Source: a virus
IMG/VR virus record: IMGVR_UViG_3300044630_006279
Location: 1-44,755 of that record
DNA: 44,755 bases
Direction: 5' to 3' (one strand)
In this document: one piece after another, positions 1 to 44,755 of the stretch
Position numbering within the stretch: position 1 is the first letter of the stretch
Layout of the letters: each line of letters starts with the position of its first letter
Notes under the pieces: generated by a model
The model's input: only the letters and a program-made list of their open reading frames with translations
What the model was told of the DNA's origin: nothing
The model's database searches: none
Translations under genes and position numbers: made by a program

Positions 1-2
1 GA

Positions 3-467
3 GACCGCCATGGAGGGAACTTCTTTGTAGCGACTGACTCCAGTGGTAAGAAGCGGTTCGTCCCAATTGATCCTTCTCTTGGGTTTGATGTCAACTGGGG
101 TGGGCGGGCTCACGAAAATTATGATGGTAACGACGAAGGATTACGAGGCTTTTTAGGCAACGATGTTGGTGGTAGAAGAAACGAGATGCTTGCAACATTG
201 AGACAGCAATTCAAAGATAGGCAAATAAGTCGGCGCGAGATACTCTTAGCCGTTGAAGAGGTTCAGAAGTCCATCCGTGAGGCAGAGCGTAAAAACCCGT
301 ATATGAATGTTGTTGAAGATGTACTGAAAGCCGGTGGGGATGGAACCGCTAACCCTAGGGGTGGGGATCAGGCTCTTTTGAGGGTTGGCGTAAAACCGCA
401 AAGAAAAATGAAATATATAACAGATGTTGACCCCGGCAGACTTGCTGATTTGATTATAGGATCATAG
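3..467 (+). CDS. C-terminal part of a kinase-like modular phage protein (truncated by window edge)
   Basis: The frame is open from base 3, so this is the 3' end of a longer gene and not a gene starting at the ATG at 186. The first codons read D-R-H-G-G-N (3-20), the catalytic-loop pattern D-x4-N of atypical kinases (HipA / PI3-4-kinase-like). A second acidic residue follows in P-I-D (Asp at 69-71), in the place of the metal-binding Asp. The 953-aa protein downstream has the same pair (D-R-H-A-G-N and P-I-D), so the two are probably paralogues. The rest is a charged helical tail ending in GRLADLIIGS. Kinase fold is inferred from motifs only; activity and substrate are unknown. Confidence 0.7.
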   Translation, partial: DRHGGNFFVATDSSGKKRFVPIDPSLGFDVNWGGRAHENYDGNDEGLRGFLGNDVGGRRNEMLATLRQQFKDRQISRREILLAVEEVQKSIREAERKNPYMNVVEDVLKAGGDGTANPRGGDQALLRVGVKPQRKMKYITDVDPGRLADLIIGS

Positions 468-472
468 GAACC

Positions 473-769
473 ATGAGAGCAGCGATCATCACCTCCAAAG
501 ACCCACTAGTTCAGGTGGATCCACTCGTCATAGTTGAGGACGATAAAGGGATTATTAAGTATTACTCAAAGGATAAAGATTCCGACAAAAAGGATAATGA
601 ACACTTTTTGGCGGTCAAGAAAGGCTCGTCGGATAAGGCTGACCTTGAGAGTATGTTGCATGGGTACTCATACCGTCATGCAGAAATACTTGAGTACAAG
701 GGTTCAAATAAGGATAAAATTAATAATTTCCTAGTTGCCTTGGGTCACAAAAAATTAGATAACAAATAA
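473..769 (+). CDS. Small hypothetical protein paired with the upstream modular protein
   Basis: 98 aa, starting 5 bases after the upstream stop, with a weak AGGAA just before the ATG. It is rich in Lys and Asp, with a short beta-like N-terminus and a charged middle (K-D-K-D-S-D-K-K). No family recognised. Its position directly behind a very large modular protein recurs at 3764-4084 and 7054-7287, although the three small proteins do not look alike in sequence. A cognate partner, chaperone or immunity-like role is inference from position only. Confidence 0.6.
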   Translation: MRAAIITSKDPLVQVDPLVIVEDDKGIIKYYSKDKDSDKKDNEHFLAVKKGSSDKADLESMLHGYSYRHAEILEYKGSNKDKINNFLVALGHKKLDNK

Positions 770-807
770 TATATTGACATCAACCTAAAATTAATATCAC
801 CCACTTA

Positions 808-888
808 GTGATACCATTTTACGGTAGCGATAATGCAACCTCAAGATTTGCATGGCTTGCTGAATATCTTCACGAATGTGGAAAGTAA
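808..888 (+). CDS. Possible 26-aa microprotein or gene remnant
   Basis: A GTG-initiated frame reading VIPFYGSDNATSRFAWLAEY then LHECGK and TAA, ending 3 bases before the ATG of the 953-aa gene. The composition looks like real protein rather than intergenic noise. The frame stays open upstream to 778 but has no ATG and no clear Shine-Dalgarno. It may be the tail of a degraded gene, or a short cistron coupled to the next start. Low certainty. Confidence 0.25.
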   Translation: MIPFYGSDNATSRFAWLAEYLHECGK

Positions 889-891
889 ACA

Positions 892-3753
892 ATGAACCTA
901 GTTTTCATTATCAAAAATCGCGACAACACACCATTTATGGTCGTCTCAACGACCCCTGAAGGATCCACCTTCAAGCCAATGACCGAAGCCGCTAAAGAAG
1001 TTGCCAAATTTCTCCGTCAAGAATATGGCAAAACACCTATAACAAAACCTGAACTAGTTCAAACAATGGACTCATCAAAAATTATTGAAGGTCCAAGCCC
1101 ATCAGGATCAGCGATAGAGAAAAAGGTTGCAAACCTTGCATTCCTTAAACAGGAAATTGTAGAAACCAAAAACCTTCCTGTTCTGTCAATATCTGAGGTT
1201 TTACTTTCTGAGTTTTCAAACGAAGAATTCCGAAATGTTCTGAGTTTTAAGGCTTCATCATTTATCTCTGATCAAACCCAATCATCTTTCAACTTTGAAA
1301 TCAAAGGTGTGCGAGCAATTTGGGATCCGAGTCTTTCTATTCCCGGCACTAACCGTCGTGGTGGTTTCCGATGCCCTGTAGGGACACGATATGGCGGACA
1401 GATCACCGATCGCTTTGGTCGTTCGTGTGGTTGGGGCGTAGCACGCCGTATCGCCAACCAAATCGCTGACATTGGTGAACGCTTAGAACAACGAGATGAC
1501 GACAAACGAAAGCGTCGCCTTGACCGTCGTAACGCACGAATGATGAGACGGCTTGGTGGGGTTCCCGAGACTGGTCGCGTTGAAGGTGGTTTAAGAGGAA
1601 TTGCTGATCGTCTTGAAGGTGGTGACAAACCGAAACCACGAAGGGCTCGTGGTGGAGGTAGAGAATTCGCTGCCGAAGTTTGGAATGCAAGCAATGTTGG
1701 CAGAGTTGTGAACGCTGTTAGAGGTGAAAGACAGCAAGGTAATGAACAGGCAGAAGTGGATGCACCGTCTGCTCGCCGACCACAAAACAGGAGACGCGAT
1801 GTTATTCCAGAAACAGCGCCAACACCTGCGCCAAAACCTCGTCCTACACGCCGACCTGCACCAGCAGGACAACGACGACCACAGCCACGCCCACGCGTTG
1901 CACCACAACCAGCCAATGTTGATGTACTGACAGCACGCGAAGCATCAGACGCAGGAGCATCAGAAGATTTCAGCCCATATGTATTAAGAAAATACAACGA
2001 ATACGCTAAGCGTGTTCGTGAAATCCGTGCAGGTGGTGGAAATGCTGGAATGTTGACACGCCGCGAATGGTATGCAATCAACAAACCTAATCTTCGTGAC
2101 GCTTGGAAAGATGCTCACGGTCGTAGCGCACCACAAGATTTTGAACCACCGACACCGCAGGCTCGTCGTCCAAGGAATAACCGTGGTCGTCGCAAGAAGG
2201 CAACGACAGCAGGCGCCGCCCGTAGCGCAACTCGGAAACCCGCACCTGATGATGTACCTGAACCAGCACCAGTAAAACCTGTGCGCCCTGCGGCAAGGAA
2301 TCCTCGTCTTGAACCAACACAAGATTTTGACCACACTGGTGTTGCTTATAGCCGATTTGAAGATGCCAAAGAAAAGGCTAACCGCCTCGCAAGACTTGAG
2401 AACCGTCAATTCCATGTTGTTGCATATACGCAAAATGGAAAATCCTCTGGTCGTGATGCGTATTATGTATTAGACGATGATCAGATGATGGCAGTTAGAG
2501 GAAACCAACAACTCCAAGACCGTAGAATGGTCAGAGAAGAATTTGGTGTTCCTGCTGGAGGATTGACCGCTCTTCGCAACAGGATAAATGCACAATTAAA
2601 CGCCCCTACCCCACCATCACAGGGGGATGGTTCGCCAACACCACCAGAACCTCCAACACCACCAACTCCCCCAAGAGCGCCGAGAGTAAGAAACGCACCA
2701 AAAAATAATGTTGTTTCACTTGACGAAGAAGCCGCGAAGAGAGTCAATGACCGAAACGTTGCAGGGATAAAGAAAAGCAAAGCGTCACGGTTCAATAAAA
2801 ACCATGGTCACGTTGAAATAGATGGAATACTTGTCCCCAAGGCAGTGAAAAAGGGCAACGCAAACATTTCAACACAAGCAAAAGCAAATCAGTTTGTGAA
2901 AAATGGCGGAGATCTTGATGATGTCCCAGATGCTTTCCTGAAAGATGCGATTCTTGCCAATGGAAACTATCCGAACGAGCCTGCTGGTCAGATCTCAAAA
3001 CGATTTAAGTTGTTGGCTGATCCGGGTAACGGAATCAACAACAGGGCGTCACGAAGCAAAAAGAACAAAACATATGTAGTGGAAGATGCTGTTTCTGGTA
3101 AAAAATATATCCTAAAGAGCCCGTCTTTTGTTGAAAATGAATTTATTGGTGAACAATACGCAGCGGTGCTTGGTCAAGCATTTGGCAGACCGATGTCTAG
3201 AGTGAGAATTGCTGGAGACATGGTTAGTATTCGTGGTCACCGAAATATAACTAGGAATGCGGCAATTCTTGTAGAGCATTATGGTGATGTAGTTGACGGT
3301 GACATAAAGGCTGGACGGAATCGTCCAAATCAGATAGATCCAGTAGCGCAAGGAATGGTGCGAGTTTTGGATCGCGTTATGGGCAATCCCGATAGGCATG
3401 CAGGCAACTACCTCTGGGTTGGAAATGAGCAAATCCCAATTGACCATGGCATCTACAACAACGGCGTAGGAAAAATCAGAGAACTATCCAAGGCGGATGC
3501 AAAAAGAATGCTCGCAGTTGATCAGTTCAACCGACAGGATGCACCAGCACTAGCGCAAATACAAGACTCAATTTCAAAACTCACAGTACAGCAAATTGAT
3601 CTGATTGTTGAAAACATGAAAGAGGCTTGGGGTTCATTGGATGCCGCTACGCCAGCAGATAAAATCAAGATAGATGCCTCAATTCAAGCAATACGAGTCA
3701 ATCTCAAAAATCTGAAAGAGGCTGCGGACGAGATTCGTCTTGCAAGACCATAG
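892..3753 (+). CDS. Large modular phage protein with shared Cys module and C-terminal kinase-like domain (953 aa)
   Basis: Domain order as read: a unique N-terminus (about 1-125); a conserved module (about 130-250) with W-D-P-S at 144-147 and a Cys pair C161-x17-C179; a long Arg/Pro/Ala-rich, probably disordered linker with a small folded-looking insert (about 480-555) and a Pro-Thr hinge near 573-600; and a C-terminal region (about 640-953). That region has atypical-kinase landmarks: K742 in Y-I-L-K, Glu residues 748-754, the catalytic loop D834-R-H-A-G-N839, and D851 in I-P-I-D. The 990-aa neighbour shares the module at about 90% protein identity by eye, while many third codon positions differ. 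Location before the capsid gene suggests a virion or assembly protein. Phosphorylation targets are unknown; the C-terminus could also be a HipA-like toxin or effector. Confidence 0.75.
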   Translation: MNLVFIIKNRDNTPFMVVSTTPEGSTFKPMTEAAKEVAKFLRQEYGKTPITKPELVQTMDSSKIIEGPSPSGSAIEKKVANLAFLKQEIVETKNLPVLSISEVLLSEFSNEEFRNVLSFKASSFISDQTQSSFNFEIKGVRAIWDPSLSIPGTNRRGGFRCPVGTRYGGQITDRFGRSCGWGVARRIANQIADIGERLEQRDDDKRKRRLDRRNARMMRRLGGVPETGRVEGGLRGIADRLEGGDKPKPRRARGGGREFAAEVWNASNVGRVVNAVRGERQQGNEQAEVDAPSARRPQNRRRDVIPETAPTPAPKPRPTRRPAPAGQRRPQPRPRVAPQPANVDVLTAREASDAGASEDFSPYVLRKYNEYAKRVREIRAGGGNAGMLTRREWYAINKPNLRDAWKDAHGRSAPQDFEPPTPQARRPRNNRGRRKKATTAGAARSATRKPAPDDVPEPAPVKPVRPAARNPRLEPTQDFDHTGVAYSRFEDAKEKANRLARLENRQFHVVAYTQNGKSSGRDAYYVLDDDQMMAVRGNQQLQDRRMVREEFGVPAGGLTALRNRINAQLNAPTPPSQGDGSPTPPEPPTPPTPPRAPRVRNAPKNNVVSLDEEAAKRVNDRNVAGIKKSKASRFNKNHGHVEIDGILVPKAVKKGNANISTQAKANQFVKNGGDLDDVPDAFLKDAILANGNYPNEPAGQISKRFKLLADPGNGINNRASRSKKNKTYVVEDAVSGKKYILKSPSFVENEFIGEQYAAVLGQAFGRPMSRVRIAGDMVSIRGHRNITRNAAILVEHYGDVVDGDIKAGRNRPNQIDPVAQGMVRVLDRVMGNPDRHAGNYLWVGNEQIPIDHGIYNNGVGKIRELSKADAKRMLAVDQFNRQDAPALAQIQDSISKLTVQQIDLIVENMKEAWGSLDAATPADKIKIDASIQAIRVNLKNLKEAADEIRLARP

Positions 3754-3763
3754 GGAGAAACAA

Positions 3764-4084
3764 ATGATTGAAGATGGATATTTTGTAAGTTTCTTTTCTG
3801 ATGATGAAGCAAAGAAACAGGAACCACGCAACATCGTTGTAATCAAAAACGGAAAAGTTTCTATATATGTAAATCCAAAAGAAAATGAAAACGACAAGAA
3901 TTGGTTATCTTCTCTTAAGGAGAGATTGTCAAAAGTTGAAAATGACAAAAAGAAGTATGAATACGAAGCATTATCACTTGAGAGTTTTTGGGATTGGAAT
4001 GGCTATACGCCAAATCCTTCAGATTTCATTGAACCAAATCAGTATGACGGCAAGTACGACACCCTTATAGGAAAATGGAAATAA
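3764..4084 (+). CDS. Small acidic hypothetical protein between two modular proteins (106 aa)
   Basis: Start set at the ATG at 3764 because AGGGAG lies 6 bases upstream (3752-3757). The frame extends 8 codons further to a TTG inside the upstream gene, but without a ribosome site. The protein is rich in Lys, Asp, Glu and aromatic residues (for example F-W-D-W-N-G-Y), with a coiled-coil-like middle. It begins 10 bases after the 953-aa gene and its stop directly abuts the next ATG, so the three are almost certainly co-translated. No family recognised. The position matches that of the small proteins at 473 and 7054. Confidence 0.65.
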   Translation: MIEDGYFVSFFSDDEAKKQEPRNIVVIKNGKVSIYVNPKENENDKNWLSSLKERLSKVENDKKKYEYEALSLESFWDWNGYTPNPSDFIEPNQYDGKYDTLIGKWK

Positions 4085-7057
4085 ATGCTTCAGAACATTG
4101 TTGACTTTAAAGCAAAATCTTTCCTTAGTGAAAGAAACACGTCAACGATGGCTTACGAAGTTAAGGCTGTCCGTGCTATGTGGGATCCGAGTCTTTCCAT
4201 ACCGGGAACCAACCGTCGCGGTGGATGGCGTTGTCCAGTTGGTACTCGTTACGGTGGACAAATAACTGATCGTTTTGGTAGATCCTGTGGATGGGGTGTA
4301 GCCCGTCGGATTGCAAACCAAATATCTGACATTGGTCAACGCTTGGAAAATGTTGATGATGCTCGTAGGGGTCGTCGTATTGCTCGCCGTGAACGACGGA
4401 TACTTGCAAGACTTAATCCCAATGGTGGTGGCGCTGGTCGTCTTGAGCAAGGTTTGCGTGGCGTTGCCGAACGATTGGACGGCGGAGACGCACCTAGCCC
4501 TCGTGGTGATCGTAGGCGAACTGTTGTTGCTCGACCACCATCGGTTGATGCACCTGACACACCACGAGAATTAGCCCCTGCTCGTCCGCCTCGTAACAAT
4601 AGGAATCTCCTCGCGGCTGAACCACTAAATGTTCTGCAAGAAATGCGTGACGAATTAGAAAACGCTACTGGCGGAAGAGACAGCGACGATTACAAGCGTG
4701 TAATTGCGGAATTGAAACGACGCAATGCTGTTGCTCGTCCTGCCCGCAGACGGCGTGCAGTACAGCCAAGGGGTGAAGGTAATCTACGCGAATCAGAACA
4801 ACGACGCATGGATCGTGAAATTGAACAACCCGGTGCACCGCGTACTGGCGAAGCACCTGCTCGCCGTCGTCGCCGTGCAGTTGTTGAAGCAACAAAGAAG
4901 CCAAAAGCACCAAAACAAGAAAAAGAAAATGCTGTTGAAAAACCTATAGTTGAGCCAAAGATTGTTAAACCTCGTCGCCCTAGGAAAAACCCTGAAGGTG
5001 ACATAGGCGCGATGCTCAACGCTGAATCAGAACAGCGAAGGGTTCCAAAACCAGCACCTCGCGGAGATAGCGACAACGCGGCTCGTTCAGAGGAGATGAG
5101 GCGAAACCGTGAGGCGATGGCTCTGGCTGCCATCGCTGACGCACAAAAAAGAAAACGAGCAAGGAAGGCTGCACGAAAAGTTGACTTGAATCAAGCGTTG
5201 AACGACGACAATTTTCAAGAATATGTTGTTCGTGACGTCATTCCAAATGACCGAATAATGATTGTTAATGATCCAGCCAATTTTCCGCAAACTCCTGCCA
5301 GAAAAAGAGATAAAAGGGATGAAGCAAGCGCAAAAATTACTGCATCAAACGCAAGGTTGGAGCGTCTACAACAAGCAATTGACAGAGGCGAACTTTCAGA
5401 CAATGACTTCATTGAACGAAATGGTGAAAAAATCAATATCGCACGAGTCAAGACATACATTAAGGATTACCGCGATTCGTGGCAGGAAATTCTTGATGCC
5501 AACAAAGATGAAGTCGCCGCTCCCGTACCTGCGATTGACCCGATTGACGCACCATTCAAAACACCAAAACGAGTTAAACCAAATCCTCCAAACATTGGTG
5601 ATGAATCACCATCTGAACTTGTATTCAAACCAGCAAAAATAGACGTAGCGAACCTTTCTACGGCAAACGAAAAAATCGTAGAAGATGTATTGCTCCAAAT
5701 CAAAGACCCTAAAAATCTACAAAACTTTGGGCGGCATATTGACGAAATGATATTTAATGACAATCAGGGTCGAATGGCTGCTGAAAGAGATTTTCAAGAT
5801 TTGCTTCAATCAATAATTGAGAAATATAAAGCCAATCCTCAAATTGATTTGAAAAAAACAATTGAAGAAGCACAAGCATCCTATGTGCGAAGAATTGCTT
5901 TAAACAGACTCAAACTCAGTGAGGCTTTGAACAGGGACAAAGCCGCTGTTGATAGTGCTTGGGCTTTAATAAAGAACCCAACAGGAAATCTCAGTCCAAC
6001 GCAAATGGAAGAACTACGCGTCAGCAAGGCAAAAGATATTGCCAAAATGAAAGAAAGTATTGGACGATACGAGCAGATGCTGAAGAATTATGATCGTTTT
6101 GAACCTGAAGTTGACAAAGCAGTAAAAAGAATTCAAAGAGGATTGAATTTCAACCCTGACGCAACTGGTGTTGTGAAACCACTAGACGAAGATGTTGTGA
6201 AGAAGATCAAATCACAAATTGACGATGCCATAAAGCGTCGTAGCGGAAAACTTGCTAAGTATATGGAAAAGCGTTACGGTACTGGAAAGAAACCATTTGA
6301 GGATATGACGCCAGAAAAATGGCGCTCGCTTGACTTTGCGGGGAAAAAGAAGTATTTAGAAGAAGCGTATGGTCATTCTCGTATTGAGGGTGCAAATGGA
6401 AAACTTTACAATGCGGTAGCAACGGTGCGAATAGGGAACAACGATCAGCACAGCGTGAGTGTCGTATTCAATGAAATTGATGCAAACGGGAATATTGTTC
6501 GTGCAGCAATTGGTGATTCCGGTCGCCTCGTGAGCGTAAATAGTGGATATGTAAAACAATCAACCATGTTCGTGAGAAGCAAAATGGACAGAGGCGCTGA
6601 CATACAGACAATCTATAATCAGCATGCGTTTCTTTTCTTAAAGCAGATTGGTATCAGTAAAGCAAAAGTTGGTGCAGTTGATGACGGTCAATATGTTTGG
6701 GCGAGAGTTGGTTTTAATGGTGGCAATATACCCGAAAACAGACTAGGGGGATTCAAAAAAGCGCTATCTTTTTATGAAAACTTTGGTGCGGGTGGTTTGA
6801 TTAACTCTGAAGCGGAGTATTTTAGAATCAAATCAATGATTGCTCAAACTCGTGGCGGTAAAAAGTTTATTCACCAAGATTGGATTTTTGCTATTGATGA
6901 TCCCGCTAATGACAAAGTCCGCAGGGAGTTTGTTAAGCATTGGTTCAAGAGCAATCTTCCGTTTAGTAGTGGAACTTTCTCTTTTGCTAAAAACAAGATA
7001 GGTGGAACTGCTCCACGGAGACAAAGAGCACGAGCAATACCAAGGGGCAACGCGTGA
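4085..7057 (+). CDS. Large modular phage protein sharing the Cys module, different C-terminus (990 aa)
   Basis: The start at 4085 is supported by homology: residues 4-32 align with the 953-aa protein just before its module. The shared module spans about 28-135, with W33, C50-x17-C68 and G-L-R-G-V-A-E-R-L-D-G-G-D. An Arg/Ala/Pro-rich linker follows to about 330, then helical, Lys/Glu-rich segments (about 340-730). The final domain (about 740-985) contains Q-Y-V-W-A-R-V-G-F, with no kinase motifs. I do not recognise that domain; its beta/alpha look would fit an acetyltransferase-like or other small enzyme fold, but this is a guess. Same N-terminal module plus different C-terminal cargo is the main point of interest. 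Confidence 0.75.
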   Translation: MLQNIVDFKAKSFLSERNTSTMAYEVKAVRAMWDPSLSIPGTNRRGGWRCPVGTRYGGQITDRFGRSCGWGVARRIANQISDIGQRLENVDDARRGRRIARRERRILARLNPNGGGAGRLEQGLRGVAERLDGGDAPSPRGDRRRTVVARPPSVDAPDTPRELAPARPPRNNRNLLAAEPLNVLQEMRDELENATGGRDSDDYKRVIAELKRRNAVARPARRRRAVQPRGEGNLRESEQRRMDREIEQPGAPRTGEAPARRRRRAVVEATKKPKAPKQEKENAVEKPIVEPKIVKPRRPRKNPEGDIGAMLNAESEQRRVPKPAPRGDSDNAARSEEMRRNREAMALAAIADAQKRKRARKAARKVDLNQALNDDNFQEYVVRDVIPNDRIMIVNDPANFPQTPARKRDKRDEASAKITASNARLERLQQAIDRGELSDNDFIERNGEKINIARVKTYIKDYRDSWQEILDANKDEVAAPVPAIDPIDAPFKTPKRVKPNPPNIGDESPSELVFKPAKIDVANLSTANEKIVEDVLLQIKDPKNLQNFGRHIDEMIFNDNQGRMAAERDFQDLLQSIIEKYKANPQIDLKKTIEEAQASYVRRIALNRLKLSEALNRDKAAVDSAWALIKNPTGNLSPTQMEELRVSKAKDIAKMKESIGRYEQMLKNYDRFEPEVDKAVKRIQRGLNFNPDATGVVKPLDEDVVKKIKSQIDDAIKRRSGKLAKYMEKRYGTGKKPFEDMTPEKWRSLDFAGKKKYLEEAYGHSRIEGANGKLYNAVATVRIGNNDQHSVSVVFNEIDANGNIVRAAIGDSGRLVSVNSGYVKQSTMFVRSKMDRGADIQTIYNQHAFLFLKQIGISKAKVGAVDDGQYVWARVGFNGGNIPENRLGGFKKALSFYENFGAGGLINSEAEYFRIKSMIAQTRGGKKFIHQDWIFAIDDPANDKVRREFVKHWFKSNLPFSSGTFSFAKNKIGGTAPRRQRARAIPRGNA

Positions 7058-7287
7058 AACTTTCAGAAGAACAAAAAAATTCAATAAAAGACCAATTGTT
7101 GTCAACTATCAAAAATTCGGAGACGCGTTCAAAGATTATTTCAATTGCTACTGGATACGCTGACGAAACTGGTGAAGATGGAGATCTTGAATCAATGGTA
7201 TTGTTTTTGATGGATAGCGAGAATTCTTCAAAGATTGATGAACTATTTGAACAATACGGTATGTCTATGCCTTACACGGCGGAATAA
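7054..7287 (+). CDS. Small acidic hypothetical protein (77 aa)
   Basis: GTG start overlapping the upstream TGA by 4 bases (GTGA), with AAGGGG at 7041-7046 as ribosome site. The protein is acidic and mostly helical, with a D-E-T-G-E-D-G-D run. It is the third small gene placed directly after a large modular gene. No family recognised; the coupling implies matched amounts with the 990-aa protein. Confidence 0.65.
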   Translation: MKLSEEQKNSIKDQLLSTIKNSETRSKIISIATGYADETGEDGDLESMVLFLMDSENSSKIDELFEQYGMSMPYTAE

Positions 7288-7294
7288 TAAATAA

Positions 7295-8434
7295 ATGACC
7301 GATCCTAAAACAACGCGAGATCAGGCTCTTCGTGTTGCACGCATGCTTGGATGCCAAGGCGTATACGAAGACGGCAAAGGTTGGATGCCTTGCGCCTCGC
7401 GTGAAGAATATGAAGCCATCAAAAAAGGCAAAGACGAATACTTGAAAGTTCGTGCTTCTAAGAAGAAGAAGCCGTTGCCGAAAATGGTTCAACGGACAAA
7501 GCGTTTAGAAACAAAGTCTGATGCATATTACGAGAATCGTGCTGATGCTGTCGCTATTTCTAAGGCTCGTGGTTGTGGTGGTGTGCGAACCATCCTTCTT
7601 GCAGGGAAAAAGTATTATGCGGTTTGTAACCACAAGGCACCTAAACGGGGTTGGGAGAACCTTGATGAGAAACCTATTTCCGGTATCGCAACCTTGCCGG
7701 GTGGCGGACTTGTAACAGGCTCGTTTTCTGGTAAGTCTTTAGAAGAAAAGGGTTTCGTTAACTTTGTTAGCCGTTCAACAGACCCTGATACGTTCAGCGA
7801 TCCTGATTCTGCTCGTATCCGTTCAAGGAATCTTGGCTGTATCGGTATTCGCCGTTATACGGCACGGGATGGGAAACTTGTTTGGCTTCCATGTTCTAAT
7901 GTGTCTGACTACAACCGCGTCACAGGTATCCGAGGGGATAACAGCCCTAGGAATAAACCTCGCCGAAAGGGGGCGGGTTTTGGTAAAAAGGATGATCAGG
8001 GTTCAATGGCTCAGACTGGTCTGGTGTCTTTCAAGGGTGTACCGAAACCTAAAAAGAAACCACCAACCGTGACAAGTGGCGATATCAATGATTTGGCTGT
8101 ACGAGTAAGAAACAACAACGCTAAAGCAAAAACAACAGCAAAAACCAACCTTCGTGACCTCAAAATAGTTTTCATGCGAGGCTTGGAAGATGGTTCAAAA
8201 GAGATTGCCAAGAAGCGCGTCTACAAGTTTTTGGCGTTGCTGAACTCAGACAAACCTGCCGATGTAAAATACTTTGATGACAACGACCTACTCCCGTTGG
8301 ATCACCCATGGAGAAACCGCAAAACAAGCAAAAAGTGGGCTGGATTCCAAGAAGGCGAATACGGCGTCAAATATTCCAAAGGCTGTTGCCCACGAGTAGT
8401 GAAACGACACTACTCAAATTCCCTAACTTTTTAG
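7295..8434 (+). CDS. Cys-repeat phage protein with three GC...C modules (379 aa)
   Basis: Three copies of a roughly 30-residue motif: A-x-x-x-x-x-G-C-x-G-V/I, a short variable stretch, then an aromatic residue and x-C. The Cys pairs are C20/C33, C94/C111 and C182/C200. The first reads M-L-G-C-Q-G-V ... W-M-P-C, and the third N-L-G-C-I-G-I ... W-L-P-C. A basic linker (about 210-260) and a helical C-terminal part follow, ending with C-C-P. Such repeats suggest small metal-binding or disulfide-knotted units. The gene lies between the modular proteins and the capsid gene, so a head or scaffold-associated role is plausible. ATG at 7295 follows the previous stop by 7 bases; AATAAT precedes it rather than a strong Shine-Dalgarno. 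Confidence 0.65.
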   Translation: MTDPKTTRDQALRVARMLGCQGVYEDGKGWMPCASREEYEAIKKGKDEYLKVRASKKKKPLPKMVQRTKRLETKSDAYYENRADAVAISKARGCGGVRTILLAGKKYYAVCNHKAPKRGWENLDEKPISGIATLPGGGLVTGSFSGKSLEEKGFVNFVSRSTDPDTFSDPDSARIRSRNLGCIGIRRYTARDGKLVWLPCSNVSDYNRVTGIRGDNSPRNKPRRKGAGFGKKDDQGSMAQTGLVSFKGVPKPKKKPPTVTSGDINDLAVRVRNNNAKAKTTAKTNLRDLKIVFMRGLEDGSKEIAKKRVYKFLALLNSDKPADVKYFDDNDLLPLDHPWRNRKTSKKWAGFQEGEYGVKYSKGCCPRVVKRHYSNSLTF

Positions 8435-8437
8435 GGG

Positions 8438-8466
8438 TTGCATTTTTAATACTACTTTGATGTTAT
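8438..8466 (+). promoter_or_regulatory. Putative promoter of the major capsid gene
   Basis: TTGCAT at 8438-8443, 17 bases, TGTTAT at 8461-8466, inside AGGGGTTGCATTTT. The same AGGGTTGC context occurs at the promoters at 14497 and 20128 (minus). A short palindrome ATTAC-A-GTAAT lies just downstream in the leader. Confidence 0.4.
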
Positions 8467-8568
8467 TCTCGTATTACAGTAATAGTAACTGGACTAGGTG
8501 CTTACCGAAGTCTGCAATAAAAACATAAGTAATCACCAACCAAATCCAATTCACTAGGAGTGAACAAC

Positions 8569-9882
8569 ATGTCATTTGACAACAGCCGTTTAACTGAACT
8601 TCAAGGTGCAATGCGCACCAAGATGGCAGAAAACAAGACCATCGCCGACAACTTCAAAATTGAAGACGGCACCGTAGTAGTATCCGCAGAACAAAAGACC
8701 GCGTTTGATAAGAACATGGCAGACATCCGCGAAATCAAGAGCCTAGTTGAGGGTCTTGAGGCAATGCGCGATGCTGACCAATGGGCTTCACAACCACAGG
8801 ACTCAGTAGCACAGGCTTCGGCTTTCGCTTCGCAGGAAATGCAACAAGTAGTACAGTCATTTGGTCGCAAGAGCATTGGTGAGGCATTCCTTGCTTCAGC
8901 AGAGTTCAAGTCCCTTTTGGCAAGTGGTTCGGCAAACATGCCAGCACCATACAAGTCAAGCAGTGAAGTTTACAGTCAGAAAGACTTGTACTCGGCACTT
9001 CCAACTGGTACCCCAGGTTCGTTTGGAACAATCCAACGCGATGCCCTTGTTGTTCCTCCAATGCGCACCAAGCGTGTTCGTGACTTGTTCCCAAGTCGCA
9101 CCACAACTGCTGCAATCATTGAATACTTCCGCATGACCGGATTCACCAACAACGCGGCACCTGTTGCTGAGCGTAATGGTTCCGCATTTGCAGCCAAGCC
9201 ACAGTCGTCTTTCACCTTCGTTGGTGAGCAGGCTCCTGTTCGCACTTTGGCTCACTGGGAAGCCGCACACCGCAATGTTCTTGCTGATGAGCCACAACTG
9301 CGCTCAATCATTGACAACGAGTTGATGTACGGTCTCCGCTTGCAGGAAGATGCACAGATCCTTAACGGTTCAGGAACGGGCGAGAACCTTACAGGTATCT
9401 TGAACACCAGTGGCATTCAGACCTACAACTGGTCGTCGGGTTTCTACTCGGCAACCGCAGGTATGACCGACACCAAGGCAGACGCACTCCGTCGTGCCGC
9501 TACCCTCTCATTCTTGGCTTACTACGAGCCATCGGGCGTTGTATTGCACCCGAACGATTGGGAAGACATTGAATTGACCAAGGACGGCAACGGCGCTTAT
9601 GTCGTAGCAGTCTCGGTTGCAATGGGTGGCGAGCAGAAGTTGTGGAGGATCCCTGTTGTGGACACTCCTGCAATGACTGAAGGCACTGCACTTATCGGAG
9701 CATTCGGTACGGGAGCACAGATTTACGACCGTGAGTCAGCAAGCATTCGCATCAGCGAACAGCATGCAGACTTCTTCGTGCGTAACGCAATTGTGATCCT
9801 TGCTGAACAGCGTTTGGCTCTTGCAGTTAAGCGCCCAGAATCCTTCGTGAAGGTTTCGTTCAACGCGGCTCCATCAGCATAA
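8569..9882 (+). CDS. Major capsid protein, HK97 fold (437 aa)
   Basis: Forms the icosahedral head shell. The N-terminal about 100 residues are a charged, helical delta/scaffold-like segment typical of HK97-type precursors. The core contains P-V-A-E and L-N-G-S-G-T-G-E-N-L-T-G-I, the diagnostic G-x-G-T-G-x-x-x-x-G-I loop of the family, and a C-terminal R-x-x-x-x-V-K-R-P-E-S-F. Length fits the family. Start chosen at ATG 8569, because AGGAG at 8556-8560 is 8 bases upstream; the in-frame GTG at 8560 overlaps that site. Codon use is richer in G/C-ending codons than in neighbours, as expected for a very highly expressed gene. It sits between its own promoter and a strong terminator, so it is likely one separate transcript. 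No maturation protease gene is visible in the window. Confidence 0.95.
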   Translation: MSFDNSRLTELQGAMRTKMAENKTIADNFKIEDGTVVVSAEQKTAFDKNMADIREIKSLVEGLEAMRDADQWASQPQDSVAQASAFASQEMQQVVQSFGRKSIGEAFLASAEFKSLLASGSANMPAPYKSSSEVYSQKDLYSALPTGTPGSFGTIQRDALVVPPMRTKRVRDLFPSRTTTAAIIEYFRMTGFTNNAAPVAERNGSAFAAKPQSSFTFVGEQAPVRTLAHWEAAHRNVLADEPQLRSIIDNELMYGLRLQEDAQILNGSGTGENLTGILNTSGIQTYNWSSGFYSATAGMTDTKADALRRAATLSFLAYYEPSGVVLHPNDWEDIELTKDGNGAYVVAVSVAMGGEQKLWRIPVVDTPAMTEGTALIGAFGTGAQIYDRESASIRISEQHADFFVRNAIVILAEQRLALAVKRPESFVKVSFNAAPSA

Positions 9883-9893
9883 TCTAAGCAATT

Positions 9894-9935
9894 AAAAAAC
9901 CCCGCTCTGACCGCAAGGTTGGGGCGGGGTTTTTT
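9894..9935 (+). terminator. Rho-independent terminator after the capsid gene
   Basis: A-rich arm plus CCCCGC (9894-9905) pairs with GCGGGG plus T-run (9924-9935) around a loop of 18 bases. Located 12 bases after the capsid stop. Confidence 0.9.
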
Positions 9936-9960
9936 GCTTTTTGTGGGATAATGAGAACAT

Positions 9961-10722
9961 ATGAAATTCACTGACATCATTGCTGAACAACAAATACATG
10001 TTCGGGTAAAAGCAGAAAAGAAATGCCCTAAAGCGACTCAGGATATTGCGACGAACCTGAGCAACCGTGGCAAGGCAATTAAGACAGCAATGTATGGTCC
10101 GCTAAATCCTTCTGAACCTAATAACGATTATTGGGGCAAGATAGCAAAAGAATGGGATGTTGATACTGCGTCAGCAAAAAAACAACTGTGCGGAAATTGC
10201 GCTTTGTTTATACAAACCCCGTCTATGAAAGATTGCATGGAAAAGGGTGTTACTGGCGGTGAGCGCAAAGATGAATGGGAAGCAATTGATAGCGCTGGCG
10301 AACTTGGATATTGCGAAGCGTTTGATTTCAAGTGTGCATCAAAGAGGACTTGTCGCGCATGGGTTACTGGTGGTCCGATCGTTGAAGAGAAGTCTGCTAA
10401 ACCGTTGCGTGATCCAAAGGGTGGTTTAACTGCCGCTGGTCGTGCGCACTTCAATAGAACAGAAGGATCTAACCTGAAGCCCGGTGTTAAAGGCAGAGCC
10501 GACACACCAGAAAAGATGCGGAGAAAAGGTTCATTCCTAACTAGGTTTTTCACTAATCCTTCAGGACCAATGAAAGATGAAAAAGGTAAACCAACACGGC
10601 TTGCTTTATCGGCAGCCGCTTGGGGCGAGCCAGTTCCACAAAACGCAGACGATGCGAGGATGCTTGCCGCTAAAGGCAAACGAATGCTTGAACGATACAA
10701 AAACTCTAAAGAAAAGGATTAA
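9961..10722 (+). CDS. Cys-rich N-terminal domain fused to DUF6321-like domain (253 aa)
   Basis: Two parts. Residues about 25-140 hold six cysteines (C77, C80, C92, C118, C125, C131) in the pattern L-C-G-N-C ... G-Y-C ... F-K-C-A-S-K-R-T-C-R-A-W-V-T-G-G-P, which I know from uncharacterised phage proteins near head genes. Metal or Fe-S binding is likely but not shown. Residues about 150-253 begin G-G-L-T-A-A-G-R and contain R-K-G-S-F-L-T-R-F and P-T-R-L-A-L-S-A-A-A-W-G, matching the DUF6321 phage family as I remember it. The start is ATG 9961, 25 bases after the capsid terminator. Role unknown, probably virion-associated. Confidence 0.7.
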   Translation: MKFTDIIAEQQIHVRVKAEKKCPKATQDIATNLSNRGKAIKTAMYGPLNPSEPNNDYWGKIAKEWDVDTASAKKQLCGNCALFIQTPSMKDCMEKGVTGGERKDEWEAIDSAGELGYCEAFDFKCASKRTCRAWVTGGPIVEEKSAKPLRDPKGGLTAAGRAHFNRTEGSNLKPGVKGRADTPEKMRRKGSFLTRFFTNPSGPMKDEKGKPTRLALSAAAWGEPVPQNADDARMLAAKGKRMLERYKNSKEKD

Positions 10723-10724
10723 TT

Positions 10725-11126
10725 GTGGAACGATTTTGGTATGGGGCTAAGTTATTGAAAGTTGTTGACGGTGACACTGTTGAACTTATGGTTGATCTAG
10801 GTTTCAATATCCATCACAAAATGCGTGTTCGTTTGTATGGAATAAATACACCAGAGTCTCGGACGAAGGATTTGAAGGAAAAAGAATTAGGTCTAAAAGC
10901 AAAGAAATTCACTGAAGATTGGCTGACAAGTCATGAGTGGGTTTTTGTTAATACAATCCCCGACAAGAACGACAAGTACGGTCGCATTCTTGCGCGTATC
11001 TTCAGTTCTGATCAGATCAACGATCCCAAAACCGCCTGCCTAAACATAGACATCATTCAGGCTGGTTACGCTCGTGAGTACTTTGGTGTTGGCGACAAAA
11101 CATGGGCTGAATTTAAAAACAACTAA
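10725..11126 (+). CDS. Staphylococcal-nuclease-like (thermonuclease) protein
   Basis: 133 aa, GTG start with AAGGA 6 bases upstream. SNase landmarks: V-V-D-G-D-T (D15, D17), R-V-R-L-Y-G-I-N-T-P-E (R36, E44) and K-Y-G-R-I-L-A-R (R87). The catalytic Arg and Glu are kept; the usual Asp of G-I-D-T-P-E is Asn41 here, which could alter calcium binding. The family cuts DNA or RNA. No signal peptide, so it acts in the cell or virion. It overlaps the converging 52-aa gene by 4 bases. Confidence 0.85.
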   Translation: MERFWYGAKLLKVVDGDTVELMVDLGFNIHHKMRVRLYGINTPESRTKDLKEKELGLKAKKFTEDWLTSHEWVFVNTIPDKNDKYGRILARIFSSDQINDPKTACLNIDIIQAGYAREYFGVGDKTWAEFKNN

Positions 11127-11281
11127 AGTTTTGTTGTTGCCTGAAACTCGTAATACCTCAAGTCGCTTTTAAGGTAATCAATCTGTTTCTTTAGATCCGC
11201 TACCTCTATACGTAGTTTTTCTAATTCGCTATCAACCAAATGGTTAAATCCTTGTTCCGCTAAGTGGGTTTTCTCAAGCAT
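11123..11281 (-). CDS. Small coiled-coil protein (52 aa)
   Basis: A clean ATG-to-TAG frame on the minus strand in a gap of about 170 bases that otherwise holds no gene. The protein begins M-L-E-K-T-H-L-A-E-Q and carries a heptad-like stretch L-E-K-L-R-I-E-V-A-D-L-K-K-Q-I-D-Y-L. It is the last gene of the minus-strand operon, 17 bases after the oxygenase stop. Its tail overlaps the nuclease stop by 4 bases. A similar coiled coil lies at 12460-12690. No Shine-Dalgarno is obvious. Function unknown. Confidence 0.6.
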   Translation of the reverse strand: MLEKTHLAEQGFNHLVDSELEKLRIEVADLKKQIDYLKSDLRYYEFQATTKL

Positions 11282-11298
11282 CTCTACACATTAGTTCT

Positions 11299-11859
11299 TT
11301 ATTCAACTAGCAAAAAGTATGTTGAAGAGAACCTTCTTCCCTTGGTTACTGGTCTCACCCAATGCCACAAGTTTGCATCAAAGAACACACACGAATTTGG
11401 TTGAGGTTTTAGCGTAAATAGATTTTTTAATCCTTTGGTGTCAACTGTTGCTTGCTGAATCGGTGGTCTTTCAGTAGTGAAACACACTTCACCGCCCTCG
11501 TAATCATCGTTCAAGTAGTAGACAGCAGAAGCGTTTGGCGTAAAACCGATCTCTGGATCATCGGGGTAGTCTTTATTGGGGACAGAATCCTGATGATAGT
11601 CCATCCCTCTGTTATCAGAAAAATCAAGGATATTCCCACCTTTTATCTTGAGCAGTTTTCTTTGACAGTGAAGTGGGTAGAGGCTCTCAATATTTTTGCC
11701 TATAGACCAAGTTTCAATGTTTTGAAGATTAACCAAATGAGGTGTTTGCTCGCTCGTTGCACCATGCGAACTGAGAGCCTGACCAAGAACGGCATGAAAA
11801 TTTGACTCTGAAAGAAAGTTTGTTAAATAAACAAAAGGGAGAGATGCCCCATCTGCCAT
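11299..11859 (-). CDS. 2-oxoglutarate/Fe(II)-dependent oxygenase (prolyl-4-hydroxylase-like)
   Basis: 186 aa. Iron ligands H89-x-D91 in Y-H-Q-D and a distal H166 in L-W-H-W, with Arg175/176 placed to bind 2-oxoglutarate. D-D-Y-E-G-G-E is the hallmark turn of the prolyl-hydroxylase-type family. Start chosen at the ATG at 11859, where TAATG overlaps the upstream stop and GGGAAA sits about 8 bases before; the frame opens 5 codons earlier without a ribosome site. It hydroxylates an unknown substrate. The upstream FkbM-like gene makes a sugar, peptide or small-molecule target plausible. Two further oxygenases are at 20813 and 28536. Confidence 0.85.
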   Translation of the reverse strand: MADGASLPFVYLTNFLSESNFHAVLGQALSSHGATSEQTPHLVNLQNIETWSIGKNIESLYPLHCQRKLLKIKGGNILDFSDNRGMDYHQDSVPNKDYPDDPEIGFTPNASAVYYLNDDYEGGEVCFTTERPPIQQATVDTKGLKNLFTLKPQPNSCVFFDANLWHWVRPVTKGRRFSSTYFLLVE

Positions 11860-12443
11860 TACAGCGTTTCCCATCGCATCTGTTTCTTGTATACATCAGG
11901 GCTTATAACCGAAGAATCCACCCACCAATCTTCATGTATTGTTCTGGCAACAAGTGTGTAATCAAGACAATCAAGTATTTCGCGCTGTGCGTCTCTCTGT
12001 CCAGTATTTCTGAAATACATATTCGCATCATGCTCAAAGGTGATAACCGAGAATCTGTATTGAGTCAACGGTATGGTAATCAAACCAAGAAGGGTTGTGT
12101 AATGGTTCCCGTTTGGGCGTGTAGCCCTGTCGTAGCCTGTATCAATATCAACCTGTAGATAGTCAATTTGTTTTGGAAAATGATTGTTTTCAAAATACGC
12201 AATGTAGTCAAAGTTGAGAGCGTCCCCCATGCAAGGGTTAGTTCTGTTGGCAATAAATTCGTTCCTTCGTTGCTCTAGCAACTCAAACGAGACACCCTGC
12301 CAGTCATATGTTTTCTCAAGTTCATATGTGTTGCTCCCCTCTGAAGAATGGAACGCTCCAAGTTCAACATAAAAACCATTCTTTTTGTGACCGAGCATTT
12401 CAAGGACAAAAGCCTCTTGCGAACTATTCCCGCTGTATTCCAT
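11859..12443 (-). CDS. FkbM-like SAM-dependent methyltransferase
   Basis: 194 aa. The N-terminal S-Q-E-A-F-V-L-E-M-L then G-F-Y-V-E-L-G-A-F is the FkbM entry and SAM-binding loop. Y-L-Q-V-D-I-D follows mid-protein, and F-E-H-D-A-N in the second half is also typical. Family members O-methylate sugars or other hydroxyls. The gene ends in a TAATG overlap with the oxygenase, so the two products are probably made together. The substrate is unknown. Confidence 0.8.
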   Translation of the reverse strand: MEYSGNSSQEAFVLEMLGHKKNGFYVELGAFHSSEGSNTYELEKTYDWQGVSFELLEQRRNEFIANRTNPCMGDALNFDYIAYFENNHFPKQIDYLQVDIDTGYDRATRPNGNHYTTLLGLITIPLTQYRFSVITFEHDANMYFRNTGQRDAQREILDCLDYTLVARTIHEDWWVDSSVISPDVYKKQMRWETL

Positions 12444-12459
12444 GAACGAATACTAGCAT

Positions 12460-12690
12460 TTACCCCAACTTGCCAAACCTCTGAGAATGATCCCCAACGG
12501 TCTTCAGCGTAGAGCCCAAAGTTCCCTTTATCTGATCATTTGAAATCTGATTCTGTTTAACTCCGTGATCAAGACCTTGAACCTCAAGTTTCAGAGATTG
12601 TATTTCAGAGACAAGTTGTTTAATCCTTTTTTCGGTTTGCTCAATGAAACCTTCCAACTTCTCTAATATTTCATCATATTGTGAGTCCAT
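12460..12690 (-). CDS. Coiled-coil small protein (76 aa)
   Basis: Start set at ATG 12690, one base after the upstream stop and with GGAG 9 bases before it; the frame continues upstream into the neighbouring gene without a ribosome site. Residues about 5-55 form heptads (I-L-E-K-L-E-G-F-I, I-K-Q-L-V-S-E-I). No enzyme motif. Likely oligomeric; function unknown. Confidence 0.6.
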   Translation of the reverse strand: MDSQYDEILEKLEGFIEQTEKRIKQLVSEIQSLKLEVQGLDHGVKQNQISNDQIKGTLGSTLKTVGDHSQRFGKLG

Positions 12691-12691
12691 A

Positions 12692-12967
12692 TTATTTGTC
12701 TCCGTTCTTTCTTTTATCCAAGCCGTGTAATGCTTGCTCACATATTTTAGCCCACTCTTGCGGATGGTTATTTTTCACCCATTGAATGGCTATCTGTGAT
12801 CGCTTATTAGCGACAACTTGATGAAACCTAGCCTGAGATTTACCAGCACTAGTTTTCCTGTAGGCACGCATATATTCAGCGGCTGCTTGCTTGCACTCCG
12901 TGCACCTGCATTTAATGTTTGTGTAGGTTGCGTACAACCCGTGAACTATTTCTGGCTCCATGCCCAT
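12692..12967 (-). CDS. Small Cys-motif phage protein (91 aa)
   Basis: Carries H-G-L-Y-A-T-Y-T-N-I-K-C-R-C-T-E-C-K followed by a basic helix A-E-Y-M-R-A-Y-R-K. This resembles short actinophage proteins of the type H-G-x-x-x-x-Y-x-x-x-x-C-R-C-x-x-C, probably a small zinc-bound DNA- or RNA-binding fold. It overlaps the end of the deacetylase gene by 22 bases; the second ATG at 12961 is an equal alternative start. No known function. Confidence 0.55.
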   Translation of the reverse strand: MGMEPEIVHGLYATYTNIKCRCTECKQAAAEYMRAYRKTSAGKSQARFHQVVANKRSQIAIQWVKNNHPQEWAKICEQALHGLDKRKNGDK

Positions 12968-13887
12968 CCGTAAATATTGTAAAGATGTGTTTTTGCCACA
13001 TCGTCTCGTGTTGTATTTTGACCAGAGTACCCACCAGCGAGGGCAAAGATCGCCTTGCTTTCACCAATGAAATTGGATACCAACTTCTCTCTTTGTTTGA
13101 TCACTTCTTGATCAATTTCGTATGCATCCATTGGGTCAATCCCCGCATTGTATATGAACACGGTTTTGTCGGTCACTAATGGACGAGCGATTTCAAGCGC
13201 TTCTTTAATACAGTCAAGATAATCATCGTTGATACCACGAACATTGAGATAAGACCACTTTGCGTCACTTTCATAGGAATCAAAATGATTTGTGGACATA
13301 TCAATATGCTGAATAGGTGTTTGTTCGTCATTCAATGAATTGTTGAACTTGTTTAGAAAGTTCATTGTCCCACCGCCACAGTGGGCGTCAAAGTCAAGAA
13401 TGATTGGCTCAAAACCTTGCTCATGGGCGTAGATCGCCGACAAAGCAATCCCGTTGATAGTGCAGAACCCTGCACCCGAACCCATAGAAGCATGGTGGAG
13501 ACCTGACGACAAACTTCCACACCTGCCGCCACCCGATTTAACCTCATCAACCGAAGCGATCAACCCGTGCGCATGGGCACGAGCGAAAGCGTAAGTGTTG
13601 GGGCACCATCTGAAACCTTGACTTTCAGATAGAAGCCTATTGTTGTTCGTCCTAAGTGCTTCAGCGTAATTTTTAGTTAGCCAAGAATTGATTAAACCTT
13701 CGGTGACGTCCACATCGGTCTTTGCGTAAGGATCGCAGATTTCCACATTTGGGATATCTTTATGCAGTCTTAACTGTGATGGCATTTCTTGGTTTTCTTT
13801 GATCAACGCGACAATATTGTCGGATTTGCGCGATGTGTCAAAGTCGTGGGAAATGTTTGTGTAGTCGCTGTTCCAAAATACTTTCAT
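12946..13887 (-). CDS. Histone deacetylase-superfamily (arginase-fold) amidohydrolase
   Basis: 313 aa when started at ATG 13887, which follows the previous stop by 4 bases. The frame extends 14 codons into the upstream gene, but homologues begin like M-K-V-F-W here. Active-site residues are all present: the H131-H132 pair in G-L-H-H-A, zinc ligands D167 and H169 in D-F-D-A-H, D251 in N-A-G-I-D, and Y287 in A-G-G-Y. The family removes acetyl groups from lysine, acetylpolyamines or acetoin-type compounds. Presence in a phage is unusual. It lies in an operon with a protein phosphatase, so reversal of host modifications is one idea. A phage-coded Lys-rich H1-like protein (19790) is a possible substrate; that link is inference. 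Confidence 0.85.
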   Translation of the reverse strand: MKVFWNSDYTNISHDFDTSRKSDNIVALIKENQEMPSQLRLHKDIPNVEICDPYAKTDVDVTEGLINSWLTKNYAEALRTNNNRLLSESQGFRWCPNTYAFARAHAHGLIASVDEVKSGGGRCGSLSSGLHHASMGSGAGFCTINGIALSAIYAHEQGFEPIILDFDAHCGGGTMNFLNKFNNSLNDEQTPIQHIDMSTNHFDSYESDAKWSYLNVRGINDDYLDCIKEALEIARPLVTDKTVFIYNAGIDPMDAYEIDQEVIKQREKLVSNFIGESKAIFALAGGYSGQNTTRDDVAKTHLYNIYGWAWSQK

Positions 13888-13891
13888 ATTC

Positions 13892-14431
13892 TTACCAGCC
13901 ACCCTCTGTGTGCTTCTGTCGGATTTCAAGAAGGGTTGTCCCTAGATTGAAATACTTGTCAAGGTGTTTTACGATAAGGATGTTGGGTGCGAATGTTCGC
14001 TTAAATCCATGACCAAAGACACTGCTTTCGTTTGGGTGATTTTGTTGTAGTTGCAGGAATGCTTCCAAAGGTTCTTCACCGTTTGCGATTGCCACCCCCC
14101 ATGCTGTTGCCGTAGAGCGGGAAATACCTGCATGGCAGTGAACCAAGAGTTTTGGAACCCCTGCACCAAACTCAATGAGTTCTGCAACATTTTCATATGA
14201 TGGTCCACCGTTGTTTTCAAACATGGTGTCGTGGAATTCAACGACTTTATGTATTGGGTGTCTGAATTCGCTGACTTCCCGTTTAGATGGTCCTGCTGTA
14301 ATTACTGCGTCAAAGTCACGGCAGTTCAACTGTGCTTCCTTGAGGTTCATTACGGTAGGTAATTCGGTGATTAGTGATGTTTTAGGTATGTTTATATTAT
14401 CCATACCGTAAGTGTAGTGCGCCTCATTCAT
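13892..14431 (-). CDS. Protein tyrosine / dual-specificity phosphatase-like
   Basis: 179 aa from ATG 14431. The P-loop signature is H-C-H-A-G-I-S-R (C99 nucleophile, R105), with S-R-S-T after it. A candidate general acid D68 sits in E-F-H-D. These match small dual-specificity phosphatases of the HCx5R class. First gene of the minus-strand operon; a TATAAA box near 14459-14464 (minus) and GGGTGGG 8 bases before the ATG support this start. In-frame alternatives are GTG 14473 and ATG 14404. The target may be a phosphoprotein, RNA 5' end or phospho-sugar. Confidence 0.8.
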   Translation of the reverse strand: MNEAHYTYGMDNINIPKTSLITELPTVMNLKEAQLNCRDFDAVITAGPSKREVSEFRHPIHKVVEFHDTMFENNGGPSYENVAELIEFGAGVPKLLVHCHAGISRSTATAWGVAIANGEEPLEAFLQLQQNHPNESSVFGHGFKRTFAPNILIVKHLDKYFNLGTTLLEIRQKHTEGGW

Positions 14432-14496
14432 TATTACAACCCACCCGTAGAGCCCATTTATACACAATGTCACGGTATATTTTTACGAAATTAGGG

Positions 14497-14525
14497 TTGC
14501 TTTATCTTGAAGCCTTAGTTATTAT
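14497..14525 (+). promoter_or_regulatory. Promoter for the 80-aa gene
   Basis: TTGCTT at 14497-14502, 17 bases, TATTAT at 14520-14525 (5/6 to consensus), within TTAGGGTTGCTTT. This context is shared with the promoters before the capsid gene and the H1-like gene. The divergent operon starts on the other side. Confidence 0.6.
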
Positions 14526-14569
14526 CTAATTATTAATTAAGTAACCACTAGACACAAATAGGAGCCACA

Positions 14570-14812
14570 ATGGCAACAACATATGAGCAAATGAAGAACA
14601 AACTAGGTGTAACCCGAGGAAGGAAGCCACTACCCGTTGAGGAACGCAACCGACGCGCAGAAGCCCGCAGGGTTGAGGCAAAGCGCAAACTAGAGGCAAA
14701 GCGTCGTGCATCGTTCGTTCTACAGATTCGCTACAAGGATGAGTTTGATGCAGTTTTTGCAGAAGAAATGAAAGTTCTACAACAGGAGAACAAGTTCGCA
14801 CCCAAAAATTAA
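14570..14812 (+). CDS. Small, very basic hypothetical protein (80 aa)
   Basis: Good ribosome site AGGAG about 7 bases before ATG 14570, own promoter and own terminator, so a single-gene transcript. The middle is a long Arg/Glu/Ala/Lys helix (E-E-R-N-R-R-A-E-A-R-R-V-E-A-K-R). It looks like a nucleic-acid-associated helix; no family recognised. Strong expression signals suggest the product is abundant. Confidence 0.75.
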   Translation: MATTYEQMKNKLGVTRGRKPLPVEERNRRAEARRVEAKRKLEAKRRASFVLQIRYKDEFDAVFAEEMKVLQQENKFAPKN

Positions 14813-14829
14813 ATACATGGGTCACAGGT

Positions 14830-14847
14830 CTATGCCCCCTCGCATAG
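14830..14847 (+). other. Hairpin CTATGC/GCATAG upstream of the terminator
   Basis: Perfect 6-bp inverted repeat (14830-14835 and 14842-14847) with a C-rich loop, 3 bases before the terminator. It might be a processing or protein-binding hairpin; significance unproven. Confidence 0.35.
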
Positions 14848-14850
14848 AGA

Positions 14851-14876
14851 GAAGGAGCGCCGAAAGGCGCTCCTTC
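14851..14876 (+). terminator. Strong intrinsic terminator
   Basis: 11-bp perfect stem GAAGGAGCGCC / GGCGCTCCTTC with a GAAA tetraloop, followed by TTC. It ends the 80-aa gene's transcript. Confidence 0.85.
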
Positions 14877-14916
14877 TTCATGTAAACGGTCAGCATGGTG
14901 CGGGGTACACTTGTTT

Positions 14917-15210
14917 ATGCCTGAATATATATATGGTGACATAGAGTTCTTGAGGGCTTCCACTGAACCATGCATAGTTTGCGGTGACCCAAGCGGTAAC
15001 TGTGTGCCCGATAATCACAAACCACCAACAAGGATATTTGGTCTTGGACTGTTCAACTCCCTAGACGGTAAACAAACATTCAGAGTTGAAGAAGATTTTT
15101 TTATGCCCGAAGAAGTATCACCGGGAGTTTTCACAAAGGTGAGAAAATTTGCTGTTGGTCAAGTAATACCCTTAGAAGAAGCACGAAAATATAACCTTAC
15201 TAGTAATTAG
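14917..15210 (+). CDS. Small zinc-motif hypothetical protein (97 aa)
   Basis: Contains E-P-C-I-V-C-G-D-P-S-G-N-C-V near the N-terminus, a Cys cluster (C-x2-C-x6-C) known from short uncharacterised actinophage proteins, followed by beta-rich sequence. The start is ATG 14917 or TTG 14911; CGGGG lies upstream of both. Likely metal-bound; role unknown. It precedes the reductase gene but is separated from it by a promoter-like stretch. Confidence 0.6.
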   Translation: MPEYIYGDIEFLRASTEPCIVCGDPSGNCVPDNHKPPTRIFGLGLFNSLDGKQTFRVEEDFFMPEEVSPGVFTKVRKFAVGQVIPLEEARKYNLTSN

Positions 15211-15213
15211 GAT

Positions 15214-15242
15214 TTTACTTAAAACCCTTGGTGCTGTAATAT
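15214..15242 (+). promoter_or_regulatory. Candidate promoter of the ribonucleotide reductase operon
   Basis: TTTACT at 15214-15219, 17 bases, TAATAT at 15237-15242, giving a leader of about 35 bases. An overlapping TATAGT at 15240 is an alternative -10. Confidence 0.4.
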
Positions 15243-15283
15243 AGTTCTCTGCCTAAATTGCAACTACACCGAAAGAGAACAAA

Positions 15284-17212
15284 ATGACCGCAAGAATCAC
15301 TGAAGAATTTGTTGACCGCTACAAGACACAGACTCCGCCTTGGGGATTCAGCGGTTTAGGTGAAGTTGTTTACTTACGCACATACTCACGACGAATTGAA
15401 GAACTAGACCGAAACGAAATTTGGGCAGAAACAGTACAACGCTGTGTAAACGGAGCAATAGACATTGGGACACCACTAACACAAGATCAAGCAGAAAAAC
15501 TCTACGACCATGTGTTCAACCTACGAGGATCATTCTCGGGTCGCGCACTATGGCAACTCGGAACCCCGCTCATCAAACAGTTCAACGCGGCATCACTCAA
15601 TAACTGCTATTTCGTAAACATAGAAAAAGTAGAAGATTTTGAATTTCTTTTTGACCACCTCATGCTTGGTGGCGGAGTTGGTTTCTCTGTGGAGCGAGCA
15701 AAAATCCATGACCTTCCAAAAGTTTTGACCAATGTAAAAATCACTCACGAGCGATCAAACGATGCGGACATTATTGTCCCTGACTCACGACAGGGTTGGA
15801 GACGACTGCTACATAGCACATTGAAGTCGTACTTTGAAACAGGGAAGTCTTTCTCGTATTCAACGATTCTTATTCGCCAATTTGGCGCACCCCTCAAGAC
15901 ATTCGGCGGAACAGCCAGCGGACCGCAAGCGCTGATTGATGGGATTGAAGATATTTCTAAGGTGCTTCAAAACCGAGAAGGGAAAAAACTTCGTTCAATT
16001 GATGTCCTAGATATTTGCAACATCATTGGTCGTGTTGTCGTTTCGGGTTCATCCCGCCGTTCAGCACAAATCGCGATTGGTGACCCTGACGATGTTCTGT
16101 TCCTCCGTGCGAAGAATTGGGCATCAGGAGAAATTCCGGGTTACCGTGCCAACAGCAATAACAGCATTTACGCTGACTACTACGACCACATCATGCCAGA
16201 ACTATGGAAGGGCTATACGGGTGGTGGTGAACCGTACGGCTTGGTTAACCGAAGGCTTGCACGGAAGTTCGGGCGACTCAAAGAAGAGCGTGCAGACAAG
16301 ACGATTGAGGGGTTCAACCCTTGTGCGGAGATTGGTTTGGGTGACGGCGAATCATGCAACCTTTCAACCATATTTCTCCCCAACATCTGCTCAATTGAGC
16401 AATTCAAGGAAATATCCGAGTTGCTTTACATCGTTCAGAAGCAAATCACAAGACTTAGTTACCCGTACGCCAAAACCAATGCGATCGTGTCTAAGAATGC
16501 ACGCCTAGGTCAAAGCATCTCGGGTGTGTTGCAGGCTTCAGAAGAACAGGTTTCTTGGCTAGATGAGGCTTACCGTAATCTTGACGAATTTGATGTCAAG
16601 TATTCCAAAGAAAACGGATACCCTCGTTCGGTGCGGTTGACAACAGTTCAACCATCTGGCACGCTCTCATTGCTTCCCGGCATCACCCCGGGCATACATC
16701 CAGCATTTGCACCTTTCTACATCCGTAGGGTGCGTTTTGGAGCGTCTGACGCCCTCGTTGACGGTCTCCGTAAACGAGGACACAAGGTTGTTTGGGATAT
16801 TGGTATTGACGGGAGAGAAGACCACACACGCTATGTCGTAGAGTTCCCATGCAAGTCACCAGACAACGCGGTTCTCGCAGAAAACATGACAGCCGTTGAG
16901 CAACTTGAATGGGTGCGCAAAATGCAAACCGAATGGGCAGACAACGCTGTTTCGGTAACCGTGTACTACCGAAAGGAAGAACTTGAATCCATCAAAGAAT
17001 GGCTCTCCAAGAACTACGACACAGGTGTCAAGTCCGTGTCATTCCTCTTACATGCTGACCACAACTTCCCGTTGCCACCATACGAAGAAATTACTTCAGA
17101 ACAGTACGGTTCGCTCTTAAAGAAAATTGACATGAGCATTCCCCTTAGTCAGGCAACAGGTTTAGATCTAACGCTTGATGACTGCGCAACAGGGGCTTGC
17201 CCAATCAAATAA
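15284..17212 (+). CDS. nrdJ: Adenosylcobalamin-dependent (class II, monomeric) ribonucleotide reductase
   Basis: 642 aa. Reduces ribonucleotides (the RTPR type uses triphosphates) to deoxynucleotides for phage DNA synthesis, using B12. Landmarks: L-N-N-C-Y-F (C108, redox pair), N-P-C-A-E-I-G-L (C347 thiyl radical site, E349), E-S-C-N-L-S (C358, second redox Cys), S-S-R-R-S-A-Q, a P-S-G-T-L-S-L-L-P-G-I-T-P-G-I-H-P loop, and a C-terminal shuttle pair C634-x4-C639. It is shorter than cellular RTPR (about 740 aa), as usual for phage forms. No class I subunits are seen. It is followed in TAATATG/TAATG steps by two small genes. Dependence on host or environmental B12 is implied. Confidence 0.95.
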   Translation: MTARITEEFVDRYKTQTPPWGFSGLGEVVYLRTYSRRIEELDRNEIWAETVQRCVNGAIDIGTPLTQDQAEKLYDHVFNLRGSFSGRALWQLGTPLIKQFNAASLNNCYFVNIEKVEDFEFLFDHLMLGGGVGFSVERAKIHDLPKVLTNVKITHERSNDADIIVPDSRQGWRRLLHSTLKSYFETGKSFSYSTILIRQFGAPLKTFGGTASGPQALIDGIEDISKVLQNREGKKLRSIDVLDICNIIGRVVVSGSSRRSAQIAIGDPDDVLFLRAKNWASGEIPGYRANSNNSIYADYYDHIMPELWKGYTGGGEPYGLVNRRLARKFGRLKEERADKTIEGFNPCAEIGLGDGESCNLSTIFLPNICSIEQFKEISELLYIVQKQITRLSYPYAKTNAIVSKNARLGQSISGVLQASEEQVSWLDEAYRNLDEFDVKYSKENGYPRSVRLTTVQPSGTLSLLPGITPGIHPAFAPFYIRRVRFGASDALVDGLRKRGHKVVWDIGIDGREDHTRYVVEFPCKSPDNAVLAENMTAVEQLEWVRKMQTEWADNAVSVTVYYRKEELESIKEWLSKNYDTGVKSVSFLLHADHNFPLPPYEEITSEQYGSLLKKIDMSIPLSQATGLDLTLDDCATGACPIK

Positions 17213-17213
17213 T

Positions 17214-17471
17214 ATGACTCAAAAAACGATTCGCATTTATCCCGTCGTCATAAGAGAGGCAAGGTACGGCGGGATATATGAGGGCGGGAAGTGGATTGCC
17301 TTCGCAGAGTGCGATGAGTTCACGGAAGCGATGCTCAACTATTTTGAGGGTGATGACTGTGACGCCGTTGACCTTTTCACCGATGAGTACAAGCAGACGG
17401 TTGGAATAGGGGAAAGCCCAAACCATGCGTATGCCGATCTTTGCAATAAGAACGGAATTGAAACAGAATAA
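17214..17471 (+). CDS. Hypothetical protein linked to the reductase (85 aa)
   Basis: Start set at ATG 17214, one base after the reductase stop. Sequence Y-G-G-I-Y-E-G-G-K-W-I-A-F followed by G-D-D-C-D-A-V-D and V-G-I-G-E-S-P matches a common actinophage small-protein pattern of unknown function. The fold is probably alpha/beta. Tight coupling suggests co-regulation with nucleotide metabolism. Confidence 0.65.
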   Translation: MTQKTIRIYPVVIREARYGGIYEGGKWIAFAECDEFTEAMLNYFEGDDCDAVDLFTDEYKQTVGIGESPNHAYADLCNKNGIETE

Positions 17472-17833
17472 TGTTCCCAACATTAAAAGAACTTGGCGCT
17501 CATGATGTCTACGACAAGGCTGCGCAAATAATAGAGGAACAAGGGTTCTCCAACTACACGACATATGACCCATATACAAAAGAAGTAGATATTTGGGGAT
17601 CAATACTTCTTGCCTGTGGGGGTAAAGAAAAACTCCTTGCACAAGGAGAAACAGGAGCAGAGGAGTGTGGAGTTGCGCCATTCATGACTGGTAGGGCGCG
17701 ATTCTTCTGCGAATACCTAGAACTGATAGTGAATAAAGAAATATCGGACTGGTGTTCGTCACACAGCCAAAAAGAAGCGATCAATCTTCTGCGCCTTGCT
17801 GGCGACAGGGTGGCAATAACTTTTAGTAAATAA
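17471..17833 (+). CDS. DUF6197-like protein (120 aa)
   Basis: TAATG overlap with the previous gene. Pattern: D-K-A-A-Q-I-I-E-E-Q-G at the N-terminus, C-G-G and R-F-F-C mid-protein, W-C-S-S-H-S-Q-K-E-A-I-N-L-L-R-L-A at the C-terminus. This resembles the phage/actinobacterial DUF6197 family (isoleucine-rich helix, then D-x-x-x-x-x-x-x-E-V-I-x-L-L-R). The assignment is from memory and moderate. Last gene before a strong terminator. Confidence 0.55.
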   Translation: MFPTLKELGAHDVYDKAAQIIEEQGFSNYTTYDPYTKEVDIWGSILLACGGKEKLLAQGETGAEECGVAPFMTGRARFFCEYLELIVNKEISDWCSSHSQKEAINLLRLAGDRVAITFSK

Positions 17834-17850
17834 TTTATGTCTATAAATAA

Positions 17851-17890
17851 TTAATCCCCCCACAGACCTGCACGGATGTGGGGGGATTAA
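17851..17890. terminator. Bidirectional terminator between converging operons
   Basis: 14-bp perfect stem TTAATCCCCCCACA / TGTGGGGGGATTAA with a 12-base loop. A/T-rich flanks on both sides serve both the reductase operon and the minus-strand gene ending at 17918. Confidence 0.9.
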
Positions 17891-17917
17891 ATATTTTGTC
17901 GGGTTTAAATTTTTAGA

Positions 17918-18316
17918 TCAGGAATAAGGGTAGAGGGCGTTCACACCATCTTGGTCTGCCGACTGATCAATTTGAAGAAGAGCGGTCAAGTTTGAACCAG
18001 CAGTTCCTGAACCTACAGCAGCGACTACGAGGTGCAACAAGTCATCTTCTGCGATTTCGTCCGCACCATCAACTGTTGACATTGTTGCTTCTGCCGAAGT
18101 GGCGGCGGCTGCAAGTGACCAAGTTCCGACAACCGTTCCCGAGGATGTTGCCTTGCGAACAGTTCCGCTAAGTGCTGAACCAGCAGGAGCAGTACCAACT
18201 GCAACTGTGATTGCACGGACACGACCTGCGACAGGAGTGCGAACAACAACAGTTGAAGTTGTTGCGCATGCGCCTGTAACCGTCATTGGGAGAAGAAGTG
18301 GTGCTGATGCTGACAT
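17918..18316 (-). CDS. Beta-rich, Ala/Thr/Ser/Gly-rich protein, possible virion decoration protein (132 aa)
   Basis: Start chosen at ATG 18316, with GGAGGT 5 bases upstream; the frame extends 6 codons further without support. The sequence is almost free of Lys and rich in V-T-A-G: V-R-T-P-V-A-G-R-V-R-A-I-T-V, G-T-A-P-A-G-S-A-L, G-T-A-G-S-N-L-T-A-L-L-Q. This pattern resembles small beta-sandwich domains of phage head-decoration or fibre proteins. No signal peptide. A strong ribosome site and isolation between terminator and leader suggest high expression. The structural role is inference. Confidence 0.55.
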   Translation of the reverse strand: MSASAPLLLPMTVTGACATTSTVVVRTPVAGRVRAITVAVGTAPAGSALSGTVRKATSSGTVVGTWSLAAAATSAEATMSTVDGADEIAEDDLLHLVVAAVGSGTAGSNLTALLQIDQSADQDGVNALYPYS

Positions 18317-18349
18317 TTTTGACCTCCAAGTCAAAGAGAAATACTGGAA

Positions 18350-18363
18350 TACCTATGTAGGTA
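18350..18363. promoter_or_regulatory. Palindrome TACCTA-TG-TAGGTA, possible operator
   Basis: Perfect 6+6 inverted repeat about 35 bases upstream of the beta-rich gene, in the gap after the methyltransferase stop. Position fits an operator in its leader/promoter; no protein is assigned. Confidence 0.3.
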
Positions 18364-18379
18364 AATAATACAACATTTA

Positions 18380-19756
18380 TTACCCCTCAGAAGTAACCTC
18401 AAAAAGTGAAGGCTGGCTTGCATTAATCTCCTCAGCGACCCTCAATTTTTCCTTTTCATCCGAAAGACGCAATGTCGCTATTTGTGCATACTCAGGGTTC
18501 AATTCACACCCCAAATATGATCTACCCAACTTCTGTGCGACCACACCTGTAGTACCAGCACCAAAGAACACATCCAGCACCGTACACGGAACCGTCTCAA
18601 CAGTTTCACACTTACAGCCCTTTTCCCACCCGATCGTGTCGGTTTGAGAATAACCTGCGTCGCCCTTGCCGTTTATTTCCCCATATGCGCCTTCGTAGGT
18701 GTTTGGTCGGTAACGAGGATCGTCCACTGACAACTCGTTCCGAGCAATCCTCTTGCGGTTCACTTGACGCACTAGAGGTGACCCACATTGAGCACAACAT
18801 CCCATTTCGCTCGTACCAGCGGAGATACAAGGCTCTATCAGATCCTGTGGAAAGGTCGCGAAGTGCGCCCCCTTGAATGGTTTCGTTGTTACCGTCCATA
18901 CCGACCTCTTGTTTCTAAAGGCTCCTGTTGAACCGTGCATAGCGTTAGAAATACCTGCGTCTTTACGGCTGTCTGCACGAGATCCCCTATCGTCGTAAGC
19001 ATATTTTGCTGGTTCTTTTATCGCTTCGCTATCAAAAAAATAATGTGACTTTTTGGTTAGCAAAAACATGTATTCGTGTGCTTTGGTGCACCTGTCACGA
19101 ACAGATTCAGGCATCGGGTTAGGTTTAGCCCAAATGATGTCTTGACGCAAATACCAACCATCTGCCTGCAAGGCAAAAGCAACGCGCCACGGAATACCTA
19201 CCAAATCTTTTGGTTTCAGATCGCCGTCATCGCGACCGATCTTTGCCCTGAAATCTTCATTCTCCCCGCCAGCGTTGGATGCATTGGTGGACGCAATTGA
19301 CTGCTTCCATCCGTTGCCGTTACTACCCGCATAAGAGTCACCAAGGTTCAACCATAGAGTTCCGTCTTCTCGCAAAACTCTGCGAACTTCACGAAAAACC
19401 TCAACCATATGTTCAACATATTCATCAACGGTTGGCTCTAAACCAAGTTGACTATCTTTACGCATCGCGCCACAACGAGGGCATTGGACTTTATAGATGC
19501 CGTCACCTATTGCACCTTCAAGAAGTTTCTGTCCAGTTGTGCAACTTTCACTGAACTTACTATCTCTTTTGTGCGAGCACTCAGGGTCGCCACCAATCCA
19601 GGTTGCGGTTCCGTAATCCCTTAGCCCCCAATACGGAGGTGATGTAACAACACAATGAATGCTGTTATCTGACAACGAAGCAAGCGTCTCACGGACATCA
19701 CCTAAGAGAATGTTTGAATCAATAACAAACGGCAGCACTGTTTCTTCGGTTGTCAT
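18380..19756 (-). CDS. DNA methyltransferase (N4-cytosine / N6-adenine, beta-class)
   Basis: 458 aa. Motif IV T-S-P-P-Y-W near residue 38 comes before motif I-type D-V-F-F-G-A-G-T-T-G-V-V-A near the C-terminus, the beta-class order. G-R-S-Y-L-G-C-E-L-N-P-E-Y follows. Two Cys clusters, C-P-R-C-G and C-C-A-Q-C-G, suggest zinc-binding inserts in the middle and after the central helices. Such enzymes protect phage DNA from host restriction or alter transcription. GAGGGG before ATG 19756 is a good ribosome site. No partner nuclease lies beside it; a second methyltransferase is at 32865. Confidence 0.9.
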   Translation of the reverse strand: MTTEETVLPFVIDSNILLGDVRETLASLSDNSIHCVVTSPPYWGLRDYGTATWIGGDPECSHKRDSKFSESCTTGQKLLEGAIGDGIYKVQCPRCGAMRKDSQLGLEPTVDEYVEHMVEVFREVRRVLREDGTLWLNLGDSYAGSNGNGWKQSIASTNASNAGGENEDFRAKIGRDDGDLKPKDLVGIPWRVAFALQADGWYLRQDIIWAKPNPMPESVRDRCTKAHEYMFLLTKKSHYFFDSEAIKEPAKYAYDDRGSRADSRKDAGISNAMHGSTGAFRNKRSVWTVTTKPFKGAHFATFPQDLIEPCISAGTSEMGCCAQCGSPLVRQVNRKRIARNELSVDDPRYRPNTYEGAYGEINGKGDAGYSQTDTIGWEKGCKCETVETVPCTVLDVFFGAGTTGVVAQKLGRSYLGCELNPEYAQIATLRLSDEKEKLRVAEEINASQPSLFEVTSEG

Positions 19757-19769
19757 TTTTCCCCTCGTA

Positions 19770-19785
19770 AACCCCTCATGGGGTT
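19770..19785 (-). terminator. Weak hairpin between H1-like and methyltransferase genes
   Basis: AACCCC-TCAT-GGGGTT, 6-bp stem with 4-base loop, 5 bases after the H1-like stop. The T-run is only 3 bases, so it may only attenuate. Confidence 0.35.
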
Positions 19786-19789
19786 CAGA

Positions 19790-20089
19790 CTACTTGCTAA
19801 TCTTGAACCACGCAAGCATTTTCTTGCGAAGAGGCAAAGATTTTACGTTATTTGCCTTAATCAAAACAGCAGATTCATCCACGAATGACTTCATGAATTT
19901 TTCAGCGTTAACGAACTGTGGTTTTGCTGTATCAATTTTAATTTCAGCCAAAACATTTTTGTTGCTTTTTTCAGCGGTCGCAGAAACCTTCTTGGAGACA
20001 GGCTTCTTAGCAGGAGCCTTCTTTTTTGCAGGAGACTTCTTTGATGCTGTTTTCTTGACTGGTGCTTTTTTGTTTGATTTTGATGACAT
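19790..20089 (-). CDS. Lysine-rich histone H1-like protein (99 aa)
   Basis: Start at ATG 20089, because the N-terminal repeat begins there (M-S-S-K-S-N-K-K-A-P-V-K-K). Residues 5-35 are K/A/P/S repeats such as S-P-A-K-K-K-A-P-A-K-K-P, the pattern of histone H1 tails and bacterial H1-like or HU-extension proteins. A C-terminal part (about 45-99) is a small basic helical domain. It should bind DNA without sequence preference and may compact phage or host DNA. Its many lysines could be acetylated, which makes the HDAC-fold enzyme at 12946 a possible partner (inference). Confidence 0.7.
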   Translation of the reverse strand: MSSKSNKKAPVKKTASKKSPAKKKAPAKKPVSKKVSATAEKSNKNVLAEIKIDTAKPQFVNAEKFMKSFVDESAVLIKANNVKSLPLRKKMLAWFKISK

Positions 20090-20099
20090 GCAGAAAACC

Positions 20100-20128
20100 T
20101 TAGTACAAAGAAAATCCCCAAAATGCAA
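20100..20128 (-). promoter_or_regulatory. Putative promoter of the H1-like gene
   Basis: On the minus strand: TTGCAT (20128-20123), 17 bases, TACTAA (20105-20100), preceded by an inverted repeat CCCTC/GAGGG (20129-20145). The GAGGGTTGCATTTT context matches the capsid promoter. The -10 is weak. Confidence 0.35.
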
Positions 20129-20171
20129 CCCTCATTTTGTGAGGGGCACCATACAGTAAGGTTGGGTCAAC

Positions 20172-20804
20172 ATGTATACAGGATTCTACGAAACCGATTT
20201 AGACAAAATAGCACTATGCGCCGAATCTGTCAAAACGGCAAAACTTGCCTTGATAGATGAAGACGGAATAGGATCCGATTTAAATATTAATATTTTTGGT
20301 TGGAAAGATAATGAATTAGTCACAATAGTTCAACTCAAAAACACATTTGGCATACCCAAAGACGAACGACTTCAGCAGATCATAGAAGCATCAGTGATTA
20401 TGAGACAGGGATGGGGTATTGACGAATACACACTCGCAGCCGAGGGCTACTGCTCAATGTCCCCTTCGGATACTGAAGGAAAAGACTTGGCAACGTTATA
20501 TGCAGATAACGAGTCGTCGGTTGAGGAGTGCATTTCCTTCACTCACCTAACCGCCACTGACCATGTTTTCGTAACGCTCCCATACAAAGTGAAACTTGGC
20601 AGGAAAGTTGAATTTGGGAAAACGCATTGGTACAACGGTGGAAGAGTCATGCGAGACATTGCGTTCCCCGCTGCACTGAAAGCATCACTCAGGATTGATT
20701 CACAACCAATAGATGACAGCGTTGAAAGAGACGTTTATTATGGAACGCTCGCATCTGCGATAATGCATTGTGGATTTGAAATATTTTATAGGGACGATGT
20801 ATAA
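20172..20804 (+). CDS. Hypothetical protein (210 aa)
   Basis: Start ATG 20172 with AAGG about 12 bases upstream; TACAGT lies a further few bases back as a possible -10. The sequence is mixed alpha/beta and acidic, with A-A-E-G-Y-C-S-M-S-P-S-D mid-protein. No known motif, signal peptide or membrane segment. It is followed 8 bases later by the PhyH oxygenase, so the two are probably co-transcribed. No function assigned. Confidence 0.65.
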   Translation: MYTGFYETDLDKIALCAESVKTAKLALIDEDGIGSDLNINIFGWKDNELVTIVQLKNTFGIPKDERLQQIIEASVIMRQGWGIDEYTLAAEGYCSMSPSDTEGKDLATLYADNESSVEECISFTHLTATDHVFVTLPYKVKLGRKVEFGKTHWYNGGRVMRDIAFPAALKASLRIDSQPIDDSVERDVYYGTLASAIMHCGFEIFYRDDV

Positions 20805-20812
20805 ATAAGAAA

Positions 20813-21577
20813 ATGGAGCCAATAGATTTTTTCCACGAAAATGGTTATGTTGTATTCAAAAAGGCTATAAGCGAAAGTCTTTTAGATGAATACAATTCTG
20901 TATGGGAAAAAGAAAACTCCAACAAAACTGATCAGTATGGAAATAATTTTGGGTGGGATAAAGAGGAAGAGTATCTAGAACATCCCGAAGTAATGGACAT
21001 AATGTGCAGTTCAATAATAGTAAATTTTTTTACTGAACTGAAACTTGCTGTTGCTCTTCACCGTGTAGATACATGGTCTATGAGTAGCCAAAAAAATTGG
21101 CATCAGGATTCAATACATTCAAACCCCGTCGCCTTCAACAACTACATAGGTGCTTGGGTTGCGGTAGAAAATGTTTTGTACGAAACAGGACCATTTCAAC
21201 TGATACCCAAATCACATAAATGGGTTTTTGATAAGCATGCGGCTTATTTTGGAGAAAATAGCGGGGAAGTGATTGATGGACGGTGGTTAAACTATGAACT
21301 TGAAAAACAAGTTGAAGAGCATAAAGAAGTAGAGCATTTTACTTTCCTTGCTCAAAAAGGCGACCTGTTGATTTGGCATGGCAATCTCTTTCATCGCGCC
21401 CTAGTGTCTGCTGACAAAAATGCGACAAGGAAAGCCGTTATTGGTCACTACAGCAACTCAAAGCAATATGAAGGTGCAGTTGACGAAGGATACGAAAAGA
21501 ACATGACCTCATTGCTTGATGACCCAAGCGTTAAACAATGGAAAAACTTGGGGTATTACTACGACAGAAAAAGGTAA
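20813..21577 (+). CDS. Phytanoyl-CoA dioxygenase (PhyH)-family 2OG-Fe(II) oxygenase
   Basis: 254 aa. Iron motif W-H-Q-D (H97, D99), G-P-F-Q-L-I-P-K-S-H, and K-G-D-L-L-I-W-H-G-N-L-F-H-R with the distal His (H194; H189 nearby) and a 2OG-binding Arg (R206). Full-length PhyH proteins are 250-300 aa, so it looks complete. They hydroxylate small molecules, sugars or nucleobase-linked groups. It differs in type from the prolyl-hydroxylase-like oxygenases at 11299 and 28536. Substrate unknown. Confidence 0.85.
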   Translation: MEPIDFFHENGYVVFKKAISESLLDEYNSVWEKENSNKTDQYGNNFGWDKEEEYLEHPEVMDIMCSSIIVNFFTELKLAVALHRVDTWSMSSQKNWHQDSIHSNPVAFNNYIGAWVAVENVLYETGPFQLIPKSHKWVFDKHAAYFGENSGEVIDGRWLNYELEKQVEEHKEVEHFTFLAQKGDLLIWHGNLFHRALVSADKNATRKAVIGHYSNSKQYEGAVDEGYEKNMTSLLDDPSVKQWKNLGYYYDRKR

Positions 21578-21751
21578 TTAGAAATTTGAAGGATTTTTCT
21601 GTTTTTCAAATTCTGTCCATTCACGGAATGAACCGCCGCTGTCGCCGTAGCGGTCAAATCTGTCAACAGAATGCATTAGGAATGAGTGGGTTGATACAAC
21701 GATCGCCGTTGTGATAAGAATTGCAATAATCATAGGGATACATGATGCCAT
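21578..21751 (-). CDS. Single-span membrane microprotein (57 aa)
   Basis: ATG-to-TAA frame that fills an otherwise empty gap of about 215 bases. The N-terminus M-A-S-C-I-P-M-I-I-A-I-L-I-T-T-A-I-V-V is one transmembrane helix. A polar tail D-R-F-D-R-Y-G-D-S-G-G-S-F-R-E-W follows. The start lacks a clear Shine-Dalgarno (only AGAG next to the ATG). It abuts the PhyH stop tail-to-tail. It could act at the host membrane; nothing identifies it as a holin. Confidence 0.55.
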   Translation of the reverse strand: MASCIPMIIAILITTAIVVSTHSFLMHSVDRFDRYGDSGGSFREWTEFEKQKNPSNF

Positions 21752-21793
21752 CTCTGCAAGCGATCAACTGCAAGAAACTATCGTTTTACGAAA

Positions 21794-22441
21794 TTAGATG
21801 GTGTCAATCTCTTTTTGTGATACGGCATCGTCCTCAGCATCAACTATCTCAGCATCCTGAATATCGTCGCCATCTTCAAGAGCAGGGAAATCATTCAATA
21901 GTTCCCTGATCTGCTCTTTTGGAAGGATCCCTGCATCAGCCATAAGTGCAAGAAGTTTCTTGCCCTCTGCTTCAGAATCAAACTTCTCAGCGCTAAGAAC
22001 TCCGGGAGCACCAGCAAGTACAGCGCGAAGAGGGGAAGCATCCCTCACATCCATCTGCACATTGACATTAGTTTGCTCCATACCAAGCAACTTCGCACGA
22101 CGATCAATGATTGAAAGAACCGTTGAAACAGCCTTAATGTCGGGTTCAATAGCAACCTCTGTGCCGTCATCCATTTTTTGTTTTCTGTGTTGCGTCATCG
22201 GCCAGATTGCGGACTGCAAAGCATCCAAACGCTCAAGTTCCATTTGCAAAACTTCAGGGTAAGCAAGCAAAGCCTCTTGGTTCAACTTGCCCAACTGCCT
22301 ACGAATTGAATGGGAAACATTGGTAGACCCAATTCCAAACCGTCTAGCAATTTCGGCGATAGGGATACCAGCCTGCCTCATCTTGAAAATACGCAAATCG
22401 CGTTCAGCGAGAAACTCTCTAGTTAAACCCTTTTCAGCCAT
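21794..22441 (-). CDS. HTH DNA-binding protein, terminase small subunit-like (215 aa)
   Basis: Residues about 10-45 form a helix-turn-helix: I-F-K-M-R-Q-A-G-I-P-I-A-E-I-A-R-R-F-G-I then V-S-H-S-I-R-R-Q. A helical oligomerisation-type segment (L-E-R-L-D-A-L-Q-S-A-I-W) and I-D-R-R-A-K-L-L-G follow, a combination often seen in phage terminase small subunits. The C-terminus is acidic. AAGG precedes ATG 22441. The large terminase is not in the window and the neighbour is the primase, so a regulator is an alternative. Confidence 0.6.
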   Translation of the reverse strand: MAEKGLTREFLAERDLRIFKMRQAGIPIAEIARRFGIGSTNVSHSIRRQLGKLNQEALLAYPEVLQMELERLDALQSAIWPMTQHRKQKMDDGTEVAIEPDIKAVSTVLSIIDRRAKLLGMEQTNVNVQMDVRDASPLRAVLAGAPGVLSAEKFDSEAEGKKLLALMADAGILPKEQIRELLNDFPALEDGDDIQDAEIVDAEDDAVSQKEIDTI

Positions 22442-22442
22442 T

Positions 22443-24191
22443 TCAAACCTTCATGAATTCCATAACTTCAAACGGGAAGACTTTCCCTCTTCTCATCTTA
22501 GTTGGAAACTCTCTCAGATCTCGCGCACCTCTAAAATGGCGGACATCATAAACATAGTCACCAACAGCAGTAGGGTCTGGCGTCAAAGACAAGCCAAACT
22601 CCGGCCAGCGTGACCAAACAGCAGAACCAAATGGGCGTAGATCACGGCTTGTCGTAGATGTGCCCAACGGAGCGTGATGTTCTAGCCAAAGAGCACAGTT
22701 GTAATAGTCCCTCAACATGTCAAAGTATTTAGCAATCTCAACCGTGATCGCTTCGGATGTCCTGCCACCGGGATCAATAAATGACTTGTAGATCGGACCG
22801 AGCAGAAGTAAATCAGGTCGTATTCTTTCCACAGTTTGCTCTATAAACGCTTTGTCGGCTGGTCGCATCAGGTCAACACCCGATGGTTTCATCAAGATGT
22901 GGCAATCAGGCTCACCATCCAAATATCCAAGATGTCTTGCCGCTCCATGGATGCTGGCTGATGTTCGCTTAATAATCTTTTCAGGGTTTTCCAAGTCAAT
23001 CGTTAAAGTTCTGATCGGCTTCATCCGAGACATGGTAAAAGGATGTATCCCATACGCACTACAGATAGCGATCTGTCTCGCAAGCATTGTTTTACCAACA
23101 CCTTCAGCGGCAACAACAATTACACGCTCTCCGCGTTCCAAAACATTTGGGATAACCCAATCATAAGAATCATCAACGTCTTCAAGGACGAGTTGCGCCC
23201 AATTGACAAGTCGCCCCTTGTCGCTTCTATCTTCCACGCCAAAAGAGTTAACAAGCATTGATGCTCTATTAATTCTTGTTGACTCACTCAAATCTTCATT
23301 TGCTAAAACTTTTACAAGTTGCTCGGTTAAAGATTCAATCGGCGAAGTTGCCTGAACTACTGCCTCAATTTCTTGTTCTTCATCATCGTGGACAGTTACT
23401 TCTCCCGACGGTTCTGTTCTATCCAACTCAAGCAAATCATTAAGAGACTTGCCAGCGTTAATCATGTCTGAAACATCTTTGAAACCATTAGGTGGGACGA
23501 ATGAACTGATAACACATCCATGCTTAGCGAGAACATCACCAACACTGATCGCGTGCTCCCTACCTACTTCATCATTGTCGGCAACAATAAAAACCGTTGC
23601 ACCCTCAAGCGCACGGGAATGAATGTCAAGCCATTTACCCGCACCGTTTGGTGGGGTTGTAGCAACCATGCCTTGAGCAAAAACTGCGTCAGCGTCTTTC
23701 TCACCCTCAACCAACCAAATTACTTCACCGTTGCGTTTTGCTTCAAGAACTTGTGGGAGACGATAAAGAATTTTCGGTGTGTTATCTAAAGAAAAAATCC
23801 ATTTGCCGTTCCCGCTTGGATCAGGTCGCCTCTGTCTAAAAGTTTTCTTACCGCTTTGATCAGTGAAACGCTGTTTCTGAAAAAGCAAAATTCCGTTTTC
23901 GTCACGGTAGTCGTATGTTGCAATAAGGGTGAGTTTTCGTTCCTCTTTTTGTGGTGGATACAAGTCCACAACTTTCAAACCAACAGACTGACAAATCTCC
24001 ACAACCGAGCAACCCTCGCCACGATGACAAGAAACCAAAACCTTGTCTTCTGCGCCGATACCTACCGAAAGAGAAGGATTCTCATCGTCATTGCGACATG
24101 GGCACCTTGCATCCCACCCATTGTTTGTTGGACGAACACCTTTCAAGCGAGACAAAAAATTATCTACATGCGGAAGGTGACTATTGCTCAT
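22443..24191 (-). CDS. Bifunctional primase-helicase (CHC2 zinc finger, Toprim, RepA/DnaB-like ATPase)
   Basis: 582 aa. Zinc-binding cysteines C30, C32, C55 and C61; Toprim motifs V-E-G-E-K-D (E162) and A-D-N-D-E-V-G (D205, D207); Walker A A-A-E-G-V-G-K-T (K367); Walker B-type R-P-D-L-L-L-L-G; and a late L-W-L-E-H-H-A-P motif of RepA-like ATPases. It makes primers and unwinds or moves along DNA at the phage fork. The first 11 bases overlap the end of whiB, and the next gene begins 1 base after its stop. There is no separate DNA polymerase in the window. Confidence 0.92.
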   Translation of the reverse strand: MSNSHLPHVDNFLSRLKGVRPTNNGWDARCPCRNDDENPSLSVGIGAEDKVLVSCHRGEGCSVVEICQSVGLKVVDLYPPQKEERKLTLIATYDYRDENGILLFQKQRFTDQSGKKTFRQRRPDPSGNGKWIFSLDNTPKILYRLPQVLEAKRNGEVIWLVEGEKDADAVFAQGMVATTPPNGAGKWLDIHSRALEGATVFIVADNDEVGREHAISVGDVLAKHGCVISSFVPPNGFKDVSDMINAGKSLNDLLELDRTEPSGEVTVHDDEEQEIEAVVQATSPIESLTEQLVKVLANEDLSESTRINRASMLVNSFGVEDRSDKGRLVNWAQLVLEDVDDSYDWVIPNVLERGERVIVVAAEGVGKTMLARQIAICSAYGIHPFTMSRMKPIRTLTIDLENPEKIIKRTSASIHGAARHLGYLDGEPDCHILMKPSGVDLMRPADKAFIEQTVERIRPDLLLLGPIYKSFIDPGGRTSEAITVEIAKYFDMLRDYYNCALWLEHHAPLGTSTTSRDLRPFGSAVWSRWPEFGLSLTPDPTAVGDYVYDVRHFRGARDLREFPTKMRRGKVFPFEVMEFMKV

Positions 24192-24552
24192 TTTTTATGG
24201 AACTCAAACTCTTTCTAACTTGGCTATTTATGAAACCACGCCTAGAAGAACGACGAATAGAGTCAGACGGTTGACGCTCTGGTGGCAGTTTTATACCTCT
24301 AACTCTTCTCAAAACTTCTCTTTCAACTTCAGTCTTCCCACCCCAAAACCCGAGCGGCTCATAATGCAAAGCATAATCCAAACATCCTTCTAGGACTTCG
24401 CATTCCGAACAAATCTGTATGGCATTAGCGGCATTTTCTCTACCAAGACGATCAGTCGGCGAGTGGTTGGGATAAAACATGACAATGTTTTTACCCCTGC
24501 AATTTGCTTTTTCCGTATCAAAAAAATTTTCTATATTGCTTGCATCAATCAT
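24181..24552 (-). CDS. WhiB-family iron-sulfur transcription regulator
   Basis: 123 aa. Four-Cys pattern: A-N-C near 18, then C-S-E-C-E-V-L-E-G-C, followed by the WhiB turn G-F-W-G-G-K-T and a basic C-terminus (R-R-V-R-G-I-K ... R-R-S-S-R-R-G). It binds a 4Fe-4S cluster and usually works with the main sigma factor of actinobacteria. GAGGGG 5-6 bases before ATG 24552. The clearest host-taxon marker in the window. Mycobacteriophage TM4 WhiB is a known phage example. It could direct the atypical promoters found at 31973-35746 (inference). Confidence 0.92.
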   Translation of the reverse strand: MIDASNIENFFDTEKANCRGKNIVMFYPNHSPTDRLGRENAANAIQICSECEVLEGCLDYALHYEPLGFWGGKTEVEREVLRRVRGIKLPPERQPSDSIRRSSRRGFINSQVRKSLSSIKNEQ

Positions 24553-24611
24553 GTTGCCCCTCGCAAACTATGTATAACCTGCATTAGGATACAAGCAAAA
24601 CCAGCCGTCGG

Positions 24612-25091
24612 TTAGGTATTCCTACTCTTATCGGCAATTTTTTTTGCTGTCTCAAAATCAAGAAAAACTGTCACATAACTGACACGAAGAATGTTCTCTT
24701 CGTCAACTATGGAAACTACCTCAACACTTTCCTGTGCACATCCTACGGCGCTTGCCACCCCTGCCCTAAGTTTTGCAACATCAACTTCCTCCGATGTAGT
24801 CTCATCATAAAAGTCCCAGACCTCTTCAAGGGTCGGTGGCTGAACTATAGTCAGCGCTTTAAGTTCCCTGCCTTTTTCTTCACCGATCACGCACCAAGTA
24901 CAAGCAATCTTCGGCGCTGATGATGCCCTTTTTCGGACTTCAATATGACCACATTCAAGTTTGTGATAATAGGAAACTTCACCCCATGCGCCTTGTTTGT
25001 CAATAGAAACAATCAGTTTCTGTGGGGCAGATTTTTTGTTAATCACAAAATAACTTGAAACATTTAGGCTATACCGAGTTTTTTCATCCAA
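24612..25091 (-). CDS. Zn-motif hypothetical protein (about 159 aa)
   Basis: Mid-protein motif L-E-C-G-H-I-E-V-R-K-R ... I-A-C-T-W-C suggests a zinc-bound C-H-C-C site, as in many small actinophage proteins. The C-terminal half is alpha/beta and acidic. The only upstream start is TTG 25091, overlapping the glycosyltransferase; GTG 25046 is the non-overlapping choice. Neither has a ribosome site. Function unknown. Confidence 0.55.
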   Translation of the reverse strand: MDEKTRYSLNVSSYFVINKKSAPQKLIVSIDKQGAWGEVSYYHKLECGHIEVRKRASSAPKIACTWCVIGEEKGRELKALTIVQPPTLEEVWDFYDETTSEEVDVAKLRAGVASAVGCAQESVEVVSIVDEENILRVSYVTVFLDFETAKKIADKSRNT

Positions 25092-26056
25092 TCGGCATAT
25101 GACTGTTCATCTTTTGCTCCATAAAAACCAAGTTCCCTACCTGAAAGTATTTCAATAACTGGGTTGTCGGGATCGCTATGTGTTGGAAAACTCGCTGACA
25201 CAGATCCCGATTCATATCTAACCGTAAACCCCCTATATGATTTCCAAAAATTTCGCCAGTCATCAATACCAACCGTTTCTAGATATTCCTCTGTTTTACC
25301 CGCAGTGAACTGTGTGTTCACATCTATTGCATAAAGCCTATAACCACGAGTCCATGCACGCATAGCGAAGGTATGTTCTTCTCCCCAAAAAAATACTCTT
25401 GGATCAGGACTGCAATCAGTCAAAAATTGACTTGCGCCAAAATGGAATGCTCCAGAAACACCATGAATTTCCTTGTAGCCATTCGCCAACGAGATATCAT
25501 CCCATTCATAATTATTATTCGGATGATGCTCAATATTTAGGGCGTATTCTTTTAACTGCCTTAAGTTACCATTCATAAATTCACTTGTATTTGGTGGCTG
25601 TCCTTCATGAAACCATTCATCTTTATCTTCATGTTTTATAAAACCTGCAAGATTCATGTCTTGTTTATAAAATCCACCAGTTAACTGAGTTATTACAATT
25701 TTTGAACTACCTGTGTCCGTCTCTATTTTACTAAAATAACGAACCAAAGTTGAATCCCAGTTTTTTTTCATTCTTGTATGCGCGTCTATCCGCATAAAGA
25801 ACTCTTCATCCATCAGTAACTTTGACGCAGAAAAATAAGCAAAACCAAGACCGAGTGGGCGAGGAGAACGTACATCCACACACCGAACACGGTCACCGTA
25901 CTCCTCAAAGGTCTCAAAATCCTTGTTATCCGTGCGCTGATTGCAAATGCCGACATAAATGCGTTCAGGATGTTTCGCATTTTCAAAAATGCTGTTCACC
26001 GTGTTACGCAAATCTTCTTCCTGAAAAGATGGAATTACCACAAAAATTCTACGCAT
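25064..26056 (-). CDS. GlcNAc-type glycosyltransferase (PF11397-like)
   Basis: 330 aa from ATG 26056, where the family N-terminus M-R-R-I-F-V-V-I-P-S-F starts; the frame runs much further upstream but that part lies opposite another gene. Motifs: Y-V-G-I-C-N-Q, M-R-I-D-A-H-T-R-M-K-K-N-W-D (the DxH metal site), F-F-W-G-E-E-H-T-F-A-M-R-A-W. This is the eukaryote-like GlcNAc transferase family, which adds sugar to protein. A second member is at 34681. Target could be virion protein, host surface or modified DNA. Transcribed divergently from the resolvase with only 23 bases between. Confidence 0.85.
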   Translation of the reverse strand: MRRIFVVIPSFQEEDLRNTVNSIFENAKHPERIYVGICNQRTDNKDFETFEEYGDRVRCVDVRSPRPLGLGFAYFSASKLLMDEEFFMRIDAHTRMKKNWDSTLVRYFSKIETDTGSSKIVITQLTGGFYKQDMNLAGFIKHEDKDEWFHEGQPPNTSEFMNGNLRQLKEYALNIEHHPNNNYEWDDISLANGYKEIHGVSGAFHFGASQFLTDCSPDPRVFFWGEEHTFAMRAWTRGYRLYAIDVNTQFTAGKTEEYLETVGIDDWRNFWKSYRGFTVRYESGSVSASFPTHSDPDNPVIEILSGRELGFYGAKDEQSYADWMKKLGIA

Positions 26057-26059
26057 TGG

Positions 26060-26067
26060 ACTATAGT
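26060..26067. promoter_or_regulatory. Palindromic -10-like box between divergent genes
   Basis: ACTATAGT reads TATAGT on both strands. Distances to the start codons (12 bases to GTG 26080; 3 bases to ATG 26056, or 6 using TACTAT) fit short-leader or leaderless transcripts. No -35 is evident. Confidence 0.3.
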
Positions 26068-26079
26068 AATCTAAAAAAT

Positions 26080-26607
26080 GTGACAAAAATAATGGGCTTA
26101 GACCTTTCCCTGACAAGCACAGGTGTGAGCATTGGCGGACTGACAACAAGTATCCGATCCAAAAACAAAGGGTCAGAACGACTCCTAGAGATAAAGAACG
26201 AAATCTTGGCGCTAGCCCAAGAGGCTGGTGTCCAAATAGTGGCGGTAGAGGGCTACTCATATGCCTCACGACATTCACAAGCCCACTCAATCGGAGAACT
26301 AGGAGGCGTTGTACGAGTCGCGTTACGCGAACTAGGCGTGCCAGTAGTGGTCATACCCCCAACCTGTAGAGCCAAATTTGCTACAGGAAAAGGAAACTCA
26401 GGTAAATCAGAAGTAATGTCAGCAATCTCCGCGAAAACGGGGATAATCTGGTCAGGTGGAGACGGCAACGACAGATGTGACGCTTGGATCCTTGAACAAA
26501 TGACACTGACATACTTGGGACTATCCCAATACGAGTGGAATGCAGATCAAGTTTTAGCGTTAAAGAAATGCGATTTCACGGCGATAACAGGAGAACAACA
26601 TGGGTAG
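26080..26607 (+). CDS. RuvC-like Holliday junction resolvase
   Basis: 175 aa from GTG 26080 (ATG 26092 is possible). Metal-binding acids: D in M-G-L-D-L-S-L-T, E in V-A-V-E-G-Y, and D-D pair in G-N-D-R-C-D-A. K-F-A-T-G-K-G-N-S-G-K matches phage RuvC-type resolvases of actinobacteria. It cuts branched DNA during recombination or before packaging. The frame is open far upstream, but that stretch is antisense to the glycosyltransferase. Confidence 0.85.
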   Translation: MTKIMGLDLSLTSTGVSIGGLTTSIRSKNKGSERLLEIKNEILALAQEAGVQIVAVEGYSYASRHSQAHSIGELGGVVRVALRELGVPVVVIPPTCRAKFATGKGNSGKSEVMSAISAKTGIIWSGGDGNDRCDAWILEQMTLTYLGLSQYEWNADQVLALKKCDFTAITGEQHG

Positions 26608-26944
26608 GTCACAGCCAATATCTCAAGTAGAAATTGAATCAGAGATTATGCGCCTGCTTGGGATCCTTGAAGAAGAAACAGAAGCCTTTGAAACCCTTGC
26701 TGTTGACGCCGCAAAAAAAGATGCGCTCATGAAAGGCAATTGGGCTAAAGAATATCTAGCGGCAAAAGGAAGCATCAAAGAGCGTGAAGCGTGGGCTGAC
26801 TATAAACTTTCTGACGAAGCATATTCGTATAAGATTAGTGAAGCGTTGGTTAAATCTAAACGAGAAAAATTGCTAACCGTGCGAACATCTTTGGACGCAC
26901 TTAGAACATTGAATGCCAATGTTCGCATACAAACAGGAGGATAA
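26600..26944 (+). CDS. Helical hypothetical protein (114 aa)
   Basis: Overlaps the resolvase gene by 8 bases. All-helical and charged: I-M-R-L-L-G-I-L-E-E-E-T-E-A-F, W-A-K-E-Y-L-A-A-K, A-D-Y-K-L-S-D-E-A-Y. Similar short helical proteins sit near recombination genes in many phages, but no activity is known. Its stop abuts the next gene, whose AGGAGG lies in its last codons. Confidence 0.65.
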   Translation: MGRSQPISQVEIESEIMRLLGILEEETEAFETLAVDAAKKDALMKGNWAKEYLAAKGSIKEREAWADYKLSDEAYSYKISEALVKSKREKLLTVRTSLDALRTLNANVRIQTGG

Positions 26945-27766
26945 ATGAGCGAATACCCAAAAAGAGTCTTGTCATTAGGCGCTGGAGTTCAATCCACGGC
27001 ACTTCTCCTGATGATGATCCATGGAGAAATACCAAAAGCAGATGCGGTTATCTTCTCCGACACTGGGTGGGAACCCGCTGCTGTTTATAAACATCTTGAA
27101 AAACTTGAAGTTCTAATGGCGGAACATGAAATGCCATTCCATAAAGTTTCTTTCGGCAACATCAAGCAAGACTTTCTTGATTCGGAAACCAAATTCGCCA
27201 CAATGCCTCTATACACGCTAAACAAAGACGGTAAAAAGTCAATGCTTATGAGGCAATGCACAAACGACTACAAAATTAAACCCTTGAATAAAATACAGCG
27301 AGAACTTGCTGGTCTAAAAAAGGGTCAAAGGTGCAAAGAACACAGGATCACCACGGTCATCGGCATCAGTTTGGATGAAAGCCAACGGATGCGAACACCA
27401 GCATTCAGTTGGATGCAAAATGAATATCCACTAGTTGACATGGGTATTACTCGCCAAGACTGCATTGACTGGTGTGAAAAACACGGGTACGACCGTCCCC
27501 CACGATCAGCCTGTATCGGTTGCCCATTTAAGAGAAATGATGAATGGCGCGAACTTAAAAATAATCCAGAAGAATGGCAAGATGCCGTTGACTTTGATCA
27601 TGCGCTAAGACAGAAGGCTCGCCTGAAAGAGCGTTTCGGTTGGGCTGGATTGCATTCAAGCATGAAACCGCTTGATGAGGTAGATCTGCGCACAGAACAA
27701 GAAAAAGGTGTGCTTGGATTATTTGACGGTTTCAACCAAGAGTGTGAAGGAATGTGCGGTGTCTAA
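26945..27766 (+). CDS. PP-loop ATPase, PAPS-reductase/sulfurtransferase-like
   Basis: 273 aa, AGGAGG 4 bases upstream. PP-loop L-S-L-G-A-G-V-Q-S-T-A-L near residue 10-21; F-S-D-T-G-W-E-P; R-Q-C-T-N-D-Y-K; C-I-G-C-P-F-K with two cysteines, and E-C-E-G-M-C at the end. The family activates a substrate with ATP, often for sulfur transfer. Phage copies are common beside ParB-like genes, as here (TAATG overlap). A DNA or tRNA thiolation role is possible but unproven; true PAPS reduction is less likely. Confidence 0.85.
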   Translation: MSEYPKRVLSLGAGVQSTALLLMMIHGEIPKADAVIFSDTGWEPAAVYKHLEKLEVLMAEHEMPFHKVSFGNIKQDFLDSETKFATMPLYTLNKDGKKSMLMRQCTNDYKIKPLNKIQRELAGLKKGQRCKEHRITTVIGISLDESQRMRTPAFSWMQNEYPLVDMGITRQDCIDWCEKHGYDRPPRSACIGCPFKRNDEWRELKNNPEEWQDAVDFDHALRQKARLKERFGWAGLHSSMKPLDEVDLRTEQEKGVLGLFDGFNQECEGMCGV

Positions 27767-28539
27767 TGTCAGGTATTCATAAAAGCATAGAACATCTAGC
27801 CACACCGCTAGAAAAACTTGTACACCTTGAAAATAATCCACGCAAAGGAAACATTGATGCAATCGTTGCGTCATACCGTGAATTTGGTCAAGTAAAACCG
27901 ATCGTGATCAAAGACAACGCTGATGGAACATCAACGATCATTGCAGGAAACCACCAATACGAAGCGGCTAAAAAACTTGGTTGGGAAAAAATTGCATGCG
28001 TGAAATTTGAAGGCGACATCTCTAGTGCGATCGCATACGCTCTTGCGGATAACCGAACCAACGAACTAGGAACAACAGATAGCGACATGCTATTTGAACT
28101 CTTGGAAGAAGTAGGCGAAGAATACGACGACCTCATTGATGCTTTGGGTTGGGATGAAATAGAACTCGCAGGAATGGAAGGCGACTACCTCCATGAAGAC
28201 AATGCACCGTATGTTGCGCCCGTTATTCAGCCAATATTCCCGCTCTTATCAGATGAGCCAGATAATCCGACAGCCGTATCAACAATTATGGATAATGGTG
28301 AAACGAAACTCACCGCACCACAAGGCACAGACACACATCAAGCGGTCACGCAAGGCGCACCATCAGTAGTTTCCAACGGAAGCAAGACAATCGTTCAATA
28401 TACGCTCGTATTTGACTCAGCGGATCAGCAACGCAAATGGTATGACTTTATTCGCTGGCTGAAGTCCGACCCCGGCACAGACGGCGAGACAACAGCCGAA
28501 CGAGTATTAAATTTTGTTGACGCACACGCCAACTATTAG
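27766..28539 (+). CDS. ParB/sulfiredoxin-like domain protein
   Basis: 257 aa from ATG 27766 (TAATG). Residues 15-100 carry E-N-N-P-R-K-G, F-G-Q-V-K-P-I-V-I, I-I-A-G-N-H-Q-Y-E-A-A-K-K-L-G and A-D-N-R-T-N-E-L-G, the ParB-N fold and G-x-x-R/Q-x-x-A signature (with N-H-Q-Y in place of G-H-R-R). The C-terminal half is linker plus a small alpha/beta region ending D-Q-Q-R-K-W-Y-D-F-I. Phage members can be nucleases or partners of DNA methylases. Its stop overlaps the converging oxygenase stop by 4 bases. Confidence 0.8.
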   Translation: MSGIHKSIEHLATPLEKLVHLENNPRKGNIDAIVASYREFGQVKPIVIKDNADGTSTIIAGNHQYEAAKKLGWEKIACVKFEGDISSAIAYALADNRTNELGTTDSDMLFELLEEVGEEYDDLIDALGWDEIELAGMEGDYLHEDNAPYVAPVIQPIFPLLSDEPDNPTAVSTIMDNGETKLTAPQGTDTHQAVTQGAPSVVSNGSKTIVQYTLVFDSADQQRKWYDFIRWLKSDPGTDGETTAERVLNFVDAHANY

Positions 28540-29498
28540 TCAAATATATCAATTTCCCGAGCAACCACTTTTTCGTCAGAGGCAAACTTCTCGTAGAGTT
28601 TCTTGACAATAGGGTGTACTAGCACCTCTTTTTTGGAATAATCAATCATGAGTTGATTAAACAAACTGTCATAAAAACTATCTGGTCCGCGTGGACTGTG
28701 ACCACGCGGATAAGCACCCTCCAATGAGAGCATCTCTTCCGTTGGCACATGTTTGTACATCAAGTAGTTGCGCGAAAAATATTTTCTTTTTTTTGTTACT
28801 GCATTCGCACAATGAAAGAAACAGTCTCCATCAACTGGGAAGTATGGTGATCCTGAAGGGAATACGATAACCTCTCCAGCGTTTGGCTTATAAGAAAGCA
28901 AACCCGCCGAACTATAAAAAACAATTTCCCCGCCCTCGTAGTCATCGTTCCAGTAGATATTGCATGTGAGCAAAAAATTGTCTTCCATACGGCACATCTT
29001 TTTTATTTCAAAATCTGTGTGATAATTCATCGCTAGCGGTTTATGATTTCCGAGCCACTGTGCATCATCCTCAATCCGCCTTTGATCCATTTCAAAACCC
29101 GGTTCATATTCGGCAAAGTTCACCGATGGCTGAATGTAGAAATCCGCACTGTTGGTTTCGTTAATACCGTAAATTTCGCAATAATTTTGTATAACTAATT
29201 TTCTTGCATTTTTTATTCTGTCGGCAAGATTTTTTTGATTCACATAATTAAAATCTTTATTTTTTTCAAGTTCAATCATTTCTTTTGGGGTTGCGTTTTC
29301 CTGCCCATCGCAATCGGTTAGACGACCGAATGTGTACCAATCTCTGTAAGGTTTAAAATAGGAAGTGGCGTCAGGGTTCTTGGTGGTAGTTTTTTCATGC
29401 TCGTAGATGACCTCAAGAACCTCTTTAATGTCAGGAAAAATGTTTGTATAAACACGAATATTGGGTGCAATTTCGTGAGATTTAATGAGATTCTCCAT
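28536..29498 (-). CDS. 2OG-Fe(II) oxygenase, prolyl-hydroxylase-like (320 aa)
   Basis: Iron site N-Y-H-T-D (H160, D162), N-D-D-Y-E-G-G-E, F-F-H-C distal His (H229) with R238/R243 for 2-oxoglutarate. P-S-G-S-P-Y-F-P-V-D-G is a typical pre-His loop. It is the third oxygenase of the window. ATG 29498 lies 6 bases after TACTGT, which could be a -10 for a leaderless mRNA. It lies between the ParB-like gene and two dehydrogenases on the opposite strand. Target unknown. Confidence 0.85.
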   Translation of the reverse strand: MENLIKSHEIAPNIRVYTNIFPDIKEVLEVIYEHEKTTTKNPDATSYFKPYRDWYTFGRLTDCDGQENATPKEMIELEKNKDFNYVNQKNLADRIKNARKLVIQNYCEIYGINETNSADFYIQPSVNFAEYEPGFEMDQRRIEDDAQWLGNHKPLAMNYHTDFEIKKMCRMEDNFLLTCNIYWNDDYEGGEIVFYSSAGLLSYKPNAGEVIVFPSGSPYFPVDGDCFFHCANAVTKKRKYFSRNYLMYKHVPTEEMLSLEGAYPRGHSPRGPDSFYDSLFNQLMIDYSKKEVLVHPIVKKLYEKFASDEKVVAREIDIFD

Positions 29499-29573
29499 AG
29501 TGTTACAGTATCACCAACCAAATCGCCAACTAACAATAAAGTAGCATTCAAGAACACATAAACAGGAGAAAAC

Positions 29574-30329
29574 ATGAACTCGCTATTTTCGCTAGATAAC
29601 CGAATTGCCCTAATCACAGGCGGATCTGAGGGAATTGGCTCAATGATCGCAGAAGGATTGACAGAACAAGGCGCATCCCGTGTTTACGTTTGTGACAAAG
29701 AGTTGCCAGAAAATGCGCCCGAAAATGAAAAAATAATTTACATACAATCAGACATAACTACCGAAGAAGGGCGAGAGAAACTTTTTTGTGAAATTAGCGC
29801 TCTAGAGCCATATGTGAACATTCTGATCAATAGTTCATTGGCAAACACGGATGACTGGGAAGAAACGGTCAAATACAACATGGAAGCACCTGTGAAACTC
29901 ACACAAAAATTCTTTCCCCTTCTCAAAGCATCCACCAACCCAGAAGAAGGAACAAGCATTTCAACAGAGCAAGTTCTCGGAAAAGTAATCAACCTCACAA
30001 CCGTTGATGGTGTGAACCCACCACAAGTTCCAAACTTTGCTTTCAGTTCAACAAATGCGGGGATGATTCACGCATCAAAATCATTCGCCGTTCAATACAT
30101 CCGACACAAAATCGTTGTCTCATCAATAACTATCGGTTTGTTCAATACGACACCAGACCAAGTTACAGAATCAAACCGTCTATCAGTCACACAGGGGATC
30201 CCAGCGAAACGACTTGGGCACAAAGATGACATCGTTGCCGCAATCACATACCTTGCATCACGCGCAGGCGACTACTGCGTAGGCACACACATCGTCGTGG
30301 ACGGCGGTGTGGCGGTACTGAAGGGATGA
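29574..30329 (+). CDS. Short-chain dehydrogenase-like protein, catalytically degenerate (SDR-A)
   Basis: 251 aa, AGGAG upstream of ATG. NAD(P) loop T-G-G-S-E-G-I-G is intact (15-22), and the C-terminal V-V-D-G-G is SDR-like. The catalytic set is not: the Tyr-x3-Lys position reads F157-S-S-T-N161, N-N-A-G is replaced by N-S-S-L, and the Ser position is Thr142/143. So cofactor binding may remain without normal redox chemistry. It overlaps the intact SDR by ATGA, suggesting a subunit pair. The paralogues share N-termini (M-N-x-L-F-S-L). Confidence 0.8.
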   Translation: MNSLFSLDNRIALITGGSEGIGSMIAEGLTEQGASRVYVCDKELPENAPENEKIIYIQSDITTEEGREKLFCEISALEPYVNILINSSLANTDDWEETVKYNMEAPVKLTQKFFPLLKASTNPEEGTSISTEQVLGKVINLTTVDGVNPPQVPNFAFSSTNAGMIHASKSFAVQYIRHKIVVSSITIGLFNTTPDQVTESNRLSVTQGIPAKRLGHKDDIVAAITYLASRAGDYCVGTHIVVDGGVAVLKG

Positions 30330-31102
30330 ACAACCTTTTCTCCCTAAAAGACCGTGTAGCAGCAGTGACAGGTGGATCACGCGGCATAGGAGAAATGATC
30401 ACAAAAGGGCTACTCCAAAATGGGTGCTCCCGCGTATACATAGTTTCACGCACAGCAGAACAGTCATACGAAACTTCGGAAAACCTAAAAGAATACGGAG
30501 AATGCATCCCATGCGTTGCGGATGTATCCACAAGAGAAGGAATAGACAGATTCTTCTTGGACATATCCAAAAACGAAAAGTCATTAGATATTCTTGTAAA
30601 TAACGCTGGCGCATACTGCTCTGCACCATTCAGCGAATATGGGGAAGAATGTTGGGATTACACCGTGAATATCAACATGAGAACACCATTCTTTCTCACA
30701 CAAAAACTAGCCCCACTACTGATCAACGCGCACAAAACAAAAGGTCATCTAGCCAAAGTAATCAACATTGCATCAATATGTGGCATGTCAATAGACGGCA
30801 ATGAAGCATTCGCCTACACAGCAAGTAAGGCTGGATTAATTCACCTCACAAAAAGCCTCGGAACAAAACTAATAAAAGAAGGCATAGCAGTAACCGCAAT
30901 CGCACCCGGCGCATTCCCTTCAGACATGCATCCAGCCGCACGAGATGCACAAGAAATAGTCATCCCACAAATACCTGCGAATCGTGTTGGTCACGAAAAT
31001 GACATAATTGGAGCAACGGTATATCTAGCATCAAACGCAGGTGACTATGTGGTTGGCTCAACGATCGTCGTAGACGGTGGGAGTGTATGGCTAAACAGTT
31101 GA
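30326..31102 (+). CDS. Short-chain dehydrogenase/reductase (SDR-B)
   Basis: 258 aa, ATGA overlap with SDR-A. Complete classical set: T-G-G-S-R-G-I-G (15-22), N-N-A-G (92-95), S150, Y164-x3-K168, and C-terminal V-V-D-G-G. Oxidises or reduces a hydroxyl/keto group with NAD(P)(H). FabG-like by pattern, but nearby sugar-type enzymes suggest a carbohydrate or special metabolite. Likely forms a mixed dimer or tetramer with SDR-A. Confidence 0.88.
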   Translation: MNNLFSLKDRVAAVTGGSRGIGEMITKGLLQNGCSRVYIVSRTAEQSYETSENLKEYGECIPCVADVSTREGIDRFFLDISKNEKSLDILVNNAGAYCSAPFSEYGEECWDYTVNINMRTPFFLTQKLAPLLINAHKTKGHLAKVINIASICGMSIDGNEAFAYTASKAGLIHLTKSLGTKLIKEGIAVTAIAPGAFPSDMHPAARDAQEIVIPQIPANRVGHENDIIGATVYLASNAGDYVVGSTIVVDGGSVWLNS

Positions 31103-31108
31103 AATCGG

Positions 31109-31375
31109 TTAGTCTTTTAAAACAATCAGACCGTTAACATACAGGTCAGTAACAGAATAGTTATCCAATAATTCTAAAAGAATGATTGCGTCACGATCTA
31201 AGCATTCATCTCGCGCATCACAAAGCATTTCTCTCAACTCAAACTCCGTTGTGCCCCTAGCCACACGCCAAGGGACAAAACCTTTGGGAAATTTTATTTC
31301 ACCAGACAACCTAACTTGATTCACATTCGCACTATTCGGATTTCTTTTTTTAGGCGTAGGTTTTTGTCGTTTCAT
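31109..31375 (-). CDS. Hypothetical protein (88 aa)
   Basis: Basic N-terminal tail (M-K-R-Q-K-P-T-P-K-K-R), then an acidic helical body with A-R-D-E-C-L-D-R-D and a beta-like end L-Y-V-N-G-L-I-V. No family recognised. It converges on SDR-B and diverges from the 160-aa gene, with 37 bases between their start codons. No clear ribosome site. Confidence 0.5.
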   Translation of the reverse strand: MKRQKPTPKKRNPNSANVNQVRLSGEIKFPKGFVPWRVARGTTEFELREMLCDARDECLDRDAIILLELLDNYSVTDLYVNGLIVLKD

Positions 31376-31412
31376 ATAGCGAAAACCCTACCACCGCGAT
31401 AACTTGACGGCG

Positions 31413-31895
31413 ATGAACAACACACCGCAAAAACCGAAAAGAATAGACACACGGAAAAACCGTAAAAAGCCTGTTTCGCAAGGCAGAAAATCACTTAGAC
31501 AATTAGGTATAGAAGACACCCCGCTAACGAACCCATCAAAATATCTTAAATACGGAACGCTGTCACACAAGGTGCTGTCTTACGCACAGTTCAGAAAAAG
31601 TCGTGACTTTTCGGCAACCGACTATCAAGAATTTTTGTTCAAAAAACAAGACTCAGGACGCATCAACGAATCACTTGGCTACCTGACACGACTTGGATAC
31701 CTCATCAAATCAGAACACCCAAACCCGCCCAACCGTCAAACGAAAAACATTTATGCAATCACAATGAGCGGATCACACGCATTACTTTTCGTAGGGCGGA
31801 GAAACCGTGAACGAGAAGAGGCAAAAATGCGCAAAACATTAAGAGAAAACGGAAGGCTTGGATGGAAAACACGTCTCAGCAATGAAGGTATTTAA
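31413..31895 (+). CDS. Putative winged-helix DNA-binding protein (160 aa)
   Basis: Start at ATG 31413; TAACTT (31400-31405) is 7 bases upstream, as in leaderless promoters. The TTG at 31404 is an alternative. The basic N-terminus K-R-I-D-T-R-K-N-R-K-K is followed by a helix, turn, helix and wing-like pattern (F-K-K-Q-D-S-G-R-I-N-E-S-L-G-Y-L-T-R-L-G-Y-L-I-K). The C-terminus is a basic helix. Possibly a regulator of the downstream AGTCCC promoters (inference). Confidence 0.55.
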   Translation: MNNTPQKPKRIDTRKNRKKPVSQGRKSLRQLGIEDTPLTNPSKYLKYGTLSHKVLSYAQFRKSRDFSATDYQEFLFKKQDSGRINESLGYLTRLGYLIKSEHPNPPNRQTKNIYAITMSGSHALLFVGRRNREREEAKMRKTLRENGRLGWKTRLSNEGI

Positions 31896-31972
31896 TATTT
31901 ATAAAAACCATCGTCATGTAGCCCTTTATGAGAAAGTTTCAAGTAGGGAATTGGGTAGTTTGACAACTTGGT

Positions 31973-31992
31973 AGTCCCCGCCTGCATAAACT
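31973..31992 (+). promoter_or_regulatory. AGTCCC-N8-TAAACT element, copy 1
   Basis: AGTCCC 31973-31978, TAAACT 31987-31992, 7 bases before the ATG of a six-codon frame at 32000. One of five copies; see findings. Confidence 0.6.
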
Positions 31993-31999
31993 AGACAGA

Positions 32000-32020
32000 A
32001 TGGAGAACAACATACAATGA
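32000..32020 (+). other. Possible leader mini-ORF M-E-N-N-I-Q
   Basis: Six codons and TGA directly after promoter copy 1. It contains GGAG and overlaps the next start as ATGA. It may be a translated leader that couples to the 101-aa gene, or just its ribosome-site leader. Confidence 0.3.
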
Positions 32021-32322
32021 GCGAAAATACAGAACCAAACCTGAATCGTGTCCCACTGCTAGAAAAACACGACCCCGAACTATGGGAAATCCAAGGCATA
32101 GACATAATCGCCAACAACTACTACACAGACAAAACAACAGGGGCGCAAGCAGTACTTGCCGTTTGGACAGAAATAGAAAACAAAACCTTAGATGCCGTGG
32201 CGGAAAAGTTGGGATTCCCTGAACCGCTCGGCGTAGTGCATGCCATCTCCACATTTGCCAAAAATCTTGCTATCAGCGGAGTGCTACAAAAAACGCGAGA
32301 CAATTCAACGCCGTGGCGATGA
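32017..32322 (+). CDS. Hypothetical protein (101 aa)
   Basis: GGAG 11 bases before ATG 32017. Acidic N-terminus, then G-A-Q-A-V-L-A-V-W-T-E-I-E and two helices. No family recognised. It ends in an ATGA overlap with the Rossmann protein. Confidence 0.6.
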   Translation: MSENTEPNLNRVPLLEKHDPELWEIQGIDIIANNYYTDKTTGAQAVLAVWTEIENKTLDAVAEKLGFPEPLGVVHAISTFAKNLAISGVLQKTRDNSTPWR

Positions 32323-32837
32323 ACCGCATAGGTATCGTTTCACCCGGCAGAATGGGACGATCGCTTGCATTGTCGCTGAACGCCAAAGGACACAAAACCT
32401 ACTTCTCTAGCCAAAGCCGAAAATCAGAAACTGTACAACTTGCAAAACAAGCAGGAATCATAGAACTCCCCGACATTACAGCACTTCAAAAACAATGCGA
32501 CATAATCATTTGTATTGGGACAGGTGGAATCGCATTCAATACAGCATCACAAATAGCGCTCCAATCATTTAAAGGTCTCTACATAGATTTCAACTCGCTT
32601 CATACCCCACAAGAAGAAAAAGACTGGCGTTTCCTGATGGATGCATCCAACTGCCAATATGTGGAAGGTGCGTTACAGGGCTACCCGTTTGAAACACTTC
32701 CAGAAGCATCCGAAAATCACATCATGCTCCTGTCAGGGGAAAACGCTGACCAAGCCGAAACGCTTTTCAGCAACACAATTTGGCGCATACAGAAAACAAC
32801 CAGAAACGCTAAATCAGTCAACAGAGAACCATTCTAA
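32319..32837 (+). CDS. NAD(P)-binding Rossmann protein, 6PGDH/hydroxyisobutyrate-dehydrogenase N-domain-like
   Basis: 172 aa from ATG 32319. I-G-I-V-S-P-G-R-M-G-R-S-L-A is the dinucleotide loop of beta-hydroxyacid dehydrogenases (usual G-x-G-x-M-G). It continues with F-S-S-Q-S-R-K and I-I-C-I-G-T-G-G. Only the N-terminal domain is present; the large helical C-terminal domain of about 120 aa is missing, so this is a stand-alone Rossmann unit or needs a partner. The substrate side is unknown. Confidence 0.65.
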   Translation: MNRIGIVSPGRMGRSLALSLNAKGHKTYFSSQSRKSETVQLAKQAGIIELPDITALQKQCDIIICIGTGGIAFNTASQIALQSFKGLYIDFNSLHTPQEEKDWRFLMDASNCQYVEGALQGYPFETLPEASENHIMLLSGENADQAETLFSNTIWRIQKTTRNAKSVNREPF

Positions 32838-32857
32838 AGTCCCACGCTGGATAAACT
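32838..32857 (+). promoter_or_regulatory. AGTCCC-N8-TAAACT element, copy 2
   Basis: AGTCCC 32838-32843, TAAACT 32852-32857; GTG start of the methyltransferase 7 bases later (32865). Confidence 0.7.
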
Positions 32858-32864
32858 AAAACGC

Positions 32865-33584
32865 GTGGAGACCAACATTATAAAATGCGGTGATGCATTA
32901 GGGGAACTTAAAAAATTACCTGATTCCACAATCAACACAGTTGTCACCTCACCGCCATACAACAAAAAAGGTATCCAAAACGGCAAAACACAAAACAGCA
33001 ACCAAATCTGGCAAAAACACAATATTGACTACAACGAATACCACGACAACATGCCAGAAAACGAATACCAAAACTGGATAATAGAAGTAATCAACGAACT
33101 ACACCGAGTGATCACACCAGACGGTTCAATCTTTTTCAACCATAAACCGCGCCGACACAACAACCAAGCACGGCTACCAACAGAATTCATACACAAAACA
33201 AACGCACACATATATCAACTGATCATTTGGAACCGCAAAAACAGCCCGAACATTCGTAAAGACCATCTGCTCCCCAACACAGAACACGTCTATTGGCTAT
33301 CCAAAAACAAGCCGAAAACATTCCGTGGGAACATAGACCCCAAATACCTTGGCGAAATATGGGACATCTCCCCACAACGGCAAACAATCCATCCCGCACC
33401 ATTCCCTGCGCAACTAGTAGAAAACTGTGTCCTACTCACCACACAGCCCGACGACATCGTCCTAGACCCCTTCAACGGGATAGGAACAACCACAGCAACA
33501 GCCCACAAACTAGGCAGACGATATATCGGATACGATATAGACGAAAAATATATTGCTATAGCAAAAGAGTCCGCAACTAGATAA
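32865..33584 (+). CDS. DNA methyltransferase, small beta-class (239 aa)
   Basis: GTG start at 32865, giving the usual N-terminus (I-I-K-C-G-D-A-L-G-E-L-K-K-L-P-D). Motif IV T-S-P-P-Y-N; target region N-R-K-N-S-P-N-I-R-K; motif I D-P-F-N-G-I-G-T-T and motif II-like Y-I-G-Y-D-I-D. N6-adenine or N4-cytosine specific. Directly downstream are an HNH gene and a PD-(D/E)XK-like gene, an R-M-like arrangement. Leaderless expression is implied by the promoter spacing. Strong A/C bias on this strand, like its neighbours. Confidence 0.9.
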   Translation: METNIIKCGDALGELKKLPDSTINTVVTSPPYNKKGIQNGKTQNSNQIWQKHNIDYNEYHDNMPENEYQNWIIEVINELHRVITPDGSIFFNHKPRRHNNQARLPTEFIHKTNAHIYQLIIWNRKNSPNIRKDHLLPNTEHVYWLSKNKPKTFRGNIDPKYLGEIWDISPQRQTIHPAPFPAQLVENCVLLTTQPDDIVLDPFNGIGTTTATAHKLGRRYIGYDIDEKYIAIAKESATR

Positions 33585-33587
33585 AGT
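33568..33587 (+). promoter_or_regulatory. AGTCCG-N8-TAAAGT element, copy 3
   Basis: AGTCCG 33568-33573, TAAAGT 33582-33587, 6 bases before HNH ATG 33594. Its TAA is the methyltransferase stop codon. Confidence 0.55.
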
Positions 33588-33593
33588 ATAAAA

Positions 33594-34139
33594 ATGGCAT
33601 TCCAAAAAACAATGACAGACGAAGAGCGGTTTTGGCAAAAAGTAGAAAAAACAGACACCTGCTGGTTGTGGACTGGATGTAAAGATAGAAAAGGTTACGG
33701 AAAATTTTGGTTTAATAAGAGGATTGGTTCCGCCCATAGAGGTGCGTACACCTTATTTAAAGGTCAGATCCCTGATGGATTATCTGTATGTCACAGTTGC
33801 GACATTCCTGCCTGCGTAAATCCAGAACATCTATGGCTTGGCACTATTTCCGATAATTCAATTGATATGCACAAAAAAAATAGGCAACCCCCACAAAATA
33901 GGCTTCAGACGCATTGTAGAAAAGGGCACGAATATGCCGTAGTGGGGACATGGGTGCACCAGTACGGAGAAATTAAAAATCCTGATGGGACTACGACTGT
34001 AAGAGTTTATAGAAAATGTAAAGAATGCTCCAACAATGCATACAAAAAGCGTCTTAGTGACCCTGAAAAACTAGAGGCGCATAGAAAAAGAAAAAGGGAT
34101 TGGCAACGCTCTAGAATAAAACAGTCCCCCGCTAGATAA
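33594..34139 (+). CDS. HNH endonuclease (homing-type, HNH_3-like)
   Basis: 181 aa. R-F-W-Q-K-V ... C-W-L-W-T-G-C-K-D-R-K-G-Y-G-K-F then A-H-R-G-A-Y, V-C-H-S-C-D-I-P-A-C-V-N-P-E-H-L-W-L-G-T, the classic free-standing phage HNH. A second Cys/His pair (H-C-R-K-G-H, C-K-E-C) extends it. Base composition is less A/C-biased than the genes on both sides, pointing to a mobile insert. It is flanked by imperfect copies of the AGTCC element. Confidence 0.9.
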   Translation: MAFQKTMTDEERFWQKVEKTDTCWLWTGCKDRKGYGKFWFNKRIGSAHRGAYTLFKGQIPDGLSVCHSCDIPACVNPEHLWLGTISDNSIDMHKKNRQPPQNRLQTHCRKGHEYAVVGTWVHQYGEIKNPDGTTTVRVYRKCKECSNNAYKKRLSDPEKLEAHRKRKRDWQRSRIKQSPAR

Positions 34140-34142
34140 ACT
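34123..34142 (+). promoter_or_regulatory. AGTCCC-N8-TAAACT element, copy 4
   Basis: AGTCCC 34123-34128, TAAACT 34137-34142, 8 bases before ATG 34151. Its TAA is the HNH stop codon. Confidence 0.7.
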
Positions 34143-34150
34143 AAAATAAC

Positions 34151-34684
34151 ATGGAACCTGACACAAAATATCCGTTGATGCGACTAACCGCCCGTGAAGT
34201 ACTACAACTACGCCGATTCACCGATCTCTGTAAAGCAAACAAAAACGAACACCAAGTAACCGACCGCAAATACACGGCAGGAGCCACCGAAAAAGGCATC
34301 ATCATGCTCGGGAAGGCAGGGGAAGTCATCATCTCCCGCTATTACAACACAGAAATAGATTGGGAAATCTATGTCGGTGCAGACAACGGCTTTGACACCA
34401 CCATAAACAACAAAAAAACTGAGATCAAAACATCATCCCAAAAAGACCTGATAATCAACGACCCTGAACACTGCAAATACGGTTTATGGAAACCCGACAC
34501 AGAACAATGCATAGTCGTATGGTGTAACCAGCCTAAACACCAATGGGAAAACATAGGAACAAACACACAGTTCCAAATAATCGGTGGAACAACCCGCCAA
34601 AATTTCTTTGCAAAAGCCCAAAAAACCGACTACGGTTATGGTCCAAGACTAAAACTAAACGAAAAAGAACTGACCTATCTATGA
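34151..34684 (+). CDS. PD-(D/E)XK-like nuclease candidate (177 aa)
   Basis: G-K-A-G-E-V-I-I-S-R-Y-Y then G-F-D-T-T-I-N-N-K-K-T-E-I-K-T-S: an Asp and an E-x-K separated by a short hairpin, the core of the PD-(D/E)XK fold. I-V-V-W-C-N-Q forms a following strand. Phage proteins of this look act as restriction-like or recombination nucleases. Its position after a methyltransferase suggests an R-M pair interrupted by the HNH gene. Fold assignment is moderate; activity unknown. Confidence 0.65.
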   Translation: MEPDTKYPLMRLTAREVLQLRRFTDLCKANKNEHQVTDRKYTAGATEKGIIMLGKAGEVIISRYYNTEIDWEIYVGADNGFDTTINNKKTEIKTSSQKDLIINDPEHCKYGLWKPDTEQCIVVWCNQPKHQWENIGTNTQFQIIGGTTRQNFFAKAQKTDYGYGPRLKLNEKELTYL

Positions 34685-35661
34685 ACCTGAATTCTTCCAC
34701 CCCATCAATCTTTGTCCAAATCCCTGCTTACCACGACTATGAAATAATAAACACGATGGGCAGTTTGAATCTTTTTTCATCAGGGGAAAGCATCGTAAAT
34801 GTTGGTGTTCATTTCAACTATTACAACGAAATGCCAGAAGACATAGAAAACATGTTAAACAGAAAATTTAGTCACACAAAAATATCAAAAGAAATCAACA
34901 AAGCGCCAACCGCTCTAGGTCCTTCAATCTCAAGACAAATTGCCAACTCCTTCTATGACGGAGAGGACTTCTACCTGCAAATAGATTCACACATGAAATT
35001 CAGGAACAATTGGGACTTAGAACTCATAGAGGATTTTAAGAAACTTTCCAATATTTACCGATCAAAAATAGCGGTCAGCGAATACCCATATTCATACACC
35101 TATAACGAAAAAAAAGAAGGTGGATGGTGGCACCCACCAAGAAACAGCAACATTGTCAACGAAAGTGACATCAAATGGATTGAACGACTAATTGACAAAC
35201 AAATCAGACCACTAGAAGATAAATGCGAAACCAGAAACATATTAGACAATAGGCACAATCATGTTTCTGGGGCATTTTTGTTCTCCACTGGATCAATGCA
35301 CGAAATATATACAAAAGAACCCAATGTCCTACTTGAAGAAACCATATTGTCCATGAAACTAGTATCAAAAGGGTACAACGTCGTCGGACCATCAGTTCAA
35401 ACCGTAAAACACATGAACAGCCACCCATTTATGCACTCAGAAGAAGGTGCAAGTAACCAAATGTGTGACGAATACAAGCAAATGTTGAAACAATACCCTA
35501 GAAGAATTGCAAGAATAGATTTTGGGCATATGGATCTAAACAACAACGACAATGAATCCGTTAAAAACGAAATACTAGGAATCAGCACAAAAAACAATTT
35601 CCTATTCAACGGAATGACATTCAGTGAATACCTCCAAATATGCTCACTAGAAGCGGTATGA
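34681..35661 (+). CDS. GlcNAc-type glycosyltransferase, second copy (326 aa)
   Basis: ATGA overlap with the nuclease-like gene fixes ATG 34681. Motifs as in the first copy: S-I-F-V-Q-I-P-A-Y, D-F-Y-L-Q-I-D-S-H-M-K-F-R-N-N-W-D (DxH site), V-S-G-A-F-L-F. Divergent from the 25064 gene, so an old duplication or separate gain. It acts on protein or another acceptor in the cytoplasm (no signal or membrane span). Confidence 0.85.
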   Translation: MNLNSSTPSIFVQIPAYHDYEIINTMGSLNLFSSGESIVNVGVHFNYYNEMPEDIENMLNRKFSHTKISKEINKAPTALGPSISRQIANSFYDGEDFYLQIDSHMKFRNNWDLELIEDFKKLSNIYRSKIAVSEYPYSYTYNEKKEGGWWHPPRNSNIVNESDIKWIERLIDKQIRPLEDKCETRNILDNRHNHVSGAFLFSTGSMHEIYTKEPNVLLEETILSMKLVSKGYNVVGPSVQTVKHMNSHPFMHSEEGASNQMCDEYKQMLKQYPRRIARIDFGHMDLNNNDNESVKNEILGISTKNNFLFNGMTFSEYLQICSLEAV

Positions 35662-35726
35662 CCCCAAACGCGCACCTCTAAAAAACCTCTGACCGCCGCG
35701 CGAAATTTTTAAAAACCACCCCGAAC

Positions 35727-35746
35727 AGTCCCAGGACAGATAAACT
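35727..35746 (+). promoter_or_regulatory. AGTCCC-N8-TAAACT element, copy 5
   Basis: AGTCCC 35727-35732, TAAACT 35741-35746, 8 bases before ATG 35755. Confidence 0.7.
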
Positions 35747-35754
35747 AAAACGAT

Positions 35755-36075
35755 ATGAACACCACACAAAAAAATACGCCCACACCCGGAACCGAAATCC
35801 TCCAAGAAGCCTACAAAATCGTCAACCAAGACCGCCAAAACACATACGGACACCCAAAAGACGACTACACAAAAGTCATCAACATCTACCAAACACTCAC
35901 AGGAAAAGAACTCACCATAAACGACGCAATCCTCTTCATGGTCTCCGTCAAACTCGCAAGACTACGAACAAACCTAGAAGCAGGAAACCTCCACCACGAC
36001 ACACTCCTAGACACAATCGGCTACCTCACCTGCCTCAACATGATCCACCACCACACAGAAACAGAAACAAAATGA
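35755..36075 (+). CDS. DUF6378-type phage protein (106 aa)
   Basis: I-L-Q-E-A-Y-K-I-V-N-Q-D-R-Q-N-T-Y-G-H-P then F-M-V-S-V-K-L-A-R-L and D-T-I-G-Y-L-T-C: the conserved D-R-Q-x-x-Y-G-H-P and D-x-x-G-Y motifs of a family common in phages and phylogenetically close in look to MazG-like helical folds. It may bind nucleotides. Leaderless start. Very strong A/C bias of the coding strand. Confidence 0.75.
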   Translation: MNTTQKNTPTPGTEILQEAYKIVNQDRQNTYGHPKDDYTKVINIYQTLTGKELTINDAILFMVSVKLARLRTNLEAGNLHHDTLLDTIGYLTCLNMIHHHTETETK

Positions 36076-36260
36076 AAAAAACATTAGACCAACAACTCGC
36101 CCAACTAGACAAAGAAATCAAACAACTCCAAAAAGAAATCAAACAACTAGAAACCATCTACAAACCAAAACCCAACAGACCCGTGTCAGATAAACCTAAA
36201 AAAAAGAAGGCGACACAAAAAATTATCGCATCACTCCCCACCCTGCCCGAACCGCTCTAA
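36072..36260 (+). CDS. Coiled-coil, Lys-rich small protein (62 aa)
   Basis: ATGA overlap with the DUF6378 gene. Residues 5-30 are heptads (L-A-Q-L-D-K-E-I-K-Q-L-Q-K-E-I-K-Q-L), followed by a Lys/Pro tail (K-P-K-K-K-K). Probably a dimeric accessory of its neighbour. It is the last gene of the A/C-biased run. Confidence 0.65.
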   Translation: MKKTLDQQLAQLDKEIKQLQKEIKQLETIYKPKPNRPVSDKPKKKKATQKIIASLPTLPEPL

Positions 36261-36315
36261 AAGGTTGGCAGTCCCGTTTATGAATCACTCAACCACATCG
36301 CATCTAATGTCCTGT

Positions 36316-36336
36316 AACCCTTATGTTGTAAGGGTT
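36316..36336 (+). promoter_or_regulatory. Hairpin that holds the ribosome site of the 53-aa gene
   Basis: AACCCTTA (36316-36323), loop TGTTG, TAAGGGTT (36329-36336). AAGGG in the 3' arm is the only Shine-Dalgarno-like sequence, 10 bases before ATG 36345. It could act as a terminator-like stop or a translation switch. Confidence 0.45.
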
Positions 36337-36344
36337 TCATCGTA

Positions 36345-36506
36345 ATGCGTGTGCTTGTTCCTGTGTTGTTTGTGTTGATCGGTTTGTCTTTGTTGTTGCA
36401 GTTTTTGTGGTTTGTGTTTGTTGTGCATTTCGAGGAGGTTGTTGCGTCTGTTGTGATTTCTTTTGTTGTGCTTTTTGTGTTCAAGTTGTTTGCTAAAGGT
36501 CGTTAG
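36345..36506 (+). CDS. Two-span membrane microprotein, holin-like topology (53 aa)
   Basis: M-R-V-L-V-P-V-L-F-V-L-I-G-L-S-L-L-L-Q-F starts a first hydrophobic span (about 3-27). A short H-F-E-E hinge, a second span (about 32-47) and a K-L-F-A-K-G-R tail follow. Two spans with a basic tail recall small class II holins, but no lysis gene is adjacent; the lysozyme-like gene is 7 kb away. Codons are almost all G/T-rich, opposite to the genes before it. Confidence 0.6.
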   Translation: MRVLVPVLFVLIGLSLLLQFLWFVFVVHFEEVVASVVISFVVLFVFKLFAKGR

Positions 36507-36509
36507 TCA

Positions 36510-36728
36510 ATGCCTTATAAGAACATTGAGGACAAGAGAGAGTGGGATCGCTGTCATCGTGAGGATACGAGGGCTAAGCGTGAGAGGCGTAGGGAGTATG
36601 AGCGTGAGCGTAAGAATCGTCAGCGTGTTGCTCTGTATGAGTCGTTACCTGAGCCTGAGAGGTCTCGTAAGTTGGAGGCTAATGCTTTGCGTAGGTCTTA
36701 TGGTATGAGGTGGCGTGTTGAGAAATAG
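36510..36728 (+). CDS. Small Arg/Glu-rich protein (72 aa)
   Basis: M-P-Y-K-N-I-E-D-K-R-E-W-D-R followed by an extremely charged R/E helix. Similar short proteins starting M-P-Y are frequent in actinophages and have no known role. AAAGG 9 bases upstream, 3 bases after the membrane-protein stop. Same G/T-rich strand bias as the gene before it. Confidence 0.65.
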   Translation: MPYKNIEDKREWDRCHREDTRAKRERRREYERERKNRQRVALYESLPEPERSRKLEANALRRSYGMRWRVEK

Positions 36729-36744
36729 TGGCTACGGGTGATAC

Positions 36745-36773
36745 TTGACATATACTCACTACTGTTATATAGT
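36745..36773 (+). promoter_or_regulatory. Near-consensus sigma-70 promoter, leaderless
   Basis: TTGACA (36745-36750), 17 bases, TATAGT (36768-36773), then 7 bases to ATG 36781. The strongest promoter by sequence in the window along with 39037. Confidence 0.85.
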
Positions 36774-36780
36774 TAGACAC

Positions 36781-36855
36781 ATGACTACAGATGCATTACT
36801 AGGCATAGCAACAATGGCAATAGCCATGATCGTCCTACTCATAGGAGCACAATGA
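36781..36855 (+). CDS. Single-span membrane peptide (24 aa)
   Basis: M-T-T-D-A-L-L-G-I-A-T-M-A-I-A-M-I-V-L-L: one hydrophobic helix after a short polar start. Supported by the promoter spacing (ATG 7 bases after the -10) and an ATGA overlap with the next frame. AGGAG inside its end is the ribosome site for the 53-aa gene, so it may be both product and leader. Confidence 0.55.
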   Translation: MTTDALLGIATMAIAMIVLLIGAQ

Positions 36856-37013
36856 ACTACAGATACGACATATCACCTGATAGATACCCTTCCACTAAAT
36901 GGTTGGTAATAGACACAGCGAACAACAACATGCCGTTGTCTACACATGACACAAGAGAGCAAGCATTAGCACAGTGTCGTTCGATCACACGCAAAAGAAG
37001 CACACGGGTATAA
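36852..37013 (+). CDS. Small hypothetical protein (53 aa)
   Basis: ATGA overlap with the membrane peptide, AGGAG 4 bases before ATG 36852. Starts M-N-Y-R-Y-D-I-S-P-D-R-Y-P and contains T-K-W-L-V-I-D-T then T-H-D-T-R-E-Q-A-L-A-Q-C: a beta hairpin plus helix resembling small DUF-type phage domains. Function unknown. Confidence 0.6.
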   Translation: MNYRYDISPDRYPSTKWLVIDTANNNMPLSTHDTREQALAQCRSITRKRSTRV

Positions 37014-37015
37014 CA

Positions 37016-37549
37016 ATGATGGACATAGACATAGAGGCAGACAAGATCGTAAAGATCGCACAACTTCGCAAGACAGAGGTATGCAAAGAAGATAACGGTA
37101 TTACAGACATGCAGTCATTCGTTGTGTTTCAGAAGGGCGACCTATTTGAGTGTCGTCAGAGTGGTCTCAATGGTCACCCATTTGAGTCGTTACCTACAGT
37201 GTTGAGTGACGCATACAATGACGGTTTAGATGAGTTTGACACTGTAAGTATCGTTGTAGATAGTTATGTTCGTATCAAAAAGTTAGACAGTCTCACTGGT
37301 TATCAGAGAGGTGACCTAGAGAAAGAGTATAAGAACAACCCTAATACACCTGTATCAGAGGCATTGACTGTAGCGACCTACGGGTACAACGGAGGCAGTG
37401 CAGGTAAGTGTTCTAAATATGTTTACAACGATAACGGTCTACCCGAGTTCACTATGATTGACGATGGTGAAGCGACAATACGATCAGAGTTCGTAGACTT
37501 CGTAATGACTAAGTACATAGAGTTCTGCAAGAAAGGCAAAGCACAATGA
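37016..37549 (+). CDS. Hypothetical protein (177 aa)
   Basis: Start ATG 37016, 2 bases after the previous stop; ATG 37019 is equivalent. Acidic alpha/beta protein with Q-K-G-D-L-F-E-C-R-Q-S-G and a Gly-rich T-Y-G-Y-N-G-G-S-A-G-K. No family recognised. Codon use is ordinary, unlike the G/T-rich block upstream. Confidence 0.65.
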   Translation: MMDIDIEADKIVKIAQLRKTEVCKEDNGITDMQSFVVFQKGDLFECRQSGLNGHPFESLPTVLSDAYNDGLDEFDTVSIVVDSYVRIKKLDSLTGYQRGDLEKEYKNNPNTPVSEALTVATYGYNGGSAGKCSKYVYNDNGLPEFTMIDDGEATIRSEFVDFVMTKYIEFCKKGKAQ

Positions 37550-37647
37550 AACAGTTCCTTATCGGCGCAACAATCTTTCTCGTTGGTAGATGGCTATACC
37601 TTAGAGGCGTTCAATACGATCGTAGGCATGGCAGTAAGCGCAAATAG
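37546..37647 (+). CDS. Membrane-anchored microprotein (33 aa)
   Basis: ATGA overlap fixes the start. M-K-Q-F-L-I-G-A-T-I-F-L-V-G-R-W-L-Y is a short hydrophobic stretch, followed by a strongly basic tail (R-R-H-G-S-K-R-K). Last gene of the leaderless operon, ending next to the TACGGGTGAT repeat. Confidence 0.55.
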   Translation: MKQFLIGATIFLVGRWLYLRGVQYDRRHGSKRK

Positions 37648-37660
37648 TGCTTACGGGTGA

Positions 37661-37801
37661 TTACCAACCACCACGCTTCTTCCAATACCACGACCCTTTC
37701 AAGTCTGATATCAGTATCATCGCAAGCACGGACAGTAAACCGATTACTGAAACCATAGATACAACCCATATCAGTTTCATGAACCATGACAGTAGAAACA
37801 T
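37661..37801 (-). CDS. Single-span membrane microprotein (46 aa)
   Basis: Start set at ATG 37801, with AGGGG 5 bases upstream; the frame continues upstream into the HNH gene without support. Hydrophobic helix L-I-W-V-V-S-M-V-S-V-I-G-L-L-S-V-L, then a basic aromatic tail (W-Y-W-K-K-R-G-G-W). Follows the HNH gene in the same orientation. Function unknown. Confidence 0.6.
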   Translation of the reverse strand: MFLLSWFMKLIWVVSMVSVIGLLSVLAMILISDLKGSWYWKKRGGW

Positions 37802-37811
37802 AAATCCCCTT

Positions 37812-38165
37812 TCATTCCCACGAATGTTTCGCAAGCCCCAAGTCAAAGGCTAACTGCGGGTTCTCCCCGATTCGTGTATGACACGGACGGCACACAGCAA
37901 TACAGTTCCCCTCATCAACCACAGAACCGCCCTGAGAGCGACGGATAAGTTCATGAATATCCTGCGACGGGCGACGCACATAAGTGACAAGCCCATCATG
38001 TTCAGCAAACACAGGACACGCAACACAATACGGGTGTTTGTTGAGCATCATCGCAACAAAGATGCGCCTATCCACATCAGCAACCAAACGCTTTGCCGAC
38101 TTTTGCTTGATCGGCTTTGTCGATCGTTTGAGTGGCGACCGCTTTATCGGTTTGCGGGGCTTCAC
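37812..38165 (-). CDS. HNH endonuclease (117 aa)
   Basis: Basic N-terminus (K-P-I-K-R-S-P-L-K-R), then C-V-A-C, I-H-E-L-I-R-R-S-Q-G-G-S, E-G-N-C-I-A-V-C-R-P-C-H: the H-N-H core with a structural zinc site. Similar genes lie near the terminase in many phages and help packaging, others are mobile. No terminase is beside it here. Confidence 0.85.
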   Translation of the reverse strand: MKPRKPIKRSPLKRSTKPIKQKSAKRLVADVDRRIFVAMMLNKHPYCVACPVFAEHDGLVTYVRRPSQDIHELIRRSQGGSVVDEGNCIAVCRPCHTRIGENPQLAFDLGLAKHSWE

Positions 38166-38168
38166 TGC

Positions 38169-38546
38169 TTATCGGCGATTAGTGTAAGTTGCGGTTTGTT
38201 CGTTTCGTAAACGCACACCGCACTTCAGGCATTCTTCCATCCACGGAAATGAACGGCGGAAAGCCAACGGGTGGTCGCATCCTGCCATCGCAGATTCAAC
38301 CTTTTCGTTAGCCGAAACACGAAGGAACTCAGCCATAGAAATACCCAAATGTTTGGCGCATTCCTCCCACTTCTGCTTGTCTTCGGCGGTTGCACGGAAA
38401 AGGACCTGTTCTTGTGCTGTCGAAGATAAATCAGTCCCGTCTTTATCTTTTTTCTTCTTAGCGACACTCCTCGAACGCGTCGGCTCCAAGTCACGCGCTA
38501 CTTCACCCATAGCGAACTCTAGATTGTCGTTGGTTTCGTCACTCAT
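38169..38546 (-). CDS. Ribbon-helix-helix-like DNA-binding protein with C-terminal Cys motif (125 aa)
   Basis: Start set at ATG 38546 (GGAGGAAG 5 bases upstream, ATGA overlap with the previous stop). Q-V-L-F-R-A-T-A-E-D-K-Q-K-W-E-E-C-A matches the strand-helix of CopG/DUF1778-type RHH proteins, then G-I-S-M-A-E-F-L-R-V. A C-D-H ... C-L-K-C end suggests zinc. Lys-rich linker before the RHH part. Possible repressor of the adjacent operon. Confidence 0.65.
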   Translation of the reverse strand: MSDETNDNLEFAMGEVARDLEPTRSRSVAKKKKDKDGTDLSSTAQEQVLFRATAEDKQKWEECAKHLGISMAEFLRVSANEKVESAMAGCDHPLAFRRSFPWMEECLKCGVRLRNEQTATYTNRR

Positions 38547-38971
38547 AGAACTTCCTCCACATATTCTTCTGCTTGTAAAACTGCGTCTCGCAATGCTTCT
38601 GACCATTGGAACAGCAGGGTTGGAGCCCAGGGGGCGTGCATCCATGAAGGGATTTCGCCTTTTGATGCTTCCACTTCTGTGAATGGGAACTTTTCTGAAA
38701 GTTTCTGTTGAATGGTTGATGACCTGTCTTGCCACAATGATTGTTCATCGATCCACGCTTTTGCTTGATCGAGCGCATGTCCACTCGGGCTTTCTTGTGA
38801 GATGCCCAAATAGGAGGCGATTGCCGACACGACGGGACTAGCAGGCATCAGTACTTTGACCTCATCTAAGTCGGTGTCGATGTCGCTATCGCCGATAAAT
38901 CTCCCGACTAAATCAACTATTTCTTCAGGTAGGCGGGAGACGATTGTGGCGGATGTCAGCGGTTCTGTCAT
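38543..38971 (-). CDS. Hypothetical protein (142 aa)
   Basis: First gene of this minus-strand group; ATG 38971 lies 6 bases after TAGTGT, suggesting a leaderless mRNA. Acidic and helical (P-E-E-I-V-D-L-V-G-R-F-I-G), with a W-rich end (P-S-W-M-H-A-P-W-A-P). No family recognised. Confidence 0.6.
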   Translation of the reverse strand: MTEPLTSATIVSRLPEEIVDLVGRFIGDSDIDTDLDEVKVLMPASPVVSAIASYLGISQESPSGHALDQAKAWIDEQSLWQDRSSTIQQKLSEKFPFTEVEASKGEIPSWMHAPWAPTLLFQWSEALRDAVLQAEEYVEEVL

Positions 38972-39036
38972 ACCAATACACTACCTTACGCCCCTAGATA
39001 TATCATGAAAGCCCGTGAATTAGGGCATTTATGGGG

Positions 39037-39065
39037 TTGACAATATGACAGTACGGGTATATACT
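39037..39065 (+). promoter_or_regulatory. Near-consensus sigma-70 promoter, leaderless
   Basis: TTGACA (39037-39042), 17 bases, TATACT (39060-39065), then 7 bases to ATG 39073. Confidence 0.85.
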
Positions 39066-39072
39066 TATATAT

Positions 39073-39903
39073 ATGAAACAACTAGAAAACACTAAACAAA
39101 CCAAACAGATCGTCATGTTCGCAGGTGACATCCACGGCAACATGGGACACGCAGAGTGGGTAATCTCGCATGCAAAAAAGAACGAAGTAACGCACATCAT
39201 CTCAGTTGGCGACTTTGGGTATTGGGTGCACCGTCCATTTGGAAAGCAATTTGTGAACCGTGTAGCGAAACTCGCAGAAGACGCACAAATCAAGTTCCTT
39301 TGGATTGACGGCAACCACGAAAATCATGATCTACTTCGTGACCTAACTGACAAGTACGGAAAGAACAATCCAATCCCAACACCTAATGAATGGTTGCAAT
39401 ACATTCCTCGTGGATGTCGTTTCCAAATTGGAGAAACAACCTTCATGGGTTATGGCGGTGCGTACTCAGTGGATTGGTTAGACCGTGTAGAAGGTGACTC
39501 ATGGTGGAGAGGCGAACTTATCAACCCATTCGATGTTGATCTACTCAGCAACGAACCCGTTGACATCCTCATGACCCACGAAGCACCGTACAACAATGGT
39601 GAAAAGATCACATACAAGGACGACATTCAAGTGTCTATCGCACAACGACATCTCGTCAAGGAAATACTTGACAAGGTGACACCACAGTTCCATATCTGTG
39701 GACACCACCACACACGGGTGGATTGGATGGACGCAGACACAGAAGTAAGTGTCCTTGGTCGTGACACCATGGGTGCAGAGAGCGTACTTATCCTTGAACT
39801 AGGCGTTGATGAAAACGAACTAGCAGAGAGTGTGTCATCACATTCATTCAAGTATTACGGCGAGGAGTTCAATCGTTTGTTAGAAGGAAATTACACATAC
39901 TAA
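39073..39903 (+). CDS. Calcineurin-like metallophosphoesterase (276 aa)
   Basis: Complete metal-site series: G-D-I-H-G, G-D-F-G-Y, G-N-H-E-N, M-T-H-E-A-P and C-G-H-H-H. Hydrolyses phosphomonoesters or -diesters, using two metal ions; the exact substrate (protein, nucleotide, RNA end) cannot be told. First gene of a four-gene operon with TAATG/ATGA overlaps, driven by a leaderless promoter. Confidence 0.9.
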   Translation: MKQLENTKQTKQIVMFAGDIHGNMGHAEWVISHAKKNEVTHIISVGDFGYWVHRPFGKQFVNRVAKLAEDAQIKFLWIDGNHENHDLLRDLTDKYGKNNPIPTPNEWLQYIPRGCRFQIGETTFMGYGGAYSVDWLDRVEGDSWWRGELINPFDVDLLSNEPVDILMTHEAPYNNGEKITYKDDIQVSIAQRHLVKEILDKVTPQFHICGHHHTRVDWMDADTEVSVLGRDTMGAESVLILELGVDENELAESVSSHSFKYYGEEFNRLLEGNYTY

Positions 39904-40148
39904 TGCGTAAACCTAAAGAACAAATGCCCCCCGAACGCCCTCGTGACGAGTACGAAACAGAAGCCGATCGTCTACTCGCATACGCACAATTTGTAGCAGA
40001 TACAAAATGCGGTGCAGTAGACCTAGGCGACTTCTTCTACGAATATTCAGGTGATATCACACTGCTCGTGCAGGAAGACAAAGTGGTAGCACACAACACA
40101 AAAACAGGAACTATCCAAATAGCAGTACCAACGAAAGAGGCTAAATGA
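39903..40148 (+). CDS. Hypothetical protein (81 aa)
   Basis: TAATG overlap with the phosphoesterase gene. Pro/Arg/Glu-rich start, then helix R-L-L-A-Y-A-Q-F-V-A-D-T and a beta end I-T-L-L-V-Q-E-D-K-V-V. No family recognised. Confidence 0.65.
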   Translation: MRKPKEQMPPERPRDEYETEADRLLAYAQFVADTKCGAVDLGDFFYEYSGDITLLVQEDKVVAHNTKTGTIQIAVPTKEAK

Positions 40149-40432
40149 TTCTTGAAACACTTGACGAGATGCAAGAGTACCTAGACACCTACTATCTCAA
40201 CTCACCACTTATCGCAACACTTTCATTCGACAGAACACAAAAGTTCTACGGACCGTTTGAGAACAGCGCAGAAGCATTTGAATGGTTCACAACATATGTA
40301 CCCAACGGAGTAAAAGTCTCTTGGTCTGGTCTACGCAACCCGTACATCAAGCGCACAATGAACGACTTCTATCTACCTATCCGTCTTGAAAACCAAGACC
40401 GTGAATACGACCACACAATTAGGGAGTCATAA
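40145..40432 (+). CDS. Hypothetical protein (95 aa)
   Basis: ATGA overlap with the previous gene. Beta-alpha pattern F-Y-G-P-F-E-N-S-A-E-A-F-E-W-F-T-T resembles small phage domains that pair a G-P-F motif with a helix. C-terminus acidic. Function unknown. Confidence 0.65.
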   Translation: MILETLDEMQEYLDTYYLNSPLIATLSFDRTQKFYGPFENSAEAFEWFTTYVPNGVKVSWSGLRNPYIKRTMNDFYLPIRLENQDREYDHTIRES

Positions 40433-40824
40433 TGACATCGGCAGTACTCGTAAGAGCGAACGGCGAAGTACGACACATAGACCTTCCCGTGACAGACGCA
40501 CACATCATGGTTCACCACATGGTTGGTGGATGGTTTGATATCGTGCGTCACCCTTTACGTAAAGATTTGCACGCATATGTGCATGACGAAGGTTTACTAC
40601 TCAAACAGGAAGCGAATGTCGCAATGACATACCTGTTTGGTCAACTACTAGTTGGAGATATCGTTCTCAGTCGTTCAACAGCAAGCGGAGACGAAACAGA
40701 TTTCGCAGTAGATGAAGAGACAATAGAACTATACAAAAAGTGCAACACAGACGAACAAAAGAAAAAAGAACTCAACGAATTCGCAACAAAAGTTGATACG
40801 GGCTGGAAAATCACAACCGAATAA
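40432..40824 (+). CDS. DUF3846-like protein (130 aa)
   Basis: TAATG overlap. V-R-A-N-G-E-V-R-H-I, M-V-G-G-W-F-D-I-V, Y-V-H-D-E-G-L-L, N-V-A-M-T-Y-L-F and L-L-V-G-D-I-V-L-S match the order of DUF3846 (a family common in phages and actinobacteria, role unknown). The C-terminal helix is an extension. Followed by a terminator-like hairpin. Confidence 0.65.
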   Translation: MTSAVLVRANGEVRHIDLPVTDAHIMVHHMVGGWFDIVRHPLRKDLHAYVHDEGLLLKQEANVAMTYLFGQLLVGDIVLSRSTASGDETDFAVDEETIELYKKCNTDEQKKKELNEFATKVDTGWKITTE

Positions 40825-40864
40825 CCTCACCAAGTGCACTCACGGGTGACACTTATTGGTGAGG
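40825..40864. terminator. Hairpin between converging DUF3846 and ssb genes
   Basis: CCTCACCAA (40825-40833) pairs with TTGGTGAGG (40856-40864). The loop holds CACGGGTGAC. TTTT follows 5 bases later on the plus strand. Confidence 0.7.
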
Positions 40865-40895
40865 AACGGTTTTCAGATAGCGGGGCTAACTGCTT

Positions 40896-41366
40896 CTACC
40901 AAGCCTCTTGCTCTTCGAGTTGTACCTGAGCAATCGGCTTCGGTGCAGTGCGTGCTGGTGCGGATGCGGTTTTAGCCTTCGGGGCATACGAACCGTTTTG
41001 TCCTTCAGCCTTCTGCTTACGAACAAATGTCTCAATGTTCCCAACAGACAAACCAATGTTGTCAGCAAGAACTTCAACAGTTGAACGCTTTGCGCCTGTT
41101 TCCTTGTCGTCCCACGAACGCTGTTCCAAGCGTCCTGTTACAACAACACGAACGCCCTTGGTGAGGACATTCGCACAGTCTTCTGCGAGGTTGCGCCACG
41201 CAATGATATTGAAGAACGAAGTCTTCTCTTGTTTTTCACCATCTTGGTCAGTCCAATAATGGTTTACTGCGATACCGAAAGTCAACTTACCAACTCCTGT
41301 TGGCAAGAACTTCAGTTCTGGGTCAGCGGTTAGATTTCCAACCAATGTTACGGGTGATGCACTCAC
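40896..41366 (-). CDS. ssb: Single-stranded DNA-binding protein
   Basis: 156 aa, GTG start at 41366 with AGGAGG 7-8 bases upstream. OB-fold markers: V-T-L-V-G-N-L-T-A-D-P-E-L-K-F, T-S-F-F-N-I-I-A-W-R, L-A-E-D, K-G-V-R-V-V-V-T-G-R-L-E-Q-R-S-W. The C-terminus is Ala/Pro/Lys-rich and ends E-E-Q-E-A-W rather than the D-x-I-P-F tip, so partner binding may differ. Needed at the phage fork. A TTAGCCCCGCT element lies 6 bases after its stop. Confidence 0.95.
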   Translation of the reverse strand: MSASPVTLVGNLTADPELKFLPTGVGKLTFGIAVNHYWTDQDGEKQEKTSFFNIIAWRNLAEDCANVLTKGVRVVVTGRLEQRSWDDKETGAKRSTVEVLADNIGLSVGNIETFVRKQKAEGQNGSYAPKAKTASAPARTAPKPIAQVQLEEQEAW

Positions 41367-41387
41367 TTCGGATCCTCCTAGTGTCTT

Positions 41388-41410
41388 ACCTCAGCCCTTT
41401 TGACTGAGGT
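41388..41410. promoter_or_regulatory. Inverted repeat ACCTCAG/CTGAGGT in the ssb leader
   Basis: 7-bp arms with a 9-base loop, 22 bases upstream of the ssb start and between divergent genes; possible operator or translational control hairpin. Confidence 0.4.
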
Positions 41411-41447
41411 GTCACCAATCTAGCGGATGCGGGGCTATTATGGCAAC

Positions 41448-41702
41448 ATGCTTACACCTGAAGAAGTCCACTTAAACGTTCGAGATCTGCTGATGGAAAT
41501 TCTTGTTTCTTTGGCAGTTGATGATGAAACAACCGACGCAGAAATTGAAACCTTTGAGGAAGATATGGGTGGTGTGGCTGATTTGATGCTTGATTCGCTT
41601 GGGTTCAAGGTTATTTCAGTTGATAATGAAGACGGAACGCGCTTTACTGCAACATTTGAGATGATCGACGGCGATCCTCTAGCCGACGACGACCTGCTTT
41701 AG
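41448..41702 (+). CDS. Acidic hypothetical protein (84 aa)
   Basis: ATG 41448 chosen because TATTAT (41436-41441) is 6 bases upstream, a leaderless arrangement; the in-frame ATG 41427 lies upstream of that box. Very acidic (E-E-D-M-G-G-V-A-D-L, D-P-L-A-D-D-D-L-L). No family recognised. Its stop overlaps the next converging gene by 4 bases. Confidence 0.6.
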   Translation: MLTPEEVHLNVRDLLMEILVSLAVDDETTDAEIETFEEDMGGVADLMLDSLGFKVISVDNEDGTRFTATFEMIDGDPLADDDLL

Positions 41703-42148
41703 AACGCTGGCTCTTCGGGAGTCCCGTTATCCGACCGAAGCACTTCGTTGATTGCTCGGGAAATGTACTTTTGGGACAGTTTCCACACCTCGTGATGGAG
41801 GTCGGAAATGGCTTTGGTGTTCATGACTTTATCCCACATGTGTTCGTCAAAGAGATCGTGTTCACGGTAAAGAACTTCATCTACATCTCTGCGTTCAGCC
41901 AATAGTTCAACATCCCACTTGTGGCGTCGTTGAATATATGAGATAACTAGGGACGCTGTTTCTTCGTCACCGCCTATTTCTCTATACAGTTGGTCTAACA
42001 CATCTGATGTTATTGACATTAGTTTGTTTTCCTTCTCCAATGCGTTCTGTACGAACTCTGTCAAATCTTTGAGGATGTTCTCAGGGATGATTGGCTTAGG
42101 CAGTTCTATTTCTTTAGGTTTGTAGTCGTCCCACTCGGGCGTATCCAT
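41699..42148 (-). CDS. Acidic helical hypothetical protein (149 aa)
   Basis: Start set at ATG 42148, exactly 7 bases after TATTAT (42161-42156, minus). The frame extends 39 codons upstream through a terminator hairpin and is not credible there. Mostly helical: L-K-D-L-T-E-F-V-Q-N-A-L-E-K-E, V-I-S-Y-I-Q-R-R-H-K-W. No family recognised. Confidence 0.6.
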   Translation of the reverse strand: MDTPEWDDYKPKEIELPKPIIPENILKDLTEFVQNALEKENKLMSITSDVLDQLYREIGGDEETASLVISYIQRRHKWDVELLAERRDVDEVLYREHDLFDEHMWDKVMNTKAISDLHHEVWKLSQKYISRAINEVLRSDNGTPEEPAF

Positions 42149-42158
42149 ACATAAAATA

Positions 42159-42190
42159 ATACCACCACCCGATTGCTCAGGTGGTGGTAT
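42159..42190 (-). terminator. Terminator of the DUF932 gene overlapping the next promoter
   Basis: 11-bp perfect arms ATACCACCACC / GGTGGTGGTAT, loop of 10; the T/A-rich tail TATTATTTT doubles as the -10 of the following gene. Confidence 0.75.
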
Positions 42191-42210
42191 CTTCCCTACT
42201 AAGGAACTGT

Positions 42211-43236
42211 TTAAACCAATTGAAGTACTGCGTGCTGTGCAGTGATCTTTGCTTTGTTCACCCACGAGTTTTCCTCAATGGTTGCCAACGCTCTGTCACT
42301 TGCATCGCCTTTGCGGTGATGGTCAAGGTACTCTACTACGGAGTTGTAAATACTCCAACCGTTGAAACCGTAACCGCCTGCATTCTTTTGTGATGCGTAC
42401 AGTGCTCTGACCGTTCCCGTGATTTCTTCACGGTTGCGTCGTTGAGTGTCTGATTCCGTTGCTTTGATTGGGAACACAGTGTTGATGACCTTATCTACCC
42501 GCTGTGATGACTGCGGAACAGGGATTGCCAACATTGATTCTGCCATGATCTTGAAGTTCTTTGCCCACTCCGTAGAGATCTGCAATGCTTCTTGTGCGGT
42601 GTTTAGATATTCGTCCGCATTACGGGTGTGTCGTGCGGTGAATAGTCGCTGTGCATTCTTGATTCCCATGATCACAGTGTTTTGACATACTGCTCGAACA
42701 TCAGTATTTGCGTACCGGATCGGCCAGTAACCGTCATGTCCGTGGGATACAACCAAGTATCGTGCGATCTTGTCGTTAACGCCCGTTGGATCAATAATCA
42801 ATGTTCCTAGGTCAATGCCTGCGAAGAATCGTGCTCCGCCCTTGAGAACACCGCAAGTGTCAATCACTGCGTCTCCCTTGGATGCACCAACTACTGCCAT
42901 TGCTCGTTCAAGAACCTCACGGTTTTGAAAGACATCGTAACGGTTGCCCACTGTTGCTAATGGTGAGAACGAACCGTCGTCGTTCATGCGGACGGTTGCT
43001 TTGTTGTCCTCAACGATCACGGGTGAACCATCAGGGTTGCGCACAAGGTTGCCCTCGTCGTCTACTACTGCGATCTTGGTCAGTAGGACTTGGTAGTCCG
43101 CTTGGGATGCTTCCAACATTGCGTCAATGGTTTGAAGTCCTTGCATTGACTGTCCTAGACGGTGCCATGGGGTTTGTGTACCTGCGTACGCAAACCTTGC
43201 TTTCCCGTCTTTGTTTACTTCTATGTTTGCTACCAT
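42211..43236 (-). CDS. DUF932 / TIGR03299 phage-plasmid-like protein (341 aa)
   Basis: Start at ATG 43236, with AAGGAGGT 7 bases upstream (the frame goes back to ATG 43272). F-A-Y-A-G-T-Q-T-P-W-H-R-L-G near the N-terminus, V-G-N-R-Y-D-V-F-Q-N-R-E and Y-L-V-V-S-H-G-H-D-G then R-A-V-C-Q-N-T are the family hallmarks. Widespread in phages and plasmids; molecular role unknown, expressed early in several phages. Own promoter (43304-43276) and terminator. Confidence 0.88.
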   Translation of the reverse strand: MVANIEVNKDGKARFAYAGTQTPWHRLGQSMQGLQTIDAMLEASQADYQVLLTKIAVVDDEGNLVRNPDGSPVIVEDNKATVRMNDDGSFSPLATVGNRYDVFQNREVLERAMAVVGASKGDAVIDTCGVLKGGARFFAGIDLGTLIIDPTGVNDKIARYLVVSHGHDGYWPIRYANTDVRAVCQNTVIMGIKNAQRLFTARHTRNADEYLNTAQEALQISTEWAKNFKIMAESMLAIPVPQSSQRVDKVINTVFPIKATESDTQRRNREEITGTVRALYASQKNAGGYGFNGWSIYNSVVEYLDHHRKGDASDRALATIEENSWVNKAKITAQHAVLQLV

Positions 43237-43275
43237 TCGGCAACCTCCTTGGTTCCTGTTTAGTTTATGCATATT

Positions 43276-43304
43276 AGTTTATATGAGACAACCCTAAATG
43301 TCAA
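43276..43304 (-). promoter_or_regulatory. Promoter of the DUF932 gene
   Basis: Minus strand: TTGACA (43304-43299), 17 bases, TAAACT (43281-43276); an overlapping TATAAA is 15 bases from the -35. ATAAACTAA is repeated twice around the start site. Confidence 0.65.
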
Positions 43305-43342
43305 CTTATTTCAAAAGAAATACCCGACAGCAGCAAAGCACC

Positions 43343-43365
43343 GAATTTAGTGCGAAATTTAGTGC
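43343..43365. repeat. Tandem 11-12-bp repeat GAATTTAGTGC / GAAATTTAGTGC
   Basis: Two adjacent copies in the gap between the lysozyme-like gene and the DUF932 promoter; possible operator half-sites. Confidence 0.4.
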
Positions 43366-43408
43366 CAGCAGAAGTGGCGGATGTTGTTGTGAGCGGGGCT
43401 AATACGCC

Positions 43409-43963
43409 TTAACAGCGCGTTGGATCCCAATTACATGCATTCCACGGTTCCCAACCAGCGGCTTCAAACAAAAGCCTGCCGACTTTGAGGTTATTCAGTG
43501 GATCAAGCAGATCCTCTTGGGTGCAAAAGCCTAGTTTGGTGCAAGCGATTGCGTTCTTATTACGGCTTAAGTCCCAATTGACACCGTTGATTTGAAGCAG
43601 ACCCGAGTCTGACTTGTTGGTCGCCTTGGTGTACCCCGTGATGTTGCAGTTCTTATCAACGATTGAACTGCCAATACGGTTTGGGCATCCACCTGATTCT
43701 CGGAGAATAATATGCCCTAGTTTCTTGAACTGAGCAGGTTTCCATCCAGCAGCAAGGGCGAGTTCTGGTAACCAGTCAATGTTGCCGTGTTTGAACACAG
43801 AAACGTTTCCCGTTCCTTCTCTTGCCTCCCGTGTTTCAGGCAAAACGGATAGCGGGGCTAGTGCAATTACCCCTGTTTCTATTGGGGCTTTTGCTTCGGC
43901 TATCGGGGTGAGAAAGATCATCCCATATATAAACGCCAATATCATTGCTGTTTTGGTTATCAA
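43409..43963 (-). CDS. Lysozyme-like (SLT-type) cell-wall hydrolase with signal peptide (184 aa)
   Basis: TTG start at 43963 preferred: AAGGA is 7 bases upstream and a promoter ends at 44036; the frame opens back to 44065 inside that promoter. The N-terminus is a signal/anchor (M-I-L-A-F-I-Y-G-M-I-F-L) with a possible A-E-A cut. Catalytic region: I-I-L-R-E-S-G-G (Glu), D-S-G-L-L-Q-I-N, L-F-E-A-A-G-W-E-P-W, the lysozyme/transglycosylase pattern. Cys residues in the end part may form disulfides outside the cell. Possible endolysin with signal-arrest export, or a virion or host-wall enzyme. Confidence 0.8.
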   Translation of the reverse strand: MITKTAMILAFIYGMIFLTPIAEAKAPIETGVIALAPLSVLPETREAREGTGNVSVFKHGNIDWLPELALAAGWKPAQFKKLGHIILRESGGCPNRIGSSIVDKNCNITGYTKATNKSDSGLLQINGVNWDLSRNKNAIACTKLGFCTQEDLLDPLNNLKVGRLLFEAAGWEPWNACNWDPTRC

Positions 43964-44035
43964 GAAGTTGTCCTTCGGTTGGTGGATAGGTTTCGGGTTC
44001 TTGTGCCCGTCTATGTCAAGTAATCTTGTATCTCT

Positions 44036-44065
44036 AGTATAGCAAATTGCGTAACCAAACCGCAA
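44036..44065 (-). promoter_or_regulatory. Promoter of the lysozyme-like gene
   Basis: Minus strand: TTGCGG (44065-44060), 18 bases, TATACT (44041-44036); start of transcription expected near 44029, before TTG 43963. Confidence 0.5.
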
Positions 44066-44100
44066 ACATTAGGTTAACTCGTTACTGGGTAAGGGTTTCG

Positions 44101-44175
44101 TGCCCTCGGGTGGAGTTGAACCACCGTGCACCACTACGGTTTCTACACCTTATAAGAGTGAGCCGATACGAGGGC
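44101..44175 (-). tRNA. tRNA-like element, not a normal cloverleaf
   Basis: Minus strand: a perfect 7-bp acceptor GCCCTCG / CGAGGGC with discriminator A, and a good T-arm GGTGG-TTCAACT-CCACC. The other arms do not fit: the middle can form CACT-CTTATAA-GGTG, an anticodon-like loop (would read UAU), but then no D-arm fits and 20 bases remain before the T-arm. Alternatively ACCGT/ACGGT pairs but invades the T-arm. CCA is not encoded. It could be a degenerate tRNA or a tRNA-derived attachment site. Confidence 0.35.
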
Positions 44176-44185
44176 GAGGTCGGAA

Positions 44186-44755
44186 CTATATGCCATCGAG
44201 TCCCCTCTGAGCAAACATGCCGACGATCATCTGACCAACCGATTCGCTTCTTCGCACAGCAGTCCCGCCATCAGTTGCCGCGTCGACGACGGATCTCTTC
44301 CGAGAAATCAGGTTATAAATTTCTTCGTCGACAGTTCCTTCACACAGCAAATAGGTTGCGGTTACCGAACCCTGCTGACCCAAACGATGGCAACGACTGT
44401 AAGTTTGGTCAACATCTGCTGGTGTCCAAGGAAGTTCAACAAACAACACATCTTGTGCAGCCGTCAAAGTGTGCCCAGTTTTGGCGGCTTGGATCGACAA
44501 AACGATCACGGGTGCATCTTCGGCTGATTCTTCTTGGAAGCGGGACTTCGCATCCTCGACGTCTGAGACCAGCATCCCTCCTTGGATCTTCAGCCCCCCA
44601 AACTTGTTGGCGAGTTCGTCGACAATCTCTCGGTGGTGCGCTGCGACAACAACTTTCAACCCTGCTTCCATATGGCTTTCAATAAAACCAATAACCGCAT
44701 CCATTTTTGCTTTCGCAGCAAGTTTCCGCAGCACAGAAATACGAACCAAATGTTC
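44186..44755 (-). CDS. SNF2-type helicase, C-terminal part (cut by window edge)
   Basis: Open to the right edge, so only the last about 189 residues are seen. V-V-V-A-A-H-H-R-E-I (motif IV area), Q-A-A-K-T-G-H-T-L-T-A-A (motif V) and D-Q-T-Y-S-R-C-H-R-L-G-Q (motif VI, arginine finger) identify the second RecA lobe of SNF2/SWI2 ATPases. Phage copies act in replication or recombination. It lies directly upstream of the tRNA-like element, 10 bases away. Confidence 0.9.
   Translation of the reverse strand, partial: EHLVRISVLRKLAAKAKMDAVIGFIESHMEAGLKVVVAAHHREIVDELANKFGGLKIQGGMLVSDVEDAKSRFQEESAEDAPVIVLSIQAAKTGHTLTAAQDVLFVELPWTPADVDQTYSRCHRLGQQGSVTATYLLCEGTVDEEIYNLISRKRSVVDAATDGGTAVRRSESVGQMIVGMFAQRGLDGI

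Follow-up and report, generated by a model that had tools for sequence, protein, structure and literature searches.

Polymorphic toxin systems are built from a constant delivery part, an exchangeable C-terminus and a cognate small gene, and are further characterized by cassette exchange and orphan partner genes. A DRHxxN-type kinase accompanied by a small partner gene is also the arrangement of the HipA/HipT kinases and their HipB/HipS partners. In phages, the MuF toxins are head-region proteins in which a constant N-terminal domain is joined to a variable C-terminal enzyme and followed directly by a small ORF, and the sections of the study cited here propose head loading and injection and report such toxins only from temperate phages (PMC5576092). 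Polyvalent proteins, which are giant, encoded together with virion components and composed of 2-15 domains per polypeptide, contain kinases, GNATs and other enzyme domains presumed to enter the cell along with the DNA (PMC5512222, cited in part). The same account mentions polymorphic-toxin-like cassettes near a kinase locus as well as kinases without the C-terminal subdomain, its main text does not contain the phrase 'immunity protein', and it describes phage T4 Alt as an enzyme packaged in the head, which after injection modifies host proteins (PMC5512222, cited in part).

The array analysed here, located in a window of 44,755 nt (the whole stretch of viral DNA under analysis; Table 1), has its nearest counterparts in the MuF toxins and the polyvalent proteins. 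It resembles the MuF toxins in having a constant part, a variable C-terminal enzyme and a small ORF directly downstream. Unlike them, its constant module is not MuF, a domain that sits on the portal here; several tandem units are present per phage, with kinases dominant; no tyrosine integrase was detected in the 12 contigs examined, which may be fragments, while MuF toxins have been reported only from temperate phages; and the array lies between the protease and capsid genes instead of directly after the portal, with the protease, a 492-aa and a 109-aa gene intervening. Giant proteins encoded among virion components and bearing kinase and GNAT domains recall the polyvalent proteins, whereas the array spreads its domains over several proteins, mostly with one recognised enzyme domain each, although unrecognised domains are possible. 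As in polymorphic toxins, one constant part is combined with different C-termini and cognate partners, cassettes are exchanged, and orphan or displaced genes occur; however, a phage head gene cluster, with no secretion system, serves as the carrier, and the recognised cargo consists mostly of protein-modifying enzymes. If packaged and injected as presumed, the enzymes of the array would resemble T4 Alt, but Alt is an ADP-ribosyltransferase and is not known to undergo swapping. With HipA/HipT the array shares the DRHxxN kinase and the small partner, while for a HipS-like fold of the partner the VIA comparison of one small-protein model (S0) with HipA (2wiu_C) gave a Z score of 2.6, tied with unrelated folds.

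Table 1. Features of the array in the window (window coordinates; C and S numbers are families of C-terminal domains and small genes)
Feature	Coordinates	Strand	Remarks
Slot A large protein, C-terminal end	3-467	+	ORF open at window edge; kinase family C0
S0 small partner, 98 aa, cognate to kinase C0	473-769	+	ORF
Slot B large protein, 953 aa	892-3753	+	N-terminal extension, module, linker, kinase family C8
Slot B constant module, aa 114-199, C-x17-C	1231-1488	+	
Slot B kinase-like C-terminal domain, family C8	2971-3750	+	GNxDRHxxN and PIDHG motifs
Segment without alignment to relative L004	2291-4084	+	L001 11064-12858 in window coordinates
S6 small partner, cognate to kinase C8	3764-4084	+	106 aa from ATG 3764; 114 aa from TTG 3740
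Slot C large protein, 990 aa	4085-7057	+	Module, linker, helical region, GNAT-fold C-terminus (family C2)
Slot C constant module, aa 3-88	4091-4348	+	
Predicted GNAT (acetyltransferase) fold in slot C, residues 742-977	6308-7015	+	Structure prediction
S1 small partner, 77 aa, cognate to GNAT domain C2	7054-7287	+	ORF
DUF3721 protein, 379 aa	7295-8434	+	Between array and capsid gene; outside the units
Major capsid protein	8560-9882	+	Phage_capsid 3.9e-47

The series of large and small ORFs was found with the sizes given by the original prediction, which had counted three units; three are indeed present in the window, but between the prohead protease and capsid genes of contig L001, which extends the window upstream and is identical to it over the 11,641 nt common to both in the array locus, there are four such units and one large protein that has no small gene. 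Upstream of slot A, L001 encodes one more unit, of 617 aa + 105 aa, and a 572-aa protein that lacks a small gene and has a weak form of the Cys motif. The first protein of the window, described beforehand as truncated and kinase-like, is the C-terminal end of a family C0 kinase whose catalytic DRHGGN sits at the window edge, and its 890-aa form in L001 (6568-9237) also starts with the module, followed by an Arg/Pro linker and the kinase. Similarly, the array had been placed just before the capsid gene; it is near that gene but separated from it by the DUF3721 protein, and DUF3721-like proteins occupy the same place in relatives. The complete gene order is portal, prohead protease S78, 492-aa protein, 109-aa protein, array, DUF3721 protein and capsid, and the portal has a MuF domain at its C-terminus (Phage_Mu_F 7.9e-8 in L024). 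WhiB is encoded in 12/12 contigs, and the phages with the array, which are uncultured, probably infect Actinobacteria. A search with PF00589 detected no tyrosine integrase in any of the 12 contigs, which may be fragments, so the role that usually explains an immunity gene, protecting a lysogen, is not an obvious one here. None of four large proteins had a match by tblastn in 50,697 phage records, and thus cultured phage collections seem to miss the array.

The 953- and 990-aa proteins have a common region of 142 aa with 66% identity (E 3e-52), and in the module core, from WDPSLS onward, 3 of 56 residues differ, with the C-x17-C present. Since the aligned modules (86 codons) differ by 41 synonymous and 20 nonsynonymous codons, the earlier claim of many silent differences in the module DNA stands. 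No module match was found outside the array locus in nine contigs of 65-145 kb, and among the matches listed for cellular genomes there is one 25-residue match in an Elusimicrobia MAG. The best match to PHROGs had an E value of 0.03, in one of 11 members, and the best to PDB sequences an E value of 0.075. The predicted module structure is of low confidence (pLDDT <50 at residues 54-74), so no fold is claimed for it. Membership of the module proteins in the MuF family was considered and dropped, because Phage_Mu_F of Pfam matches neither the 953- nor the 990-aa protein at E<=1 and it is the portal that carries this domain.

Across 52 viral loci the module is fused to several C-terminal families unrelated to each other, including PI3K/HipA-like kinases, a GNAT fold, HExxH peptidase-like domains, DUF3626 and others; the C-termini are thus not fixed but vary, in agreement with the swappable C-termini of the original prediction. 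The window proteins have one recognised enzyme domain each, and two such domains occur in four large ORFs across 58 loci (L032, L136, L138 and L139). The PI3K/HipA-like kinases form five subfamilies with intact catalytic residues, DRHxxN and the following Asp being invariant in all five alignments (A2, which represents family C0, A4, A5, A6 and A7), and GNxDRHxxN and PIDHG are invariant in the 4-member alignment of family C8. The 617-aa protein of L001 matches PF00454 (PI3/PI4-kinase) at 33.2 bits, above the curated cut-off of 27.1; five other kinase representatives match it below that cut-off, the 953-aa protein only weakly (E 0.19), and the kinases also show weak matches to PF20613 (HipA_2). 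A family of unknown function, phrog_3162, matches the 953-aa protein within its kinase-like C-terminus (aa 819-927, 8.6e-5), so that relatives of this domain exist in other phages. A search for the C5 kinase beyond these phages returned 13 loci, all in contigs already in the set.

For the C-terminus of the 990-aa protein a GNAT fold is predicted. The leading Foldseek matches of its model are acetyltransferases (the best with E 0.024 and probability 1.00, none reaching E<=0.001), and acetyltransferases also top the VIA list (Z 9.7, 112 aligned residues, 3.1 A). The acyl-CoA loop of GNAT enzymes has the motif Q/RxxGxG/A. In the window protein the P-loop sequence is RGADIQ instead, which makes its acetyltransferase activity uncertain; L032 keeps the motif (QGNGLA), and others are close to it with the Gly kept. 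Elsewhere, other phages (L084, L085) have a 919-aa protein with weak matches to the C2 domain.

As small gene we took the longest ORF of 60-170 aa starting within about 260 nt of the large-gene stop, a rule by which wrong picks are possible. Outside the effectorless classes C1 and C3, a small ORF was assigned in 83 of 94 units, and none was found by the rule in the other 11. A gap of at least 150 nt follows 86 of 91 effectors, in contrast to 0 of 34 large proteins without an enzyme domain, which leave no space for a small gene. The small proteins of the window had no Pfam or PHROGs family match of note. The idea that all small proteins form one family was discarded, as the profiles S0-S6 matched one another by hhalign at a probability of at most 22, and a relationship to the N-terminal extension of slot B was rejected for want of similarity in profile comparison; the partners of the five kinase subfamilies are likewise without detectable sequence similarity to one another. 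S0 has the predicted arrangement bbb-aa-b-a and gave no PDB match by Foldseek at E<=0.001 and a best VIA Z of 3.0, a result which does not show that the modelled fold is new. Additional small genes were also encountered: two small ORFs follow each of the two-domain proteins of L138, L139 and L032, a second, S0-type gene lies behind the unrelated C-terminus C9 in L012 and L019, and in L008 and L040 a kinase ORF lacking the module has a small ORF behind it.

C-termini and small genes were clustered separately, and units and pairs were counted with identical proteins collapsed and with 3'-truncated ORFs and L052-L054 left out. The cross-table omits classes C1 and C3, since the ORFs that were called after their large proteins, in 10 of 34 units, overlap the large gene that follows, judging by the gaps. 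Nine one-to-one pairs of C and S families take in 77 of 83 units, and six fall outside; the mutual information of 2.86 bits was reached in 0/10,000 shuffles within slot types, and when C-termini >90% identical were collapsed (72 units), 0/10,000 unrestricted shuffles reached the observed value. Pairs of units, which are not mutually independent, were also compared by identity of the constant part, with C13 left out as well. Where the constant part is at least 90% identical, the small genes differ in 29/29 pairs with different C-termini, while with the same C-terminus the small family is common in 81/97 pairs, and for the other 16 no small gene was assigned. When all identity bins are taken together, different C-termini have a common small family in 0/359 pairs, and the same C family goes with different small families in nine pairs, in each of which the constant parts are <80% identical. 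The distances of C-terminus and small protein are also correlated beyond those of the module, with a partial Mantel r of 0.89 for C0, 0.55 for C2, 0.89 for C4 and 0.89 for C5.

In a search with the S profiles, 92 of 96 small-gene matches lie behind the expected C family (three are discordant and one has no upstream gene), a count that is partly circular because the profiles were built from small genes beside C families; separate clustering and loci fetched later are better tests of the pairing. In 11 loci fetched after family definition, four of which (L130-L133) are one phage type, five non-redundant small-gene matches were obtained, all behind the predicted C family. A C family without an S match was recognised in L083 (C5), L136 (C6) and L137 (C6 and C5), and no match was found for C9 of L130, for which no S8 profile was built, or for the first small ORF of L139; C5 of L137 is cut by the locus end, and the third large ORF of L083 and the second of L136 run off the locus. 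The apparent exception of L022 (C7 with S11) is weakened, since by position and sequence the ORF immediately after the effector is S5-like and the 146-aa ORF comes second. These comparisons strongly support that the small gene tracks the C-terminus, with few exceptions, as the predicted co-variation of large and small proteins demanded.

Exchange of cassettes can be followed between relatives. By blastn, L001 and L004 are 93.6% identical up to L001 position 11064 and unaligned to 12858, and homology returns at the next start codon, which in the window is 4085, the first base of the slot C gene. L004 and L013 are 73-84% identical upstream and 94.7% over the C5-S3 cassette. Such alignments show that the C-terminus and its small gene are replaced as one block. 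Together, the families, their pairing and this exchange strongly support the polymorphic-effector layout of constant module, swappable cargo and small partner that had been proposed from the window sequence.

The sequences thus establish the position in the head cluster, the constant module with its exchangeable C-termini and their catalytic residues, the small genes specific to each domain, and the block exchange. These features are best explained by head-carried, injected enzymes that modify the host, each with a cognate inhibitor or chaperone, a reading to which we give a probability of about 0.6. The constant Cys/Arg-rich module would mark each large protein for the phage head, and a long Arg/Pro/Ala-rich linker would join it to an exchangeable C-terminal enzyme acting on host proteins, that is, a PI3K/HipA-like kinase or GNAT acetyltransferase or, in relatives, a zincin-like peptidase, DUF3626 or others. 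The small product may bind its own enzyme domain and keep it inactive or folded during virion production, and the enzyme would then enter the next cell alongside the DNA without its partner and modify host targets there. Module and linker repeats could supply the homology for the crossovers that move C-terminus and small gene as one cassette. Packaging, host targets and the binding and inhibition by small proteins are presumed here, and head location, injection and small-protein immunity are suggested by gene position and analogy, as is the function of the module as a head-loading signal, which makes it a candidate head-loading tag.

The place of the genes among head genes, together with kinase and GNAT folds that could target capsid or host proteins, might also suit late-made enzymes which modify the host or capsid in the producing cell and are not injected, the module anchoring them, for instance, to the prohead or portal and the small genes regulating their activity. 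We consider this unlikely, because several unrelated enzymes swapped on one capsid-adjacent carrier fit the effectors of an arms race and not a fixed assembly step. It is possible, if doubtful, that the small proteins are domain-specific folding or loading chaperones or activating subunits instead of inhibitors or immunity proteins: pairing with the enzyme domain fits a dedicated chaperone equally, these phages showed no tyrosine integrase, and Foldseek and VIA gave no clear antitoxin fold for S0. However, the dissimilar partners (hhalign <=22) of five kinase subfamilies from one superfamily would be unusual for a shared folding need, and the extra S0-type gene behind an unrelated C-terminus in L012 and L019 is expected of orphan immunity genes.

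That assembly chimeras or gene-calling artefacts mimic the swapping is highly improbable; all data are metagenomic contigs, but the same combinations of C and S families recur across contigs from different metagenomes, one exchange border lies exactly at a gene start, and reading frames are intact. Head-carried effectors and cognate neutralisers could act on superinfecting relatives as well as on the host, the small proteins of the infected cell neutralising the matching effectors of the newcomer and arrays diversifying by conflict. Turnover of cassettes between close relatives and the second or orphan small genes agree with such a role, and without a tyrosine integrase it would be the infected cell that is protected instead of a lysogen, yet a host-directed arms race accounts for the turnover equally well, and we hold the extension to be improbable. 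If true, a resident virulent phage with the matching small protein, either its own or an orphan, would be shielded from the effector cassette of a competitor, and a polymorphic toxin/immunity economy would be run by virulent phages themselves without lysogeny.

For the preferred reading of injected, host-modifying enzymes, the array offers testable enzyme-partner pairs, with five kinase subfamilies and five partners unrelated in sequence, and it represents a natural library of candidate protein-modifying effectors. It extends the polymorphic-toxin principle to tandem arrays in a phage head gene cluster, with a carrier module other than MuF.

Re-deriving the open reading frames from the window confirmed the coordinates of the tandem array given in the original prediction. 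The 64.8 kb IMG/VR contig L001 (L-numbers denote viral loci from metagenomic contigs) is identical to the window across the 11,641 nt common to the window and the fetched locus, and supplied 8.8 kb upstream of it. The gene order, assembled from L001 together with L024 and L020, the two loci extending further upstream, is listed in the table, where slots 0, A, B and C are the large-protein positions of the array; the truncated first protein of the window is the C-terminal end of slot A.

Gene order of the array locus (portal to major capsid protein) and other features of the window and related loci
Feature	Position	Size, domains and matches	Small gene
Portal	upstream of protease	Phage_portal 1.2e-49; C-terminal MuF domain 7.9e-8	
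Prohead protease	after portal	Peptidase_S78 5.9e-11	
Cys-rich protein	after prohead protease	492 aa	
Acidic protein	after 492-aa protein	109 aa	
Slot 0		617 aa; kinase, weak Cys motif	105 aa
DUF5872 protein	between slots 0 and A	572 aa; weak Cys motif	none
Slot A		890 aa; full module	98 aa
Slot B		953 aa; full module	106/114 aa
Slot C		990 aa; full module	77 aa
DUF3721 protein	between slot C unit and major capsid protein	379 aa	
Major capsid protein	last, after DUF3721 protein		
Dioxygenase-like proteins (three)	window 11299-11874 (-), 20813-21577 (+), 28536-29498 (-)	2-oxoglutarate/PhyH type; 28536-29498 only at cut-off	
Histone-deacetylase-family protein	window 12946-13929 (-)	PF00850, 4.1e-17	
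Ribonucleotide reductase	window 15284-17212 (+)	matches to class II (B12-dependent) type	
DNA methyltransferases, PAPS reductase-like protein, ParB-like protein	window 18380-19756 (-), 32865-33584 (+), 26945-28539 (+)		
Glycosyltransferase	window 25064-26290	GlcNAc type	
FabG-like reductases	window 29574-31102 (+)	two side by side	
Thioredoxin-like ORF	L041 225-560	WCGPC, by eye; directly upstream of protease gene, near Cys-rich proteins	
C2-like (GNAT) stretch in other phages	L084 5401-8157, L085 6411-9167	919-aa protein without module; C2 profile ~6e-11	

The nearest relatives of the capsid protein are those of Gordonia and Brevibacterium phages, and WhiB was present in all 12 contigs versus one of 14 control genomes (Corynebacterium), pointing to actinobacterial hosts. 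Tyrosine integrase, the one integrase type searched, was found in 0 of 12 contigs, which are possibly incomplete, versus 14 of 14 controls.

A profile built from the window's Cys module (C-x17-C in slots B and C) recovered 103 strong copies (>80 bits), near-identical contigs counted, in the window itself and in all but one of 52 loci, as well as 80 weak copies, and no match outside the array locus in nine contigs of 65-145 kb. Family profile, PHROGs and PDB-sequence searches matched the module to no known family, and structure prediction across it gave low confidence. Over 86 codons, copies within one phage show 40-44 synonymous versus 19-20 nonsynonymous differences, and slots B and C differ at 3 positions of the 56-residue core, which bears out the many silent differences seen in the original prediction and shows long divergence of the copies under purifying selection.

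Clustering of the 240 C-terminal residues from 128 unique units split the C-termini into separate families (C0, C1, etc.), so that the predicted variability of C-termini on a constant module also held. Families C0, C4, C5, C6 and C8 belong to one kinase superfamily, with profile-comparison probabilities of 94.7-99.5 in 8 of 10 pairs (C5-C6 and C5-C8 gave 23 and 12) and with DRHxxN and the next Asp invariant inside each alignment; one member passed the PF00454 cut-off (6.7e-8, 33.2 bits), and five further representatives matched under it. C2, carried by the window's 990-aa protein, is confidently modeled as a GNAT fold, for which acetyltransferases led the Foldseek ranking with an E of 0.024 at best and a probability of 1.00, no match reaching E<=0.001; comparison with GCN5 (VIA) gave Z 9.7 (112 residues, 3.1 A). 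C7 and C14 contain HExxH plus a downstream E-containing motif, an arrangement like that of gluzincins, DGHHRWAA in C10 and C15 may be reminiscent of ParB/sulfiredoxin folds, and C11 matched DUF3626 (6.2e-10). By these assignments, the nameable cargo is largely made up of protein-modifying enzymes. The module proteins of the more distant phages L136-L139 measure 2,039-2,484 aa, and in L138 and L139 one protein fuses two effector domains. A link between the histone-deacetylase-family protein and the GNAT-fold effector of the same phage is speculation, and the FabG-like reductases with the glycosyltransferase perhaps serve sugar or lipid modification.

Small ORFs were clustered (S families) independently of the C-termini and, with the effectorless classes C1 and C3 left out, assigned in 83 of 94 units. 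Nine one-to-one pairs hold 77 of these 83 (C0-S0, 23; C2-S1, 18; C4-S2, 10; C5-S3, 8; C6-S4, 5; C7-S5, 5; C8-S6, 4; C9-S8, 2; C11-S9, 2), with six outside. Mutual information was 2.86 bits, against a maximum of 1.39 in 10,000 within-slot-type shuffles, and 2.90 bits against 1.23 in 10,000 shuffles after collapsing >90% identical C-termini (72 units). Pairing is tested most cleanly when the constant part, from the N-terminus through the module, is kept at no less than 90% identity: the small gene then differs in 29/29 protein pairs with unlike C-termini and is shared in 81/97 with like ones, none being assigned in the other 16, so the proposed co-variation of partner and large protein was upheld. 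Across every identity bin, unlike C-termini had a common small family in 0 of 359 pairs; the exceptions are nine pairs with like C but unlike small families, whose constant parts are <80% identical. Within families, C-terminus and small-protein distances remained correlated after controlling for module distance (partial Mantel r: C0, C4 and C5, 0.89 each; C2, 0.55), and the partners of the five kinase families showed no mutual similarity in profile comparison (probability <=22). A gap of at least 150 nt follows 86 of 91 effectors versus 0 of 34 effectorless proteins (C1, C3, C13), the latter thus lacking space for a small gene, and two small ORFs lie behind each two-effector protein of L138, L139 and L032, a fourth (L136) extending past the locus end. 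Among 11 loci obtained after family definition, all five non-redundant small-gene matches lay behind the predicted C family, including C2 with S1 in the first rather than the last full-module slot of L083; several units had no S match.

Cassettes are also exchanged as wholes. L001 and L004 share 93.6% identity as far as L001 11064, inside the slot B linker; L001 11064-12858, holding kinase C8 with S6 where L004 has kinase C5 with S3, does not align, and alignment resumes (81%) at the first base of slot C. Between L004 and L013, identity is 73-84% upstream and 86% in the capsid region versus 94.7% across the C5-S3 cassette and next module and 92.0% across the slot C C-terminus and its small gene, which marks a recent transfer of a stretch carrying one or two cassettes. 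An extra S0-type small gene stands behind an unrelated C-terminus in L012 and L019, and a module-less kinase ORF, then a small ORF, behind another effector in L008 and L040, resembling cassettes that have been displaced in polymorphic toxin loci.

Phage-borne polymorphic effectors are already known as a kind, and title and abstract-start searches of open-access literature, a scope outside which most subscription journals and preprints fall, gave no description of such arrays among the matches listed. New here are several tandem units per phage, a kinase-dominated cargo, no tyrosine integrase found and a non-MuF carrier; MuF is the carrier in MuF polymorphic toxins, whereas here it is on the portal.

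The position among head genes, giant size, long basic linkers, common module and enzyme repertoire fit head-packaged enzymes that would enter the cell together with DNA, as is known for T4 Alt (PMC5512222) and has been proposed for MuF toxins (PMC5576092) and polyvalent proteins (PMC5512222). The small partner might instead be a general packaging factor, which is unlikely because it tracks the enzyme and not the module; its likeliest role would be to keep the enzyme inactive, or folded, inside the producing cell.
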